This document shows positions 1 to 64,000 of a DNA stretch of 64,000 bases, piece by piece. The notes beneath the pieces were generated by a model. The model searched no databases. It was not told the DNA's origin and saw only the letters and a list, made by a program, of their open reading frames with translations. Position numbers and translations under genes: made by a program. The DNA is from Pseudomonas sp. MPC6. GTDB lineage: Bacteria; Pseudomonadota; Gammaproteobacteria; Pseudomonadales; Pseudomonadaceae. The stretch lies in NCBI RefSeq assembly GCF_006094435.1, contig NZ_CP034783.1, forward strand, positions 5,669,001 to 5,733,000. Reading direction: 5' to 3'. Positions within the stretch are counted from its first letter, which is position 1, and each line of letters begins with the position of its first letter.

Positions 1-166
1 GGTCTACGCGGTCGGCCTGGTGGACTTCCTTAATGCCTCGCGGGCCAGTGGCGATATTATCGGTCGCTCCAACGAGTTCCTGATCTTCGCCGGTTTCACC
101 TACTTCATCATCAGCTTTGCCGCCTCGCAGCTGGTCAAGCGTCTGCAAAAAAGGTTCGCCGTATGA
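1..166 (+). CDS. aatM: AatM-like amino-acid ABC transporter permease (3' end)
   Basis: Only the last 54 codons are present; the gene begins outside the window. The readable frame starts at base 2 and ends in TGA at 164-166. The tail contains a hydrophobic stretch ([17 protein letters not shown]) followed by a basic end (KRLQKRFAV), as expected for the last membrane helix and cytosolic end of a polar amino-acid transporter permease. Its stop overlaps the start of the ATP-binding gene as ATGA, so the two are translationally coupled. Assignment to the acidic amino-acid (glutamate/aspartate) Aat system rests on the following aatP, aauS and aauR genes. Confidence 0.8.
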
Positions 167-897
167 TCTCTATCAAGAACGTCAACAAGTGGTATGGGGA
201 CTTCCAGGTACTGACTGATTGCAGCACCGAGGTCAAAAAAGGCGAGGTGATCGTGGTGTGCGGGCCGTCCGGTTCCGGCAAATCCACCTTGATCAAATGC
301 GTCAACGCCCTGGAACCGTTCCAGAAAGGCGATGTGGTGGTCGATGGCACTTCCATCGCCGACCCGAAGACCGACCTGCCGAAACTGCGCTCGCGCGTGG
401 GCATGGTGTTCCAGCATTTCGAACTGTTCCCGCACCTGAGCATCATGGACAACCTGACCATCGCGCAGGTCAAGGTGTTGGGGCGCAGCAAGGAAGAGGC
501 CTCCAAGAAAGCCCTGCAACTGCTCGAGCGCGTCGGCCTTTCGGCCCACGCCAAAAAGCACCCCGGGCAACTTTCCGGCGGCCAGCAACAGCGCGTGGCG
601 ATTGCCCGTGCGCTGGCGATGGACCCGATCGTCATGCTGTTCGACGAACCGACCTCGGCGCTCGACCCTGAAATGGTCAACGAAGTGCTGGACGTGATGG
701 TGCAACTGGCCCACGAAGGCATGACCATGATGTGCGTGACCCACGAAATGGGCTTCGCCCGCAAAGTGGCGGACCGGGTGATCTTCATGGATCAGGGCAA
801 GATCATCGAAGACTGCAAGAAAGAGGAGTTCTTCGGCGATATCAGCGCCCGCGCCGAACGGACACAGCACTTCCTCGCCAAGATTCTGCAGCACTAA
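163..897 (+). CDS. aatP: Acidic amino-acid ABC transporter ATP-binding protein
   Basis: This 244-residue cytoplasmic ATPase should power uptake of glutamate and aspartate through the AatQ/AatM permeases. Walker A (GPSGSGKST) is at residues 34-42, the signature LSGGQQQR starts near residue 137, Walker B VMLFDEP follows near 157-163, and the switch histidine lies in CVTHEM. Length and motifs are typical of the GltL/HisP/GlnQ family. The start overlaps the permease stop (ATGA). The next genes are a DctB-type sensor kinase and a sigma-54 regulator, the arrangement of the P. putida aatJQMP-aauSR locus, which supports the acidic amino-acid substrate; the sequence alone would only say polar amino acid. 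Confidence 0.93.
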
Positions 898-916
898 GAA
901 GAGCACCGCTCCCCCC

Positions 917-1073
917 TGCAGGAGCTGGCTTGCCAGCGAAGAGGCCCTTCCATTCGACATCATTGTTGTCTGAAAGGACGCCTTCGCCAGCAAGCCGGCT
1001 CCTACAAAAGCGAAAGCGGTCTGTCTGACACTCCGCGTCGTCTGCCTCGCCAGCAAGCCGGTTCCTACAGGGG
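917..1073. repeat. REP palindrome pair plus a third half-element
   Basis: A forward REP arm (GGAGCTGGCTTGCCAGCGAAG, from 920) and an inverted arm (CTTCGCCAGCAAGCCGGCTCC, ending about 1002) form a REP doublet. A further inverted half (CTCGCCAGCAAGCCGGTTCC) lies at 1046-1065. The block fills most of the gap between aatP and aauS, where it may protect or attenuate the aat transcript (inference). Confidence 0.85.
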
Positions 1074-1119
1074 CCGGTGGTGGCTAACGATCAAGTGTTG
1101 TGGTTGACCCAAGGCATCT

Positions 1120-3024
1120 GTGATGAAATGCGACCCCACTCTTTACCGCGCCGCGCCGCCATCACTCGTCGTGAAACCTCGTCTGATTCGCCACCTGTTC
1201 CTGCCGCCGCTGGTCATCGCCTTGATGATCGGATTGGGTTACCTCGGCTTCTGGATCAGCGAGCACTATGGGATACGCAGCCTCAGCGAGAATGGCCAGC
1301 GTCAGCTGGAACTGCACGCCCGCGCCGTCGAGAGCGAGATCAGCAAGTACACCTACCTGCCCAGCCTGCTGGAACTCGAATCCAGTGTTTCCAGGCTGCT
1401 GGACGACCCGTCACCGGAACACCGGCAGACGGTCAATGAATACCTCGAAGGCCTGAACCGGCGCAGCCGCAGTCGGGCCATCTACGTGATGGACACCACC
1501 GGCCGCGTCATGGCCACCAGCAACTGGCGCGACGTCGACAGTTACCTGGGCGAAGACCTGTCCTTTCGCGCCTACTTCCAGAACGCCGTTCGTGGCGAGT
1601 CGGGACGCTTCTATGGCATCGGCAGCACCAACGGCGAGCCCGGTTATTACCTGGCCCATGGCCTGGAAGAACGCGGCAAGATCATCGGCGTGGCGGTGGT
1701 CAAGGTCCGCCTCGAAGCCATGGAAGAACGTTGGCAGCGGGCACGCCTGGAGGCCTTCGTCAGCGACGAGAATGGCATCATCATTCTGTCCAGCGATCCG
1801 GCGCGGCGCCTGAAATCGGTGATACCGCTCAGCGAAGAGACCAAGGAAAAACTGGCCCGCAGCCTGCAGTACTACTGGTTCCCGCTGAACGAACTGCAAC
1901 CGCTGGCCCGGGAAAAACTGGCTGAAGGCGAGGAAAAACTGACCTTCCCGGCCAACAGCGAGCTGGAGTCCGAAGAAGAAAACATCAGCTACCTGTCGCA
2001 AACCCGACCGCTGAGCGACACCCCATGGCATTTCACCCTGCTCACCCCCCTCCAGGATTTGCGGCGTGAAGCGATCAATCAGGGGATTCTGGTGGCAGTG
2101 GCGTTTGCCCTGGTGGCGTTCCTGCTGATCGCCTGGAACGAGCGGCGCAAAGTGATCGCCACCCGCCTCGCCGCCCGGGAAGCCTTGCAGGAAGCCAACA
2201 ATCAACTGGAGCGTCGGATTACCGAACGCACCACCGACCTGCGCGCCAGCAACGAACGGCTCAAGGGCCAGATTCGCGAACGCCGGATGGCCGAAGAGAC
2301 CTTGCGCCGCGCCCAGGATGAACTGGTGCAGGCCGGCAAACTCGCCGCCATTGGCCAGATGTCCACCAGCATCGCCCATGAACTGAACCAGCCGCTCGCC
2401 GCCCTGCGGACCTTGTCCGGCAACACCGTACGGTTTCTCGAGCGCGGTCAGCTGGACGTCGCCAGCACCAACCTCAAGACCATCAACGAACTGATCGACC
2501 GCATGGGCCGGATTACCGCCAGCCTGCGCTCCTTCGCCCGACGTGGCGACGACAAAGGCCAGGCCAGCCTCGGCAAGGCTGTCGACGCGGCGTTGCAACT
2601 GCTTGGCAGTCGCGTGGAAAGCGCGCACCTGCAATTGCATCGCGATATCGCCGATGTGCAGGTGCAGATCGACCAGACCCGACTGGAACAGATCCTGGTC
2701 AACCTGATAGGCAATGCCCTCGATGCGATGCAGGCCCAACCGTTGCCGCAATTGTGGCTCGAAGGCGAGGTGTTCGACGGCAAGTATCGCCTGCGTGTGC
2801 GCGATAATGGCCATGGCATCGACGTCGAGACGCGCAAGCATCTGTTCGAACCGTTCTTCACCACCAAACCCGGCGAACAGGGCCTGGGCCTCGGCCTGAC
2901 GCTGTCGGCGAGCCTGGCCGCGGCCACCGGCGGCCACCTGGGCGTCGAACACCCGGCCAGCGGTGGTACCTCCTTCGTCCTCAGTTTACCGTTGGTAAGC
3001 CCCCTTCACGCCGAGCCAATATGA
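1120..3024 (+). CDS. aauS: AauS sensor histidine kinase (DctB-type)
   Basis: This 634-residue inner-membrane kinase is the likely sensor for acidic amino acids. A first membrane helix is near residues 27-46, a periplasmic Cache-like sensor spans about 50-310, and a second helix is near 321-339. A coiled linker (350-405) is followed by the dimerisation domain with phospho-acceptor His420 in SIAHELNQPL. The ATPase domain has an N box (LVNLIGNALDAM), G1 (RDNGHGID), F box (LFEPFFTTKP) and G2 (GLGLGL). The start is GTG at 1120 or the adjacent ATG at 1123, behind a weak AAGG at 1110-1113. The stop overlaps the regulator start (ATGA). Family is certain; the ligand is inferred from synteny with P. 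putida aauSR. Confidence 0.9.
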   Translation: MMKCDPTLYRAAPPSLVVKPRLIRHLFLPPLVIALMIGLGYLGFWISEHYGIRSLSENGQRQLELHARAVESEISKYTYLPSLLELESSVSRLLDDPSPEHRQTVNEYLEGLNRRSRSRAIYVMDTTGRVMATSNWRDVDSYLGEDLSFRAYFQNAVRGESGRFYGIGSTNGEPGYYLAHGLEERGKIIGVAVVKVRLEAMEERWQRARLEAFVSDENGIIILSSDPARRLKSVIPLSEETKEKLARSLQYYWFPLNELQPLAREKLAEGEEKLTFPANSELESEEENISYLSQTRPLSDTPWHFTLLTPLQDLRREAINQGILVAVAFALVAFLLIAWNERRKVIATRLAAREALQEANNQLERRITERTTDLRASNERLKGQIRERRMAEETLRRAQDELVQAGKLAAIGQMSTSIAHELNQPLAALRTLSGNTVRFLERGQLDVASTNLKTINELIDRMGRITASLRSFARRGDDKGQASLGKAVDAALQLLGSRVESAHLQLHRDIADVQVQIDQTRLEQILVNLIGNALDAMQAQPLPQLWLEGEVFDGKYRLRVRDNGHGIDVETRKHLFEPFFTTKPGEQGLGLGLTLSASLAAATGGHLGVEHPASGGTSFVLSLPLVSPLHAEPI

Positions 3025-4349
3025 ACAACGACCTTAGTGTGCTGATCGTCGAAGACGACCCCCATGTGCTGCTCGGCTGCCAACAGGCGCTGACCCTGGA
3101 AGACATTCCCTGCGTGGGCGTGGGCAGCGCCGAAGAAGCACTGGAGCGTGTCGGCAATAACTTTGCCGGGATCGTCATCAGCGACATCCGCCTGCCGGGC
3201 ATTGACGGCATGGAACTGCTGACCCGGCTCAAGGCCCGTGATCGCAGCCTGCCCGTGGTGCTGATCACCGGTCACGGCGACATCTCCATGGCCGTCGGCG
3301 CCATGCAAAAAGGCGCCTACGACTTCATGGAGAAACCCTTCTCTCCCGAACGCCTGGTGGAGGTCGCCCGTCGTGCGCTGGAACAACGCAGCCTGGCGCG
3401 GGAAGTCTCGTCGCTTCGCCGGCAACTGGCCGAACGGGACTCCCTGGAAGGCCGCATCATCGGCCGCTCGCCGGCCATGCAGAACCTGCGGGAACTGATC
3501 GCCAACGTCGCCGATACCTCGGCCAACGTGTTGATCGAAGGCGAAACCGGTACCGGCAAGGAATTGGTTGCGCGCTGCCTGCATGATTTCAGTCGTCGCC
3601 ATACCCGACAATTCGTCGCATTGAACTGCGGCGGCCTGCCGGAAAACCTGTTCGAAAGCGAAATATTCGGCCATGAAGCCAACGCGTTTACCGGTGCCGG
3701 CAAACGGCGGATCGGCAAGATCGAACACGCCGACGGTGGCACGCTGTTCCTCGACGAAGTGGAAAGCATGCCCCTGCCCTTGCAGATCAAACTGCTGCGG
3801 GTGCTGCAGGAACGCACCCTCGAACGTCTCGGTTCGAACCAGAGCGTGGCGGTGGATTGCCGGGTGATCGCGGCGACCAAGTCCGACCTGGACGAATCGA
3901 GCAAGGCCGGGGAATTTCGCAGCGACCTGTATTACCGCCTGAACGTGGTGACCCTGGAATTGCCACCGCTGCGCGAGCGCCGTGAAGACATCCTGCAACT
4001 GTTCGAACACTTCCTGCAGCAGTCGTCCCTGCGCTTCGACCGCGCGGTGCCGGAGCTGGACAACCAGACCCTGTCGAACCTGATGAGTCACGACTGGCCA
4101 GGCAACGTGCGTGAACTGCGCAACGTCGCCGAACGTTTCGCCCTCGGTCTGCCGGCCTTCAAGAAATCCGGCACCAACGGCAACAATCAGGGCCTGGCCT
4201 TCGCCGAAGCGGTGGAAGCCTTCGAGCGCAACCTGCTCGGCGACGCCTTGCAACGCAGCGGCGGCAACCTGACCCAGGCCAGCCACGAACTGGGAATGGC
4301 CAAGACCACGCTGTTCGACAAGGTCAAGAAGTATGGGTTGAGTCACTGA
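3021..4349 (+). CDS. aauR: AauR sigma-54-dependent response regulator
   Basis: This 442-residue regulator has a receiver domain (phospho-acceptor Asp55 in IVISDIRLPG), a sigma-54 AAA+ domain and a Fis-type helix-turn-helix end. Walker A GETGTGK is at 174-180 and Walker B TLFLDE at 241-246. The DNA-binding end contains GGNLTQASHELGMAKTTLFD. It is coupled to aauS by an ATGA overlap, and by analogy with P. putida should activate the aat transporter promoter with RpoN. One oddity is that the sigma-54 contact loop reads NAFTGA (221-226) rather than the usual GAFTGA. No further gene follows in the operon; a REP array begins four bases after the stop codon. Confidence 0.93.
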   Translation: MNNDLSVLIVEDDPHVLLGCQQALTLEDIPCVGVGSAEEALERVGNNFAGIVISDIRLPGIDGMELLTRLKARDRSLPVVLITGHGDISMAVGAMQKGAYDFMEKPFSPERLVEVARRALEQRSLAREVSSLRRQLAERDSLEGRIIGRSPAMQNLRELIANVADTSANVLIEGETGTGKELVARCLHDFSRRHTRQFVALNCGGLPENLFESEIFGHEANAFTGAGKRRIGKIEHADGGTLFLDEVESMPLPLQIKLLRVLQERTLERLGSNQSVAVDCRVIAATKSDLDESSKAGEFRSDLYYRLNVVTLELPPLRERREDILQLFEHFLQQSSLRFDRAVPELDNQTLSNLMSHDWPGNVRELRNVAERFALGLPAFKKSGTNGNNQGLAFAEAVEAFERNLLGDALQRSGGNLTQASHELGMAKTTLFDKVKKYGLSH

Positions 4350-4352
4350 GGG

Positions 4353-4907
4353 ATCGGGGTGTACACCAATCCTGTGCCCAGCGAAATCCAAATGTAGGAG
4401 CTGGCTTGCCAGCGAAGGGGCCGGCACATCCAGCATCAATGTCGCCTGACACGCCGCCTTCGCTGGCAAGCCAGCTCCTACAGGTAATCGGGGTGTACAC
4501 CAATCCTGTACTCGGCGAAGTCCAAATGTAGGAGCTGGCTTGCCAGCGAAGGGGCCGGCACATCCAGCATCAATGTCGCCTGACACGCCGCCTTCGCTGG
4601 CAAGCCAGCTCCTACAGGTAATCGGGGTGTACACCAATCCTGTGCCCGGCGAAATCCAACTGTAGGAGCTGGCTTGCCAGCGAAGGGGCCGGCACATCCA
4701 GCATCAATGTCGCCTGACACGCCGCCTTCGCTGGCAAGCCAGCTCCTACAGGTAATCGGGGTGTACACCAATCCTGTGCCCGGCGAAATCCAACTGTAGG
4801 AGCTGGCTTGCCAGCGAAGGGGCCGGCACATCCAGCATCGATGTCGCCTGACACGCCGCCTTCGCTGGCAAGCCAGCTCCTACAGGTAATCAGGGTGTAC
4901 ACCAATC
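4353..4907. repeat. Tandem array of 134-bp REP-containing units
   Basis: Four complete units start at 4353, 4487, 4621 and 4755, with a period of exactly 134 bases and very few mismatches. A fifth starts at 4889 and is cut after 19 bases by the IS66 insertion at 4908; the rest of it reappears at 8032. Each unit holds a forward REP arm (GTAGGAGCTGGCTTGCCAGC), a spacer containing CCGGCACATCCAGCATCAATG, and the inverted arm, so every unit can fold into a long hairpin. Unequal crossing-over between units is the likely origin. No gene is seen in it. Confidence 0.95.
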
Positions 4908-4921
4908 GTATGCGTCCGGCC
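4900..4921. repeat. Left target duplication and left inverted repeat of the IS66 element
   Basis: CACCAATC at 4900-4907 is the left copy of the 8-bp target duplication; the same octamer is at 8024-8031. The element then begins GTATGCGTCCGGCC (4908-4921). The complement of the other end begins GTAAGCGGATGGCG, matching GTA.GCG...GGC. Eight-base duplications and GTAAGCG-like ends are typical of IS66. Confidence 0.9.
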
Positions 4922-4954
4922 AAGTCATCTACCCAGCCTCGCAAGGCCAAGACA

Positions 4955-4985
4955 TGGTGCCCACTTAAAATTTAAGTGGGCACCA
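4955..4985. promoter_or_regulatory. 31-bp perfect palindrome upstream of tnpA
   Basis: Two 15-base arms, TGGTGCCCACTTAAA and its exact reverse complement, flank a single central A. It sits 47 bases inside the left end and 26 bases before the tnpA start. It may be a transcription terminator or stem-loop that insulates the element from outside promoters, or a binding site for an IS protein. No matching palindrome was seen at the right end. Confidence 0.7.
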
Positions 4986-5011
4986 GTTCTAGCCTTTTAA
5001 GCGGGTATTTC

Positions 5012-5344
5012 ATGCAGCCAACACGCCGTTCCTATTCAAAATCCTTCAAGGCCCAGGTCATTCAAGAGTGTGCCCAGCCCGGCGCTTCTATTGCCAGCAT
5101 CGCACTCGGCCATAGCCTCAACGCAAACCTCGTCCACAAATGGATTCGGATGCACGCGCAGAAAAGCATCGCGCTGCAACCTCCATTTATTCCGTTACCC
5201 ATGCAGTTGGGCGGAGCAAGTTCGCAAGCTACATCGTCGAATATCTGCGTTGAGATCCAGCACCCGCGCGGCACCGTCAAAGTGAACTGGCCTACCGAAA
5301 ATGCTGCTGCCTGCGCGACCTTTCTTCGAGACCTGCTGCGATGA
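5012..5344 (+). CDS. tnpA: IS66 accessory protein TnpA
   Basis: This 110-residue protein has the IS3/IS66 OrfA-type helix-turn-helix (RRSYSKSFKAQVIQE near the N terminus, then HSLNANLVHKWIR). TnpA is needed for IS66 transposition, probably through DNA binding. The ATG at 5012 is preferred because the alternative GTG at 4976 lies inside the palindrome. The stop overlaps the tnpB start (ATGA), as is usual in IS66. The C-terminal half (VEIQHPRGTVKVNWP) is the usual small conserved tail. Confidence 0.9.
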   Translation: MQPTRRSYSKSFKAQVIQECAQPGASIASIALGHSLNANLVHKWIRMHAQKSIALQPPFIPLPMQLGGASSQATSSNICVEIQHPRGTVKVNWPTENAAACATFLRDLLR

Positions 5345-5676
5345 TCCGCATCGACTTCATCTGGCTCGCTACCGAGCCGATGGACATGCGAGCGGGCACA
5401 GAAACCGCGTTGGCCAGGGTGATCGCGGTGTTCGGTGCGGCGAAGCCGCACTGTGCTTATGTATTTGCCAACCGCCGCGCTACTCGCATAAAAGTTCTGG
5501 TACATGACGGCTTCGGTATCTGGCTGGCTGCTCGTCGGTTGAACCAGGGAAAATTCCACTGGCCAAGCATTCGTCATGGAGCTGAAATGCAGTTGGACAC
5601 CGAGCAACTCCAAGCTCTGGTAGTGGGCCTGCCATGGCAACGTGCGGGTTGCGGCGGCGCGATCACACTGCTTTAA
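5341..5676 (+). CDS. tnpB: IS66 accessory protein TnpB
   Basis: This 111-residue protein belongs to the IS66 Orf2 (TnpB) family. Recognisable parts are the start MIRIDFIWLATEPMDMRAG, a central VFANRRATRIKVLVHDGFGIWLAARRL-like core, and the closing block after HWPS. The family is required for transposition, but its biochemical role is not settled. It overlaps tnpA by four bases and is followed 61 bases later by tnpC, so the three are probably co-transcribed. Length and motifs are normal, with no sign of damage. Confidence 0.92.
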   Translation: MIRIDFIWLATEPMDMRAGTETALARVIAVFGAAKPHCAYVFANRRATRIKVLVHDGFGIWLAARRLNQGKFHWPSIRHGAEMQLDTEQLQALVVGLPWQRAGCGGAITLL

Positions 5677-5737
5677 CGGCTGCCATTAGCCTATCGGTCT
5701 ATCGCCGCGAACTGCCTGCTCTGGCAAAATCCGCAGC

Positions 5738-7273
5738 ATGACTTCTTCGCCCAATCTCGACCAAATGTCCTCCGACCAACTGCGTGCCTTGGCAGCGCAG
5801 TTGCTGTCGCAAGTCGACACCATGGGCAAGAAGATCAACCGCGACCAAACGGTGATCGAGAAACTGACTCACGAGATCGCGCAGCTCAAGCGATTGAAGT
5901 TTGCCAAGCGCAGCGAGCAGATGAATCCCGAGCAGGCCAGCCTGCTCGATGACCTGATCGATACCGATATCGCGGCGATTGAAGCAGAGCTTCAGGCGTT
6001 GCAAACATTGCCAGCGGCGACGGAGAAAAAGCAAAAGCCCAAGCGCACTGCATTGCCGGCAGAGTTTCCACGCACGTTGATCCATCACGAACCGGACAAT
6101 ACTCACTGCCAATGCGGCTGCGCACTCAAGCGCATCGGTGAAGATGTCAGCGAAAAGTTGGACTACACGCCCGGCGTATTTACCGTCGAACGCCATATCC
6201 GTGGCAAGTGGGTCTGTGATGACTGTGAAACACTGATCCAGGCGCCGGTTCCGGTGCAGGTCATTGATAAGGGCATCCCGACCGCTGGGCTGCTTGCTCA
6301 CGTCATGATCGCCAAGTTTGCCGACCATCTTCCGCTTTACCGCCAGGAGTCGATTTTCGGACGAGCTGGCTTGGCCATTCCACGTTCAACCTTGGCCCAA
6401 TGGGTTGGCATGACAGGCGTACAGTTGCAGCCTCTGGTCGATGCGTTGCGTGATGTGGTGCTTGGACAGCAGGTCATCCATGCCGATGAAACACCTGTGC
6501 AGATGCTCACGCCGGGTGCGAAGAAAACCCACCGTTCCTATGTTTGGGCCTACGCCACCAGCCAGTTCTCGGACTTGGCGGCGGTCGTTTACGACTTCAG
6601 CCCCAGCCGTGCCGGAGAGCATGCCCGCAACTTCCTGCAAGACTGGAAGGGCAAGCTGGTCTGTGATGATTTTGGCGGTTACAAGGCAAGTTTCGAACTT
6701 GGCGTTACCGAAATCGGCTGCATGGCCCATGCGCGGCGCAAGTTCTTTGAATTACATGCCACCAACAAGAGCCAGCTCGCCGAGCAGGCGCTGCGCTATA
6801 TCCAACTGCTGTACGAAATCGAAAGTGAAATCCGCGACCTGGAGCCGGATTTACGACGCCGAGTACGGCAGGAAAAAGCCGTGCCGGTGATGTCTGCGCT
6901 GCATGCCTGGATGATCGCCCAGCGTGACCTTGTGCCCGAAGGTTCGGCTATCAGCAGAGCGCTGGATTACAGCCTGAAACGCTGGGCAGCGCTGTCGCGC
7001 TACCTCGACGACGGAGCCGTACCCATTGACAACAATTGGGCCGAGAATCAAATCCGGCCATGGGCTCTTGGACGTAAGAACTGGCTCTTTGCAGGGTCGC
7101 TACGTAGCGGAAAACGGGCGGCGGCGATCATGAGTAAGATCCAATCTGCGCGGCTCAACGGGCATGATCCGTATGCTTATTTGAAGGACGTTCTTACACG
7201 CCTGCCGACGCAGCGGGCGAGCGAGATCGAGCAACTGCTGCCGCATCAGTGGGTGGCGGCAGAAACCACGTAA
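5738..7273 (+). CDS. tnpC: IS66 transposase TnpC (DDE)
   Basis: This 511-residue transposase carries an N-terminal coiled region, a zinc-finger segment (HCQCGC then WVCDDCE) and a DDE catalytic core. Candidate catalytic residues are Asp250 (HADETPVQML), Asp310 or Asp311 (VCDDFGGY) and Glu436 (NWAENQIRPWALGRKNW). A short C-terminal IS66 tail region (KIQSARLNGHDPYAYLKDVL) follows. Length is normal and there is no internal stop, so the enzyme is probably functional. It is the third gene of the element; the passenger kinase-like gene starts 55 bases after its stop. Confidence 0.95.
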   Translation: MTSSPNLDQMSSDQLRALAAQLLSQVDTMGKKINRDQTVIEKLTHEIAQLKRLKFAKRSEQMNPEQASLLDDLIDTDIAAIEAELQALQTLPAATEKKQKPKRTALPAEFPRTLIHHEPDNTHCQCGCALKRIGEDVSEKLDYTPGVFTVERHIRGKWVCDDCETLIQAPVPVQVIDKGIPTAGLLAHVMIAKFADHLPLYRQESIFGRAGLAIPRSTLAQWVGMTGVQLQPLVDALRDVVLGQQVIHADETPVQMLTPGAKKTHRSYVWAYATSQFSDLAAVVYDFSPSRAGEHARNFLQDWKGKLVCDDFGGYKASFELGVTEIGCMAHARRKFFELHATNKSQLAEQALRYIQLLYEIESEIRDLEPDLRRRVRQEKAVPVMSALHAWMIAQRDLVPEGSAISRALDYSLKRWAALSRYLDDGAVPIDNNWAENQIRPWALGRKNWLFAGSLRSGKRAAAIMSKIQSARLNGHDPYAYLKDVLTRLPTQRASEIEQLLPHQWVAAETT

Positions 7274-7328
7274 GCCCTGATGATTTGGGACTTGCAAGGA
7301 TGGCGCAATTAACGGAGTAGTCAAAACG

Positions 7329-7946
7329 ATGATTTTGGTTGTTGAAGGAATCAGCGCCAGCGGGAAAACGACTTGGTGCGCTAAGCATGGAGGGCAACAT
7401 GTCATTCCTGAAAACGGCCGTTTTGAAAACGAGCCGGATCGGATAAAAGATCCAGTCGGAGCAGCAACTTTTTGGGCAGAGAGGAACGTGGATCGCTGGC
7501 AAAAAGCGTTGGCTATGGAAGACATTTCTTCGTGGGCTTTGTGTGACAGTGACCCTCTCAAGCTCCACTACATTTGGAGCCTTTGGCAGATCGGCGAGAC
7601 GAGCGAACACAACTGGCGAATAGAGTTGGACGCCACAAGAGAAACAATCGCACAAGGACGTATTGGCTTTGCTGACTGTTACATTGTTGGCCGCATAGAT
7701 CCTCAGCTCGCGCGAGAGCGAGCCAAAGCAGACACCACCCGCCGACGGAGTGGATTCGAGCTACACGTGCGCCTCCAACAAGCTCTGCTGACCTGGTACT
7801 CAGCTATGGATGAAGTGCTTCCCGGCAGAGTGCGATTCGGGTTTCCTTCAGAAATGCCAACCTTGAAAAGCCTTGATGGAAGATATGCGGTGGTGGCCTT
7901 TGATCAAATGATCGCATCGCTCCCACGACCTACTCACACCTCTTAG
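7329..7946 (+). CDS. P-loop nucleotide/nucleoside kinase-like passenger protein
   Basis: This 205-residue cytoplasmic protein lies inside the IS66 element, behind a good ribosome site (ACGGAG at 7311-7316). Its N terminus MILVVEGISASGKTTW is a P-loop (Walker A GISASGKTT, residues 7-15) of the thymidylate/nucleoside kinase type. The segment DPQLARERAKADTTRRRS is arginine-rich, like the lid region of small-molecule kinases. No transposase, toxin or resistance-enzyme signature was recognised, so the substrate is unknown. Base composition is slightly less GC-rich than the surrounding chromosome. Alternatives include an antibiotic phosphotransferase-like enzyme or a nucleotide-pool kinase; the sequence alone does not decide. 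Confidence 0.8.
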   Translation: MILVVEGISASGKTTWCAKHGGQHVIPENGRFENEPDRIKDPVGAATFWAERNVDRWQKALAMEDISSWALCDSDPLKLHYIWSLWQIGETSEHNWRIELDATRETIAQGRIGFADCYIVGRIDPQLARERAKADTTRRRSGFELHVRLQQALLTWYSAMDEVLPGRVRFGFPSEMPTLKSLDGRYAVVAFDQMIASLPRPTHTS

Positions 7947-8009
7947 CGAGACGGAGCCTTATATAGCAGTTGGAAGCGGATCGATGTGAGGGCGAAGTAA
8001 AGATGTGTT

Positions 8010-8031
8010 CGCCATCCGCTTACCACCAATC
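8010..8031. repeat. Right inverted repeat and right target duplication of the IS66 element
   Basis: The element ends CGCCATCCGCTTAC at 8010-8023, whose complement GTAAGCGGATGGCG pairs with the left end. CACCAATC (8024-8031) repeats the octamer at 4900-4907. Confidence 0.9.
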
Positions 8032-8146
8032 CTGTGCCCGGCGAAATCCAACTGTAGGAGCTGGCTTGCCAGCGAAGGGGCCGGCACATCCAGCATCAAT
8101 GTCGCCTGACACGCCGCCTTCGCTGGCAAGCCAGCTCCGACAGGGG
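8032..8146. repeat. Remainder of the fifth 134-bp REP unit
   Basis: From CTGTGCCCGGCG onward this is the continuation of the unit interrupted at 4907, with forward and inverted REP arms and the same spacer. It ends with CTCCGACAGGGGGG, directly before the stop of the hydrolase gene on the other strand. Confidence 0.95.
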
Positions 8147-8148
8147 GG

Positions 8149-9180
8149 TTACAGGAGGTTCGGCGCTGGCACCGGATCAATCTGCGCCCAATGCGAAGTA
8201 TCTTCGCGATGGGCCTGCAAGTACGGCAACACCGCCGCCAGCAACGGCGTCTTGAACGCTTCCTGGAAGCGATGGGCCAGCCCCGGAATCAGCTTCAGCT
8301 GACTGCCGCGGATATGCGCCGCCAGGTGCACGCCGTGCATGACCGGCAACAGCGGATCGGCCGTGCCATGCACCACCAGCGTCGGCAGTCGCAATTGGTT
8401 GAGCAGCGCCACCCGGCTCGGTTCGGCGAGGATCGCCATGATCTGGCGCTTCACGCCTTCGGGGTTGAACGCCCGGTCGTAGGACTGTGCCGCCTGCTGC
8501 AACAGCGCCTGTCGATCGTCACTCACTGTCGGGCTGCCCAGCGCTGCCAGCAAATCGGCCTGCTGCTCGAGCGCCACTTCGCGATTCGGCGCCCCCCGGC
8601 GCGACAGGAGCTGCACCAACGCCGCACTCGGCGCCGGCAAGCCTTCGGCACCGGAGCTGGTCATGATCAGGGTCAGGCTCTCGACCCGTTGCGGCGCCAT
8701 GGCCGCCATATGCTGGGCGATCATCCCGCCCATGCTCGCACCCAGCACGTGGAACTGCTCGACGTGCAAGGCATCCATCAGCCCAAAGGCATCGTCAGCC
8801 ATGTCGGTCAGGGTGTATGGCGCGGCCACCGGCAGACCGAGTTTGTAGCGCAGCACTTCGAACGTCAGGTTGGCATCGACGGGCGTTTGCCGCCAGGTGG
8901 ACAGACCGACATCGCGATTGTCATACCGGATCACCCGGAAACCCTGTTGACACAGCGCGACCACCACCTCGTCCGGCCAATGAATCAACTGTCCGCCCAG
9001 GCCCATGACCAGGAGCAATGCCGGATCCGACGCACGACCGATGCTCTGGTACGCCAGGCTCACCTGCGCCAGATCGGCCCGTTCGGTTGGAACATTCACA
9101 TCACAACGAGATGCCGCCAGGGATGGCAGGCTAAACAGCGCGGCCAGAAAAATGGCCGCCGATAAGAACAAAGCACGCAT
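8149..9180 (-). CDS. Exported alpha/beta hydrolase
   Basis: This 343-residue protein begins with a clear signal peptide ([23 protein letters not shown]) and so should act in the periplasm or outside. It has an alpha/beta-hydrolase fold: oxyanion-region [10 protein letters not shown], a Y-D-N-R-D-V-G-L-S strand, nucleophile elbow GASMGG with Ser149, a later acid in [11 protein letters not shown] and a His in LAHRFQE. It resembles secreted esterases or lipases of the aclacinomycin-methylesterase-like group; the substrate is unknown. The stop codon lies just after the REP unit, so transcription runs toward the array. No partner gene is adjacent. Confidence 0.85.
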
Positions 9181-9371
9181 GAAAAAACACCAAAACGCAG
9201 AACCCCAGTAGAGCGCGAGTCTGATGATATTTGTTCAAGCGCGCTGCCACAGTTGCGTGACAGTTTGATGAATGCCGCTGAATGGTCCGTGCGGTAACTA
9301 TGTAGTGCCAATGCCCCGCAGGACTCTCCTTAAATGGCTCGCTCAAGGAGCGCAACCGCCGCTCCGCCACT

Positions 9372-12300
9372 GTGAGCCATATTGCCATGACCGATAGACT
9401 GCTCTTGGACCTCGCGCTGCCGAAACCGGCTGACCTGCCCCCCTTCTCTCCTTTGCCGCCATCGCCTGACGAAAACCTTTTTCTGACTGCCTCGGCCCGC
9501 TGGCGCGAAAGCAGCCAGGCCTTGCGCGAACTGGCGGCTGCCAGTCCGACAATCCGCGACACCCTCGACCAACTGCTGAAACAATCACTGGACCTGAACG
9601 GGCAACACGCCGGCTTGCTCTTCGCCGGCACGGATGAACAGCCGGAAAGTTTTGTCAGCTTTACCCAGGCGTGCGCCTTCGTCCTGCAACACCCGACGCT
9701 GGAAACAACGCTTGATCAGCAATGGCGAGTGACCGGCCTGGGGCAAACCCACCCCTTGTTGTCCCTGACACCGCTACAAATGCTCGAACGACTCAAGGCA
9801 CTCGATCCGGTATTAATCCACGGCGACCGCTGGCGAACCTTTTGGGCCCAGCGCGCTCCCGGTACTGCAATATCGCGACAGGAACGAGTCATTCAGCTTT
9901 ACCGTAACCACTTCGAGGCAGCCGCCCAACTGGCAGTCGCCCGCAACACCCTCACGCAGGAACAGCTCACATTCCTGCAGTTGCTGATTGACCCACCCAT
10001 CGGGCCGTTGGCGCTGAACGCGAAGCCCATTCATACCGAGCAAGTGGCGCTGGTGTTAAGCAACAGTGCCAGAATCAAACTCACAGGCGCGTGGGTCATC
10101 ACTGCCGCAGAGGCAACCAGCGGCTGGCAATTGCTGTACCTGCCCAGCAAGCCCGTCGCCATCCAGGTATTCAATCAACGCAGCGATATGGAAGACTGGC
10201 TGTCCAGCCAGGCACTCGTCCCGACCGGTTTACCCAGCGATGACACGCGCTTTGAGTACACCGCAAACACCAGCAACCCGTTGGTCGTGGGCTCGAGCGA
10301 TCTGTTTGCGGCTCACCTGCAGGCTCAGGTCACTGCCTTACGCCATGGAACCCGCGGCAAGCCCGGACTGGCGGCGCATGGTGCGCAATCCCTGGTCCAG
10401 GCCGACCAGGTTGATCGACAACGCAATCACGTCACTTTTTTTGCCTCGCCACCCAGGCTGGAAGCTGCCGGTGACATTGCCGAGACCGATGAAACGTCAC
10501 TGTTCGGCAACCTGTACGCCGATATCCCCTGGTCCTTGCGCCAGGGGACGGTGAAAAAACAGCGCGATGCGCTCGAAGCACTGGTGGAAGACGTTGGCGA
10601 GGGTGAGGGCCTGCAACCGTTCAAAGACTCGCTCAAGGCCCTGGCAAACGCCGAACAAGCCGCCGACACGGCGGCCTCTGACTTGTTGAACCGGTCACGC
10701 ACACTGGACCTGGACAGGTTCCAGCAGGCATTCACCGCCCTGCACAGCGCGCACAAGACAGGCCTGCATGCCGAAGCCGCACTGCAATTGACCCTCGAGC
10801 AACTGGACGACGATGACTGCAGCCTGCTCAAAGCCCTGCTGGATACGCCCGACGATCCCGGCCCGGACAGGGTGGCGGCCAGCCTGACACTATCGCTGAC
10901 CAGCCAGGAAGGTGAGACCTCCACGGTCACCTCCGAGGCACTCAAAGGCGCGTTTATCATGACCCGGGCGCAGGTGCTCGCCGACCCCGACTCGCCACAC
11001 AGCGTGCTGCTCTATTGGCCCGGCACGGGGGGTGGCCTGCAACGGTTCGCCAATCGTCGCGAGCTGGAACGCCAGGTGTTCAAGATTCACGATCGCAGCG
11101 ACGGGCTGTCGGTGCAGCTGAAAAAAATCACCGGCGACGCGCTCCTGTATGGCTTGGAGCAACTGACCGGCGACTTCGAAGTACAGGCCGCCGCAATACG
11201 CCAGCGTCACGTCGAATCGGCCGACGCCGTGCAACGTGCCGAACAGCTGGACATCTTGCGTCAAAAATCCCTCGCCACCTTACAGGTCCCGGTACACGCC
11301 GCCCGAAGCCTGGCCATCGCCCATCTGCTGGAGCAGGACCAAAGCGCAACCCTCGCCTCCAACCTGCCGGACTGGCTCAGCAAACTGACCGAGGCTGACC
11401 GTGCCGGGCTCAAGGACCTGTTCGAGGCGTACATCACGGCGATGCAACGCAGTCACCAACTCATGACAATCGCCCTGGAACCCCGTGACGACTTCACCCG
11501 CAAACACCTGCACGCCCGACTAAGCAAAGACTTCTCGACCGAGGGACAATTTGCCGTGCAAGTCGACTTCCCCGACTCGACCACGATTGAAACAGCGTCT
11601 GAATCAGGGCCAGGCGGAGTCAGGAAGAATACGGTCATCGTGCCCGGCTCCGCGCGCAGCAAAATGTCGCTCGAAGACCTGGCGCAGCTCAATATCGATA
11701 ATGTTCATTCGGTGCTGCAGGACTCACTGTCGCAGCGTTTAGTCTTCATGCGGCTGGAGGTCAGCGCGGCGCAGAATAAAGATCGCCTTCGCTTGCTGAA
11801 CGGAATCGATCTGACTTATCTGCGCAAAGTCTTGCCGGAACTGGATCTGCCCAAGGCTTACGAACAGCTGATCCTCGAAGCGTTCAAGGGGTCAGCCACC
11901 GAATCCGTCTTCGTCAAGGAGCATCGCCGGGAAAGTCTTGTCGAACCCTGGCGCCTGATGCTCAAGATTCAGGGTGAATGCGCGCGACTGCAAAAGCACA
12001 TCAACAGCGACGAATTACAGGTGTTGAACATCGCCATCGATGCCAACACCCCAGAGGCCTGGACCACCGCAGGCAAGCGCGTCGCCATACTGCCGGTTTC
12101 CCTGAAAGTGGGTGGCCAGGATACCCCCCGGGAAGGTCCCGTCACCCTGTCGGGCGTGACCTTTATCGAAGAGCAGATCAGCGGAGTCACCCTGCTGTAC
12201 CTGCCCGACAGCCACGATGGCCAATTCCTGCGCCGCTACGACAGTCTCGAAGCGGCGCGCAAAGGTCTGTACAACTTGTGCGGGAATGACAAGTGGATCG

Positions 12301-15071
12301 ACTACCTGGCCCACAAAACATTGCAAGGTAACGTCAGGGCGCATGTCAGTCGCATCAACCAGGCCGTGGAGAAAAACTTCGATGGCATGATCGAGGTCGG
12401 GACACGCTGGCCGACGACCACCTCGCTGGCCGACCACCTGCTCGATGCTCATATGGGTCGCCTGCTCGAAGCCCATCGCGGCACTTCGCGCTCCAACGAC
12501 GACCTGTACTTGGAACGGTACACATTGAAAGGCCCGCGCGCCTTCAACTACATAAAAATGGCGGTGGGCATGCTGCCCTTCATTGGCAGCGCCATTGCCC
12601 TCTACGATGCCTGGACCAGCGCGAATCAGGCGGTGGCCGCCTTTTTGCGCGGCGAGGTTGGGGATGGCGTGGCGGAACTGGGATCGGTGCTGTTGTCGCT
12701 GATCGACGCCGCCATGGATCTGCTGCCTGGTGAAGTAGCCTTCTCGGTCGGCACCAGGGCGGCGCGCTCACTGGCGCGCGCTCGCCAGCTTCACAGGCTG
12801 GTCAGACATACGGCGGCGCTGCATGGCGTCTCGCAGCGCCAGGCCCGACACGTGCTGGCACGCTTCGCCGGTTACGAATTTGAACAACCGCTCTCGCTTG
12901 CCGGTTTGCAACCCGCCACTCACGGCCTCTACCGTGGCATTTTCCGACATGCCGAGGGTGACTTCATCGAACGCCAGGGACGCCTCTTCCAGGTCGAACT
13001 TAGCCAGGATTCACGCAACTGGCGATTGTCCGGTAACGCCCAAAAAACCTACAAACAGCCGATTGCCCTGGACGAAACGGGTCATTGGGACACCTGGTAC
13101 GGTGTTTATGGGACGACTTTCGAAGGCGGCGGGCTCGGTGGCGGCCAAAGGCTTGGGCATTTAGCCGATGCGCTCGATCCGATCTGGCCATTGGCTATTC
13201 GTCAGCGGTTGCCACGCTTTTGGCGTGATCGGGCTTATCGTCGAGAGGGTCAGTTGGAAGACATAACTAATGAAATTGCCGATCGATACAACATACAGCG
13301 ATTGCAAACAACAGCGGCGCTCGATAAATACGAAAAAATTCGGAAACTCTATAAGCTTGATCCTCAAGAGAACGCCGATACACCACAACCTGATACCGAA
13401 CTCAGTTCACTGAGCAAAGCTGAGCAAGCACATTTTTCCCAACTTGTGGAGACTGCCGATACTGCGTGCGCCAACGATATCGATTTGGTCATTCCGCGAT
13501 ACGAGGCATTGGAGGAATTGAAGAGCCTGGCCAGACGCGATAACGCAGCCGACGTGCGTGTGCGAAGCGAGTGCGCCTGGGTGCTGGCTGACCGCTGCAC
13601 TCTGCGCTACCACTTTGTCGGTCAACGAATTGATCTATTGGTGGAGCAGGCTGATGACCTCTTGCGGGAGTTGGACACGGTGCCGTCAGGGAGCCTTGAT
13701 CAATTTCTGAGCATTCTGGAGAAAGTGCGCACATTACGTGTAAAAATCGTGAGCGAACTGGATAAGTCAGAGGAACTGATAAACCAGTCGGATCGATGGT
13801 TCCGTAAAATCACCCCCCCCAAAAAACACGGGACAAACAAGACACCTGACGAAATAAGATACGCAGAACTGAAAGAAAAAGTTGAATCATTGAATCAAAC
13901 CAACACTGTCACCGTGCTGACTGTGAAAATTGGCCATCTATTGGAAATGGTCAAGCGTGTTGACGCTACCACCGATACGTCCTGGCTCGAGTTGCAACGA
14001 CAAACAAGGAATTTGCGCGTCCAAATGGATCAGGCCGTGTTAATGCATCATGACCTGTCGAAAACCGTCGTTACCCGAGACGAGCGTAATAAGATACTCC
14101 AGGAATGTTTTGACGTTTACACGCAATTCCGTCGCGGCTTGCGAGCCTGGACCGCCAGTTATCCTCAGCATTTCCATGTGGAATGGGTTGAACCGCTGCT
14201 GATGAGTATCAATAAGTTGACCGAGCGAGCCCGCAAAGGCGTCGGCGGGACTCCAGTCGTGAAACCGGTAGGGAAAATCAACAAAAAAGTCTTCATCACC
14301 GAAGACGATCAATTGCTTATCGGGACTGAGAGGCTGGAGAAAACGACCCAAGCACGACAATACGTCCTGACCGGACCGCGTGGAACCGAGGTCGTCTGGG
14401 AGCAAGGCAGCAACGGCAAGTTCCGCCTGTTGAACCCGCCAACTCAGGCACCGGCACCGATTCAAACGGATCTCGCAACGTTGGTTTCCGATGCCCGGAA
14501 ACGCCTGGACAACCTACCGGCACATCAAACCCAAGTCCAGGCCTATGCCAGGCAGAACACGCTCCCTGTCGACCTGGAGCACATGATGGTATTCGAAGCG
14601 GACACATTGACCGGTAGCGCCCGGCGCATCGAAACGACGGACGCTACAAATCCGATCATTCAAGAACTGCTCGACAAGGCTACGGAACTCAGGACTATTG
14701 GACGACAAATGCGCACCTCCCAGGCGCTGGCCAGTAAAAAACCTACCGATGGCATGTTGGACGATCTCATTGGCCAGAACGCCGCGGAAATCCGCAAAAC
14801 CAGACCGCTGAAAAACCTCGGAAAGCGCAAGAACGGGCGAAGCGATCATATGCAGGAATACGAAGTATGGAACACCACAATCATGCCAAACGAACTGCTT
14901 TGGTATGCCCACTTCCACTACTCCAGCGCAAAACCAGTGATGCGAAATTTCGAAAAAGCCCACTTGAAATTGCCTGAACATCGGTTTCTGACCCATGCTG
15001 ACGACGCCGACCTGCCCTATGCCGATATTGGTCAACGATCACCCGTCGTTGTGCACTTCGAAGAGATTTGA
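9372..15071 (+). CDS. Large DUF6543-type (dermonecrotic-toxin-like) protein
   Basis: This 1,899-residue protein has the architecture of the very large Pseudomonas proteins carrying the dermonecrotic-toxin/DUF6543 region. No classical signal peptide is seen. A module with a beta-strand ending in LLYLP or LLYWP then an aromatic-rich strand recurs near residues 230-275, 515-575 and 915-970. A hydrophobic, glycine-rich region (VGMLPFIGSAIALYDAW; LLSLIDAAMDLLPG) is near 1057-1122. The C-terminal third (from about base 13,240) is visibly more AT-rich and charged, with coiled-coil character. The end (residues 1800-1899) is tyrosine/histidine-rich and could be the active domain. The start is uncertain: GTG 9372, or ATG 9387. 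A toxin role is inferred from family resemblance only. Confidence 0.75.
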   Translation: MSHIAMTDRLLLDLALPKPADLPPFSPLPPSPDENLFLTASARWRESSQALRELAAASPTIRDTLDQLLKQSLDLNGQHAGLLFAGTDEQPESFVSFTQACAFVLQHPTLETTLDQQWRVTGLGQTHPLLSLTPLQMLERLKALDPVLIHGDRWRTFWAQRAPGTAISRQERVIQLYRNHFEAAAQLAVARNTLTQEQLTFLQLLIDPPIGPLALNAKPIHTEQVALVLSNSARIKLTGAWVITAAEATSGWQLLYLPSKPVAIQVFNQRSDMEDWLSSQALVPTGLPSDDTRFEYTANTSNPLVVGSSDLFAAHLQAQVTALRHGTRGKPGLAAHGAQSLVQADQVDRQRNHVTFFASPPRLEAAGDIAETDETSLFGNLYADIPWSLRQGTVKKQRDALEALVEDVGEGEGLQPFKDSLKALANAEQAADTAASDLLNRSRTLDLDRFQQAFTALHSAHKTGLHAEAALQLTLEQLDDDDCSLLKALLDTPDDPGPDRVAASLTLSLTSQEGETSTVTSEALKGAFIMTRAQVLADPDSPHSVLLYWPGTGGGLQRFANRRELERQVFKIHDRSDGLSVQLKKITGDALLYGLEQLTGDFEVQAAAIRQRHVESADAVQRAEQLDILRQKSLATLQVPVHAARSLAIAHLLEQDQSATLASNLPDWLSKLTEADRAGLKDLFEAYITAMQRSHQLMTIALEPRDDFTRKHLHARLSKDFSTEGQFAVQVDFPDSTTIETASESGPGGVRKNTVIVPGSARSKMSLEDLAQLNIDNVHSVLQDSLSQRLVFMRLEVSAAQNKDRLRLLNGIDLTYLRKVLPELDLPKAYEQLILEAFKGSATESVFVKEHRRESLVEPWRLMLKIQGECARLQKHINSDELQVLNIAIDANTPEAWTTAGKRVAILPVSLKVGGQDTPREGPVTLSGVTFIEEQISGVTLLYLPDSHDGQFLRRYDSLEAARKGLYNLCGNDKWIDYLAHKTLQGNVRAHVSRINQAVEKNFDGMIEVGTRWPTTTSLADHLLDAHMGRLLEAHRGTSRSNDDLYLERYTLKGPRAFNYIKMAVGMLPFIGSAIALYDAWTSANQAVAAFLRGEVGDGVAELGSVLLSLIDAAMDLLPGEVAFSVGTRAARSLARARQLHRLVRHTAALHGVSQRQARHVLARFAGYEFEQPLSLAGLQPATHGLYRGIFRHAEGDFIERQGRLFQVELSQDSRNWRLSGNAQKTYKQPIALDETGHWDTWYGVYGTTFEGGGLGGGQRLGHLADALDPIWPLAIRQRLPRFWRDRAYRREGQLEDITNEIADRYNIQRLQTTAALDKYEKIRKLYKLDPQENADTPQPDTELSSLSKAEQAHFSQLVETADTACANDIDLVIPRYEALEELKSLARRDNAADVRVRSECAWVLADRCTLRYHFVGQRIDLLVEQADDLLRELDTVPSGSLDQFLSILEKVRTLRVKIVSELDKSEELINQSDRWFRKITPPKKHGTNKTPDEIRYAELKEKVESLNQTNTVTVLTVKIGHLLEMVKRVDATTDTSWLELQRQTRNLRVQMDQAVLMHHDLSKTVVTRDERNKILQECFDVYTQFRRGLRAWTASYPQHFHVEWVEPLLMSINKLTERARKGVGGTPVVKPVGKINKKVFITEDDQLLIGTERLEKTTQARQYVLTGPRGTEVVWEQGSNGKFRLLNPPTQAPAPIQTDLATLVSDARKRLDNLPAHQTQVQAYARQNTLPVDLEHMMVFEADTLTGSARRIETTDATNPIIQELLDKATELRTIGRQMRTSQALASKKPTDGMLDDLIGQNAAEIRKTRPLKNLGKRKNGRSDHMQEYEVWNTTIMPNELLWYAHFHYSSAKPVMRNFEKAHLKLPEHRFLTHADDADLPYADIGQRSPVVVHFEEI

Positions 15072-15129
15072 GCCCGAGGGGGGCGGGCTGCCCGCCTCCC
15101 GGTTCTACCGCGTGTTCGCTGAAACAAAG

Positions 15130-15162
15130 AAGCCGTTGAGCCAACAGGTTCAACGGCTTTTC
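15130..15162 (+). terminator. Rho-independent terminator after the large toxin-like gene
   Basis: The stem AGCCGTTGA (15131-15139) pairs with TCAACGGCT (15150-15158) and is followed by a short T run. The reverse strand also has a T-rich tail, so it may also end metE transcripts. Confidence 0.75.
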
Positions 15163-15187
15163 GTGTGACCGGATCAGCTTCAGCTAT

Positions 15188-17500
15188 TTACGCCAACTGA
15201 CTGCGCAACTGCCGAGCCGCCGCCACCATGTTCACCAGCGCCGCCTCGGTCTCCGGCCACGCCCGGGTTTTCAACCCGCAGTCCGGGTTGACCCACAGCC
15301 GCTCGGCCGGAACCCGCTGCACCGCCTTGCTCATCAACTTGACCATTTCGGCCGTGTCCGGCACCCGTGGCGAGTGGATGTCGTAGACGCCCGGGCCGAT
15401 GTCGTTCGGGTAGTCGAAAGCTTTGAAGGCCTCGAGCAACTCCATGTCCGAACGCGAGGTTTCGATGGTGATCACGTCGGCGTCCATGGCCGCGATGGAC
15501 TCGATCACGTCGTTGAATTCGCTGTAGCACATGTGGGTGTGGATCTGGGTTTCGTCCCGTACGCCGGACGCGGTCAGGCGAAAGGCTTCCACTGCCCAGT
15601 CCAGATATTCCTGCCATTGCGCCCGACGCAGCGGCAGGCCTTCGCGGAACGCGGCTTCGTCGATCTGCACGATCTTGATGCCGGCGGCTTCCAGGTCCAG
15701 CACTTCATCGCGCAGGGCCAGCGCCAGTTGTTGCGCCTGGATTTTGCGCGAGACGTCTTCGCGGGGGAACGACCACATCAGCATGGTCACGGGACCGGTG
15801 AGCATGCCTTTCATGACCTTGTCGGTCAGGCTCTGGGCATAGGTGATCCAGTCAACGGTCATGGCGGTCGGGCGGCTCAGGTCGCCATAGATGATCGCCG
15901 GTTTGACGCAGCGCGAACCGTAGCTCTGGACCCAGCCGAAACGGGTGAAGGCATAACCATCCAGCTGTTCGGCGAAGTACTCGACCATGTCGTTGCGCTC
16001 GGCTTCACCGTGTACCAGCACGTCCAGGCCCAGGCGCTCCTGGACTTGCACGGCATGGCGGATTTCGCTGTGCATGGCATCGGTGTAATCGTTGGCCGAC
16101 AGCTTGCCTTGCTTGAAGGCCTGGCGTGCCAGGCGGATCGAAGCGGTCTGCGGGAACGAGCCAATGGTGGTCGTCGGGAACGCCGGCAGTTTCAGCCGGG
16201 CACGCTGTTGCTCAATGCGCTTGGCGAACGGCGAATGGCGTTGACTGTCCGCGGTGCCGATGGCATTGATGCGGGCCTGCACTTCGGCTTTGTGAATACG
16301 TGGCGACTCGGCACGACTGGCCTGGATCGCACGACTTTCGGCCAAGGCGGCTTGTACCTTGGGCGCTTGCGGATCGTTGAGGGCGTCGCGCAGTACGGCG
16401 ATTTCCCCGCATTTCTGCACCGCGAACGCCAGCCAGCTTTTCAACTCCGGATCAAGTTTGTCTTCACGCTCCAGATCCACGGGACTGTGCAGCAGCGAGC
16501 AGGAACTGCTGACCCACAGGTTGTCGCCAAAACGTTCCTGGGCAAATTGCAGTTGCGCCAGTACGGGCTCCAGCTCACAACGCCAGACGTTGCGTCCATT
16601 GACCAGGCCCACCGAGAGAACCTTGTAGGTCGGCAGGCGATCGAGCACGTGCAGCAGTTGGTCGGGGGCACGCACCGCATCGATGTGCAGGCCTTGCACC
16701 GGCAGGCCAACTGCCAGGCCGAGGTTGTCTTGCAGACCGCTGAAGTAGGTCGCCAGCAGTTTTTTCAGCGGAGAGTACTGAAGGATGTGATAGGCGCGCT
16801 CGAAGGCGTTTTTCCAGTCCTGCGGCAGATCGAGGGTCAGGATCGGTTCATCGATCTGCACCCATTCCACCCCTTGTTCAGCGAGACGACCGAGGATTTC
16901 GTTGTAGACCGGCAGCAGGCGTTCCAGCAGGTCGAGTTTGTCGAAATCGTCGCCTTTAGCCTTGCCCAGCCACAGGTAAGTCAGCGGGCCGATGATCACC
17001 GGCTTGACGTTGTGGCCCAGGGCCTTGGCTTCATCGACTTCATCGAACAGCTGTTCCCAGCTCAGTTTGAACGACTGATCAGCGCTGAACTCCGGGACCA
17101 GATAGTGGTAGTTGGTGTCGAACCACTTGGTCAGTTCCTGGGCGTATTGCGCTGTGACATGTTCGCCACCGCAGCAGCTCGCGGTAGCGCCACGGGCCAT
17201 GGCGAACAGGGTGTCGAGCGTCGGCAGGCCGTCTTGATCCTTGACGCTGTCGAAACGCTCGGGAATCACCCCGAAGGTCAGGGAGTGTGTGAGGACCTGG
17301 TCGTACCAGGCAAAGTCGCCCACCGGCAGCAGGTCGATGCCGGCGTCTTTCTGCACTTGCCAGTGGTTGGCGCGCAGCTGGCGACCGACGCTTTTCAACG
17401 CGTCCTGGTCAAGATCGCCCTTCCAGTAGGCTTCGAGGGCTTTTTTCAGTTCGCGGTCTGCGCCAATGCGGGGGAAACCCAGTGTGTGTGCCAAGGCCAT
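15188..17500 (-). CDS. metE: Cobalamin-independent methionine synthase
   Basis: This 770-residue enzyme transfers the methyl group of 5-methyltetrahydropteroyl-tri-glutamate to homocysteine, the last step of methionine synthesis without B12. The zinc-binding residues are present: His656 and Cys658 in [11 protein letters not shown] and Cys741 in NPDCGLKTR, at a constant offset of 15 from the E. coli positions. The N-terminal half carries the usual folate-site block near the start ([18 protein letters not shown]). The length fits the two-barrel family. The gene is divergent from metR, the usual arrangement for MetR-activated metE. It starts at ATG 17500. Confidence 0.97.
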
Positions 17501-17620
17501 GTTGAAAATTCTCTCGGTAAAAGATGCGGTAAAACATGGAGCTATTGTCGACAGCTAACCCAACATGAGACAAACTCAACCTTTTCGTGTTGATCACAAG
17601 TTTTCCTCATGGAGCCCCCG

Positions 17621-18538
17621 GTGCTTGAAATCCGCCACCTGAAGACCCTGCACGCCTTGCGCGAAGCTGACAGCCTGGTCGATGCCGCCGATCGGCTGCA
17701 CCTGACCCAGTCGGCCCTGTCCCACCAGTTCAAGGAGCTGGAGGAGCGCATGGGTATGCCGCTGTTCGTGCGCAAGACCAAGCCGGTGCGCTTCACCAGC
17801 GCCGGATTGCGCCTGCTGCAACTGGCCGATGCCACCCTGCCGCTGCTGCGTGGCGCCGAGCGCGACATCGCGCGGCTGGCCGGCGGCACTGCGGGCCGCT
17901 TGCACATGGCGATCGAGTGTCACAGTTGTTTCCAATGGCTGATGCCGACCATCGACCAGTTCCGCGACGCCTGGCCGGAGGTCGAACTGGACCTGGCCTC
18001 GGGCTTCTCCTTCGCCCCGCTGCCAGCCCTGGCCCGTGGCGACCTGGACCTGGTGGTGACCTCCGATCCGCTGGAACTGGCCGGGATCACCTATGTGCCG
18101 CTGTTCACCTATGAAGCGATGCTCGCGGTCGCCAACCAGCACCGTCTGGCGGGCAAGGCCTACATCGTCCCGGAAGATCTGCTGACGGAAACGCTGATCA
18201 CCTACCCGGTGGAGCGTGACCGGCTGGACATCTTCACCCGCTTCCTGGAACCGGCCGACATCGAACCGGCTCAGGTCCGCACCTCGGAACTGACGGTAAT
18301 GATGATGCAACTGGTGGCCAGCGGACGCGGGGTGTGCGGCATGCCGCATTGGGCGCTGCATGAATACAGCTCACGGGGTTATGTGAAGGCCAAGCGCCTC
18401 GGTGAGAAGGGCTTGTTTGCGACCTTGTATGCAGGGATTCGTGCCGACATGCTGGACGCGCCGTACATGCGCGATTTCTTGCTGACGGCCAAGGACACCT
18501 CGTTCTCGACCCTGGATGGCGTCAGCGCCGTTCGCTGA
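17621..18538 (+). CDS. metR: LysR-type activator MetR
   Basis: This 305-residue regulator has an N-terminal winged helix (LEIRHLKTLHALREADSL; helix SQ-ALSHQFKELEERMG) and a C-terminal effector-binding domain that in MetR senses homocysteine. I chose GTG 17621 because GGAG at 17611-17614 gives a proper ribosome site and the protein then begins MLEIRHLKTL, like E. coli MetR; the upstream ATG 17609 would add four residues. Divergent orientation to metE across about 120 bases supports the identity. I did not find an exact TGAA-N5-TTCA MetR box in that gap, so the operator is unassigned. Confidence 0.92.
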   Translation: MLEIRHLKTLHALREADSLVDAADRLHLTQSALSHQFKELEERMGMPLFVRKTKPVRFTSAGLRLLQLADATLPLLRGAERDIARLAGGTAGRLHMAIECHSCFQWLMPTIDQFRDAWPEVELDLASGFSFAPLPALARGDLDLVVTSDPLELAGITYVPLFTYEAMLAVANQHRLAGKAYIVPEDLLTETLITYPVERDRLDIFTRFLEPADIEPAQVRTSELTVMMMQLVASGRGVCGMPHWALHEYSSRGYVKAKRLGEKGLFATLYAGIRADMLDAPYMRDFLLTAKDTSFSTLDGVSAVR

Positions 18539-18543
18539 CCCCC

Positions 18544-18645
18544 CTGTAGGAGCGAGCTTGCTCGCGATGGACGTTAACGATGACGTGGGCTGCCTGGTTT
18601 AACGCGGCGCCCTCACGTCCATCGCGAGCAAGCTCGCTCCTACAA
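18544..18645. repeat. REP doublet of the GAGCGAGCTTGCTCGCGA type
   Basis: The forward arm GTAGGAGCGAGCTTGCTCGCGA and its inverse at the other end enclose a spacer that also contains matched GGACGTTAACG/ACGTCC elements. This REP subtype differs from the main GCTGGCTTGCCAGC type. It lies between metR and the LysE-type gene (convergent ends). Confidence 0.9.
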
Positions 18646-18748
18646 GGGTCTGTGGTGTTCAGATTTCTCCTTCTCGCCCGCCCCCGAACCGCCAGCGGTG
18701 CCCGATAGTCCAGGGCATGACTGGCATCCAGCCTTTCAATCCGCAGGT

Positions 18749-19387
18749 TCAGGCGGTGCGTCGCTGCTCAAGCATCAGCCGCACGGCCAGCGCCGATAGC
18801 ACGAAGCCCATGAAATAACGCTGTAGCGCCAGCCAGGTCGGGTTGTTGACGAACCAGGAGGCAATACCCGCCGCGAACAGTGCGATAAGCAGATTGACGC
18901 AGAAACTGACGCTGATCTGGGTCAGGCCGAGGAGGATGCTCTGGGTAAACACCGAGCCATGTTCAGGCGTGATGAACTGTGGAAACACCGACAGGTAAAA
19001 CACCGCGATCTTCGGATTCAGAGCGCTGGTCAAAAAGCCCATGGCGATAAGTCTGCGCGACGAGTCCGGCGGCAATTGCTGCGCCTCGAAAGGTGAACGC
19101 GCCCCCGGCTTGACCGCCTGCCAGGCCAGCCACATCAGGTACAGCGCGCCGGCCCACTTCAGCACTTCATAAGCCAACGGCACCGCGAGGAACACGGCGG
19201 TCAAACCGGCAGCCGCCGCGAACAGGTGCACGAAGAATCCCGCGACCACGCCGAGCAACGAAGTCACTCCGGCCTTGCGCCCCTGGCAGATCGAACGGGA
19301 GATCAGGTAGATCATGTTCGGCCCCGGTGTCAGCACCATCAGCAACGCGGCGCCGGCGAAAATCAGCAGGTCTTGAAGCGGGATCAT
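18749..19387 (-). CDS. LysE/RhtB-family amino-acid exporter
   Basis: This 212-residue inner-membrane protein has about six hydrophobic helices. The LysE family landmark LMVLTPGPNMIYLISRS is at the N terminus, and the second-half landmark LNPKIAVFYLSVFPQF is present. Family members export amino acids, homoserine lactones or related compounds; the substrate cannot be read from the sequence. The start at ATG 19387 lies 22 bases after the NUDIX gene stop, so the two are probably one transcript. The length is normal for the family. Confidence 0.93.
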   Translation of the reverse strand: MIPLQDLLIFAGAALLMVLTPGPNMIYLISRSICQGRKAGVTSLLGVVAGFFVHLFAAAAGLTAVFLAVPLAYEVLKWAGALYLMWLAWQAVKPGARSPFEAQQLPPDSSRRLIAMGFLTSALNPKIAVFYLSVFPQFITPEHGSVFTQSILLGLTQISVSFCVNLLIALFAAGIASWFVNNPTWLALQRYFMGFVLSALAVRLMLEQRRTA

Positions 19388-19409
19388 GGCAGTTCCCCGG
19401 CGTGAATGA

Positions 19410-19841
19410 TCAGGCGATCGCGGTCAGCGAGGCTCGATAAAACGGCAGGATCAGGTCCCGTGTCAATGGCGCCAGGATGAGATCGCCGTCGGTGGCCGGG
19501 TCGATCCAGCACACCTCTTCGATCTCTGCCGCCGGGGATACGGCTGAATCGATAGTCAGCTGAAAGAGTTCGGCCTGGACGACAAAACCCGGCTCGTTGG
19601 CGGCCGGTGCCGAAAATTGCCCAAGGTAGGTGGCCTGCGCCGGATCGATGACCAGGCCCAGCTCTTCATCCAGTTCTCGGGCCAGGGCGTGCACCGGTCG
19701 CTCATGGGCTTCGATCTTGCCGCCCGGTTGCATGAAGGCTTCGGTACCGCGCTTGCGGACCAGCAGGGTGCGCCCGTCGGGGCCGATCAACAGGGCGGCG
19801 GCGATGCGGATGAGGCGGGGCGAGACGCTGGATAGGGTCAT
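19410..19841 (-). CDS. NUDIX hydrolase
   Basis: This 143-residue enzyme has a complete Nudix box, starting GGKIEAHE and continuing to RELDEELGL, so it should cleave a nucleoside-diphosphate-linked substrate with Mg2+. The start is ATG 19841 (MTLSSVSPRLIRIAAALL). The frame remains open upstream only because it runs through REP sequence, which gives an implausible cysteine- and serine-rich N terminus. The substrate is unknown. It is the first gene of a likely two-gene operon with the LysE-type exporter. Confidence 0.9.
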   Translation of the reverse strand: MTLSSVSPRLIRIAAALLIGPDGRTLLVRKRGTEAFMQPGGKIEAHERPVHALARELDEELGLVIDPAQATYLGQFSAPAANEPGFVVQAELFQLTIDSAVSPAAEIEEVCWIDPATDGDLILAPLTRDLILPFYRASLTAIA

Positions 19842-19917
19842 GGGGCAGATCTGGCCTTGGTAAAAGGCGCAAGGATCACATGAGGGTGAGTGCCGGGCAA
19901 CCCATGAACAACACGCC

Positions 19918-20047
19918 CCCTGTAGGAGCTGGCTTGCCAGCGAAGAGGCCCTTGAGGATTGCAATAGGCTTGAGGCTTGTGCTGGCCTTGAGGTTTACGT
20001 TGGCTTTGAGGCCGCCTTCGCTGGCAAGCCAGCTCCTACAGGGGGGG
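19918..20047. repeat. REP doublet with an internal GGCTTGAGG-like repeat
   Basis: Forward and inverted main-type REP arms sit at the two ends. The spacer contains several copies of a TTGAGG/GGCTTGAGG motif (CCTTGAGGATT, GGCTTGAGGCTT, GCCTTGAGGTTT, GGCTTTGAGGCC). The inverted arm ends two bases before the stop of the HD-GYP gene. Confidence 0.88.
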
Positions 20048-20048
20048 G

Positions 20049-21428
20049 TCAATGCAGGGCTGGGGCCGCCTTGTCTGCCTCGAGAGTCGCGCCGTTCAGA
20101 TCCTCAGGTAACTTCACAAAAATGGCGTACTTCGCCCCTTCCATGGCTTCGAAAGCGATCAGCTTTTCCACCAGCGCCCCGTTCAACACCTTGCCGGCGT
20201 TGAGCAGCAACATGCCGTTGTCGGCATTGAGGTTGCGCGCCAGGATCATGCCCGCCGCCACGTCCCGGGTGGTCAGCACCTTGACCGAAGGATCGGCCAA
20301 CGAGACATCGCTCAGGTACGCCGCACAGACCTGGATGAAATCCTCCACCATCCCGGGATCGTAGAGCCGCCCGGCATAGTTACGGATATAGACCAATGCT
20401 TCATCGCTGTTCATCTGCCGCTCGAGAATCAGCCCACGCTGCAACTCGATGAAATCCACCGCCAGTTTCAGCAGCCGTGAACCGAACGGAATCGCCTCGC
20501 CCTTGAGCCGGTCGGGAAAGCCATTGCCATCCCAACGCTCCTGATGGTGAAGAATCAGCCGCGCCGCATCCTTCATCGGCTCGAGCGTCATCAACAGCGA
20601 CTCGCTCTGTTTTGGATAGCCGCGGTAGCGTTCCCGATCGTTGTGGTGCAGCAGGTCCGCCGGCGCGGTCATCATGCTGTCGGTCCAGCTCAGCTTGCCG
20701 ATGTTGTAGAGCGCCGCAGCCATGGTCAGGTCGCGACGGGTGCCTTCGTCCAGGTCATGCCGTTGGCAGTAGACCCGCACCAGCTCGATGATCTGGCGGT
20801 TGGTCTGTTTGGCCGGCGCCAACCGCAGGTTGGCCAGCAGCGAGAACACCTCGGTGCTGGTGACGTAGCTGTGCTTGAGTTCTTCGTAGGCCAGGTCGAG
20901 CATGTCGGCGGTCTGCTGCAGCTCGGCGGTACGGGCGGCGACGTGTTTCTCGAGGGTGGCATTGAGCAGCTTCAATTGCTGGTTCTGATCCCGCGTCTCC
21001 TGCACCAGACGCAAGCGTTCACGCTCGGAGTGCTGGTAGGCCAGGGATTGTCGCAACGTCAGCAGCATCTCCTCATCGTGCCAGGGTTTGCTGATGTAAC
21101 GATGAATCTGCCCTTCATTGATGGCTTTGATAATGACCGTCGGATCGGCGTAACCGGTCAGCATGATCCGGGTGGTGTCGGGGTAGCGCTGATGGATATG
21201 GGCCAGCAGCGTGGCGCCGTCCATATTGGGCATGCGCGCATCGCTCATCACCAGGTCGATGGACTGTTGCGCCATGATCTCCAGGGCCTGGGCACCGCTG
21301 GTGGCCAGCAGCACGTCATAGGGTTGGCCGCGCAACAGACGACGCAGGCTGTTGAGGATCGACGCCTCATCATCGACCAGCAACACTTTGGGTTTATCGG
21401 TCAATGTCGTGGGGAGTTGCTCTTCCAT
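20049..21428 (-). CDS. Response regulator with degenerate HD-GYP domain
   Basis: This 459-residue cytoplasmic protein has a receiver domain (VLLVDDEASIL; phospho-acceptor Asp63 in LVMSDARMPNMDG), a coiled linker (about 130-185) and an HD-GYP-like domain. In active HD-GYP c-di-GMP phosphodiesterases the metal site includes a His-Asp pair; here that position reads ALYNIGK (residues 239-245), so HD is replaced by YN. The GYP signature region is HHQERWDGNGFP (294-305). A later histidine position also appears changed (RYRGYPKQSE). It is therefore probably not a normal phosphodiesterase and may bind or signal instead. It is divergent from the c-di-GMP operon, across 256 bases. Confidence 0.9.
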   Translation of the reverse strand: MEEQLPTTLTDKPKVLLVDDEASILNSLRRLLRGQPYDVLLATSGAQALEIMAQQSIDLVMSDARMPNMDGATLLAHIHQRYPDTTRIMLTGYADPTVIIKAINEGQIHRYISKPWHDEEMLLTLRQSLAYQHSERERLRLVQETRDQNQQLKLLNATLEKHVAARTAELQQTADMLDLAYEELKHSYVTSTEVFSLLANLRLAPAKQTNRQIIELVRVYCQRHDLDEGTRRDLTMAAALYNIGKLSWTDSMMTAPADLLHHNDRERYRGYPKQSESLLMTLEPMKDAARLILHHQERWDGNGFPDRLKGEAIPFGSRLLKLAVDFIELQRGLILERQMNSDEALVYIRNYAGRLYDPGMVEDFIQVCAAYLSDVSLADPSVKVLTTRDVAAGMILARNLNADNGMLLLNAGKVLNGALVEKLIAFEAMEGAKYAIFVKLPEDLNGATLEADKAAPALH

Positions 21429-21646
21429 GGCGTCACCTCGAGTGAAACGGCTGTATCGCAGTCAGGATCCGAACAACCATTCCCTATTGTCGGAGCCCGA
21501 GCTTCAGGCTAGATGATTTTGCACGTGATCCGGAAATGATTCGGTTGATTCAGTAGCGCGAAGTGCCGGACAGAGGTCTATGCTCAGCTGACTCGGATCC
21601 ATAATCTGTACGTTCGGCCAGGTGATCAGGGAAAGGATGCCCCGCT

Positions 21647-21694
21647 ATGGACACACCCCACCGTAAAGCTGCCAGTCCCGGCGCATGTCGATGA
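21647..21694 (+). CDS. Possible 15-codon leader ORF before the GGDEF-EAL operon
   Basis: ATG 21647 lies 9 bases after a strong ribosome site (GAAAGGA, 21631-21637) and encodes MDTPHRKAASPGACR. Its TGA (21692-21694) overlaps an ATG at 21691, the third codon of the annotated downstream gene. The downstream gene has no good ribosome site of its own, so coupled initiation through this leader is plausible. No recognisable peptide function. Confidence 0.35.
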   Translation: MDTPHRKAASPGACR

Positions 21695-23991
21695 ATTCAT
21701 TGCTGGCGCGGACCAACCGGCGAATTCTGATCGTCGACGATACTGCTTCGATTCATGCCGACTTCGCGAAGATTCTCAGTCCGGCCTCGTTCGACGACGA
21801 CAGTCTGGTCAGCGCCGAAAATGCCCTGTTCGGCACCTCCGCGGCGATTTCACTGCAAAGTTTCCTGCTCGATTCGGCGTTTCAGGGCCTCCAGGCACTG
21901 GACAAGGTCGAGACCGCGCTGGCCAACGACCTGCCCTACGCCATGGCCTTCATCGACATGCGCATGCCACCGGGCTGGGACGGGCTGGAGACCATCGAAC
22001 GGCTGTGGCAGGTCGATCCCAAGCTGCAGGTGGCGCTTTGCACCGCCTATTCCGACTATTCCTGGGAAGACATCGACGAGCGCCTGGAGTTGGGCGATCG
22101 CTTGCTGATTCTGAAAAAACCCTTCGATGCCATCGAAATCCGCCAGATGGCGAGCGCATTGACCGCCAAATGGCAGATGACCGAAGACGCGGCATTGAAA
22201 ATGTCCCTGCTGGAGCAGGCCGTCGAGGAACGCACCCGGGAGCTGTCCGATGCCAATATCATCGTGCAGAACAGCCCGACCATCCTGTATCGGTTGCGGG
22301 GCGAGCCGTCGTTTCCGTTGATGTACATCTCCCACAACATCACCAAATACGGGCACATTGCCGCGGCGCTCGTGGCGTCGGCCAACTGGGCCCAGGAGCT
22401 GATCCATCCCGACGATCAATCGAAAGTCGACACTGCCATGGCCCGGGTGCTCGACCGCCATGCGGCGGGCGCCTCCATCGAGTTCAGGATGCGCACCGGC
22501 AATGGCGCCTGGCGCTGGGTGGAAAACCGCTACATCCCGGTACGCGACAATGAGGGCCGCTTGCTGGAAGTCGAAGGCATCATCATCGACATCACCGAGC
22601 GCAAAATGGCCGAGGAGAAAATCGCCCTGCTGGCCCGCACCGACGGGCTGACCGGGCTGGCCAACCGCGCGACGCTGATCGAACGGCTGCACCAGGCGTT
22701 CGCTGCCGCGCGACGGGGCGCCGCCACCTTCGCCATGTTTTACCTGGACCTGGATCACTTCAAACGCATCAACGACTCCCTGGGTCACCCGGTGGGCGAC
22801 CTGTTACTGCAGGAGGTTGCACGCCGAATCAAGGCCTGTGTGCGGGAAAACGATGTGGTCGCACGCCTGGGTGGTGACGAGTTCGCAATCTTGCAACTGG
22901 ATGTCAGTGACCCGACCCAATCCGCAGGGCTGGCCGCCAAGGTCCGGGATGCGCTGGTGTCGCCCTACTCCCTGGCCGGCAACGATGTGCGGGTCTCGGT
23001 CAGCATCGGCATCAGCAGCTACAGCCCGGCCTGCACCAGCGCCGACGGGCTGCTGACCCAGGCCGACATGGCGCTGTATCGCTCCAAGGAAAAGGGGCGC
23101 AACCAGTACCACTTCCACTCCGAGGAGATCAATCAGGAGGTGGTCGAGCGCATGGCCATCGCCAGCGACTTGAGAGAAGCCATCGAACGCGAGGAACTGG
23201 AACTGCATTACTGGCCGGAAGTGGACCTGAGCAGCGGCAGGATCCTCGGCATGGAAGCACAGGTCCGCTGGAACCACCCGGAACGCGGGCTGCTGGAAGC
23301 TTCGGCATTTCTGCCCGCAGCGGAAAAGACCGGCGCCATCGTCGCCCTCGGTCACTGGGTGCTGGATCGTGCGTGCAGGCAAATGCGCCAGTGGCGCGAC
23401 GCCGGCATGGCACCTCCGGTGATCGCGATCAAACTGTCCCTGGCCCAGCTCAAGAGTGGTCCCGAACTGATCTACGACGTGCTGCGCACCACCGCGCGCT
23501 TGGAACTGAGCCCCTGGGACCTGCGCTTCGATGTCACAGAAGCGACGCTGGCCCAGACCAAATGGACCCACAACGATGTGTTGCCACGCCTGCGTGAGCT
23601 GGGGGTGAAGATCGCCATCGACGACTTCGGCACCGAGTATTCCTCCTTCGACTACCTCAAGACCTATCAGGTCAATCACCTGAAACTCGCCCAGGCCTTC
23701 ATCGACACCGCGGCCCGCGACCCGGCATGCGCGAACACCTTGCGCGCCATCATCAACTTCGCCCGGGAGGTAGGGATCGGCATCATTGCCGAGGGCGTCG
23801 AAACGCAGGAGCAGCGCAACTCGCTGATGGCCACCGGCTCGCCGATGAACGCCCAGGGCGATTACTTCAGCGAAGCCGTCAGCAGCCAGCAGGCTGCCGA
23901 GCTGCTGAAGGCCGGCAGTATCGCGCCCGCGAGCCACGACCTGGGGCCGATGCACGACAACCCGCAACGCGCCACCGGGGACAAAGGATGA
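21685..23991 (+). CDS. REC-PAS-GGDEF-EAL protein, GGDEF intact and EAL degenerate
   Basis: This 768-residue cytoplasmic regulator has an extended receiver domain (RRILIVDDT; phospho-acceptor Asp91 in AFIDMRMPPGWDG), a PAS domain (about 190-305), GGDEF (about 315-475) and EAL (about 490-740). GGDEF is intact at 396-400, with metal Asp in LDLDHFK and the inhibitory I-site RxxD at 387-390, so it should make c-di-GMP. EAL looks inactive: EAL is EAQ (524-526), the metal-binding Asn of the NxS motif is Lys583 (IKLSLAQ), and DDFGTGYSS is DDFGTEYSS. The start may be ATG 21691 rather than 21685. The stop overlaps the next gene (ATGA). Confidence 0.93.
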   Translation: MSMNSLLARTNRRILIVDDTASIHADFAKILSPASFDDDSLVSAENALFGTSAAISLQSFLLDSAFQGLQALDKVETALANDLPYAMAFIDMRMPPGWDGLETIERLWQVDPKLQVALCTAYSDYSWEDIDERLELGDRLLILKKPFDAIEIRQMASALTAKWQMTEDAALKMSLLEQAVEERTRELSDANIIVQNSPTILYRLRGEPSFPLMYISHNITKYGHIAAALVASANWAQELIHPDDQSKVDTAMARVLDRHAAGASIEFRMRTGNGAWRWVENRYIPVRDNEGRLLEVEGIIIDITERKMAEEKIALLARTDGLTGLANRATLIERLHQAFAAARRGAATFAMFYLDLDHFKRINDSLGHPVGDLLLQEVARRIKACVRENDVVARLGGDEFAILQLDVSDPTQSAGLAAKVRDALVSPYSLAGNDVRVSVSIGISSYSPACTSADGLLTQADMALYRSKEKGRNQYHFHSEEINQEVVERMAIASDLREAIEREELELHYWPEVDLSSGRILGMEAQVRWNHPERGLLEASAFLPAAEKTGAIVALGHWVLDRACRQMRQWRDAGMAPPVIAIKLSLAQLKSGPELIYDVLRTTARLELSPWDLRFDVTEATLAQTKWTHNDVLPRLRELGVKIAIDDFGTEYSSFDYLKTYQVNHLKLAQAFIDTAARDPACANTLRAIINFAREVGIGIIAEGVETQEQRNSLMATGSPMNAQGDYFSEAVSSQQAAELLKAGSIAPASHDLGPMHDNPQRATGDKG

Positions 23992-25862
23992 AAACCCCTT
24001 TCGTGCGAACCAACCGGCGCATTCTGATCATCGACGATACGCCCTCGATCCATGAGGATTTTCGCAAGATCCTTGGCACGCAAAACGAAAATGAACAAAG
24101 CCTGGCCGGCACCGAAGAAGCCCTGTTCGGCACCGTGCAGCAAGATCGACTGTCGTTTCAGCTCGACTCGGCCTACCAGGGTTCGGAAGCCCTCGAACAG
24201 GTCCAGTGCGCACTGGCCGAAGGTCGACCTTATGCCATGGCCTTCATCGACATGCGCATGCCACCGGGCTGGGATGGCCTGGAGACCATCGAACAGCTGT
24301 GGAAGGCCGACCCACACCTGCAAATTGCCTTGTGCACCGCCTATTCCGATTACAGCTGGGAAGACATGGCGGAGCGGCTGGAATTCGGCGACCAGCTGCT
24401 GGTGCTGAAAAAACCTTTCGACAGCCTGGAAATCCGGCAGATGGCCAGTGCCCTGACCTGGAAGTGGCAGATGACGCAGGACGCGGCCATTAAAGTCCTG
24501 AGCCTGGAGCAAACCATCGAGGCCCGGGTCCTCGAACTGCTCAAGGTTTCGCATCTGTTGCAGTACGACGTCCTGACCGAGCTGCCCAACAGCACGTTGC
24601 TCGGTGACCGCTTGAACCAGTCGCTGGCGCTGTCCCGGCGCCATGACAAGCAACTGGCGGTGATGTTTCTGGGGCTCGACCGCTTCAAACGCATCAACAA
24701 CGCACTGGGCCATCCGGCCGGTGACCAGATGCTCAAGCAGGTCGGGCGCAATCTGGTGGCCTCGGTGCGTGAGTCCGACTCGGTGTTCCGCTACGGTTCG
24801 GACGAATTCGTGGTAATCCTCGCCGACATCCGCCACCCCCAGCAGACCACGGTCATCGCCGAAAAACTCCTCAAGGCTATCCGTGCACCCCAGCACATCG
24901 CAGGCCACGACCTGAGCGTCACCGCCAGCCTGGGCATCAGCGTCTATCCCGACGACGGCTTCGATGCGATCTCGCTGATCAAGAAAGCCGAAACCGCGAT
25001 GCGCAACGTCAAGGAAAGCGGCCCGAACGATTTCAGTTTTTTCATCGACGAAATGAACCAGCGCGCCCGGGATCAGCAAAGCATCGAGACGGGCATTCGC
25101 CTGGCGCTGGAGCGCAACGAATTTGTCCTGCATTACCAACCCAGACTGGACCTGGGCAGCGGTCAGGTAGTCGGTGCCGAGGCCTTGATCCGCTGGCATA
25201 AACCGGGGCATGGCTGCGTCTACCCGTCAGATTTTATCGGCGTGGCCGAAGACAGCGGCCTGATCGTCCCGTTAAGCAAATGGGTGTTGGCCCAGGCCTG
25301 TCGACAAGCCTGCTTGTGGCAGGCGGCCGGGCTGCCGAAAATCTGCATGTCGGTCAATGTATCGGCCATCGATTTTCGCCAACGGGACTTTGTCGACGGC
25401 ATCGAACAGGTACTCAAGGACACCGGTCTGGAGCCGGCCTTGCTCGAACTGGAAATCACCGAAGGCGTGTTGATGCAAAACATCGATGCCACCGTGACCG
25501 CCCTGAACCGGATCAAGGCATTGGGGGTGCGACTGGCCATCGATGACTTCGGTACCGGTTATTCCAGCCTGAGTTACTTGCGGCGCTTTCCCGTCGACGT
25601 GCTGAAAATCGACCAGTCGTTCATTCGCAGCTTGAGCAGCGACAGCAACGACGCCGCGCTGGTCAGCGCCATCATCAGCCTGGGCCGCAGCCTCAAGCTG
25701 ACCATCATTGCCGAAGGGGTGGAGACCCTCCAACAGCTGGATTTCCTCAAGGCCCATCAATGCGAGGAAGGCCAGGGCTACTACTTCAGCAAAGCCGTGG
25801 AGCCGGACGCATTCGTCCGGTACCTGCAATCGGTGCAGCCCTCTTCCTCCGTCTTCATGTGA
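23988..25862 (+). CDS. REC-GGDEF-EAL protein, EAL intact and GGDEF degenerate
   Basis: This 624-residue cytoplasmic regulator starts at ATG 23988, overlapping the previous stop. Its receiver is the same extended type (phospho-acceptor Asp88). The GGDEF domain is altered: the signature reads GSDEF (270-274) and the first metal aspartate of LDLD is Gly229 (FLGLDRFK). The EAL domain keeps all the marks of an active c-di-GMP phosphodiesterase: EAL 398-400 in AEALIRW, Asn457, ELEITEG, Asp519-Asp520 in DDFGTGYSS, Lys540 and Asp542, and the closing QGYYFSKA. It has no PAS domain. It is the likely breakdown partner of the preceding protein. Confidence 0.94.
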   Translation: MKTPFVRTNRRILIIDDTPSIHEDFRKILGTQNENEQSLAGTEEALFGTVQQDRLSFQLDSAYQGSEALEQVQCALAEGRPYAMAFIDMRMPPGWDGLETIEQLWKADPHLQIALCTAYSDYSWEDMAERLEFGDQLLVLKKPFDSLEIRQMASALTWKWQMTQDAAIKVLSLEQTIEARVLELLKVSHLLQYDVLTELPNSTLLGDRLNQSLALSRRHDKQLAVMFLGLDRFKRINNALGHPAGDQMLKQVGRNLVASVRESDSVFRYGSDEFVVILADIRHPQQTTVIAEKLLKAIRAPQHIAGHDLSVTASLGISVYPDDGFDAISLIKKAETAMRNVKESGPNDFSFFIDEMNQRARDQQSIETGIRLALERNEFVLHYQPRLDLGSGQVVGAEALIRWHKPGHGCVYPSDFIGVAEDSGLIVPLSKWVLAQACRQACLWQAAGLPKICMSVNVSAIDFRQRDFVDGIEQVLKDTGLEPALLELEITEGVLMQNIDATVTALNRIKALGVRLAIDDFGTGYSSLSYLRRFPVDVLKIDQSFIRSLSSDSNDAALVSAIISLGRSLKLTIIAEGVETLQQLDFLKAHQCEEGQGYYFSKAVEPDAFVRYLQSVQPSSSVFM

Positions 25863-25906
25863 ACGATGCGCAAAGACACTCAGGCCTCAGGCCAAGGAAT
25901 CATCAG

Positions 25907-26866
25907 ATGTCGCCCTTCTTTCACCACCTGCTTCTGGTGCCGTTGTTCGGGCTCTGTCTGAGCGCCGGCGCCGCTCCTTTGGATGAACCGCTCAAACCAT
26001 TGCCGGCGGTGCCCAGGCAGGATCCGCTGCGGGTCGAACTCGGGCGCCAGTTGTTCAACGAACCACGCCTGTCGGTCAACGGCTCGTTATCCTGTTCAAG
26101 CTGCCACCGGCTGGAAAAAGGCGGTGCCGACAACCAGGCATTTTCCATCGGTTTCGCCGGTCTTCCGGTGGCGATCAACACCCCCAGCGTATTCAACGCC
26201 AGCCTGAATATTCGGCAATTCTGGAACGGTCGAGCCGACACCCTCGAAGCCCAGATCCACGAAGTGGTACAGAGCCCCAGCGAAATGGGGAGCAACTGGG
26301 AGCACGTAGTGCAGACGCTGTCCGCCGATTCGGCTTATCAGGCCTCATTTGCCAACGCCTACCCGGACGGCGTGACCATGAACAATGTGCAAAACGCCCT
26401 GGCCACCTACGAACGCACGCTGCTCAGCAAAAACTCACGCTTCGACCAATACCTGCTGGGTGATACCGATATTCTTACCCGGGAGGAAAAATACGGTTAC
26501 CAGCGCTTCAAGGAATACGGCTGCATCGCCTGTCACCAGGGGGTGAACATCGGCGGCAACATGTTCCAGAAGTTCGGGGTGATGGGCGATTACTTTCAGG
26601 CTCGGGGCAAGCTTGTGGAATCCGACCTGGGCCGTTATCTGGTGACCCGGGACGAAGAGGATCGCAATGTGTTCAAGGTACCCAGCCTGCGCAACGTCGC
26701 CGTGACCGCGCCGTACTTTCACGATGGCTCGGCCAGCACCCTCGAAGACGCGGTAGACGTGATGTTCAAGTTCCAGCTCGGGCGCGTTCCTTCCACCGAG
26801 GACAAACACCTGATCATCAAATTCCTCAAGACCCTGACCGGTGAATGGGGAGGCAAACCCTTATGA
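25907..26866 (+). CDS. Periplasmic MauG/CcpA-type di-haem cytochrome c peroxidase
   Basis: This 319-residue protein starts at ATG 25907 behind AAGGA, with a signal peptide (HHLLLVPLFGLCLSAGAA). Two c-type haem sites are present: CSSCH at 63-67 and CIACH at 206-210. The order and the text NGSLSCSSCH, SVFNASLNIRQFWNGRA and FKVPSLRNVAVTAPYFHDGS match the bacterial di-haem peroxidase/MauG family. It should reduce peroxide, or carry out a MauG-like oxidation, in the periplasm. It is embedded in a c-di-GMP operon, 44 bases after the phosphodiesterase gene and overlapping the histidine kinase start (ATGA), which suggests a signalling role. Confidence 0.93.
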   Translation: MSPFFHHLLLVPLFGLCLSAGAAPLDEPLKPLPAVPRQDPLRVELGRQLFNEPRLSVNGSLSCSSCHRLEKGGADNQAFSIGFAGLPVAINTPSVFNASLNIRQFWNGRADTLEAQIHEVVQSPSEMGSNWEHVVQTLSADSAYQASFANAYPDGVTMNNVQNALATYERTLLSKNSRFDQYLLGDTDILTREEKYGYQRFKEYGCIACHQGVNIGGNMFQKFGVMGDYFQARGKLVESDLGRYLVTRDEEDRNVFKVPSLRNVAVTAPYFHDGSASTLEDAVDVMFKFQLGRVPSTEDKHLIIKFLKTLTGEWGGKPL

Positions 26867-28674
26867 GGATCTCTCGCCGCCGCAACCTGGCGCTGTTGGG
26901 CATCGTCGCCGTGATGCTGGCCTCGACGCTGCTGTTCCTGTACTTCAAATCCAACTCGAACCAGACCACGACCTACGCCGAGTCCCGGGACCTGATCGCG
27001 CGGATCAAACAGTTGAATGCCCAGTGGGAAACCGAGATTCTCAAGGCCAGGATCGCCATCAGCCACAACTACGACCCCCTGGTCGCACCGCTGACCGAGA
27101 TGACTGAGCTGTGGCAACGGTTCGATACGATGGCGTCCAGCCACGGCCGCCACGACTCGCCGACCTGGCGCGCCAGCCATGACGCTTACCAGAAAACCCT
27201 CCAGAAAAAGACCCGGCTGGTGGAGCAGTTCAAGTCGCACAACGCCGTGCTGCGCAACTCGCTGGCCTTCCTGCCCACTGCCGAGGACGACATTCAGCAA
27301 CAGCTGGGGCAGTTGGTGGACGGGGACAAACTGCAACTGCAGAACATCGCCACCGACACCTACGATTTGCTGCTCAGCAGCCTCGAGTTCGCCCAGGTCA
27401 CCTCCGACGACAAGGCGGCTGACATCCTGCTCGGGCTGAGCAAACTGGCGGTCAATAAAGAGCGTCTGCCTGAACAGTTCCACAGTCCGATCGATATTCT
27501 GAGCAACCACATTTCACTGATCCTGCGCGAGCAACCGGTGGTCAATCGATTGCTACAAGACATTGAAGCCATCCCCGTGGCCGAACGCCTGGACGACATC
27601 ACCAGCCTGTTGAACACGGATCAGCAGCGGGCCGATGCGGTCGACCAGCGCTATCACTTCTACATGCTGGTGTTTTCAGTCCTGCTGGTGCTGTTGCTGG
27701 TGTACCTGGCGATTCAGCTGATGCGCAGTTTCACGGTGATCCAGCGCGTCAACAAAGCCCTGCAATCGGCCAACGACGATCTTGAACTGCGGGTGGAAGA
27801 ACGCACCCGCGAGCTCAAGGACACCCAAAGCGAACTGCTCGACACTGCGCGCCAGGCCGGCATGGCCGAAATCGCCACCAACGTGTTGCACAACGTCGGC
27901 AACGTACTCAACAGCGTGAACATTTCCGCCGACCTGGTCTCGCGCAAACTGCGCGCCAGCAAGGCCCAGGGCCTGGGCAAGGCCATGCAGCTGATCAACG
28001 GGCATCCAGGCGACCTCGGTACTTTTCTCACCCAGGACGAGAAAGGTAAATTGCTGCCCGGCTATCTCAATCAACTGGTGGACGCGATTGCCCTGGAACA
28101 ACAAGGCATGACCGAGGAACTGGCGCAGCTGAGCAAAAGTGTCGACCACATCAAGGACATCGTCGCCACCCAGCAATCCTATGCCGGCGCCAACAGCCTG
28201 ATGGAACCGCTGCACATCAGCGAATTGCTCGAAGACGCCCTGCGCATGAATGCAGGCGCCTTGACCCGGCATCACGTCAAGGTGATCAAGGAGTACAACG
28301 AGGTGCCGCAGGTCATGGGCGACAAGCACCGGCTGCTGCTGATCCTGATCAACCTGATCAGCAATGCCAAGTACGCCATGTCCGAGTTGGGCAATCGCCC
28401 GCGGCAAATGACCCTTGGGGTAAAAATAGTCGAGGATTCGATCCTGCAAGTCAGCGTCAAGGATGACGGCGAAGGCATCGCCGAGGAGAACATGACGCGC
28501 ATCTTTGCCCACGGTTTCACCACCCGCAAGGAAGGCCATGGTTTCGGCCTGCACAGCTGTGCCCTGGCTGCCATCGAGATGAACGGCCACCTCTCTGCCC
28601 ATAGTGACGGCCCGGGCAAAGGCGCGCTGTTCACCTTGCAGATCCCGCTTAAAATCGTTCCGGAGCCTGCATGA
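26863..28674 (+). CDS. Membrane histidine kinase with all-helical periplasmic sensor
   Basis: This 603-residue kinase starts at ATG 26863, overlapping the peroxidase stop. Helices near 8-27 and 268-287 flank a long, helix-rich periplasmic domain with the look of a DAHL-type sensor. A coiled linker leads to the phospho-acceptor region NVLHNVGNVLNSVNISADL, where His343 is followed by NVGN instead of the usual ExxP. The ATPase domain has LILINLISNAKYAM (N box), VKDDGEGI (G1), IFAHGFTTRK (F) and GHGFGLHSC (G2). It overlaps the next gene (ATGA). The periplasmic sensor next to a periplasmic peroxidase suggests shared sensing (inference). Confidence 0.9.
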   Translation: MRISRRRNLALLGIVAVMLASTLLFLYFKSNSNQTTTYAESRDLIARIKQLNAQWETEILKARIAISHNYDPLVAPLTEMTELWQRFDTMASSHGRHDSPTWRASHDAYQKTLQKKTRLVEQFKSHNAVLRNSLAFLPTAEDDIQQQLGQLVDGDKLQLQNIATDTYDLLLSSLEFAQVTSDDKAADILLGLSKLAVNKERLPEQFHSPIDILSNHISLILREQPVVNRLLQDIEAIPVAERLDDITSLLNTDQQRADAVDQRYHFYMLVFSVLLVLLLVYLAIQLMRSFTVIQRVNKALQSANDDLELRVEERTRELKDTQSELLDTARQAGMAEIATNVLHNVGNVLNSVNISADLVSRKLRASKAQGLGKAMQLINGHPGDLGTFLTQDEKGKLLPGYLNQLVDAIALEQQGMTEELAQLSKSVDHIKDIVATQQSYAGANSLMEPLHISELLEDALRMNAGALTRHHVKVIKEYNEVPQVMGDKHRLLLILINLISNAKYAMSELGNRPRQMTLGVKIVEDSILQVSVKDDGEGIAEENMTRIFAHGFTTRKEGHGFGLHSCALAAIEMNGHLSAHSDGPGKGALFTLQIPLKIVPEPA

Positions 28675-30077
28675 GCGAGCGTTCGAACCGGCGTATTCTG
28701 CTGATCGACGATACACCGTCCATTCATGTGGATTTTCGCAAGATACTCATGCCAACACCGGCGCCGACCGTCGAACTGGACGAGATGGAAGCAGCGCTGT
28801 TCGGCAGTGAAGTCAAAACCGTCGGCGCCCTGTTCGAGCTGGACTCGGCGTACGGCGGGCAGGAGGGGCTCGGAAAGCTCAACTGGGCGCTGCAGGAGAA
28901 CCGTCCTTACGCCCTGGCGTTTGTCGACATGCGCATGCCCGAGGGCTGGGATGGCGCGCAGACCATTGAATACCTGTGGCAGCAGGACCCGCGCCTGCAG
29001 GTGGTGGTCTGCACCGCCTATTCCGACTATTCCTGGGATGAGTTGCTCGATCGCTTGCACGCCCACGACCGCTTGCTGATTCTGAAAAAGCCGTTCGACA
29101 ATATTGAAGTGCAGCAGATGGCCAGCACCCTGCTGACCAAATGGGACATGACCGAACGGGCCAGCATGCAGGTCGACCACCTGGGGCGGATGGTCAAACG
29201 CCGAACCCGGCAGCTCACGGAAACCAGCGTTGAGCTGCAGCGGGAAATCGATGAACGCAAACAGCTTGAATCGCAACTGGTGCAATCGGAAAAACTCGCC
29301 TCGCTGGGGCAACTCGCGGCGGGCGTCGCCCATGAAATCAACAATCCCATCGGCTTCATTTCTTCCAACCTTGGCACGCTCGATGGCTACTTCAAGCAGT
29401 TGCAGGAAATGCTCGACGCCTATCGGGATGCCGAAGAGGCCATCGGCTCCAGCGAGCTGATCGAGCGCTTGCAACGGCTGCGCGAACAGGTCGAACTGGA
29501 GTTCCTGCGCGATGACATTCCGCTGTTGATCAAGGAGTCCAAGGACGGGATCGACCGGGTCAGTCAGATCGTCAAGGACCTCAAGGATTTCTCCCGCGTG
29601 GACGCCAATCAGGAATGGCAGTGGGTCAACCTGCAACAGGGCATCGAGTCGACGCTGAACATCGTCGCCAATGAACTCAAGTACAAGGCCGATGTGATCA
29701 AGGAGTATCAGGAGCTGCCTGACATCGAGTGCCTGCCTTCGCAGATCAACCAGGTGATCATGAACCTGATCGTCAACGCCTCCCAGGCCATCGGCCCGGA
29801 ACGCGGCACCCTCACCCTGCGCACCGGGCATGAAGCTGAAAAGGTGTGGATCGAGGTGCAAGACACCGGCTCCGGCATCGCGCCGCAGAGCCTGCAGAAA
29901 ATCTTCGACCCGTTCTTCACCACCAAGCCGGTGGGCCAGGGGACGGGGCTGGGCTTGTCGCTGTCGTATGGCATCGTGAAGAAGCACCGGGGGCAGATTT
30001 CGGTGCGCAGCGAGGTTGGCGCAGGGACCACGTTCAGGATCGAGTTACCCATATACCAAACAAAACCGGCGGCCTGA
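28671..30077 (+). CDS. Receiver-histidine kinase hybrid
   Basis: This 468-residue cytoplasmic protein combines the same extended receiver domain (RRILLIDDTPSIH; phospho-acceptor Asp86 in AFVDMRMPEGWDG; CTAYSDYSW) with a C-terminal kinase. The kinase region has His221 in GVAHEINNPIGF, N box QVIMNLIVNASQA, G1 QDTGSGI, F box IFDPFFTTKP and G2 GTGLGLSLS. It has no membrane helix, so input is probably phosphotransfer to the receiver from another kinase. It is the last gene of the five-gene operon and is coupled to the membrane kinase gene by an ATGA overlap. Targets are not visible in the window other than the operon's own receivers. Confidence 0.93.
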   Translation: MSERSNRRILLIDDTPSIHVDFRKILMPTPAPTVELDEMEAALFGSEVKTVGALFELDSAYGGQEGLGKLNWALQENRPYALAFVDMRMPEGWDGAQTIEYLWQQDPRLQVVVCTAYSDYSWDELLDRLHAHDRLLILKKPFDNIEVQQMASTLLTKWDMTERASMQVDHLGRMVKRRTRQLTETSVELQREIDERKQLESQLVQSEKLASLGQLAAGVAHEINNPIGFISSNLGTLDGYFKQLQEMLDAYRDAEEAIGSSELIERLQRLREQVELEFLRDDIPLLIKESKDGIDRVSQIVKDLKDFSRVDANQEWQWVNLQQGIESTLNIVANELKYKADVIKEYQELPDIECLPSQINQVIMNLIVNASQAIGPERGTLTLRTGHEAEKVWIEVQDTGSGIAPQSLQKIFDPFFTTKPVGQGTGLGLSLSYGIVKKHRGQISVRSEVGAGTTFRIELPIYQTKPAA

Positions 30078-30117
30078 AACACGACCCGCGAAGAAATCCT
30101 TAAGGACGGTGCAAGCC

Positions 30118-30239
30118 TCGAGGGCCTCTTCGCTGCGGTGCGGCGATCCGACAAGCCGGCTCCTACATGATCACCTGCGTGCCGATGCATTGTGATCAAC
30201 GCCAAACCCTGTAGGAGCCGGCTTGCCGGCGAAGGCGTC
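30118..30239. repeat. Divergent REP elements downstream of the signalling operon
   Basis: A variant half-element (CTTCGCTGCGGTGCGGCGATC then ACAAGCCGGCTCCTAC) spans about 30128-30167, and a forward arm GTAGGAGCCGGCTTGCCGGC spans 30211-30230. Both are diverged from the main REP type in the window. Confidence 0.75.
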
Positions 30240-30281
30240 TTCAGATGCGCTGCAAGGCTTGAGGTCGCCTTAACCGTTCAA

Positions 30282-30551
30282 CTACGTGTGCTCATTGTTT
30301 AAGGCATCACCCTTTACGACACTCCTGACCACATACCTGGGCCGGTGCTTGGTTTCCATGTAAATCCTGCCGATGTATTCCCCCATGACGCCGATCCCGA
30401 CCAGTTGCACCCCTCCCAGAAACAGAATCGCCGTGATCAGCGAGGGAAAACCGGGCACTTCATTGCCCATTCTGCGATGAGTTTGGGCCTGATAGAACAC
30501 CTCGATGGCCTTCTCTTCATTGAAGACTGGAACGATCAATGAAATCTTCAT
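30282..30551 (-). pseudogene. gtrB remnant with a large in-frame internal deletion
   Basis: The 89-codon frame begins [21 protein letters not shown], matching residues 1-21 of the intact GtrB encoded at 32266-33207. It then jumps to a match with about residue 257 onward ([35 protein letters not shown]). All of the catalytic centre, including the DxD region, is missing, while one C-terminal membrane segment and the reading frame remain. It is probably non-functional as a transferase. It lies downstream of gtrIII, and its ATG overlaps the stop of a similar gtrA remnant. Confidence 0.88.
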
Positions 30552-30613
30552 GACTCGCGCCCACGAAACACTACAACCGTGTCGCAAAAGAATCCTTTCC
30601 CCAAGTCCTTCAT
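30548..30613 (-). pseudogene. gtrA remnant (21 codons) coupled to the gtrB remnant
   Basis: ATG 30613 encodes a 21-residue frame with KGF near its start and VVVFRGRES at its end. The intact GtrA (33204-33578) starts MRLLWKGF and ends YVVFREREQ, so the N and C ends are kept and the middle is lost. The TGA overlaps the gtrB-remnant ATG exactly as in the intact pair. A short ribosome site (AGGAAA) precedes the ATG. It is too small to form the GtrA membrane protein. Confidence 0.6.
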
Positions 30614-30755
30614 GACACTTTCCTGCCTGCGTTTCGACGACCTCAGGGTAGAACCGGCGCGAGTGCCGGTCTACTGTCACAACTGACAGGTAGGCAAGCG
30701 TTTCAGGTCAACGCTCGATCGGGCAATTGAGTGGTGAGCCACTGACCATCGCGCT

Positions 30756-32264
30756 TCACCAGTGCAGCACCTTGATCCGGGCCGGCTCTTTCATGACGAT
30801 AAAGCCGTAGTCGCCCAGCAGATAAATCCGGTAGTACTGGTTCTCCAGCAACGGTGTGTAACCCTGATACCCCACCCGGGTTGCGTTGCGTCGATCCCGT
30901 TCGGACACCACGTTGGTGATGCCCAGTTTCGGCAGGTTTTCGGCCAACACCAAAAAGTCGATGTTCAGCAGGTAGTGCAACACCGGCATCTGCTTGAACG
31001 AGCCCGCAGCCCCCACCAGCCAGTGATCGGAATAGGTCACCGACAGGTAGATGCGCTTGGCCTCGCGCAGTTCTCGACGGGATGCAATGTCGTACGCCAT
31101 GCTGGATGCCGCGCTGGCAGCGAAGACTTTCTGCACCGTCAGCACCCGGCCATAGGCATACGACAACGACAGCATCGCCAACAGGGGAATCACCAGCAGC
31201 AGCGGCAGCCGCTCGTGGATGTGTACCAACGCCAGGTGGCTCAAATAGAACAACAACAGCAACAGGACCGCGAACCCCATCAGCGTCCTGGCCCCTTCAT
31301 TGAAATCGCGAAAAAACAGCGCCATCCCCGACACCAGCAGCGTCACCACCGGCACCGTCAGCACACAGACCAGGCCGACCAGCAGGTTCTTCACCGGGCT
31401 GTCCTGACGCGTCGCGACCTTGAACCCCAGCCGAATCGCGCCGGCCACGGCGCACAGCAGCAATCCGGCGAACACCCAGGCCAATCCGCCATGAAACAGC
31501 AGCACGATTTTTTCCAGCACCCGACCGATGTTGATGTGCAGTTGCAGCAGCGGCTCCGCCGCCCAGTTCAGCAGCGACGTGCGATTGTGTTGGGTGAACG
31601 GATAAGCACTGACGGCGTAAATCAGACAACCAAGGATCGCCTGAGCCATTTTCCAGCCCAGCACACCGCACCACTGCGGCCAGGCCAGCCGGTCATTGGC
31701 GCCTTTGAGTGCCTCGAGGCAACACAGCCCGAGAAACACATTGAAGCTCACCTGGTACAGCCCCAGCGCCAGCGCAACCAGGAAGGACGGCACCAGCCAC
31801 TGCAGAATGCGCGAGGGGTGACGAAAAGTGATCGCGTAGATCACCGCCACCAGGCTCAAGGTCATGGCGGGGCCGTCGTATTGATAGGACAGGTTTTGCA
31901 GGAAGAAGGGGTTGTACCAGAGCGGCAACACCACCAGGCAGCAGGCAAGCGTCGGCTGCGGGTAGTAATGAAAGGTCAGGCGGGTCAGCGCCGCGGCCAT
32001 GGCCAGCGTGGCAATCAACAGCGGCAACGGAAACAGGTTCGGCGCGCTGCTGCTGAATGTCAGCAGGTTGTAAAACACCTCGGTGAACAATCGGCCCTCC
32101 TCCGCCCAGGCCATGCCCGCCGAGAGCGAACGCCAGTTGTCGTCGATATACGGATAGTCGGCGAGAATCAGCGGCAGCACGTACACCAGCAGTGCGAGCA
32201 GAAAAAACAGCCAGACCTGACGGCGTCCAAGTTCTTCGCTGACCAGTCGCTTGAACCGGCCCAT
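30756..32264 (-). CDS. GtrII/GtrIII-type O-antigen glucosyltransferase
   Basis: This 502-residue inner-membrane protein has about ten hydrophobic helices and a conserved acidic stretch after the first one (LADYPYIDDNWRSL), as in the lipid-linked glucosyltransferases that modify O-antigen (GtrII/III, Glucos_trans_II type). It should transfer glucose from undecaprenyl-phosphate-glucose to lipopolysaccharide on the periplasmic side. ATG 32264 lies one base after the gtrB stop, so it is preferred over ATG 32312, which lies inside gtrB. The sugar and acceptor are not defined by the sequence. It is the third gene of the gtr operon. Confidence 0.85.
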   Translation of the reverse strand: MGRFKRLVSEELGRRQVWLFFLLALLVYVLPLILADYPYIDDNWRSLSAGMAWAEEGRLFTEVFYNLLTFSSSAPNLFPLPLLIATLAMAAALTRLTFHYYPQPTLACCLVVLPLWYNPFFLQNLSYQYDGPAMTLSLVAVIYAITFRHPSRILQWLVPSFLVALALGLYQVSFNVFLGLCCLEALKGANDRLAWPQWCGVLGWKMAQAILGCLIYAVSAYPFTQHNRTSLLNWAAEPLLQLHINIGRVLEKIVLLFHGGLAWVFAGLLLCAVAGAIRLGFKVATRQDSPVKNLLVGLVCVLTVPVVTLLVSGMALFFRDFNEGARTLMGFAVLLLLLFYLSHLALVHIHERLPLLLVIPLLAMLSLSYAYGRVLTVQKVFAASAASSMAYDIASRRELREAKRIYLSVTYSDHWLVGAAGSFKQMPVLHYLLNIDFLVLAENLPKLGITNVVSERDRRNATRVGYQGYTPLLENQYYRIYLLGDYGFIVMKEPARIKVLHW

Positions 32265-32265
32265 G

Positions 32266-33207
32266 CTAAAGCCCGAGCCGGTTTTTGCCGCCGACGATGT
32301 CCTTGACCACATAGCGCGGCCGATGCTTGGCTTCGATGTAGATGCGGCCCACGTACTCGCCGAGGATGCCGATGCCGATCAGCTGTACGCCGCCGAGAAA
32401 CAGGATCGCGGTCATCAACGACGGGTAACCGGGGACGCTGTTGCCGAAGAAAATCTTGTCCAGCACCATGTACACCGCATAGAGCACCGCGAAGATCGAA
32501 ATGCCGCCACCGATGTAGGTCCACAACCGCAAGGGCACCGTGCTGAAGGAGGTCACGCCTTCGAGCGCCAGGTTCCACAGTTTCCAGCCATTGAACTTGC
32601 TGCTTCCCGCCACTCGCCCGGCGCGCTCGTACTCCACGACCACCGTGGTGAACCCGGCCCACGACAGCACGCCCTTCATGAACAACTGATGTTCCGGCAG
32701 TGTGCGAATCACATCGACCACCTTGCGGTCCATGAGTCGGAAATCCCCGACGTTTTCTTCGATCCGGGTGTAGGCGATACGGTTGAGCACCTGGTAGAAC
32801 AGCGCTGCGCTGAGGCGTTTCAGGACGCCGTCGGCGGTGCGATCGCGGCGTTTGGCGAGCACCACATCGGCGCCTTTCTGCCATTGTTCAATCAACCGCG
32901 GGATGACGCTGATCGGATCCTGCAGGTCGACATCCATCGGGATCACCGCATCGCCGCTGGCATATTCCAGGCCGGCGAACAGTGCCGGCTCTTTGCCGAA
33001 ATTACGCGAGAAGTTGATCAGCAATACCTGGTCATCGGCTTGCGCCAGCGCCTTGATCTGCTCGGCCGTGCGGTCGGAACTGCCATCGTTGATGAACACG
33101 ATCTCGAACTCGACCTGTTCCAGTTGCAACTCACGCCGCACCGCTTGATAAAACAGGTCGATCGCCTGTTCCTCATTGAATACCGGGACGATCAACGAGA
33201 TTTTCAT
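32266..33207 (-). CDS. gtrB: Bactoprenol glucosyltransferase GtrB
   Basis: This 313-residue GT2-family enzyme transfers glucose from UDP-glucose to undecaprenyl phosphate on the cytosolic face. Features are the start [29 protein letters not shown], DxD region MDVDLQDP (91-98), the RRDR loop and two C-terminal membrane helices (about 230-250 and 265-285). Length and motifs match GtrB from Shigella/Salmonella seroconversion loci and related Pseudomonas genes. It overlaps gtrA (ATGA) and is followed by the serotype-type transferase after one base. An internally deleted copy lies at 30282-30551. Confidence 0.94.
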
Positions 33208-33578
33208 TGCTCACGCTCGCGAAACACCACGTATTTCGAAAACAGAAAACCCAGCACCAGGCTCAAGGCTGAAAACAGGGCCACTGTCAGCAGACCATGA
33301 AACCGCCATACGTCACCGGCATGGCCGACGCCCAGGCTCAGGGCCCCCATGGCTCCCAAGAATAGAAGATAACCGCCGACCGAGGCCTTGGCATCGAAGG
33401 TGTACAACGCGTTCATGTAGAAGGAAAACGAGGCGGCAACGCAGAAGGCTGCCAGGTTGCTCATGGCCTGACTGAAGTCGGCTGCCTCACTCAGCAGGAA
33501 GAAAATTTGCCAGTGGATCAGCGTATTGGCAACCCCGACCACCGTGTAGCTGGAAAATCCTTTCCACAAGAGCCTCAT
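33204..33578 (-). CDS. gtrA: GtrA-family flippase
   Basis: This 124-residue protein has four membrane helices and the GtrA/DPMS-type pattern: [18 protein letters not shown] at the start, [21 protein letters not shown] in the middle, and FLFSKYVVF near the end. It should flip undecaprenyl-phosphate-glucose across the inner membrane. ATG 33578 was chosen because GGAGGGG lies 4-10 bases upstream; a GTG at 33596 would add six residues. First gene of the gtr operon, coupled to gtrB by an ATGA overlap. Confidence 0.92.
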
Positions 33579-33737
33579 GGTGCCCCTCCGTTTCACGTCA
33601 TAAAGCTTTGAACCTGTCTACTGTCAGAAATCACAGGCCCGGCGCTCTTTCGGACCAGCGGTTCCTTGGCCAATGCACGCGGTCTGCTTTTGCAGGAGCT
33701 GCCGCAGGCTGCGATCTTTTGATCCTACTGAATGCAA

Positions 33738-33765
33738 AAAGCCCCGATCTCTCGACCGGGGCTTT
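33738..33765 (-). terminator. Rho-independent terminator of the permease gene
   Basis: AAAGCCCCG (33738-33746) pairs with CGGGGCTTT (33757-33765). On the minus strand a T run follows, 24 bases after the permease stop. Confidence 0.85.
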
Positions 33766-33788
33766 TGCATTTCAAGCGTATCGACTAC

Positions 33789-35210
33789 TTATGCAGCCGA
33801 ACTCACCGCGCCTTGCGACACATTGGTCGGTTGCAGCTTGAACACGTAGAACAATACCGTCAGCAGCACCAGGAACGCAGGTCCCACATAGAGTGCCACG
33901 CGGGTGTCCGGGAAGTAGGCCATCAGCCCCACCACCAGCACCAGGAACGCCAGCGCCAGGTAGGAACTGATCGGGAACAGCCACATCTTGTATTTCAGGC
34001 CGGCACGTTCGCTGGCGCTCAGGCCTTTGCGGAACTTGAGCTGGGCCAGCAGGATCATCACCCAGGTCCAGATCGCGCCAAAGGTGGCAATCGCGGTGAC
34101 CCAGACGAAGACTTTCTCCGGCACCAGGTAGTTGAGCAGCACGCCCAGCAGCAAGGCGCCGATCGACAGCAGCAGCGCACGGCGCGGCACGCCGTTGCTG
34201 GAGGTGGTAGCAAAACCGGCCGGGGCCTGGCCGTTCTGCGCCAGGCTGTAGAGCATGCGCCCGGTGCTGAAGATGCCGCCGTTGCAGGACGACAGCGCGG
34301 CAGTGATCACCACGAAGTTGATGATGCCGGCGGCGGTCTTGATGCCCAGACGCTCGAAGGTCATCACGAACGGGCTGCCCTGGGTGCCGATTTCGTTCCA
34401 CGGGTAGATCGACAGGATCACGAACAACGCACCGACGTAGAACAGCAGAATCCGCCAGAACACCGAGCCGATTGCGCTGGGAATGGTCTTCTGCGGGTTC
34501 TTTGCTTCCCCGGCGGTCAGGCCGATCATCTCGACGCCGAGGTAGGCGAACATCACCATTTGCAGGGACATCAACACGCCTTGCACGCCGTTGGGCATGA
34601 AGCCGCCATGGGCCCAGAGATTGGAAATCCCCAGTGCCACGCCGTCGTTGCCGAAGCCGAATGCAATCACGCCGATACCGCCCACCACCATCGCAATGAT
34701 GGTGACGATCTTGATCAGGGCGAACCAGAACTCGAATTCACCGAAGGCCTTCACCGCGATCAGGTTGATCGAGCCCATGCTGATCAACGCCGCGAGCGCC
34801 CAGATCCAGCGCGGCACGTCGGGGAACCAGACGCCCATGTACACCGCCACCGCAGTGATTTCCGCGACGCAGGTCACCAGCCACAGGAACCAGTAGTTCC
34901 AGCCGGTGAGGAAGCCCGCCAAGGGGCCGAGGTAGTCTTGGGCATAACGGCTGAAGGAGCCGGCGACCGGGTTGTGCACGGCCATCTCGCCGAGGGCGCG
35001 CATGATCACCAGGATCGCCAGACCGCCGATGATGTAGGACAGCATGATGGCCGGGCCGGCCATTTCGATGGCCTTGGCCGAACCGAGGAACAGGCCGACG
35101 CCGATACAGGCACCGAGCGCCATCAAGCGAATATGCCGTTCGCCGAGTTCGCGTTTAAGCGGGCCGCCCTGAGCGGTCTCGCCGTGGGGCAGGTGATTGC
35201 CGACTGGCAT
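33789..35210 (-). CDS. ProY-like amino-acid permease (AAT/APC family)
   Basis: This 473-residue inner-membrane transporter has twelve predicted helices and the APC landmarks: ALGACIGVGLFLGSA in helix 1, MRALGEMAVHNPVAGSFSRYA after helix 2, and a GLTAGEAKNP motif. It closely resembles E. coli ProY in order and wording of these blocks, so proline or a similar amino acid is a reasonable guess, not a proven substrate. ATG 35210 (MPVGNHLPHGE) is preferred over upstream in-frame starts, which would add a cysteine- and arginine-rich segment. It is monocistronic with its own terminator. Confidence 0.9.
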   Translation of the reverse strand: MPVGNHLPHGETAQGGPLKRELGERHIRLMALGACIGVGLFLGSAKAIEMAGPAIMLSYIIGGLAILVIMRALGEMAVHNPVAGSFSRYAQDYLGPLAGFLTGWNYWFLWLVTCVAEITAVAVYMGVWFPDVPRWIWALAALISMGSINLIAVKAFGEFEFWFALIKIVTIIAMVVGGIGVIAFGFGNDGVALGISNLWAHGGFMPNGVQGVLMSLQMVMFAYLGVEMIGLTAGEAKNPQKTIPSAIGSVFWRILLFYVGALFVILSIYPWNEIGTQGSPFVMTFERLGIKTAAGIINFVVITAALSSCNGGIFSTGRMLYSLAQNGQAPAGFATTSSNGVPRRALLLSIGALLLGVLLNYLVPEKVFVWVTAIATFGAIWTWVMILLAQLKFRKGLSASERAGLKYKMWLFPISSYLALAFLVLVVGLMAYFPDTRVALYVGPAFLVLLTVLFYVFKLQPTNVSQGAVSSAA

Positions 35211-35580
35211 GGGGTACAACCTCGTCTTGTTATTGGATATGACCACCGAGTTCCGAAGCGCTGACCGATAAGCCATTGCTTGCTTGAAACCGGACCTGCT
35301 TCGTGGGCAGTACCGTCTTGCAGGACAAAACCTGCAAGATCCGCGGGGCGTGCAGTATAAAAAGCTTCGCGCAGGGGGTTTCACTCTATAAACCACAACA
35401 TTCAGCGAGAACTCTCGGGGAAATGGCGGTTTGCGGAGGAATATTACCTGGCTAGTGTCGGATTATTCGCCGTAAAAACGGCGCGGATTATTGCACAGCA
35501 TTGGTGCGTCGTCATGCCAAAATCCAGACGGCATTTCCCCTTCAAGACGTCTGGAACAATACTTCCAGGCTGAAAATACC

Positions 35581-35726
35581 CCTGTGGCGAGGGAGCTTGC
35601 TCCCGCTCGACTGCGCAGCAGGCGCAAATCAGAGGTCCGGTTTTTCAGATAAATTGCGAACAGAGTTGGGGCTGCTGCGCAGCCCAGCGGGAGCAAGCTC
35701 CCTCGCCACAGGGCTCCCTCGCCACA
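35581..35726. repeat. REP doublet of the GAGGGAGCTTGCTCCC type, in a 611-bp gap
   Basis: GTGGCGAGGGAGCTTGCTCCCG (from 35584) and its inverse (CGGGAGCAAGCTCCCTCGCCAC, 35688-35709) enclose a spacer with GCTGCGCAGC. A partial third copy (CTCCCTCGCCACA) follows. This is another REP class than the others here. The rest of the gap 35211-35821 holds presumed promoters of the two flanking genes, but I see no clear motif there. Confidence 0.85.
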
Positions 35727-35821
35727 CATCAAAGTGGATCCATGATATTTGGGTGTCCACAATTTTTTCACCAACGCCAACCACCGTCTAAGCTTCAAGC
35801 AAGTCCGATCAATCTGCGGGA

Positions 35822-38800
35822 ATGGATCAGTCGACTATGGGCGCGTTATGGCAAACCGATTCGAGTAAAACTGTGGTTCCGACTGAACGAGTGGATGAAG
35901 CGCCTTTACCTGAGAAACCTGGTCGTTCCCGGCACGGCTGGGGAGCGTTCCTGTTGTTGCTGTTGATTATCGCGATCGTCGTGGGGCTGGCGGCCGCCAA
36001 GGAAATGCGCACCTCGAAGTTTCAATCCCGGGAAGTCAGCAAATTTGCCTCGTCCCTGAAATATGACGTGCAACCCGGCCCCAGCGACGCCATTCACTAC
36101 CCCGGCGCCGGGCCTTTCGATCTGCGTCTGGGCTACAGCTCCCTGGATGAGTTCCTGCCACGGCTGCTCAAGCGTGACTACGTCATTGCCTCGCAAACCC
36201 GCTTTTCCGAGGCGCTGATGAACTACAGCCAAAAGGGCTTTTTCGTGCCCTATCCCGAGAAAATCCAGGCGGGATTGTCGATCACCGATTGCCGGGCGGC
36301 ACCGCTTTACCAGTACAAATACCCGCAACAACTTTACTCAAGCTTTGAGACGATCCCGCCGGTGGTGGTCAGCAGTCTGCTGTTCATTGAAAACCGCTTC
36401 CTGCTCGACCCTCGCCAGCCCCAGGCCAACCCCGCCGTGGATTGGCCCAGGTTCGGCATGGCGGCATGGTCCCAGGTCGCTAAATTGCTGCACCTGCCGG
36501 GCCAGTCGGCGGGGGGCAGTACCCTGGCGACCCAGCTTGAAAAATACCGGCACTCGCCCGATGGCTTGACCGTCTCGGGCGCGGAAAAAATTCGCCAGAT
36601 GATTTCCGCCAGCGTGCGCGCCTATCAGGCCGGACCGGATACGCTCGTGGCCCGCCAGAATGTGATTCGCGATTACCTCAACAGCGTGCCCCTGTCGGCC
36701 GTACCGGGTCACGGTGAAGTGCATGGCATGGCCGAAGGTTTACGCGTCTGGTACGGCGCCGACTTCAATGAGGCTAACGAACGGCTGTCCAGCGCCGCGA
36801 CAGACCCGAAAAGCATGGCGGAAAAAGGCCTGGCCCTGCGTGAAATGCTGTCGCTGATGATTGCCCAGCGCCGCCCTTCCTATTATTTGACCAAGGGCCA
36901 TGAAGAACTGGCCGACCTGACCGACAGCCACATTCGCCTGCTGGCCCAGAATGGCGTGATCGATGCGCCCCTCTCGGCAGCGGCATTGGCCAGCAAGGTG
37001 ACCTACCGCGACTGGCAGACCCAGCCCACGATCCAGCCGATCGAAACCAACAAGGGCATCAGCGTGGCACGCAGTCGCCTGGCCGGCTTGCTCAATCGTC
37101 CGCTGTACGACCTCGACCGCCTCGATCTCTCGGCGACCAGCACTTTGCAAGGCGAGCTGCAAACCAGGGCCACCGAGTATCTCAAGCACCTGGCCGACCC
37201 GGTCTTCGCGGCACAGATCGGCCTGATCGGCGAACGCCTGCTGACCCCCACCAGTACCACGCAGGTGCGCTATAGCTTCACCCTGTTCGAACTGACCCCG
37301 GACGGCTCGCGGGTACGGGTGCAGACCGACAGCACCGACCAGCCGTTCGATATCAATGAAGGCAGTAAGCTGGAACTGGGCTCCACGGCAAAAATGCGCG
37401 TGCTCACCACCTATTTGCAGATCATCGCCGAGCTGCACGATAAATACGCAACGATGAGCGTCCCGGAACTGAAGAAAGTCGATGTCCCCGACCAGGACCG
37501 TTTAAGCCGCTGGGCCATCGACTATCTAGTGCAGAACAAAGACCGCAACCTGCAAGCCATGCTGGGCGCCGCGCTGGACCGTAAATACTCCGCCAGTCCC
37601 GGGGAAGCTTTTTTCACCGGTGGCGGGCTACATACCTTCAATAACTTTCGCAAGGAAGACAACGGTCGCCTCCCGACGCTGCGCGATGCCATACGTGAGT
37701 CGATCAACCTGCCGTTCATTCGGCTGATGCGCGATCTGGTGCGCTACACCACTTATTCAGGTCCCAGCAACAGTGCCGAACTGCTCAAGGACGATAGCGA
37801 CCCGCGGCGTCAGGAATACCTGGCCTCGTTCGCCGACCGTGAGGGCACCTCGTTCCTGCTGAAGTTCTGGAAGAAATACAAGAACAAGGACACCCGGGCG
37901 CGACTCGAGACTTTTCTCGACGGCATGCGCCCAACGCCGATTCGCATGGCCGCCGTGCATCGTTATCTATTCCCCCAGGCCAACCAGGAAAGCTTCAACA
38001 GCTTCGTGCGCTCGCACCTCACAGGCGCCAAACTCACCGAAAAACTCACCGACGAACGTCTTGAGCGGCTGTACCTGAGTTACGGACCCGGCTCTTATGA
38101 CCTGCCCGACCAGGGCTTCATTGCCAAGGTGCACCCGCTGGACTTGTGGCTGATCGGCTATCTGTTGAACAACCCCGATGCCAAGTTCAGCCAGGTCGTC
38201 AAAGCCAGCCAGTTCGAACGCCAGGAGGTCTACAGCTGGCTGTTCAAAAGCCGGCACAAAGGCGCCCGCGACAGTCGCATCCGCACCATGCTGGAGATCG
38301 AGGCGTTCCTCGACATTCACCAGCGCTGGCAGAAAGTCGGCTATCCCTTCGATCACCTGGTGCCGTCACTGGCCACCGCCATCGGCAGCTCGGGCGATCG
38401 CCCGGCGGCGTTGGCCGAACTGATCGGCACCATTCTCAACGACGGGGTGCGGATGCCGACACTGCGCATCGACAGCCTGCATTTCGCGGCGGACACCCCG
38501 TATGAAACCCGACTGATCAATAATCCGGATGCCGGCAAACGGGTGATGCCGTCCGAAGTGGCCACGGCCATGCGCGAAGCCTTGTCGCAGGTGGTGGATG
38601 CCGGCACGGCCAAACGGGTTTCCGGCAGTTTCATCACGCCCGATGGCAAACCATTGGCCATGGGCGGCAAGACCGGTACCGGCGACAACCGTATCCAGGC
38701 CATCGGTTCCGGCGGGCGGATTCTCAGCTCGAAATCGATCAACCGCACCGCGACCTTCGTGTTCTACATCGGCGACACCCACTTTGGCACCATGACCGCA

Positions 38801-38974
38801 TTTGTGCCCGGGCGCACGGCAGAAGCCTTCAAGTTCACTTCGGCGTTGCCGGTGCAGGTGCTCAAGGGCATGGCGCCGATCCTCACGCCGTATCTGCAAC
38901 CGGGGAGCGCTTCACAATGCCACCCAGTGGAGGGCTCGTCCGTGGCGGCAGCCAATCCGGTTACACAACGCTGA
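35822..38974 (+). CDS. Large class A PBP-like protein (GT51 plus transpeptidase)
   Basis: This 1,050-residue protein has a cytosolic tail, one membrane helix (about 42-60) and a large periplasmic part. A GT51-like glycosyltransferase region has GGSTLATQLEK, but motif 1 reads ENRFLLDPRQP instead of EDxxFxxHxG (Glu190 kept, His not seen). The transpeptidase region has SxxK (Ser521-Lys524 in GSTAKM), SxN (627-629) and KTG (950-952). It should therefore bind penicillin and may crosslink peptidoglycan, while the polymerase half is questionable. It is longer than usual PBP1a/b proteins. ATG 35822; ATG 35837 is an alternative. The next gene is a NEL-type protein. Confidence 0.85.
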   Translation: MDQSTMGALWQTDSSKTVVPTERVDEAPLPEKPGRSRHGWGAFLLLLLIIAIVVGLAAAKEMRTSKFQSREVSKFASSLKYDVQPGPSDAIHYPGAGPFDLRLGYSSLDEFLPRLLKRDYVIASQTRFSEALMNYSQKGFFVPYPEKIQAGLSITDCRAAPLYQYKYPQQLYSSFETIPPVVVSSLLFIENRFLLDPRQPQANPAVDWPRFGMAAWSQVAKLLHLPGQSAGGSTLATQLEKYRHSPDGLTVSGAEKIRQMISASVRAYQAGPDTLVARQNVIRDYLNSVPLSAVPGHGEVHGMAEGLRVWYGADFNEANERLSSAATDPKSMAEKGLALREMLSLMIAQRRPSYYLTKGHEELADLTDSHIRLLAQNGVIDAPLSAAALASKVTYRDWQTQPTIQPIETNKGISVARSRLAGLLNRPLYDLDRLDLSATSTLQGELQTRATEYLKHLADPVFAAQIGLIGERLLTPTSTTQVRYSFTLFELTPDGSRVRVQTDSTDQPFDINEGSKLELGSTAKMRVLTTYLQIIAELHDKYATMSVPELKKVDVPDQDRLSRWAIDYLVQNKDRNLQAMLGAALDRKYSASPGEAFFTGGGLHTFNNFRKEDNGRLPTLRDAIRESINLPFIRLMRDLVRYTTYSGPSNSAELLKDDSDPRRQEYLASFADREGTSFLLKFWKKYKNKDTRARLETFLDGMRPTPIRMAAVHRYLFPQANQESFNSFVRSHLTGAKLTEKLTDERLERLYLSYGPGSYDLPDQGFIAKVHPLDLWLIGYLLNNPDAKFSQVVKASQFERQEVYSWLFKSRHKGARDSRIRTMLEIEAFLDIHQRWQKVGYPFDHLVPSLATAIGSSGDRPAALAELIGTILNDGVRMPTLRIDSLHFAADTPYETRLINNPDAGKRVMPSEVATAMREALSQVVDAGTAKRVSGSFITPDGKPLAMGGKTGTGDNRIQAIGSGGRILSSKSINRTATFVFYIGDTHFGTMTAFVPGRTAEAFKFTSALPVQVLKGMAPILTPYLQPGSASQCHPVEGSSVAAANPVTQR

Positions 38975-39130
38975 ATTTACCCGGTAGCAGGTGGTATCCG
39001 GTTATTTTTCAGATCCGAATATTCAACGGATTACAGGCTGAAAGCGCCGGTTGAGCGCTGAAATCCAGGCTTTTGTTTTGAGCCCCCACAGGTAGGCTGA
39101 TCATTCTTAAAACAATCAAGGATGATTGGC

Positions 39131-42100
39131 ATGTCTGACGTCTCCACGCCTGCCCAAAACCCCAACAAGGGCCGGCACTACGAATTCATCAAGAACACCA
39201 CCAGCGACACCTTCAAATCCGCGACCCTCGGCAGAGGCCTGGCCCTGGCAGCCACGCCATTGAAGATGCAGCCGTGGTACACCACCGCGCCCGCCTCCCT
39301 TCATGACAAGCTCAAAGCCGCCAACCTCAAGGCCTGGGGTTCGCAAAACCAGGTCGACAAACTGTTCGAACATCTGCAGGACGTCCATTCGTTTGCCAAG
39401 CCGCTGCTCCAGGCGAAGCTCAAGGAGCGCTACGGAGTCGAGCATGACGTCAGCACGACTTACCTGCACCTGTACCTGCCCAAGGATTTGCCCTGGTATA
39501 CGCTTGACGTGTCGGACGCTGTCACTACCCGGACCGTCTCCCTGCTGGACGCGGCGCTGCACAACTTCGCCACGACCGAAACGGTCCATGCCGACTCGCA
39601 GTTCATCACCAAACCCGACCCTCTCGGGCACTTCGATGTCGTTGCGATAAAACCCAAAATGAGCATCGGCCAGTTCCAGGCGCTCTGCCGGGAACTGGAC
39701 ATCGGCGCGCTGTACAAGGCACACCTCGAAAGCTATCTGCTGCCCGGCGAACCGGTGGCCGAAGCCGTCATGAAACTCAAGGTGACTGAAAGCCTGAAAG
39801 ACGCACTCACCGCCGCCGCGCAATTGGCGTTGACCACCGGGGACCTCCAGTACGACGCCTGCAAGTTGACCCTGGAACTTACGAAGGATGAACCTCAACT
39901 GCTGCTCGATGGCAGGCGAATGCTGTGCTGCGACCTTTCGATGATGGAGACCCGTCTGACAGGCATTCTCCTGCTGATTCCTGCGGTGAAGGATAGGCGA
40001 GGGATTCAACGGCTCATTGCCTATGTTCCCAATGATCCGGATCACCCGCTCAAGGAATACGACTCGACCGAAGCGTTCATGACAGAACTGACGCGCCAGT
40101 TACGCGAAGACAAAGTCGGCGCTTCATCGAAACAGAGCTATCGACAATTCTTCAGTCAGTTCGTCGATCAGCAGCAGCGCGGGCATTTTTTCGGCGGTCT
40201 CGATCAACGCCTCGTCACCGTCAGGTGGCATGAGAACAGCGATCCGACGGATCAAAGTCCAACCTGGCGCGAGGACCCTGTGCCCCGCCCCCACCTGCAG
40301 TTCCAGCACCTGCCGGTTTCCAGGGATTACTGGACGCACCTGTACCAGCAAAAGCTCAACAAGGTTCTCAACGACGCGCGGGAAATCGCCGTGTCCACCG
40401 CCGATACGGACTCCAGGGCGCGCTGGGCCTGGTGGGACAACTTCAAGAAAATCGTCTCGGACATTTTCAATGCGGCCCTGCTGGTCGCCACGCCGTTCGT
40501 ACCGGGACTGGGCGAACTGATGATGGCCTATACCGTTTATCAACTGACCCATGATGTCATTGAAGGCATCGTCGACCTGGCCGAAGGCCTCGGCCTTGAA
40601 GCGGCAGAACAGGTGATCAGCGTGGTAACGGATGTCATTCAACTGGCGGCATTCGGGGCGGGGGCTGAAATAGGCAGCGCGTTCAAGCTCAAACTCTCGC
40701 CGCTGGTCGAAGGCATGAAATCCGTCAAGCTGCCCAATGGAAAACAGACGCTGTGGCATCCCGATCTGGCGCCCTACGAACAGAAGAATCTCACCTTGCC
40801 GGCTGATTCCAAGCCCAACGAGCTTGGCCTGCATCGAAACGCCAACCAGGACATCCTGCCACTGGAAGGCAAGGTGTATGTCGTCGAGAAAGCCTCGACA
40901 GAGCCGACCTCCAGCACGCACCGCATCAAGCACCCCACGCGCCCCACAGCCTACTCGCCCAGGCTGGAACACAATGGCCATGGCGCGTGGGTGCACGAAG
41001 TGGAGACGCCGGGCGATTGGCAAGGTGAAACCCTGATGCGCCGCCTCGGACACCGCGTCGATCGCTTTTCGTCCACTGAACTGGAACAGATCCGCATCGG
41101 TAGCGGCACAGACGAGGCGGCGCTGCGCCGGATGCACGTCGAAAACACCCCGCCGCCACCGGTGCTCGCCGACACCATCAAGCGCTTCACCGCGTATGAC
41201 GAGGTCCAGACAGCGAGTGCGAACATTCGGGCGGGGCAACCGATCGATCCAGGTTCTATCTGGTTTGAATCGATCCTTACGGTATTGCCAGGATGGCCTT
41301 CCGAACGGGCGCTGAAGGTGTTTGGCGAGGCTGACCTGACAGGGAATTCGCGCCAGTACGGCAACATGAATGCAACGGACGCCAATACACTGAGCATCAG
41401 CCTCGCCGATCTCACGTCCGGCAACCTTTTTGAGCGCCTCACGGGCTTTTTAACTGAAACCGAGATGACGGCCTTGCTCGGTCGCGAGGTTCCGCTCGCC
41501 GATCGCCCCCAGGCCTTGCGTGATCAACTGGCGGATGCCGTCGATGGACGTCAACGCGAAACCGCCAATTACCTGTACAAGACTGGAGAACAGTCAAGCA
41601 AGGCCGAGGTCCGCCTGCTGAAGCAAACGTTCCCGGACATGCCGCTCACCCTGGCCGAGACGCTCTTGACTGACGCCACGGCAGCCGAGCGGCAGATCAT
41701 GGTCGAGGAAAATCGCCTGCCTCTGCGGATCAAGACCCTGGCCCGGGAAATGAATTTCGAAGCCGACATCGCCCGCGCCTATGACGGTTTTTTTGACGAT
41801 GAACGGGTGGTGCCGGAGACCGAGCGACTGGCGCTCAACACCCTCAAATTCTATTCCGACAGCTTCGCTGACCTGCGCATCGAGGTGATGGATGGCACCG
41901 ATGATGGCCCCTTGCGCTGCAGCGTCGGGCCGGCTAATGCCTCTACGGTTCGACGACTGGTCAGGGATGAGCATGGCCAGTACGAAGTGTTCGACGGGAC
42001 CCACAACAAACTCCATGAAGCCGGCGAATTCTACACATCGATATTGCGCGCCCTTCCGCACGACAAGCGCTCGGCATTGGGTTACCTGCCCGGTCAGGGC

Positions 42101-44242
42101 AGTCGTCTGAAATTGTGGATCAAAGAGAAATCCGCGCCGGCGGCCGAGCGTAGAGCCGTGATGGCAGAACCGCCTGTTCGCCCGGTTGCCCGTATTGAAA
42201 CCGAGAATCTGGTACGGCGATGGCCTTGGTTTTCCAGCCCGACGACCCCGCAAGAGCGGGTTAGAAACCTGTACCCGACATTGAGTGAGCAGGAGGCAAA
42301 GACCTTCGTTGAGGCCTTGCGCGCCAAAGGTGATCCCGATCAGGCCATTGACCGGCTCAAGGACGAATTCGAGGAATTGCGCGGAACGCTGCAAAAGTGG
42401 CGTCAAGATCAACATCCTTCTATGGATAGCTCGGATTTATCGGAGCCAACCAGTAACTTTCGAGACTTTATGGACAATGGCGGACGTCACATTCATGACC
42501 GGCTCATTGAATGTTTCCAACGCAAAAGCGAGGCATTCGGCGAACGCAGTATCCATCCGGATAGCGGCTATACGCTGGATTTGTCCAAAGAGTTCCTGGG
42601 TCCGAAGCTCGATCGCTGGTGGGCGAGTCTGCGTGAGCAACCCAACATCAAAAAATACCTGGACCAGGTGACCGTGCTGAACGTGGACAACACTCGTTTT
42701 TCACCTCGCACCAATGGCCTGTTGAGTGACTTCCCCCACATTCGTCATTTGAGTGCCCGCTACAGCCGCTTGACCGAACTACCGCCCAGTATCGGCAAAA
42801 TGCGCCTGCTCGAAACCTTGCGCCTGTCAAACAACAGCATCGTATTGACCCCTGAGTCCGCCGGCCAGTTGAGAGACCTCACTCGCCTGGAAACCCTAAG
42901 GCTCGACGTCAATCCCTTGATGCACCCGCTGGATGTCGGTCGCATGCCCAGACTGAAAGTGCTGAGCCTGAGCACGACCGGTCTCGACGCTTGGCCGGAG
43001 CGCCTGTTCAAGGACGGGGTGAGCGCGAAATCCCGTCCCCGCGGATTTCATCTGGACCTGCGGAGAAGTCCGATCAATACCGTACCCGAGGTCGTGCCTG
43101 GCTCCGATCATGCGCTGATCGTGGCTCGCACACGTCTCGATATCAGAACGCTTCACGACGTCGATCGAGTTCGCCTGGGACGCTACCGCGAATCGGTAGG
43201 CCTTGCTCCAGAACAAGTCTACGAACCGGCTGCGACCGATGAGATCACCTGGTGGAGGTCGTTGCCGGACGACTCGCAAATCTACAGTTACTCCACCGGG
43301 GTCGGAACCTATCGGACCGAGTCCTGGCACGATGTAGCGTCGGAACCCGACTCCGCTGACTTTTTCAGAGTCATCCGCAAGCAGAGAGATAGCCAGGATT
43401 ACAGGAACCCTGAGTCGCGCAAACAACTTTCCAAGCGGGTCTGGGAGATGATCGAGGCCGCCTCACTGGACACCGAGCTGCGCAAGGAGCTGTTCAAACA
43501 GGCCAGGCACCCTGAGACCTGCGCCGATGCCGGGTCACAACTGTTCAATAACATGGGGATGAAAGTATTGGTGTCGAAGGCGCGTGCAGAGTCGACGTCC
43601 ACCGTGGATCTGGAAACCATGCTTGTCAAACTGGCCAGGAGCGCTGCTCGTCTTGAACGAGTAAACGATAGTGCCAGAGCCGAGATCGGCAGACAGAACG
43701 AGAGGCGCCTGCTGGAGACGAGTTTACTTCCTCCCGATGATGTGGAAGTGCACTTGGCGTACGAGACGGGACTGGCCAAGCGGCTGGATTTGCCCTGGCA
43801 ATCCGAAGCCATGCTCTATCAGACCAGAGCAGACGTAGACACTGCCAAGATCAACACCGCCTACGATACGATTATCAGCCTCGAAGAAGGTGACGGGCTG
43901 GTCAACGTGATGATCGATTTATTCGAGAATCCGTTTTGGGATAACCATTTGCGGCGTACTCACCCTGCCGGGTTCGAGGCCAACGATAACCTTTTTGAAA
44001 TGCGCCAGAATCTGGTCGAAGATCTGCGCTTGGCCCAGGAGGGCCTGGCGAACATTCAGGACGAGGCGGAATTAGCCTCGCGACAAAATGCGCTGAAAGA
44101 ACTGGCCAGACAGTTGAATCTTCCCGAAAACGAAGTGTTGACCGAGCAGCTTTATGATCGGCTGCTGTCAGACATCAGCCATGAACGAAATGCGTTGGCC
44201 AGAAAGCTGACCCGTGAAGCGATGACACGAGCAGGCATCTAA
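39131..44242 (+). CDS. DUF6543-LRR-NEL type E3 ubiquitin ligase-like protein
   Basis: This 1,703-residue protein has a DUF6543/dermonecrotic-toxin-like N-terminal half with a hydrophobic segment (LLVATPFVPGLGELMMAYTVY, about residues 454-474), leucine-rich repeats near 1196-1290 (LPPSIGKMRLLETLRLSNN; RLPRLKVL-type repeats), and a C-terminal NEL-like domain. The NEL catalytic motif is Cys1464 in ETCADAG followed by QLFNNMG, comparable to the CxD motif of IpaH/SspH ligases. It would ubiquitinate a eukaryotic host protein if delivered; no secretion system is in the window. ATG 39131 was chosen because AAGGA lies eight bases upstream; ATG 39122 would add three residues. A terminator follows. Confidence 0.85.
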   Translation: MSDVSTPAQNPNKGRHYEFIKNTTSDTFKSATLGRGLALAATPLKMQPWYTTAPASLHDKLKAANLKAWGSQNQVDKLFEHLQDVHSFAKPLLQAKLKERYGVEHDVSTTYLHLYLPKDLPWYTLDVSDAVTTRTVSLLDAALHNFATTETVHADSQFITKPDPLGHFDVVAIKPKMSIGQFQALCRELDIGALYKAHLESYLLPGEPVAEAVMKLKVTESLKDALTAAAQLALTTGDLQYDACKLTLELTKDEPQLLLDGRRMLCCDLSMMETRLTGILLLIPAVKDRRGIQRLIAYVPNDPDHPLKEYDSTEAFMTELTRQLREDKVGASSKQSYRQFFSQFVDQQQRGHFFGGLDQRLVTVRWHENSDPTDQSPTWREDPVPRPHLQFQHLPVSRDYWTHLYQQKLNKVLNDAREIAVSTADTDSRARWAWWDNFKKIVSDIFNAALLVATPFVPGLGELMMAYTVYQLTHDVIEGIVDLAEGLGLEAAEQVISVVTDVIQLAAFGAGAEIGSAFKLKLSPLVEGMKSVKLPNGKQTLWHPDLAPYEQKNLTLPADSKPNELGLHRNANQDILPLEGKVYVVEKASTEPTSSTHRIKHPTRPTAYSPRLEHNGHGAWVHEVETPGDWQGETLMRRLGHRVDRFSSTELEQIRIGSGTDEAALRRMHVENTPPPPVLADTIKRFTAYDEVQTASANIRAGQPIDPGSIWFESILTVLPGWPSERALKVFGEADLTGNSRQYGNMNATDANTLSISLADLTSGNLFERLTGFLTETEMTALLGREVPLADRPQALRDQLADAVDGRQRETANYLYKTGEQSSKAEVRLLKQTFPDMPLTLAETLLTDATAAERQIMVEENRLPLRIKTLAREMNFEADIARAYDGFFDDERVVPETERLALNTLKFYSDSFADLRIEVMDGTDDGPLRCSVGPANASTVRRLVRDEHGQYEVFDGTHNKLHEAGEFYTSILRALPHDKRSALGYLPGQGSRLKLWIKEKSAPAAERRAVMAEPPVRPVARIETENLVRRWPWFSSPTTPQERVRNLYPTLSEQEAKTFVEALRAKGDPDQAIDRLKDEFEELRGTLQKWRQDQHPSMDSSDLSEPTSNFRDFMDNGGRHIHDRLIECFQRKSEAFGERSIHPDSGYTLDLSKEFLGPKLDRWWASLREQPNIKKYLDQVTVLNVDNTRFSPRTNGLLSDFPHIRHLSARYSRLTELPPSIGKMRLLETLRLSNNSIVLTPESAGQLRDLTRLETLRLDVNPLMHPLDVGRMPRLKVLSLSTTGLDAWPERLFKDGVSAKSRPRGFHLDLRRSPINTVPEVVPGSDHALIVARTRLDIRTLHDVDRVRLGRYRESVGLAPEQVYEPAATDEITWWRSLPDDSQIYSYSTGVGTYRTESWHDVASEPDSADFFRVIRKQRDSQDYRNPESRKQLSKRVWEMIEAASLDTELRKELFKQARHPETCADAGSQLFNNMGMKVLVSKARAESTSTVDLETMLVKLARSAARLERVNDSARAEIGRQNERRLLETSLLPPDDVEVHLAYETGLAKRLDLPWQSEAMLYQTRADVDTAKINTAYDTIISLEEGDGLVNVMIDLFENPFWDNHLRRTHPAGFEANDNLFEMRQNLVEDLRLAQEGLANIQDEAELASRQNALKELARQLNLPENEVLTEQLYDRLLSDISHERNALARKLTREAMTRAGI

Positions 44243-44283
44243 ATACCGCAACAGGCTACGGTCGTTAAGGATTGCCCCTTGGC

Positions 44284-44319
44284 CAGCCCTGAGTGTCATC
44301 CACCCAGGGCTGTTTTTTT
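44284..44319 (+). terminator. Rho-independent terminator after the NEL gene
   Basis: CAGCCCTG (44284-44291) pairs with CAGGGCTG (44305-44312), followed by seven T residues. Confidence 0.9.
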
Positions 44320-44334
44320 CATCTGGCACCTTGT

Positions 44335-45552
44335 TCATCCCACCTCCGAATCCCAGACAACCGTGACATTGCCCGAATAGCTTCGCGAGGCACCGGGATA
44401 GAGCATTTCCTGAACCGCCTCGCGGGCGACTTCAAAATGCAGGGTGCCGGGCTTGCGATCCAGGTAATAGCCAGGCTGAAACAGCTCGGAGCCTACCCCA
44501 TCACGCCGCAACTGACGGCGATTCACCGGCTGCCCCGCCGCATCCGCCAGCCCGGCGGGAAGGGAGACGCGAACTTCCAGCGGCACCGCGTGGCCAGCGG
44601 TCGGCTCCCACAGTGCACAGTTATTGCCGCTGTAGTACTGGCATTGCAGGTTCATCTTGAAGCGGCTCGACGCGGAGATATTGAACGTCTGATCACGGAA
44701 CAAACGTGTGGGTTTGCGACCCTGTGACAGCCAGGTTTGCCAGCCGCCTTGCGGTTCCAATACGACGCGGTTGCCGCCGGGGGGAATGTCGACTTTCAAT
44801 GTGTGTTCGACAACCAGGGTGAAGGCCAGGGAAATCAAATCATCGTCAGCCACCATGACATCACCCATGTCAAAATCCTGGCCAGGCCCCACGCGGTAGT
44901 TCAATACACCACGGTAGGTGCCCGTCGACATTTTGAGCGGGTTGGGCGTCGTCAATTGATAGGAAAACCCTGTGTTTTCGTAAGCAAAACCATAGGATTC
45001 ATCAATCGTTTTTTGCGCCTGCTTGGAGCAAATGCCCGCGTCAGCCGGAACCCGCCAGAAGAAAGCGTAGTACGTGGAATGACCGTACCCCACACCACCA
45101 TACTGACAGGGTGATGGCGCGTAGACCCATCCACTCTGCCAGGTCCCTTCCGGAAGAGGTTTTTTGAGTGTGTAGGCAGCGCCGATACCGTTCACCCGCA
45201 TCCTCACCAGCGCTTCTTCGCCAGTCTCGTCATGGATGACCCTGACATCCCTCCAGGAGGAGGGTACCCGGAACATTGGGCCCTGGCGCTCGCCATGCAG
45301 TGCCGGGATAGCCGCCACTGACCGGAAGCGAATCGGCAAGGCGATGCTGAAGACGCCGCTCTCACAATAATTCGGATGATCACCACAGTAGCCGCCCTGG
45401 GGTGTTTTATTCTCGAATTCATTGTGCATGGGATTGGTCGGATCAGGTCGGAACAACGCCGTGATCTCCACATTCGCTGCACCTGCCGATACCGCGAAGC
45501 CTGCCGATACCAGTGCACACAGGCCCCTCGCCTTACTTGCCAGCTTCATCAT
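44335..45552 (-). CDS. CS1/cable-type pilus tip adhesin, second copy
   Basis: This 405-residue exported protein (signal peptide ending in AVSAGAA) resembles the CblD/CooD tip adhesins of alternate chaperone-usher pili. Its N-terminal domain is cysteine-containing and distinct, while the last about 150 residues (from HTLKVDIPPGGNRV) are nearly the same as in the adhesin at 46949-48169, including QYYSGNNCALWEPT and GTLHFEVAREAVQEMLYPG. That shared end is the pilin-like domain that contacts the next subunit. Last gene of the pilus operon; the terminator of the convergent NEL gene lies just beyond. Start ATG 45552. Confidence 0.85.
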   Translation of the reverse strand: MMKLASKARGLCALVSAGFAVSAGAANVEITALFRPDPTNPMHNEFENKTPQGGYCGDHPNYCESGVFSIALPIRFRSVAAIPALHGERQGPMFRVPSSWRDVRVIHDETGEEALVRMRVNGIGAAYTLKKPLPEGTWQSGWVYAPSPCQYGGVGYGHSTYYAFFWRVPADAGICSKQAQKTIDESYGFAYENTGFSYQLTTPNPLKMSTGTYRGVLNYRVGPGQDFDMGDVMVADDDLISLAFTLVVEHTLKVDIPPGGNRVVLEPQGGWQTWLSQGRKPTRLFRDQTFNISASSRFKMNLQCQYYSGNNCALWEPTAGHAVPLEVRVSLPAGLADAAGQPVNRRQLRRDGVGSELFQPGYYLDRKPGTLHFEVAREAVQEMLYPGASRSYSGNVTVVWDSEVG

Positions 45553-45626
45553 TCATACGCTCTTGGTCATTCTGTCCGCTATTCCCATGCAAATCCGTCC
45601 ACGGGCCCATAAGCTCCTGCTTCAGC

Positions 45627-46127
45627 TCATTCCCCCGGCGCCCTGGCACTGAACAACAACAGCACATTGCCGCTGTAGTCCCCCGGGCGATAACCGCCCT
45701 CCGGTTGCACCGGCGCAATCTCCAGCATCACCCGCTTGCCCACCGCCGCTTCTGCCACCGACAGCACTTCACGGGGGCTCGTGTCATGGCTCAACTCCAC
45801 ACCGTTGAAACTGACCCGCAAGGCAATGTCGTCGCTCGGCCTGCCGTTGGACAGGTAGGGGGCGGCTTCCAGGCGTGCTTCAATCGCGCTGGTGTCATGG
45901 CGCACGTCGAAATTCTTGCGCACGCTGCTCAGGGTCGAATTCGAGAGGTTCCAGTTCAGCCGCTGTGGCCGGTGAATCCAGTCCGGTTCGGCCGGGATCA
46001 CGTAAAACGCGAGGGTCGGGATGATCACTGAGACTTCAAAGGTGTGCTCTTCCCGGGCAGCCCACGTCAAAGAGCCCGTCAATACCGTCATTGCCGTCAG
46101 CGCGACGGCGGCGCATTGCTTGATCAT
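45627..46127 (-). CDS. Second CS1-type pilin subunit
   Basis: This 166-residue exported protein begins with a signal peptide (MIKQCAAVALTAMTVLTGSLTWAA). It has the CS1 major-subunit pattern: HTFEVSVIIPTLAFYVIP near the start and GDYSGNVLLLF at the end, matching the ISIVAHVPTNGFYVVP and GDYTGVVAMVF blocks of the first pilin (50808-51296). Sequence otherwise diverges, so it is probably a minor or alternative subunit. ATG 46127 is preferred over the TTG start at 46148. It lies between the chaperone and the second adhesin. Confidence 0.85.
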   Translation of the reverse strand: MIKQCAAVALTAMTVLTGSLTWAAREEHTFEVSVIIPTLAFYVIPAEPDWIHRPQRLNWNLSNSTLSSVRKNFDVRHDTSAIEARLEAAPYLSNGRPSDDIALRVSFNGVELSHDTSPREVLSVAEAAVGKRVMLEIAPVQPEGGYRPGDYSGNVLLLFSARAPGE

Positions 46128-46160
46128 GTTCGATACCCGTTGCGTCAATGGAACGCCGGC

Positions 46161-46904
46161 CTAGCGGCTGGCGATCTTGAGGGCTTTTTTACTGTCGCCT
46201 TCGATCAGGATGAAACGGTATTCACGTCCCTTTTCCTTGTCGAAGCCAAAGGCCTTGCCGGCCATGACGTGGTGCTTGGTGGTCGCTGCGCAGTCGTTTT
46301 CATTGCTCAATGAGCAGCTTTTGAACTCATCGACGATGACCACTGTGTTGCCGTTATTGCGCAACTCGTAGCGACTGTCGGTTTCATTGATGGCGCTCTC
46401 GAAGCGAGCGTTTTTCGGTCGCACGAAGAAGACCGTGCCGAAGCCGGTCATCACGTTGACCCCCGCCGACAGGTTCTTTTTGTAGTCTTCGCGTTCTTCG
46501 CTGGAGACAGCGAACTCGTCTTCCTTTTCCGGGACCACCGGCACGAAACGCACACGGAAGTAGCGTTCACGATCCCGCTCGCCCATGTACAACAGCCGGG
46601 TGCCCTGCATGCCCTGCGCCGGCACGATCAGCCGGGCCGGGCTGGCCATCACGCCATTGCGCGACGCGCCGTCGGTTGCCGTCTCGACTGGAATTTCCCT
46701 GGGGGTCCCGTCGGCGCCGTAGACGATTTCCAGTACGTTGACCTTGACGAACGCCGTGCTGTCGCCACTGTTGAACACCCGTTTCAAGTAAGTGCTTTTA
46801 TCGGCATCCAGATAGTCGTACACAGTGCCGATATTGATCTGAGGACCGGCCTGTCCCCCAAGGGGATACACACAAAACACACACATCCACAACAGACGCT
46901 TCAT
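46161..46904 (-). CDS. Pilus chaperone of the alternate (CS1/cable) class
   Basis: This 247-residue periplasmic protein has a signal peptide (MKRLLWMCVFCVYPLGGQAG) and a two-domain immunoglobulin-like chaperone pattern: RVFNSGDSTAFVKVNVLEI, then PARLIVPAQGMQGTRLLYMG and FRVRFVPVVP. It is closer to CooB/CblB than to PapD-type chaperones. ATG 46904 gives a proper signal peptide; the longer frame upstream runs back over the adhesin gene. It should fold and deliver pilin and adhesin subunits to the usher. It follows adhesin 1 and precedes pilin 2. Confidence 0.87.
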   Translation of the reverse strand: MKRLLWMCVFCVYPLGGQAGPQINIGTVYDYLDADKSTYLKRVFNSGDSTAFVKVNVLEIVYGADGTPREIPVETATDGASRNGVMASPARLIVPAQGMQGTRLLYMGERDRERYFRVRFVPVVPEKEDEFAVSSEEREDYKKNLSAGVNVMTGFGTVFFVRPKNARFESAINETDSRYELRNNGNTVVIVDEFKSCSLSNENDCAATTKHHVMAGKAFGFDKEKGREYRFILIEGDSKKALKIASR

Positions 46905-46948
46905 CGCCCTGAACCTCATGAAAAATAAAAGATGGTCGACCCGGAAGG

Positions 46949-48169
46949 TCAGAGTTCGGAATCCCAGATCACGGTGACATTGCCGGAATAACTTCGGGAG
47001 GCCCCGGGATAGAGCATTTCCTGAACCGCCTCGCGGGCCACTTCGAAATGCAGAGTGCCGGGCTTGCGATTCAGATAAATGCCAGGTTGAAACAATTCGG
47101 TGCCAATGCCATCGCGCCGCAGTGGACGACGATTCACCGGTTGCTCCGCCGCATCCACCAGCCCGGCAGGCAACGTGACGCTGACTTCGAGCGGCACCGA
47201 GTGGCCGACGGTCGGCTCCCACAACGCACAGTTGTTACCGCTGTAGTACTGGCATTGCAGGTTCATCTTGAAACGGCTCGAGGCGGAGATATAGAACGTC
47301 TGATCGCGGAAAAAACGTGTCGCTTTACGCCCCTGTGTCAACCAGGACTGCCACCCGCCTTGCGGTTCCAATATGACTCGATTGCCCCCGGGTGGAATCT
47401 CCACCTTCAGGGTGTGTTGTACGTCGAGCACGAAGTCCAGGGTCAGGCTGCTGTCGTCCGGTTGCATCAGTGGCCCCAGATCGAAATCGGCGCCGGGACC
47501 GATGGTGTAGGAAATGGCACCGGTGTAGAGCCCGCTCGACATGCCCAAGGGGTTGGGAGTCCGTAGCTCATAGGCAAAGTCGAGGGTATCGAAGGACATG
47601 GACGGAATGCTGAAAGCGGCTACCTTGGTGCAGGCCGCCTCCACGGGTGCTTTCCAGAAAAAACGGTAGGAGCTTGGTGTGTACGACCCCACTCCGCTGT
47701 ACTGACAGGGCGCAGGCGCATAGACCCAGCTATTGCTGGTCCACAGTTTCTGATGGCCTTCGAGTACGTCCGTTACTCCCACCAGATTGGCTGCTGTATC
47801 GCTCAGAGTGAATCTGGAGCCAATACCGATGATGCGCACCTCGACGGTTTCCGTTTCCTGGGTCTCCCTATTGGTGACTGTCAGTTGCCGCCAATTGGCC
47901 GGAACCTTCAACGGGATACCGTCGCCGGCCACGATGGCGCGAGTGGAATCGAAACGAACCGGCAACTGAATACTGAACATGTTGTTGATAGCGCATTCGC
48001 CCGGATAGCTCGCGCAATAACCACTGTTCTGCGTTTTGTTGAGAAATACATTTTTGGCAGGCTGCGAAGGATCCGGCTGGAACAACGCACTGATCTCCCG
48101 ATTCGCTGCCTGCGCCGAAGACAGACTCAGTGCCATCAACCATCCCAAGCGCCAGGTAGAGTTTTTCAC
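46949..48169 (-). CDS. CS1/cable-type pilus tip adhesin, first copy
   Basis: This 406-residue exported protein has a signal peptide (VKNSTWRLGWLMALSLSSAQA). I chose GTG 48169, which follows the usher TGA by four bases; the in-frame start upstream lies within the usher. The N-terminal receptor-binding half differs from the second adhesin, but the C-terminal pilin-like part is almost identical (SRFKMNLQCQYYSGNN, PVNRRPLRRDG). It should sit at the pilus tip. It overlaps the functional order usher, adhesin, chaperone. Confidence 0.85.
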   Translation of the reverse strand: MKNSTWRLGWLMALSLSSAQAANREISALFQPDPSQPAKNVFLNKTQNSGYCASYPGECAINNMFSIQLPVRFDSTRAIVAGDGIPLKVPANWRQLTVTNRETQETETVEVRIIGIGSRFTLSDTAANLVGVTDVLEGHQKLWTSNSWVYAPAPCQYSGVGSYTPSSYRFFWKAPVEAACTKVAAFSIPSMSFDTLDFAYELRTPNPLGMSSGLYTGAISYTIGPGADFDLGPLMQPDDSSLTLDFVLDVQHTLKVEIPPGGNRVILEPQGGWQSWLTQGRKATRFFRDQTFYISASSRFKMNLQCQYYSGNNCALWEPTVGHSVPLEVSVTLPAGLVDAAEQPVNRRPLRRDGIGTELFQPGIYLNRKPGTLHFEVAREAVQEMLYPGASRSYSGNVTVIWDSEL

Positions 48170-48173
48170 TGGA

Positions 48174-50699
48174 TCATCCCGCCTTCTGTTCAGTGGACGT
48201 GGCGTCGGCGAGGGTATCCGGCGTGCAGCGCAGATCACCGATCATCAACACATTGTTTTCACTGCGATGACGACTTGCATCAAGCCGGAACTGGCACAGC
48301 AACTGATTGCCCTGGCGCACTTCCAGCGTCGGTGAACCGGCATTCATTTCCATCGAGAAGAACCCGTCGACTTCCGTCACCCCGCGACTGGCGTGGTTGA
48401 TCACGTGATGGCCCTTGAGCGGTCGCCCCTGCGCATCGACCAGCCGGCCGAGCACGGTCAGGGTTTTCATCACGCGGACCTTGCGGTACTCCACGCCACC
48501 CTTGTTCAGGTGATAGCGGGTGCGCGCCGGTTCGATGGTGGCCGCCGGCACGTGGTTGCCCTCGAAGTCGAAACTCACCGAGCTGTTCTGATACGCGGTG
48601 ATCGGGATGAAGTTGCGCCCCGGCTTCAACGCCGCACTGCCGCCGCTGAAATCATCCGCGCGCAAGGCGATATCATCGATGTCCGATTCCACATCGACGA
48701 TCAGCCCTGCCCCGCGCACCTCATGCTGACTGGTCAGCATCATTTGCTCGCCGCCGATGGCCAGGGTGCTGTCCAGGTTCAGGCCGCCGGTGTAGTTACC
48801 GTTATAGGACGAGCGCTGAACAAACCCGTCGCCATTGATGTGGTCGGTGCGAAAATTTGCCAGGCTGGACAAACCGACGCCGTAAGTGTCGGTGAGCCCA
48901 GTCACCGAGACATTTTGCAGCACGTGATCTTTCAGGTCCTTGCGCCAGCCGATCGAGGCGTTGTTGTCGCGACCGCCATCGCGCGCCGTACGCGAGCCGA
49001 TGCTGCCGGTGATCTGCTGGCCAGGCGCGCCCAGTGCCAGGTTGACGCTCAGGTCGACCCCGCGATTGCGCTCACTGCCACTGCTGAAACTGCCCGGCCG
49101 GTCGAACAGCGACAACCGCCAGTTGCCATCGCTGCCGAACAGCGTGGTGCGCTGATTCCAGCCCAGGTCCAGGCCGACGCCTTCGACGTTGCCCTCGCTG
49201 TGGGATACCCGGGCGTTGATCGAACTTTTGCTGCTGAGCCGATGGTTCAGCGCCAGGGATGAGTTGCTGGTCTCGCCGACGAAGACATTGCGCTGGCGGA
49301 TCCGGGTGCCGTCGGGCAGGGTTTCGTAGAGGTTGGTGGTGTCCAGCCAGCTGCGGTTGTGGCTGATCACCACGCTGCCGGCGCCATAGTTATAGAGGCT
49401 TTGCAGATCGAGACCGGTGCCATGATCCTGCGTCTGGTACAGGTTGGCGTACAGGCTGATTTGATTGGCCAGGGTCCAGTCGATGGAGCTGCCGTATTGC
49501 AGTTTGTCGCGAATCTGCCGTGCCGACAGCCCAAGAATCACCCGCGGGTGCATCAGGTAATTGACCGAGGCGCCTGCCGTGGCACTGCCGCTGGACTGTT
49601 GATCCCAGTTACTCAGCAGCTTGCTTTCTTCGCCGGCGAACAGGTTGTAGCGCCAGCGATCGTCGAGGTTGCGCCAGTTGTTGGGCTTGTACACCAGCTC
49701 CTGGGTGGTGGAGGTGATCTGGCCGTCTTCGACCAGGCGCACTTCCACTTCGTAGATGCCGCCGGGCAGCGGACGGGTATCGAGGGTCTGCAAACCCGCG
49801 GGCACCGACTGGCTGTTGATCAACAGGCCGTCGCGATAGATCTCCACCGAACCCTGGCGATTGGCCGTGACGTAGATCGGGTAGACGCTGGGCATCGGAC
49901 TGTTGATCGCCAGGCTGTCGGAGCTGCCGTACATGACGCCGACGGCTGTATCGGGGCTGGTGCCAAACGTGCGCGGTTGGCGGGTCAGCCCTTCGGAATT
50001 GGGGGTGAAATAGCCCAGGCGCAGGAAGCTGCCTTGCAGTTCGCGCTGGGTGTAAAGCTCATGCACCGCATGATAGAGCTTGTCATCGGGACCGCCGAGG
50101 CGGGCCAATTGCATGTTGAAGGTCTGGCTCCAGTTGCCCAGGCTCGCGCTGGCTTCGAGGCCATAACGCCCGCCCAGATCCTGATCCTGGCCGCCATTGA
50201 GGTTGAGTTGGTTACGGACCATCAAACCGCTGCTGCCGCCCGCGGGCTGATCGAAGTAACGCTTGGCTTCAACATCGCGTTCAGCGTTTTCGGTGAGGAT
50301 CGAGACCAACGAGTTTTCCAGGTTGTAGTGCACGGCCAGCACCTGATCCGGACATGAGCCGGTGCAATTGCCCAGCAGTACGCCTGGCTTGAGATAACTC
50401 GCCCATTTTTCCCGCTCGGCGGGGCCAAAGCGGTTGTCGCTGGTGTCGGTAAATTCGAGCAGGGTGATGCGATCGTCACGAGACAGCACCACCATGGCCT
50501 CGCCCAGCGGCTGTTGATCGAGTTCCACCCGAACAGCCAGAGGCACATCAAAGAAATGCTCCTCGAAATCCGCCGGCAGGCCTTTGGCCTGGGCCAACAG
50601 GCTGCGCGGTGTCGTACCGGCGGAAGAAACGGGAGCCGCCACTGCACTGGCACAAAACAACAGCGCAAGCGCAGCCGCGATGGGTGTCATCGGGAACAT
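48174..50699 (-). CDS. Outer-membrane usher of the CS1/cable pilus
   Basis: This 841-residue protein has a signal peptide (MFPMTPIAAALALLFCASAVAA) and the size and pattern of CooC/CblC/TcfC ushers: an N-terminal periplasmic domain, a beta-barrel rich in alternating aromatic residues (GGLNLDSTLAIGGEQMML; NRSWLDTTNLYETLPDG) and a C-terminal part with QGRPLKGHHVINHASRGVTEVDG. It should secrete and assemble pilin subunits across the outer membrane. It is longer than the pilins by design of the family and shows no frameshift. It lies between the major pilin and adhesin 1. Confidence 0.9.
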   Translation of the reverse strand: MFPMTPIAAALALLFCASAVAAPVSSAGTTPRSLLAQAKGLPADFEEHFFDVPLAVRVELDQQPLGEAMVVLSRDDRITLLEFTDTSDNRFGPAEREKWASYLKPGVLLGNCTGSCPDQVLAVHYNLENSLVSILTENAERDVEAKRYFDQPAGGSSGLMVRNQLNLNGGQDQDLGGRYGLEASASLGNWSQTFNMQLARLGGPDDKLYHAVHELYTQRELQGSFLRLGYFTPNSEGLTRQPRTFGTSPDTAVGVMYGSSDSLAINSPMPSVYPIYVTANRQGSVEIYRDGLLINSQSVPAGLQTLDTRPLPGGIYEVEVRLVEDGQITSTTQELVYKPNNWRNLDDRWRYNLFAGEESKLLSNWDQQSSGSATAGASVNYLMHPRVILGLSARQIRDKLQYGSSIDWTLANQISLYANLYQTQDHGTGLDLQSLYNYGAGSVVISHNRSWLDTTNLYETLPDGTRIRQRNVFVGETSNSSLALNHRLSSKSSINARVSHSEGNVEGVGLDLGWNQRTTLFGSDGNWRLSLFDRPGSFSSGSERNRGVDLSVNLALGAPGQQITGSIGSRTARDGGRDNNASIGWRKDLKDHVLQNVSVTGLTDTYGVGLSSLANFRTDHINGDGFVQRSSYNGNYTGGLNLDSTLAIGGEQMMLTSQHEVRGAGLIVDVESDIDDIALRADDFSGGSAALKPGRNFIPITAYQNSSVSFDFEGNHVPAATIEPARTRYHLNKGGVEYRKVRVMKTLTVLGRLVDAQGRPLKGHHVINHASRGVTEVDGFFSMEMNAGSPTLEVRQGNQLLCQFRLDASRHRSENNVLMIGDLRCTPDTLADATSTEQKAG

Positions 50700-50807
50700 G
50701 AACTCTTACTCTGATTACGAACAGGTTGAAGTCCGGCGGACATACAAAGGTGTATGCCCGCCGGTTAACACCACCGTGGATGATGGCGTTTCAGGCCAGC
50801 AGGACGC

Positions 50808-51296
50808 TTACAGTGCTACGGGTGGAACAGCGTCGAATACCATTGCCACCACACCGGTGTAGTCGCCTGCCGCGGGGGTCGCATTAGTCGAACTGATACG
50901 CAGCGCCGCGCGGTAGTTCACATCGGACTCAGCTTCGCCAACTACCTGCTGTGGCGTAGTCGTCAATTCCTTGCCATTGAGTTCTACTTTCAGATCAATG
51001 GTGTCCGCGCCGGAAATCAACTTGGGAGCCGTGACAACACTGGCGTGGACAGAGCCGTTGTTGTTGCGAACGTCAAAAAACCCCTTGACCTCGTCCATCT
51101 TGCCCGTGCCCGGATTGTGGTCCATGCGCTGATCCTTGGTGACCAGATCAGGATCGACCGGCACCACGTAGAAGCCGTTGGTCGGCACGTGAGCGACGAT
51201 GCTAATGGAATGAGCGGCTTCACCGGCAGCGAACGCTCCGGAAGAACCCAGTGCCAGAAGTGCCAACGGGGCAGCGATTGCGAATTTCTTGAACAT
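50808..51296 (-). CDS. CS1-type major pilin
   Basis: This 162-residue exported subunit has a signal peptide (MFKKFAIAAPLALLALGSSGAFA). The mature protein carries the CS1 fimbrial-subunit pattern (ISIVAHVPTNGFYVVPVDPD at the start; AAGDYTGVVAMVFDAVP at the end). It should polymerise into the pilus shaft. As first gene of the operon it is followed by the usher after a gap of 108 bases. The upstream 515-bp region is strikingly AT-rich and presumably holds the promoter. Confidence 0.9.
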   Translation of the reverse strand: MFKKFAIAAPLALLALGSSGAFAAGEAAHSISIVAHVPTNGFYVVPVDPDLVTKDQRMDHNPGTGKMDEVKGFFDVRNNNGSVHASVVTAPKLISGADTIDLKVELNGKELTTTPQQVVGEAESDVNYRAALRISSTNATPAAGDYTGVVAMVFDAVPPVAL

Positions 51297-51811
51297 TTTA
51301 AATACCTGTTTTCTAGATGGAATCGGTTCATTGAAAGTTCAAAAGTGTCTTCCCTGTCTCGGGTCGTTTTGTTTGAACTTCCAACGCCGGTGCATCTTCA
51401 CCTTCCCGTTCCGGAAAGTAAGCAGGCAACTTCCTCAGAGGTCGTAGTAAAACCACCTTACAACCCGAAGGAAAAAGATACAAAAAATCAAAATACAAAA
51501 CAGCGACTGTAAGTTATGCCCTACATACAGATTTACTTAAAAAACCATACAGGGATTTCGCGTAATAGATAGTAGATTTATAAGGAGTTTAGAATAAAAG
51601 CTCAACTATTATTAGAGCAATTGCTTTAAGTCATCCAATAACCCTGATTTCACAAAAAAAAAGCCGGCATACAGCGAATTTTTCTGCGCAATGACCCAAT
51701 TTCAAGCAACCCACCGCTCGTCAACAGAGGCCTGCCTGCGGCAAAAAACGTCTTGCCTTCGCCATAAGATATATCTTAAGTTGTATCTAAACACCAGGAG
51801 AGCAAGCAAAA
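51297..51811. promoter_or_regulatory. AT-rich divergent intergenic region between pilin and PadR genes
   Basis: Between about 51,460 and 51,670 the sequence is mostly A/T with several runs of A and T (for example TACAAAAAATCAAAATAC and ATAGTAGATTTATAAGGAG), in contrast to the GC-rich surroundings. It contains no convincing gene. It should hold the pilus promoter and may be bound by an H-NS-like silencer such as MvaT; this is inferred from composition. Confidence 0.6.
51766..51777. promoter_or_regulatory. Likely operator of the PadR gene
   Basis: AAGATATATCTT is a perfect 12-base palindrome, followed by a partial repeat GTATCT at 51783-51788. It lies 35 bases before the padR start, where autoregulation is expected. 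Confidence 0.55.
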
Positions 51812-52393
51812 ATGAGAGACCATCATTCCCCCCACCGCGACCATAACGACGGCCGCGACGGCTTCGAAAAGCGCCCCGGGCCCGGCCGCGAGCGCGGCGG
51901 ACGCGGCCCCCGCGTCTTCGCCGCCGGCGATTTGAAATTGCTGCTGCTGGCGCTGATCGCCGAGCAGCCATGCCACGGCTACGACCTGATCCGCCAGATT
52001 GAAAACATGTTCGACGGCGCCTACAGCCCCAGCCCCGGCGTCATCTACCCGACCCTGACGTTTCTGGAAGAAAGCGAAATGATTGAGGGCGATGCCGCGG
52101 GCGGGAAAAAACGCTACAGCGTGACCGACGCCGGACGCGTTTCCTTGAGTGAGCAAGTGATTGCCCTGGACGGCGTGCGCATGCGCATCGAAGTCAGCAA
52201 GCGCTCATTGCGCGGCCATGATCGCCCGGCCGAAATTCACGAAGCCGTGCACAACCTGCGCCATGCCTTGCACATGCATCACGGTCGCTGGAGTCCGGAA
52301 GAAATCCTGCGAGTACGCGACCTGCTCAATGACACCGCCAAAGCCATCGTCGACGGCCCCGCCGTTCAAGCCGCCCAGGAGAAAGCCGAATGA
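51812..52393 (+). CDS. PadR-family regulator with His-rich N terminus (YqjI-like)
   Basis: This 193-residue DNA-binding regulator has an N-terminal extension rich in His, Arg, Asp and Gly (MRDHHSPHRDHNDGRDG), followed by a PadR winged helix (LKLLLLALIAEQPCHGYDLI; SPSPGVIYPTLTFLEE). The E. coli homologue YqjI has a similar His-rich start, binds metal and represses the neighbouring ferric reductase yqjH; the gene pair here matches that arrangement. A ribosome site AGGAGAG precedes ATG 51812. Metal or iron sensing is therefore inferred. The stop overlaps the next gene (ATGA). Confidence 0.88.
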   Translation: MRDHHSPHRDHNDGRDGFEKRPGPGRERGGRGPRVFAAGDLKLLLLALIAEQPCHGYDLIRQIENMFDGAYSPSPGVIYPTLTFLEESEMIEGDAAGGKKRYSVTDAGRVSLSEQVIALDGVRMRIEVSKRSLRGHDRPAEIHEAVHNLRHALHMHHGRWSPEEILRVRDLLNDTAKAIVDGPAVQAAQEKAE

Positions 52394-53175
52394 CCGATGT
52401 CGATACCCAAGCCATTCACCGCGTCATGCACGAAATCAAGCGCCGTCGGCTGCAAGTACTGCGGGTGATCGACCTGACCCCGCGCATGCGCCGGATCACC
52501 TTGGGCGGCCCTGAGCTGGCAGGCTTTGTCAGCCTTGGCACCGACGATCACGTCAAACTGCTGTTCCCGCAGAACGCGGCGGAACAGGCGACGCTGGACA
52601 CCCTGGTACTCGGTGCCGGCAAAGACCAAGGCCCGATGCCGGCCATGCGCGACTACACCCCGCGGCGTTATGACCTCGACACACTGGAGCTGGACATTGA
52701 CTTCGTGCTGCACGGCGACGGTCCGGCCGCGACCTGGGCCGAACAGGCCACACCTGGCCAGTTCCTGCACATCGGCGGGCCACGGGGTTCGATGATCGTG
52801 CCCGACATCTTTGACAGCTACCTGCTGATCGGCGACGAGACCGCCCTGCCCGCCATCGCCCGGCGCCTGGAAGGCCTGGCGGCCAACCGGCGGGCACTGG
52901 TGATCGTGGAAGTGGAAAACGGCGCCGAGCAACAAACGCTCGAAAGCCCGGCGCAGGTCAATGTGATCTGGGTATTGCGTGAAGGCGGCAGGAACAACCT
53001 GCTGGCCACAGTGAAAGAACTGCAGGTGCCCAGTGGCAAGCTGTACGCCTGGGTGGCGACCGAAAGCAAAGTGTCGCGGCAGATTCGCCGGGTGTTGCTG
53101 GATGAGCATGGGCTGGACGAGCAGTTCGTCAAAGCGGTTGGCTATTGGCGGCTGGACGACACCGCCGAAGAATAA
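52390..53175 (+). CDS. Siderophore-interacting FAD-dependent reductase (ViuB/YqjH type)
   Basis: This 261-residue cytoplasmic flavoprotein should reduce ferric-siderophore complexes to release iron. The FAD-binding block (RRLQVLRVIDLTPRMRRITLGG; RDYTPRRYD) and the SIP C-terminal domain (VPDIFDSYLLIGDETALPAI; AYGWVA-like end KLYAWVATESKVSRQIRR) are present. It is translationally coupled to the PadR gene (ATGA), as in E. coli yqjI/yqjH, although there the genes are divergent. Length fits the family. Confidence 0.92.
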   Translation: MTDVDTQAIHRVMHEIKRRRLQVLRVIDLTPRMRRITLGGPELAGFVSLGTDDHVKLLFPQNAAEQATLDTLVLGAGKDQGPMPAMRDYTPRRYDLDTLELDIDFVLHGDGPAATWAEQATPGQFLHIGGPRGSMIVPDIFDSYLLIGDETALPAIARRLEGLAANRRALVIVEVENGAEQQTLESPAQVNVIWVLREGGRNNLLATVKELQVPSGKLYAWVATESKVSRQIRRVLLDEHGLDEQFVKAVGYWRLDDTAEE

Positions 53176-53185
53176 ACCCAATCCC

Positions 53186-53280
53186 CCTGTAGGAGCTGGC
53201 TTGCCAGCGAAGGCGGTGTGTCATTCGGCGCATGTGGTGACTGACCCACCGCTTTCGCCGGCAAGCCGGCTCCTACAGGG
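53186..53280. repeat. REP doublet
   Basis: Forward arm GTAGGAGCTGGCTTGCCAGC and inverted arm CGCCGGCAAGCCGGCTCCTAC at the two ends. It lies between the convergent reductase and membrane-protein genes. Confidence 0.9.
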
Positions 53281-53292
53281 TCCCGAGGCGAT

Positions 53293-53934
53293 TCAGGGGT
53301 TACGCCGCCACCGATCCAGGCCAATCACCAGCAAGCCAATCCCCACAAATCCCACCAACAACCCACCCGCATTCACGAACACCTGTGGATAACCCAGCTT
53401 CTCGACATTAATGAACGGATACGGATAAGCCGCCAGCAGATGCCCACGCAGCAGCGCATAAGCGAAGTACACCAGCGGATAGATCAGCCACAGCGCGATG
53501 TGCCTTGGACGCAAGGTGCCTTTGGGCACACAGCACCACCACCAGCCAAGAAACAGCAGCGGCATCACATCATGCATCAACTCATCAGCCAGCAACTGCC
53601 AGCCTTCGGGGTGCCATAAATGGCGCAACAACAGGCTGTACGCCAGCCCCACCAGCGCCATACTCGCCGCAATGCCACTGCTCACCCCCGGCTGCAAAAA
53701 CCAGCGTCGCGCCGCCGACTCGCGGGACGTCAGCTCACACGTCAGCACAGTGGCCACCAGCGTGTTGGTCAGTACGGTGAAATAGCTGAAGAAACTCATC
53801 AACCCGCCGAGCAGGCTGGCTTCGATACTCCAGCGCAGGTAAAGAATCAGGTACAGCTGAATGCTCAATCCCGCCCAGCCGAGGAAGGCAGCCACCGCCA
53901 CAAAGCGACGCCGCGCGGCAGACGGGCGGACCAT
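53293..53934 (-). CDS. Pr6Pr-type integral membrane protein
   Basis: This 213-residue protein has six hydrophobic helices and the Pr6Pr family pattern: SFFSYFTVLTNTLVATVL, LLFLGWWWCCVPKG, HIALWLIYPLVYFAYAL and YPYPFINV. The biochemical function of the family is not known. It should lie in the inner membrane. The start is ATG 53934; the VF530-type gene ends just two bases upstream, so both are probably co-transcribed. Confidence 0.85.
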   Translation of the reverse strand: MVRPSAARRRFVAVAAFLGWAGLSIQLYLILYLRWSIEASLLGGLMSFFSYFTVLTNTLVATVLTCELTSRESAARRWFLQPGVSSGIAASMALVGLAYSLLLRHLWHPEGWQLLADELMHDVMPLLFLGWWWCCVPKGTLRPRHIALWLIYPLVYFAYALLRGHLLAAYPYPFINVEKLGYPQVFVNAGGLLVGFVGIGLLVIGLDRWRRNP

Positions 53935-53936
53935 GT

Positions 53937-54167
53937 TCAGACCGGACGCTTGGTGCGCATCAACTTCACATACAAGCGTTCGACCTTCTCCCGCGCCCAG
54001 GGGGTTTTGCGCAAAAAGGTCAGGCTCGATTTAATGCTCGGGTCGCTCTTGAAGCAGCGGATATCGATGCGCTCGGCCAGCCCCGACCATTCGTAGTGCT
54101 CAACCAGGGCATTGAGGATCTGCTCGAGCGTCACGCCGTGCAGTGGGTTGTTATTCTGTTCGGTCAT
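53937..54167 (-). CDS. VF530-family small DNA-binding-like protein
   Basis: This 76-residue protein matches the VF530/DUF2132 family: [20 protein letters not shown], then [22 protein letters not shown]. Family members have a DNA-binding-like fold, but no confirmed role is known to me. Start at ATG 54167. It precedes the Pr6Pr-type gene in the same direction. The size is normal. Confidence 0.9.
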
Positions 54168-54268
54168 GCCAGGCCTTCGAGCGAAGTAGGAATTGGAAGC
54201 CGCGCACCTTAGCCGAGGGCTTCATCCGGGGAAAGCGATCTGTGCGCTGTTCGTTAAATGTAGGTGAA

Positions 54269-54361
54269 CCTGTAGGAGCTGGCTTGCCAGCGAAGGCAAT
54301 TTCATAGGCGACAACGAAGTTGACCGACACACAGCATTCGCTGGCAAGCCAGCTCCTACAA
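54269..54361. repeat. REP doublet in the gap before oprB
   Basis: Forward arm GTAGGAGCTGGCTTGCCAGC from 54272 and inverted arm at the other end. Apart from this REP pair, the 54168-54594 gap shows only GGATAT...GATATCC at about 54373-54391 and no gene. Confidence 0.9.
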
Positions 54362-54594
54362 GGATCTTCGGTGGATATGGGATTTGATATCCGCCGACTG
54401 TTACCAATTCCGAAACGCTGCATGTCAGTAAAAGCCCTTTCTCTATTTGTAACAGGACATTATCCTTACACCCGCCAAGCTGAAACGCTTCCGCCGCCCG
54501 CTTCATCTCTGCTGCTTTCCGTTCATCCCAGAAAAAGATCAAGAATTTCTTCCCTATGCCTTATTTTCAATCTTCGCGAGATAGCGCTGTCTGC

Positions 54595-55938
54595 ATGACT
54601 GTTGCCAGTCGAAAAGCCCTGAACATGATCGGCGGTTTCGCCGTGTTAAACCTCGCGACCTGCGTCCATGCGGCCCCGGCTTTCGACAGTGACTCACCAT
54701 GGATGCTCGGCGACTGGAATGGCGCGCGCACCGAGCTATCGGCTAAAGGCTACGACTTCAAAGTCGATTACACCGGTGAAATGGGTAGCAACCTGCACGG
54801 CGGTTACGACCACGATCGCACCGCTCGCTACAGTGATCAGTTCGGCTTCGGCACTCACCTGGACCTGCAGAAAATCCTCGGTTGGGACGCTGCCGAGTTT
54901 CAGCTGACCATCACCGAGCGCAGCGGCAACAACATCAGCAACGACCGGATCAACGATCCACGGGTCGGCGGCTTCACCTCGGCCCAGGAAGTCTGGGGCC
55001 GTGGCCAGACCTGGCGCCTGACGCAGATGTGGTATCAGCAGAAATTCTTCGATCAGAAACTCGACATCAAGGTCGGTCGCTTCGGCGAAGGCGAGGACTT
55101 CAACAGCTTTCCCTGCGATTTCCAGAACCTGGCGTTCTGTGGCTCCCAGGTCGGTAACTGGGTCGGGGGCATCTGGTACAACTGGCCGGTCAGCCAGTGG
55201 GCGATGCGGGTCAAATATCACCTGACGCCGCAGCTCTACGCGCAGATCGGCGCTTACGAGCAAAACCCGTCGAACCTGGATCGCGACAATGGTTTCAAAC
55301 TCAGCGGCAGTGGCACCCAGGGCGCGATCCTGCCCGTGGAGCTGGTGTGGTCGCCGAAGCTCAATGGCCTGCCGGGTGAATACCGCGCCGGTTACTACTA
55401 CAGCAACGCCAACGCCACCGATGCCTACAAGGACAGCAATGGCCAGCCGGCGGCCCTGAGTGGCGAGGCTTACCGCAGCGCATCCAGCAAACACGGGGTG
55501 TGGCTCGGTGTGCAACAGCAACTGACCAGCCGCGCCAGCGACCACTCCCGCGGCTTGAGCGTGTTCGCCAACGGCACGATGCATGACAAGAAGACCAATG
55601 CCATCGACAACTATGTCCAGGCCGGCGTCGTCTACAAAGGCCTGTTCGATGCCCGCGCCCGGGACGATATCGGCTTCGCCGTCGCTCGGGTCCACGTCAA
55701 CCCGGCCTATCGCAAGAACGCCGAGGCGACTAACCAGGCTCGCGCGGTATCCGATTACAACGACCCGTCGTTCCTGCCGCCGCAAGACACCGAATACAGC
55801 GCCGAACTCTATTACGGCGTGCACGTCACGAACTGGCTGACCGTGCGCCCGAATCTGCAATACATCCGCCACCCCGGTGGCGTCGACCGGGTCGATGACG
55901 CGCTGATTGGCGGGATCAAGATCCAGTCATCGTTCTAA
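54595..55938 (+). CDS. oprB: Carbohydrate-selective porin OprB
   Basis: This 447-residue outer-membrane protein has a signal peptide (MIGGFAVLNLATCVHAA) and the OprB pattern: WMLGDWNGARTELSAKGYDF at the mature start, KVGRFGEGEDFNSFPCDFQNLAFCGSQVGNW in the middle and a C-terminal strand ending in phenylalanine (GGIKIQSSF). It should let glucose into the periplasm, where the adjacent Gcd oxidises it. ATG 54595 was chosen; ATG 54556 would add a non-signal-like segment, and ATG 54628 is also possible. A 520-bp REP array separates it from gcd. Confidence 0.94.
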   Translation: MTVASRKALNMIGGFAVLNLATCVHAAPAFDSDSPWMLGDWNGARTELSAKGYDFKVDYTGEMGSNLHGGYDHDRTARYSDQFGFGTHLDLQKILGWDAAEFQLTITERSGNNISNDRINDPRVGGFTSAQEVWGRGQTWRLTQMWYQQKFFDQKLDIKVGRFGEGEDFNSFPCDFQNLAFCGSQVGNWVGGIWYNWPVSQWAMRVKYHLTPQLYAQIGAYEQNPSNLDRDNGFKLSGSGTQGAILPVELVWSPKLNGLPGEYRAGYYYSNANATDAYKDSNGQPAALSGEAYRSASSKHGVWLGVQQQLTSRASDHSRGLSVFANGTMHDKKTNAIDNYVQAGVVYKGLFDARARDDIGFAVARVHVNPAYRKNAEATNQARAVSDYNDPSFLPPQDTEYSAELYYGVHVTNWLTVRPNLQYIRHPGGVDRVDDALIGGIKIQSSF

Positions 55939-55950
55939 CCAACACCGTAA

Positions 55951-56470
55951 CCCCCTGTAGGAGCTGGCTTGCCAGCGAAGGCGGCGTGTCAGCCGGCGCA
56001 GATGTCAACTGACACACCGCAACCCTGTAGGAGCTGGCTTGCCAGCGAAGGCGGCGTGCCAGCCGGCGCAGATGTCAGCTGACACACCGCAACCCTGTAG
56101 GAGCTGGCTTGCCAGCGAAGGCGGCGTGCCAGCCGGCGCAGATGTCAGCTGACACACCGCAACCCTGTAGGAGCTGGCTTGCCAGCGAAGGCGGCGCGTC
56201 AGCCGGCGCAGATGTCAGCTGACACACCGCAACCCTGTAGGAGCTGGCTTGCCAGCGAAGGCGGCGCGTCAGCCGGCGCAGATGTCAGCTGACACACCGC
56301 AACCCTGTAGGAGCTGGCTTGCCAGCGAAGGCGGCGCGTCAGCCGGCGCAGATGTCAGCTGACACACCGCAACCCTGTAGGAGCTGGCTTGCCAGCGAAG
56401 GTGGCGTGTCAGCCGGCGCAGATGTCAGCTGACACACCGCTTTCGCTGGCAAGCCAGCTCCTACAGGGGG
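55951..56470. repeat. Tandem array of seven 70-bp REP units with one inverted terminal arm
   Basis: Units start at 55951, 56021, 56091, 56161, 56231, 56301 and 56371 with a period of exactly 70 bases. Each has one forward REP arm and a linker with CAGCCGGCGCAGATGTCA and CTGACACACCGC. Only the last is followed by an inverted arm (56441-56466). The array fills the gap between oprB and gcd. Confidence 0.96.
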
Positions 56471-56573
56471 TCGCATTCCACCGCACCATTTTCATATGAA
56501 CCCAGCCCGCACGAGATCGTCATCTACAGTGAACTTGCGCGGGACTACTTAAAACGTCACGGAGAACCACACT

Positions 56574-58985
56574 ATGAGCACTGATGGTGCTTTGAGTCGA
56601 AGCCGTCTGCTGCCGAGCCTGCTCGGCATCCTGCTTCTGCTAATGGGCCTGGCCATGCTGGCCGGGGGGATCAAGCTGAGCCTGCTCGGCGGCTCGCTGT
56701 ACTACCTGCTGGCCGGTATCGGCCTGGCACTCACCGGCGTGCTGCTGATTGCCGCGCGCCGCGCTGCGCTGGGCCTGTACGCACTGGTGCTGTTCGCCAG
56801 CACGGTGTGGGCCCTGTGGGAAGTCGGCCTCGACTGGTGGCAACTGGTGCCGCGCCTGGCCATGCTGTTTGCACTGGGCATCGTCATGCTGCTGCCGTGG
56901 TTCCGTCGTCCGCTGTTGCGCGCAGGCGCCGCGCCGATGGGCACCGGCGCGCTGAGCGTGGCCGTGGTGCTCGCGGGCGCCACTGCGCTGGCCAGCCAAT
57001 TCACCAACCCCGGTGAAATCAAAGGCCAACTGGACCGCGACAGCGTGCCGGGCATGACCAACACCGCCCCGGCCATGCCGGACGGAGACTGGAATTCCTA
57101 CGGCCGCAGCGCCCATGGCGACCGTTACTCGCCACTGGCCCAGATCACCCCGCAGAACGTGAACAAACTGGTACCGGCCTGGACCTACCGCACCGGCGAC
57201 CTGCCAGGGCCGAACGACCCGGGTGAAACCACCGCCGAAAACACCCCGCTGAAAGTCAACGGCATGCTCTACGTGTGCACGCCGCACAGCCAGGTGATCG
57301 CCCTGGACCCGGACACCGGCAAGGAAATCTGGCGTTTCGATCCGAAGCTCTCCACCCAGAACGCGCAGAACTTCAAGGGTTGGGCGCACATGACCTGCCG
57401 TGGCGTGACCTATCACGATGACGCCGTCTATGCCTCCGAGCAGAGCCCGACCGGCACCGCCAGCACGACGCCCGTCAGCACCGTCTGCCCACGTCGCATC
57501 TTCCTGCCGACCGCCGATACGCGCCTGATCGCCCTCGACGCCGACACCGGCAAGATGTGCGAAGACTTCGGCGACAAAGGCCAGGTCGACCTGCGCGCCA
57601 ACATCGGCGGCTTCACCGCCGGCGGTTACTACTCCACCTCCCCTCCAGCGGTCACCAAAGACCTGGTGGTGATTGGCGGCCACGTCACCGACAACGTCTC
57701 CACCGACGAGCCCAGCGGCGTGATCCGCGCGTTCGACGTGCACACCGGCAAGCTGGTGTGGAACTGGGACAGCGGCAACCCGGACGACACCACCCCTATC
57801 GCTGCAGACGAGGTCTACACCCGCAACTCACCGAACATGTGGTCCATGTTCGCGGTCGACGAAAAGCTCGGCATGCTTTACCTGCCGATGGGCAACCAGA
57901 CCCCGGATCAGTTCGGTGGCGATCGTACGCCTGAGTCGGAACTGCATGCCGCGGGCCTCACCGCCCTCGACATCGCGACCGGCCAGGTGCGCTGGCACAT
58001 GCAGTTCACCCACCATGACCTGTGGGACATGGACGTCGGTGGCCAGCCCACCCTGATGGACCTGAAAACCGCCGACGGCGTGAAGCCGGCAGTTCTGGCA
58101 TCCACCAAGCAAGGCAGCATCTACGTGCTGGACCGCAGCACCGGCGAACCCATCGTGCCGATCCACGAAGTGCCGGTGCCACAAGGCGCTGTCGAAGGCG
58201 ATCGCACCTCACCGACCCAGCCGAAATCCGAGCTGAACCTGATGCCGCCGCCGTTGCAAGAGCGCGACATGTGGGGCGTCACCCCGTTCGACCAGTTGAT
58301 TTGCCGGATCGACTTCAAGTCCATGCGCTACGACGGCCCGTTCACTCCGCCATCGCTGCAAGGCTCGATTGTCTATCCCGGCAACTTCGGCGTGTTCGAC
58401 TGGGGCGGCATCGCGGTTGACCCGGTGCGCCAGATCGCTTTCGTGAACCCGAGCTACATGGCGTTCAAATCGAAAATGATCCCGGCATCGGAAATCGCCG
58501 CCCAAGGCCCGCGCAAGAGCGAAACCGAAGGCGTGCAGCCGAACAAAGGCGCGCCGTACGGCGTGGTCCTCGAAGCGCTGCTGTCGCCCATGGGCCTGCC
58601 GTGCCAGGCACCGGCCTGGGGCTACGTGGCCGCGATCGACCTGACCACCAGCAAAACCATCTGGAAGCACAAGAACGGCACCGTGCGCGACAGCTCGCCG
58701 GTTCCGATTCCGTTGAGCATGGGCGTACCCAGCCTGGGCGGAACCTTCACTACCGCCGGTGGCGTGGGTTTCCTCAGCGGTACGCTTGACCAGTACTTGC
58801 GTGCCTACGACGTGAAAAACGGCAAGCAACTGTGGGAAGGCCGCCTGCCAGCCGGCGCGCAAACCACCCCGATGACCTACACCGGCAAGGACGGCAAGCA
58901 ATATGTGCTGGTGGTTGCTGGCGGTCATGGTTCGCTGGGCACCAAGCAGGGTGACTATGTGATTGCGTACAAACTGTCCGAGTAA
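56574..58985 (+). CDS. gcd: Membrane-bound PQQ-dependent glucose dehydrogenase
   Basis: This 803-residue enzyme oxidises glucose to gluconolactone in the periplasm, passing electrons to ubiquinone. Five hydrophobic helices occupy the first about 145 residues, followed by the PQQ beta-propeller (WNSYGRSAHGDRYSPLAQI; LPMGNQTPDQFGGDR; FTHHDLWDMDVGGQPTL; LGGTFTTAGGVGFLSGTLD). The start ATG 56574 follows a GGAGAA ribosome site. It sits between glucose porin oprB and a Lon gene, as in P. putida. A strong terminator follows the stop, so it is the end of the unit. Confidence 0.97.
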   Translation: MSTDGALSRSRLLPSLLGILLLLMGLAMLAGGIKLSLLGGSLYYLLAGIGLALTGVLLIAARRAALGLYALVLFASTVWALWEVGLDWWQLVPRLAMLFALGIVMLLPWFRRPLLRAGAAPMGTGALSVAVVLAGATALASQFTNPGEIKGQLDRDSVPGMTNTAPAMPDGDWNSYGRSAHGDRYSPLAQITPQNVNKLVPAWTYRTGDLPGPNDPGETTAENTPLKVNGMLYVCTPHSQVIALDPDTGKEIWRFDPKLSTQNAQNFKGWAHMTCRGVTYHDDAVYASEQSPTGTASTTPVSTVCPRRIFLPTADTRLIALDADTGKMCEDFGDKGQVDLRANIGGFTAGGYYSTSPPAVTKDLVVIGGHVTDNVSTDEPSGVIRAFDVHTGKLVWNWDSGNPDDTTPIAADEVYTRNSPNMWSMFAVDEKLGMLYLPMGNQTPDQFGGDRTPESELHAAGLTALDIATGQVRWHMQFTHHDLWDMDVGGQPTLMDLKTADGVKPAVLASTKQGSIYVLDRSTGEPIVPIHEVPVPQGAVEGDRTSPTQPKSELNLMPPPLQERDMWGVTPFDQLICRIDFKSMRYDGPFTPPSLQGSIVYPGNFGVFDWGGIAVDPVRQIAFVNPSYMAFKSKMIPASEIAAQGPRKSETEGVQPNKGAPYGVVLEALLSPMGLPCQAPAWGYVAAIDLTTSKTIWKHKNGTVRDSSPVPIPLSMGVPSLGGTFTTAGGVGFLSGTLDQYLRAYDVKNGKQLWEGRLPAGAQTTPMTYTGKDGKQYVLVVAGGHGSLGTKQGDYVIAYKLSE

Positions 58986-59007
58986 GTTTTAGCGGCAGTC
59001 AAATCAA

Positions 59008-59039
59008 AGGCGACTCCTGCGAGGGAGTCGCCTTTTTTT
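59008..59039 (+). terminator. Rho-independent terminator after gcd
   Basis: AGGCGACTCC (59008-59017) pairs with GGAGTCGCCT (59024-59033), followed by a run of T. Confidence 0.95.
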
Positions 59040-59072
59040 ATGAACGCTATTTTTTGCCACACTGCCGAATAA

Positions 59073-59195
59073 ATGTGGGAGCGGCGGTGCGGCGATCCGA
59101 CTTGCTCGCGAAAGCGTTGTGTCAGCCAACTCAGATGCGGAATGTTAAACAGCCTTCGTCGGAACGCCGCCCGGAGCAAGCCCGCTCCCACATTT
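59073..59195. repeat. Diverged REP-like doublet
   Basis: The arms GTGGGAGCGGCGGTGCGGCGATC and GCCCGGAGCAAGCCCGCTCCCAC bound a spacer with GTCAGCCAACTCAGATGC. The type differs from the other REPs in the window. Confidence 0.75.
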
Positions 59196-59289
59196 GATCG
59201 TGATCGGCTCGAAATAATTTGCGCACGTCCTACAGATTTAGCGGTTACCGGGAAGTATTCCGACAACTTCTATCGGTTGCCGTGTCGGA

Positions 59290-59514
59290 AGTCGGGAGGA
59301 TAGGCTTCGGGGTCGCTGCAAATTCAGCGAACGGGTTTGGTCGCCCAGGTTTAGAATGGCGCACTTTTCGTGCTTGCTTCATGGCGAGCTGTGCGTGGGA
59401 GGGCTTCGGCCCTGCCGGGTTCCATTCCCTGGTCGACCAACCTGCGTACGGTTCGCCACCCAACTGCTTGGTCGCAGTCGTGGCGAACTCTCTTTCTTCG
59501 AATGGAGCTTCACC
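59290..59514 (+). ncRNA. Candidate structured 5' leader of the DUF6124-type gene
   Basis: The region has no supported coding frame but is rich in pairing. GGGCTTCGGCCC (59401-59412) is a perfect UUCG-tetraloop hairpin, extendable by one A-T pair each side. TGGTCGACCA (59430-59439) is palindromic. GTTCGCCAC (59451-59459) pairs with GTGGCGAAC (59480-59488) across a 20-base loop, just before the ribosome site GGAG (59504-59507). It may regulate translation of the following gene. It could instead be a mosaic of chance inverted repeats. Confidence 0.45.
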
Positions 59515-59874
59515 ATGTTCAAACCAACCCCGAATCCCCCCGAAAACGACACCGTCTCCCCCTACGCCGCCGATTCGAACAAACTCAACGAAGCCGCCGA
59601 ACGCGCCCTCGATCTCCACTTCCCGTCGACCGCCGACATCAAAGCCACCCCACGCACGCCCAGCACCCTGTTCACAGTGGACCCAAAGGCCACGACCGAA
59701 ACCCTCGTGGTCTATCTGGTCGAGACGCTGGCCTCGGTCGATGTGATGGTCCATCACCTGGTGGATCACCTGGACGGCGGATCGCGCAATGCTCTTCTGG
59801 GTATTTCAAATAGCATCATGCTCGCGGAGATCACGGCGAATCGGGTGCTGGATCAGATCGATTCACCTGCATGA
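59515..59874 (+). CDS. DUF6124/DUF3077-like small protein
   Basis: This 119-residue cytoplasmic protein has a proline/threonine-rich start (MFKPTPNPPENDTVSPYAAD), then NKLNEAAERALDLHF, a middle with TLFTVDPKATTETLVVYLVETLAS, and an Ala-rich helical end. It resembles the small Pseudomonas DUF6124 family, whose function is unknown. ATG 59515 follows GGAG at a good distance. The long leader with hairpins upstream is its main odd feature. The gene stands alone between the gcd terminator and a REP doublet. Confidence 0.85.
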   Translation: MFKPTPNPPENDTVSPYAADSNKLNEAAERALDLHFPSTADIKATPRTPSTLFTVDPKATTETLVVYLVETLASVDVMVHHLVDHLDGGSRNALLGISNSIMLAEITANRVLDQIDSPA

Positions 59875-59932
59875 GCACGGTGCCAATAACCAGTTTTTGC
59901 CGCTTCTGATGTGAAATGGTTTGCTGCCCTTT

Positions 59933-60032
59933 TGTAGGAGCGAGCTTGCTCGCGATGGTCGTCAACGATGACGCGCCGGGCCTGATGCCCCGCGGCGTTT
60001 TCAGGTTTTTCGCGAGCAAGCTCGCTCCTACC
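59933..60032. repeat. REP doublet of the GAGCGAGCTTGCTCGCGA type
   Basis: Forward arm GTAGGAGCGAGCTTGCTCGC and inverted arm TCGCGAGCAAGCTCGCTCC. It lies before lon. Confidence 0.9.
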
Positions 60033-60127
60033 AGGAGCAAAACCGAACATCCTGAATTAATAGCGACCATTGAAACCACCCTCCACCTGCCCCATCTAAG
60101 ACCCATACTCCATTGCGCAGGTGCCCC

Positions 60128-62545
60128 ATGAGCGACCAGCAAGAATTCCCTGAAGACCCCAGCGAATACGCCGACCCGGAGAACGTTGAACATCATTCCA
60201 CCGGCAAAGGCCTCGCCCTGCCAGGTCAGAACCTGCCGGACAAGGTCTACATCATCCCGATCCACAATCGCCCGTTCTTCCCGGCCCAGGTACTGCCGGT
60301 CATCGTCAATGAGGAACCCTGGGCTGAAACCCTGGATCTGGTGAGCAAATCCGATCACCACTGCCTGGCCCTGTTCTACATGGACACGCCCCAGGAAGAC
60401 CCCCGCCACTTCGATACCTCGGCCTTGCCACTCTATGGCACGCTGGTCAAGGTGCACCACGCCAGCCGCGAAAACGGCAAACTGCAATTCGTCGCGCAGG
60501 GCCTGACTCGTGTGCGTCTCAAGACCTGGCTCAAGCACCATCGCCCGCCGTACCTGGTGGAAGTCGAATACCCGCACCAGCCCACCGAGCCGACCGACGA
60601 GGTCAAGGCCTACGGCATGGCGCTGATCAACGCGATCAAGGAACTGTTGCCGCTCAACCCGCTGTACAGCGAAGAGCTGAAGAACTACCTCAACCGCTTC
60701 AGCCCCAATGACCCGTCGCCACTGACCGACTTCGCCGCTGCGCTCACCTCGGCAACAGGCAGTGAACTGCAGGAAGTGCTCGATTGCGTGCCCATGCTCA
60801 AGCGCATGGAAAAAGTCCTGCCGATGCTGCGCAAGGAAGTCGAGGTCGCACGGCTGCAGAAAGAGATTTCCGCCGAAGTTAACCGCAAGATCGGCGAACA
60901 TCAGCGTGAATTCTTCCTCAAGGAGCAGTTGAAGGTCATTCAGCAAGAGCTGGGGCTGACCAAGGACGACCGCAGCGCCGACATCGAACAGTTCGAGCAG
61001 CGCCTGGAAGACAAAGTGTTGCCGGCCCAGGCGCAGAAACGCATCGACGAGGAAATGAACAAGCTGTCGATCCTCGAGACCGGCTCGCCGGAGTACGCGG
61101 TGACCCGCAACTACCTCGACTGGGCGACCTCGGTGCCGTGGGGCGTGTACGGCGAGGACAAACTCGACCTCAAGCACGCCCGCAAGGTGCTGGATAAACA
61201 CCACGCCGGCCTCGACGACATCAAGGATCGCATCCTCGAATTCCTCGCGGTCGGTGCCTATAAGGGCGAGATCAGCGGCTCCATCGTGCTGCTGGTGGGC
61301 CCGCCGGGCGTGGGCAAGACCAGCGTCGGCAAATCCATCGCCGAATCCCTGGGCCGGCCGTTCTACCGCTTCAGCCTCGGCGGCATGCGCGACGAAGCGG
61401 AGATCAAGGGCCATCGCCGCACCTATATCGGCGCGCAGCCAGGCAAACTCGTCCATGCGTTGAAAGACGTCGAAGTGATGAACCCGGTGATCATGCTCGA
61501 CGAGATCGACAAGATGGGCCAGAGCTACCAGGGCGACCCGGCCTCGGCGCTGCTGGAAACCCTGGACCCGGAACAGAACGTCGAATTCCTCGACCACTAC
61601 CTGGACTTGCGTCTGGATTTGTCGAAAGTGCTGTTCATCTGCACCGCCAATACCCTGGATTCGATTCCCGGCCCGTTGCTGGACCGGATGGAAGTCATTC
61701 GCCTGTCGGGTTACATCACCGAAGAAAAAATCGCCATTGCCAAGCGCCACCTGTGGCCCAAGCAGCTCGAGAAAGCCGGTGTGTCCAAAGGCAGCCTGGC
61801 CATCAGCGACAGCGCGTTGAAAGCCTTGATCGACGGCTACGCCCGTGAAGCCGGGGTGCGGCAGTTGGAAAAACAACTGGGCAAACTGGTGCGCAAGGCC
61901 GTGGTCAAGCTGATCGAAGAGCCGAAAGCGGTGATCAAGCTCGGGCCGAAAGACCTGGAAGCCTCCCTCGGCCATCCGGTGTTCCGCAACGAGCAGGTGC
62001 TGTCGGGCACGGGTGTCATCACTGGCCTGGCCTGGACCAGCATGGGCGGCGCAACCCTGCCGATCGAAGCGACGCGGATTCACACCTTGAACCGTGGTTT
62101 CAAACTCACCGGGCAACTGGGTGACGTGATGAAGGAGTCGGCGGAAATCGCCTACAGCTACGTCAGTTCCAACCTGAAGTCGTTTGGCGGCGATCCGAAG
62201 TTCTTCGACGAAGCCTTCGTCCACCTGCACGTTCCTGAAGGCGCCACCCCGAAAGATGGCCCAAGCGCGGGCGTGACCATGGCCAGCGCCCTGCTCTCGC
62301 TCGCCCGAAACCAGGCGCCGAAAAAAGGTATCGCCATGACCGGCGAGTTGACACTGACCGGGCATGTATTGCCGATTGGCGGGGTACGCGAGAAGGTCAT
62401 TGCGGCACGGCGGCAGAAGATTTTCGAATTGATCCTGCCGGAGCCGAACCGTGGTAGTTTTGAAGAACTTCCAGATTATCTGAAGGAAGGGATAACCGTA
62501 CACTTTGCCAAGCGCTTTGCGGATGTGGCGAAGATTTTGTTCTAA
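60128..62545 (+). CDS. lon: ATP-dependent protease Lon (second copy, LonB-like in context)
   Basis: This 805-residue cytoplasmic protease degrades misfolded and regulatory proteins. It has the N-terminal substrate-binding domain (PDKVYIIPIHNRPFFPAQ), AAA+ Walker A GPPGVGKT (391-398), Walker B VIMLDEIDK and the Lon catalytic dyad Ser713 (GPSAGVTM) and Lys756 (GVREKVIAARR). ATG 60128 is preferred because the upstream in-frame start runs through unrelated sequence. Pseudomonads often carry two Lon proteins; the position next to gcd matches the second one in P. putida. A terminator follows. Confidence 0.95.
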   Translation: MSDQQEFPEDPSEYADPENVEHHSTGKGLALPGQNLPDKVYIIPIHNRPFFPAQVLPVIVNEEPWAETLDLVSKSDHHCLALFYMDTPQEDPRHFDTSALPLYGTLVKVHHASRENGKLQFVAQGLTRVRLKTWLKHHRPPYLVEVEYPHQPTEPTDEVKAYGMALINAIKELLPLNPLYSEELKNYLNRFSPNDPSPLTDFAAALTSATGSELQEVLDCVPMLKRMEKVLPMLRKEVEVARLQKEISAEVNRKIGEHQREFFLKEQLKVIQQELGLTKDDRSADIEQFEQRLEDKVLPAQAQKRIDEEMNKLSILETGSPEYAVTRNYLDWATSVPWGVYGEDKLDLKHARKVLDKHHAGLDDIKDRILEFLAVGAYKGEISGSIVLLVGPPGVGKTSVGKSIAESLGRPFYRFSLGGMRDEAEIKGHRRTYIGAQPGKLVHALKDVEVMNPVIMLDEIDKMGQSYQGDPASALLETLDPEQNVEFLDHYLDLRLDLSKVLFICTANTLDSIPGPLLDRMEVIRLSGYITEEKIAIAKRHLWPKQLEKAGVSKGSLAISDSALKALIDGYAREAGVRQLEKQLGKLVRKAVVKLIEEPKAVIKLGPKDLEASLGHPVFRNEQVLSGTGVITGLAWTSMGGATLPIEATRIHTLNRGFKLTGQLGDVMKESAEIAYSYVSSNLKSFGGDPKFFDEAFVHLHVPEGATPKDGPSAGVTMASALLSLARNQAPKKGIAMTGELTLTGHVLPIGGVREKVIAARRQKIFELILPEPNRGSFEELPDYLKEGITVHFAKRFADVAKILF

Positions 62546-62566
62546 GCCAACAAACGCGACACTGGA

Positions 62567-62597
62567 ATGGCCAGACTATTGTCTGGCCATTTTTTTT
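62567..62597 (+). terminator. Rho-independent terminator after lon
   Basis: ATGGCCAGAC (62567-62576) pairs with GTCTGGCCAT (62581-62590), followed by eight T residues. Confidence 0.95.
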
Positions 62598-62719
62598 CAT
62601 CGAACAACACCTACAACCTGAAACATATTCATCTACAAACCCGTTAACTCTAACAGTATTCCGGCCTCTTCATTGACGGTACATTAAAGTCTCCAACCAT
62701 CATTGAAAGAGATAAACCC

Positions 62720-63178
62720 ATGAACATCCAACTCCGTAGAAACCTTGTCGACAACTGCATCAATGATGAAAGAGAATACCGTCGGTGCTGCCAAAATAAT
62801 TACTTGAACGCCACCGTTCAGGACCGCGGGGCATTCAACTCCGAAGAGTTTTACGTCAGCGTCGGCTCCCGGGAAATTGTGGCTATCTTCAAAGCCGGTG
62901 AAAAACACAGCCCTCAAGATCGCGCCTTCGATTTTTATCTACCGAAAACTATCGAAACCGGGGTTTACACACTACCGTCCACCGGTCAATTGATCGAGAT
63001 CGCTTTTACCGAATTCCTTCCACCTTACGCCACCTACTATGCATTTAAAGGCGTCCTGGATCTATTCGTAAGCGCTGACAAGCGAGAATACTCCGGCTCA
63101 TTCAATACCTATTTTAAAGACAAACAAAATCGTGAATTTACATCCGAAGGCGCGTTTGCTTTCTCCCTGGAAAACTAA
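62720..63178 (+). CDS. Unrecognised 152-residue protein
   Basis: I do not recognise the family. The 152-residue product has no signal peptide or membrane helix. It is rich in aromatic residues in a pattern suggesting beta-strands (FYVSVGSREIVAIF, FDFYLPKTIETGVYTLP, YYAFKGVLDLFVSADKREYSG). Two cysteines are near the N terminus (NCINDEREYRRCC). Base composition is less GC-rich than lon and gcd, suggesting recent arrival. It starts at ATG 62720 behind AAAGAGA. A further frame fragment follows directly. Confidence 0.7.
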   Translation: MNIQLRRNLVDNCINDEREYRRCCQNNYLNATVQDRGAFNSEEFYVSVGSREIVAIFKAGEKHSPQDRAFDFYLPKTIETGVYTLPSTGQLIEIAFTEFLPPYATYYAFKGVLDLFVSADKREYSGSFNTYFKDKQNREFTSEGAFAFSLEN

Positions 63179-63356
63179 GATACAAGGCGGAAAATTTCGC
63201 GACGTTTTCTACCCGGACAAGGCGATAACCGTGGCCATCGGCACCGGCACGTTAGACACCAACTTCGGCAACATCACTAAAGAACATCAAATAAAGCTTG
63301 GCTTTACCCTATCCCGAATTGGCGATATTGAAGGTGAGCTCGGCGTCACCGAATAA
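63132..63356 (+). pseudogene. Possible 3' remnant of a second unrecognised gene
   Basis: A frame with gene-like composition runs to TAA at 63354-63356 but has no proper start: GTG 63132 lies inside the preceding gene, in another frame. The plausible part (from about 63,177, GGKFRDVFYPDKAITVAIG...) begins right after the stop of the 152-residue gene. It may be the tail of a gene whose start was lost, or a frameshifted extension of it. Confidence 0.35.
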
Positions 63357-63493
63357 GAGCCAGATCAGCTTCGATTTTATTCCTCGCACCAGAGCCCGAT
63401 GCGTGAGCATTTTCTTCCATCCGGCTCTGGTCACAATTTGTCTCATCTTCAGCTATGCTCGCCGTTCGTCGTGAACGCAGGAGCTGCTGACTT

Positions 63494-63886
63494 ATGTCCC
63501 CCACCCGCTTGTTGATCCCCCTCGCCTTCGCCTTGCTGGCCGCCTGCGCCACGCAACCTGCACACAACGTGACCGTGGAAAAACAAAGCGCATGCCCGAC
63601 GAAACTGCACTCTGGGCAAACCCTGACCCTGAGGCTGCCCAGCAACCCGACCACGGGTTATCGCTGGGCCATCCAGGACTCGGCCGGTGGCGTGTTGCGT
63701 GCGCTGGGCCCCGAGGTGTACAGCAACCCGGAAGACGCCGGTGTCGTTGGCGCTGCCGGGGTCTCGATCTGGCGCTTCCAGGCCTTCGCCAACGGTACCG
63801 GGCGCTTGCGCCTGACGTCCCAGCAGCCCTGGGCGCCGGAAGTGTTGCCGGTGGAAACATTCGACTGCGTCATCTCGGTTAACTGA
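63494..63886 (+). CDS. Chagasin-type (I42) peptidase inhibitor lipoprotein
   Basis: This 130-residue exported lipoprotein has the signal MSPTRLLIPLAFALLAACA with a lipobox LAAC. It carries the chagasin/I42 signatures NPTTGYRW, then VGAAGVSIWRFQA, and a late W near the C terminus (QQPWAPE). It should inhibit cysteine peptidases in the periplasm or at the outer membrane. A ribosome site (CAGGAG) lies 12 bases upstream of ATG 63494. The next gene starts two bases after its stop, so they are probably in one operon. Confidence 0.9.
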   Translation: MSPTRLLIPLAFALLAACATQPAHNVTVEKQSACPTKLHSGQTLTLRLPSNPTTGYRWAIQDSAGGVLRALGPEVYSNPEDAGVVGAAGVSIWRFQAFANGTGRLRLTSQQPWAPEVLPVETFDCVISVN

Positions 63887-63888
63887 TC

Positions 63889-64000
63889 GTGGGCTGGCTG
63901 ATTCTGGCACTGATGGGGGCGGTGACGTTCCTCTACGGCCTCAGCGTGCATGCCGCCTTGCTGTGCCTGTTGGTGAAGCCCTTGCCGGTACTGGCCTTGC
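63889..64000 (+). CDS. YhhN-family (lysoplasmalogenase-like) membrane protein, 5' end
   Basis: The frame begins at GTG 63889, two bases after the inhibitor stop, and runs off the window. The visible 37 residues (start MGWLILALMGAVTFLYGLS, then LLCLLVKPLPVLAL) have two hydrophobic stretches and the KPLPVLAL block typical of the YhhN/TMEM86 family. The family includes lysoplasmalogenases, but the bacterial role is not firm. The rest of the gene is needed for a definite call. Confidence 0.75.
   Translation, partial: MGWLILALMGAVTFLYGLSVHAALLCLLVKPLPVLAL

Follow-up and report, generated by a model that had tools for sequence, protein, structure and literature searches.

Opposing enzymes of c-di-GMP turnover are encoded together in the dgcO-pdeO (dosC-dosP) operon of Escherichia coli, which is described as a coupled synthase-phosphodiesterase operon involved in O2 sensing, with products able to associate into a complex in vitro (PMC8846402). 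Among response regulators, the REC-PAS-GGDEF-EAL cyclase CfcR (Rup4959) of Pseudomonas putida is reported to need both its receiver aspartate and the kinase CfcA (PMC4951495), and the Roc and Pvr/Rcs systems of P. aeruginosa are presented as branched kinase-regulator networks with several regulators (PMC12051241, PMC2696094). Here we describe a locus in Pseudomonas sp. MPC6 (genome of 7.2 Mb) in which two overlapping genes for GGDEF-EAL response regulators, gene 1 and gene 2, carry reciprocal active-site changes; we think it likely, though well short of certain, that they form opposing output arms of a single branched two-component system.

The window analysed is a stretch of 64,000 nucleotides. 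Gene 1 (21685..23991, + strand) encodes a predicted diguanylate cyclase with the architecture REC-PAS-GGDEF-EAL, and gene 2 (23988..25862, +) a predicted phosphodiesterase with the architecture REC-GGDEF-EAL, as assigned from Pfam domains and motif scoring; the input domains found by Pfam are thus REC and PAS in gene 1 and REC in gene 2. The genes lie on the same strand and overlap by four bases, ATGA, at 23988-23991. Divergently oriented upstream is a REC plus degenerate HD-GYP-type response regulator (20049..21428, −) that matches the NCBIfam NosR family with 583 bits (cut-off 400) and has YN in place of its HD motif. Downstream, on the strand of the pair, follow genes for a MauG/cytochrome c peroxidase-like di-haem protein (25907..26866, +), a DAHL-sensor histidine kinase (26863..28674, +) and a REC-histidine kinase (28671..30077, +), linked by 4-base overlaps when the starts that we chose for the first two are used. 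Rfam gave no match at or above a family's gathering score within 17000-32000. Of the 20 EAL matches in the genome, only genes 1 and 2 are neighbours, and the closest named relatives among the matches listed, which share 90-96% identity with gene 1, are from Pseudomonas fluorescens, P. mandelii, P. frederiksbergensis and others.

The residues scored in each protein have metal-binding and active-site roles that are generally known from the PleD, RocR and MorA families, RocR, one of the regulators in the Roc network, being an EAL response regulator. The gene 1 GGDEF domain scores 154 bits against a Pfam cut-off of 23.8 and has an intact metal aspartate, D355 (22747..22749, +), I-site, R387xxD390 (22843..22854, +), and GGDEF motif at residues 396-400 (22870..22884, +). 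The metal and active-site set of its EAL domain is incomplete. EAQ replaces EAL at residues 524-526 (23254..23262, +), and motif scoring together with solved-chain alignment places K583 (23431..23433, +) at the metal asparagine, E651 (23635..23637, +) at the glycine after DDFGT in the DDFGT(G) loop, and A669 (23689..23691, +) at the aspartate of KxD. Still present are E619, D646, D647, K667, E703 and Q724, and E703, the catalytic-base glutamate, is kept in 145 of the 150 loci described below. The reciprocal state is found in gene 2. By both methods G229 (24672..24674, +) replaces the metal aspartate of its GGDEF domain, which reads GSDEF at residues 270-274 (24795..24809, +) and has an intact I-site, R261xxD264 (24768..24779, +), though the catalytic aspartate is lost; its EAL domain is complete at all metal and active-site positions checked, including the EAL motif (25179..25187, +) and the metal asparagine N457 (25356..25358, +). 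Alignment to solved GGDEF and EAL proteins (5m3c and 4rnh among others) gave the same residue placement. Motif scoring bore out the states named in the first-pass annotation, namely GGDEF, metal aspartate, RxxD, EAQ and Lys583 in gene 1 and GSDEF, Gly229 and intact checked EAL residues in gene 2. On these motifs gene 1 is probably a synthase (diguanylate cyclase) and gene 2 probably a phosphodiesterase. The gene 1 changes E651 and A669 had been overlooked in that annotation, which was also silent on the I-site of gene 2. A structure prediction for gene 1 was weak (mean pLDDT 66, pTM 0.40; 14-row alignment), with the GGDEF-EAL part better than the REC and linker parts.

Gene 1 was sought in 298 genomes of the genus at E <= 1e-150 and was found in 70 of them, the window's own included, at 71 places. 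A set of 150 was formed from the 70 of these places that lie beyond the window (L039-L108) and 80 named loci, the best 80 of 204; the two sources overlap in species. There are 121 distinct gene 1 sequences; for gene 2 the numbers are 114 among paired and 38 among unpaired copies. The metal aspartate, the GGDEF motif and the arginine and aspartate of RxxD are intact in gene 1 at all 150 loci (121 distinct sequences). Its KxD motif is altered at 150 of 150, with alanine in 143, and the loop residue is glutamate or aspartate at 149; the EAL-domain asparagine is retained at 27 loci and the motif is spelt EAL at 26, and none of the 150 carries EAL, R, N and KxD all together. The variants differ by lineage (EAQ/K, GVQ/D, AAQ/H and others, with the first glutamate or the arginine lost in some), which fits a loss of selection for catalysis. 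Gene 2 was scored (>700 bits) at 143 of the 150 loci, the remaining seven comprising five without gene 2, one with a different neighbour (L049) and one that is cut (L111). Glycine stands at the metal position in 143 of 143 partners, the EAL residues are intact in 142 (in L136, the exception, gene 2 is broken up into two frames), and the RxxD arginine is retained in 141 of the paired loci and in all 38 distinct unpaired sequences. The reciprocal pattern and the pairing are conserved in other genomes, and recurrence in 150 gene 1 loci and 143 gene 2 partners indicates that the pattern is not due to chance.

The overlap is conserved as well. It measures four bases in 88 of the 90 pairs with an alignable gene 2 start and one base in the other two, or four bases in 132 of 143 pairs if the gene 2 start is extrapolated, which strengthens the earlier suggestion that the two proteins are made together. 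An adjacent, co-directional, overlapping pair of synthase-like and phosphodiesterase-like genes occurs in 65 of the 70 gene 1-bearing genomes of the genus, the window's own included, and all six genes keep a constant order in 57 of 70 whole-genome stretches, several of the other 13 being cut by contig or stretch ends.

As a base rate, the motif states of 15 GGDEF-EAL proteins of the window's genome were compared, genes 1 and 2 included. Five, gene 2 among them, combine an altered GGDEF motif or metal aspartate with an intact EAL site, and one has both altered. Three have an intact GGDEF and a changed EAL site: gene 1, with four changes, and two proteins with one or two each (L291, Asn to Ser; L294, EIL plus DDFC). 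By this measure the state of gene 2 is ordinary and that of gene 1 unusual. Degenerate domains can be active, as reported for GNDEF and GGDQF domains and for an EAL protein with an N417M signature change (PMC12900916) and for an AGDEF cyclase (PMC3974145), so "broken" here means predicted inactive. These precedents, together with the six EAL residues that gene 1 retains, are what would favour residual catalysis by one or both altered domains, making one or both proteins bifunctional. We consider that outcome very unlikely: the gene 1 EAL site has four changes in the window, a metal ligand included, and has also lost its first glutamate or arginine elsewhere, and the gene 2 metal aspartate is lost in 143 paired and 39 unpaired loci.

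Both predicted dead domains are under constraint. Among 20 close loci (190 pairs), the median dN/dS was 0.077 for the gene 1 EAL domain and 0.077-0.092 for the other gene 1 domains, and 0.061 for the gene 2 GGDEF domain and 0.117-0.119 for the other gene 2 domains; the receivers gave 0.077 in gene 1 and 0.119 in gene 2. Among 13 diverse loci (78 pairs), the gene 1 EAL domain, at 0.223, was the highest of its protein (others 0.169-0.184), and the gene 2 GGDEF domain was at 0.201 (others 0.209-0.238). These low values indicate constraint on both domains, slightly less on the gene 1 EAL domain. Pseudogene-like decay was rejected, dN/dS being far below 1, and mild relaxation remains compatible with the data. 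The conserved I-site arginine suggests that the gene 2 GGDEF domain binds c-di-GMP.

Each gene also occurs alone. At the search thresholds, gene 2 was present without gene 1 in 37 of the 298 genus genomes, and gene 1 stood without its partner at five loci, so the pair is not obligate. The 39 unpaired gene 2 loci examined comprise those of the 37 genomes and second copies in two pair-bearing genomes; a 40th stretch (L258) held a distant relative only and was dropped. Glycine and a complete EAL site are found in 39 of 39, and 33 have the order NosR, gene 2, peroxidase, kinase, REC-kinase, with gene 1 absent. No separate gene 1 remnant was detected in nine lone loci compared at the DNA level, where the matches to gene 1 lay within sequence that codes for receiver, GGDEF or EAL domains, either of gene 2 or of the REC-kinase. 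Two lone gene 2 loci nest beside the window in the gene 2 tree, and the paired or lone state changes at least four times over its 34 rows, or three times when starred branches alone are considered. A chimeric gene 2 receiver arising from deletion of gene 1 was also considered and is not supported, since 12 unpaired receivers, compared in five segments, were mostly closer to gene 2 receivers, with small exceptions (two or three segments in L255 and L256, single segments elsewhere). The five lone gene 1 loci retain EAL, R and N, but have KxA, the loop change and one further EAL change each: aspartate or glycine at the E703 position in three, DNFG in one and Gln to His in one. The presence of damage in lone loci of both kinds indicates that the damage to each protein is independent of its partner.

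These unpaired loci bear on the origin of the two genes. The first-pass annotation had proposed that one bifunctional REC-GGDEF-EAL ancestor was duplicated, each copy then losing the opposite activity. Consistent with this, the receivers of genes 1 and 2 form a single Pseudomonas clade (96/96), apart from the REC-kinase receiver (45 rows), and bifunctional-looking relatives exist outside the genus. However, the mean identity between gene 1 and gene 2 within genomes (114 pairs) is 64.5% for the receiver and only 38.2% for GGDEF and 37.3% for EAL, whereas orthologues with 60-70% receiver identity share ~67-72% of GGDEF and 59-68% of EAL residues, the lower receiver-identity bin of gene 1 consisting of 7 pairs only. 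The drop in identity lies at about residue 160-180 in nine of nine loci profiled. The catalytic half of gene 2 is matched better by nine other proteins of the window's genome than by gene 1, the PAS domain of the window's gene 1 is missing from gene 2, and gene 2 is broken in all 39, and gene 1 damaged in all five, of the unpaired loci. In trees the catalytic halves form two solid clades with long stems. A tree constrained to keep them together is worse by 4.9 log units, with an AU p of 0.313, in a test that used 34 of 78 rows and excluded two own paralogues on long branches (L290, L291); at this value the tree cannot decide the sister relation of the catalytic halves, which leaves duplication and splitting, although not supported, not formally rejected by the tree. 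Taken together, we regard subfunctionalisation of a duplicate as improbable. What stands of the earlier proposal, at the level of sequence, are the motif states of a synthase and a phosphodiesterase and their conserved pairing; the duplication origin is not supported, the domain identities, the own paralogues and the unpaired loci being against it. We infer that the pair was assembled from two enzymes or modules with a common receiver and not by splitting one bifunctional enzyme.

Exchange between the two receivers is apparent in one lineage. In L068/L187 and L071 the receivers are 82-83% identical, with DNA mostly 80-95% identical over the first 160 residues, and the GGDEF domains are 34-35% identical; such near-alike receivers next to diverged GGDEF domains point to receiver gene conversion. 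Ongoing concerted evolution of receivers across lineages was rejected as a general process and kept for this lineage only. After thinning of 143 pairs to 93, receiver identity was 0.641 within and 0.639 between genomes, a difference reached by 39 of 5000 shuffles, and without the lineage (91 pairs) the values were 0.637 and 0.638 (2586 of 5000 shuffles). In each run the EAL domain, used as a control, had an excess just as small (123 and 152 of 5000 shuffles), and GGDEF had none.

The receiver domains of gene 1 (21706..22239, +; phospho-acceptor D91) and gene 2 (24000..24533, +; phospho-acceptor D88) each possess the DD pair, phospho-acceptor aspartate, T/S and K of response-regulator receivers. 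Across loci, DD, Asp, T and K are present in 150, 149, 150 and 150 of 150 gene 1 receivers and in 180, 181, 179 and 180 of 181 gene 2 receivers. Only three receivers of the gene 1 family occur in the genome (E <= 1e-5), those of gene 1, gene 2 and the REC-kinase, all in this one cluster. The DAHL kinase has no other close relative of its family in the window's genome, its core scoring 625 bits against itself and 62 against the next protein. The near-same receiver on both genes and the single matching kinase suggest that one sensor may control both opposing activities.

The association of receiver and kinase extends beyond the genus. The receiver was found at E <= 1e-30 in 13 of 274 genomes of the class (own included), from which 16 stretches were taken. 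A kinase of the DAHL-kinase family lies beside the receiver gene or within ~1.2 kb in 11 of the 16, and no such kinase was found near the receiver gene in the other five. The motif LHN(V/I)GN is present in 10 of these kinase frames, at nine stretches, as it is in 186 of the 191 kinase frames from Pseudomonas; the sensor parts outside the genus vary (MHYT, CHASE8, PAS, PilJ), and an ethylene-receptor-like domain is encoded beside gene 1 in L078. Seven REC-GGDEF-EAL proteins from six of the outside genomes all keep the metal aspartate, GGDEF and the EAL asparagine, one lacking the I-site and one having ECL/DDYG, and a further protein is REC-EAL only with an altered EAL site. These intact relatives indicate that the ancestor probably consisted of a kinase and a single GGDEF-EAL regulator with both domains intact. 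Among at least 5000 matching plasmid records, only two Variovorax plasmids exceeded 60% identity to gene 1, at 65%. In both, gene 1 stands beside a kinase of the DAHL-kinase family, followed by a GGDEF-EAL protein, which is HAMP-linked in the one plasmid scanned.

Genes 1 and 2 could also be unrelated GGDEF-EAL regulators that merely have an operon and a receiver type in common, answering to different kinases or signals and uncoupled from one another. The repeated changes of pair state on the gene 2 tree would fit such independence, as would the other neighbours of gene 1 in L049, L078 and Variovorax and the PAS domain as an extra input to gene 1. We nevertheless find it unlikely in view of the one close kinase and three family receivers gathered in one cluster, the six-gene order, the conserved 4-base overlap and the homogenisation of the receiver between both genes in one lineage.

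In the branched system that we favour, the DAHL kinase, two genes downstream of the pair, would phosphorylate the near-equivalent receivers at D91 of gene 1 and D88 of gene 2, and probably the REC-kinase receiver too; the REC-kinase could be an alternative phosphodonor. Gene 1 would then act as a diguanylate cyclase restrained by its intact I-site, its EAL barrel being kept as a non-catalytic module, and gene 2 would act as a c-di-GMP phosphodiesterase. Since it retains RxxD after losing catalysis, the gene 2 GGDEF domain is probably a c-di-GMP sensor that tunes the EAL domain. The pair itself would have been built from two enzymes having a common receiver. Both activities, the phosphotransfer and the direction of control are what we infer from the motifs, receivers and gene order, and a shared-receiver module with one kinase and two outputs is a better account than duplication. 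Only tentatively do we extend this to a single-kinase switch, which we hold to be doubtful, in which synthase and phosphodiesterase would come together by way of their common receiver and linker helix, one signal would set synthesis and breakdown locally, and the dead domains (gene 1 EAL and the I-site GGDEF of gene 2) would serve as regulatory readers.

PSF113_4681 of P. ogarae F113 (homologue Pfl01_4551, with GGDEF and EAL domains) is reported to be activated by AmrZ, and its mutant to have lower expression of several matrix genes (PMC9279365, PMC5792552); it may be gene 1 or gene 2. In a body of literature from which most subscription papers were missing, no study of the gene 1-gene 2 pair was recognised, which does not prove that there is none. 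The locus touches on two open questions, why many GGDEF-EAL proteins with one dead half are retained and how opposing c-di-GMP enzymes avoid futile cycling. It is found with both enzymes, with the phosphodiesterase only and with the cyclase-like protein only, with conserved motif states and one candidate kinase. These natural variants and the candidate kinase make both the arrangement of one kinase with two outputs and the purpose of the dead domains directly testable in soil Pseudomonas.

The best solved-structure matches of both proteins are the MorA-type GGDEF-EAL chains 4rnh, which we take to be MorA itself, and 5m3c; unlike genes 1 and 2, both have two intact catalytic sites, and the solved chains are without a receiver domain. 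Like dgcO-pdeO, genes 1 and 2 are adjacent, co-directional and carry cyclase-like and phosphodiesterase-like motifs. The dgcO-pdeO products are haem-based sensors, not response regulators, and are not known to have a common receiver or kinase. In domain layout gene 1 resembles CfcR, likewise a REC-PAS-GGDEF-EAL response regulator, but CfcR is described as an orphan regulator with its acceptor at D65, and a paired phosphodiesterase regulator is not described in the accessible part of that report (PMC4951495). Nor do the accessible parts of the Roc and Pvr/Rcs reports describe a side-by-side cyclase and phosphodiesterase with near-identical receivers (PMC12051241, PMC2696094). The first-pass annotation knew of no earlier description of such a coupled pair; as a class, the synthase-phosphodiesterase operon is already known from dgcO-pdeO (PMC8846402), and genes 1 and 2 are a variant of it.

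In the three loci of one lineage (L068, L187, and L071), the receiver domains of gene 1, the predicted diguanylate cyclase, and gene 2, the predicted phosphodiesterase, are 82–83% identical to one another, but the same two proteins share only 34–35% identity in their GGDEF domains and 41–42% in their EAL domains. Because the similarity is so much higher in the receivers than in the GGDEF and EAL domains, the receiver was probably homogenised by gene conversion between the two genes in these loci.

The NosR-family HD-GYP regulator is encoded divergently from the pair (20049–21428, − strand) and has YN at the expected HD position. YN is present at this position in 150 of 168 orthologous loci, and HN in the remaining 18. 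The regulator and the products of genes 1 and 2 form a run of three c-di-GMP-type proteins, in each of which one catalytic site is altered. This signalling operon also contains a conserved MauG/cytochrome c peroxidase-like di-haem protein (25907–26866, + strand), and a very long open frame of 1899 aa (9372–15071, + strand) lies upstream of the cluster.

Gene 1 was also found in other settings and forms. At L078, where gene 2 is absent, its neighbour is a kinase whose sensor domain is ethylene-receptor-like (ETR1_N). Downstream of the second gene 1 copy of genome G005 (L049) lie a different REC-PAS-GGDEF-EAL protein, whose motif residues are intact, and a hybrid kinase containing an Hpt domain. 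Among the 150 gene 1 loci compared outside the window, a single one (L079) encodes a form without the PAS domain, in a 630-aa frame.

Two Variovorax paradoxus plasmids (L316 and L317) carry a gene 1 relative that is 65% identical, adjoined by a kinase of the same family as the window's kinase and, on L316, also by a FIST-domain protein; gene 1 is followed there by a GGDEF-EAL protein. Horizontal transfer is the likely origin of this arrangement.
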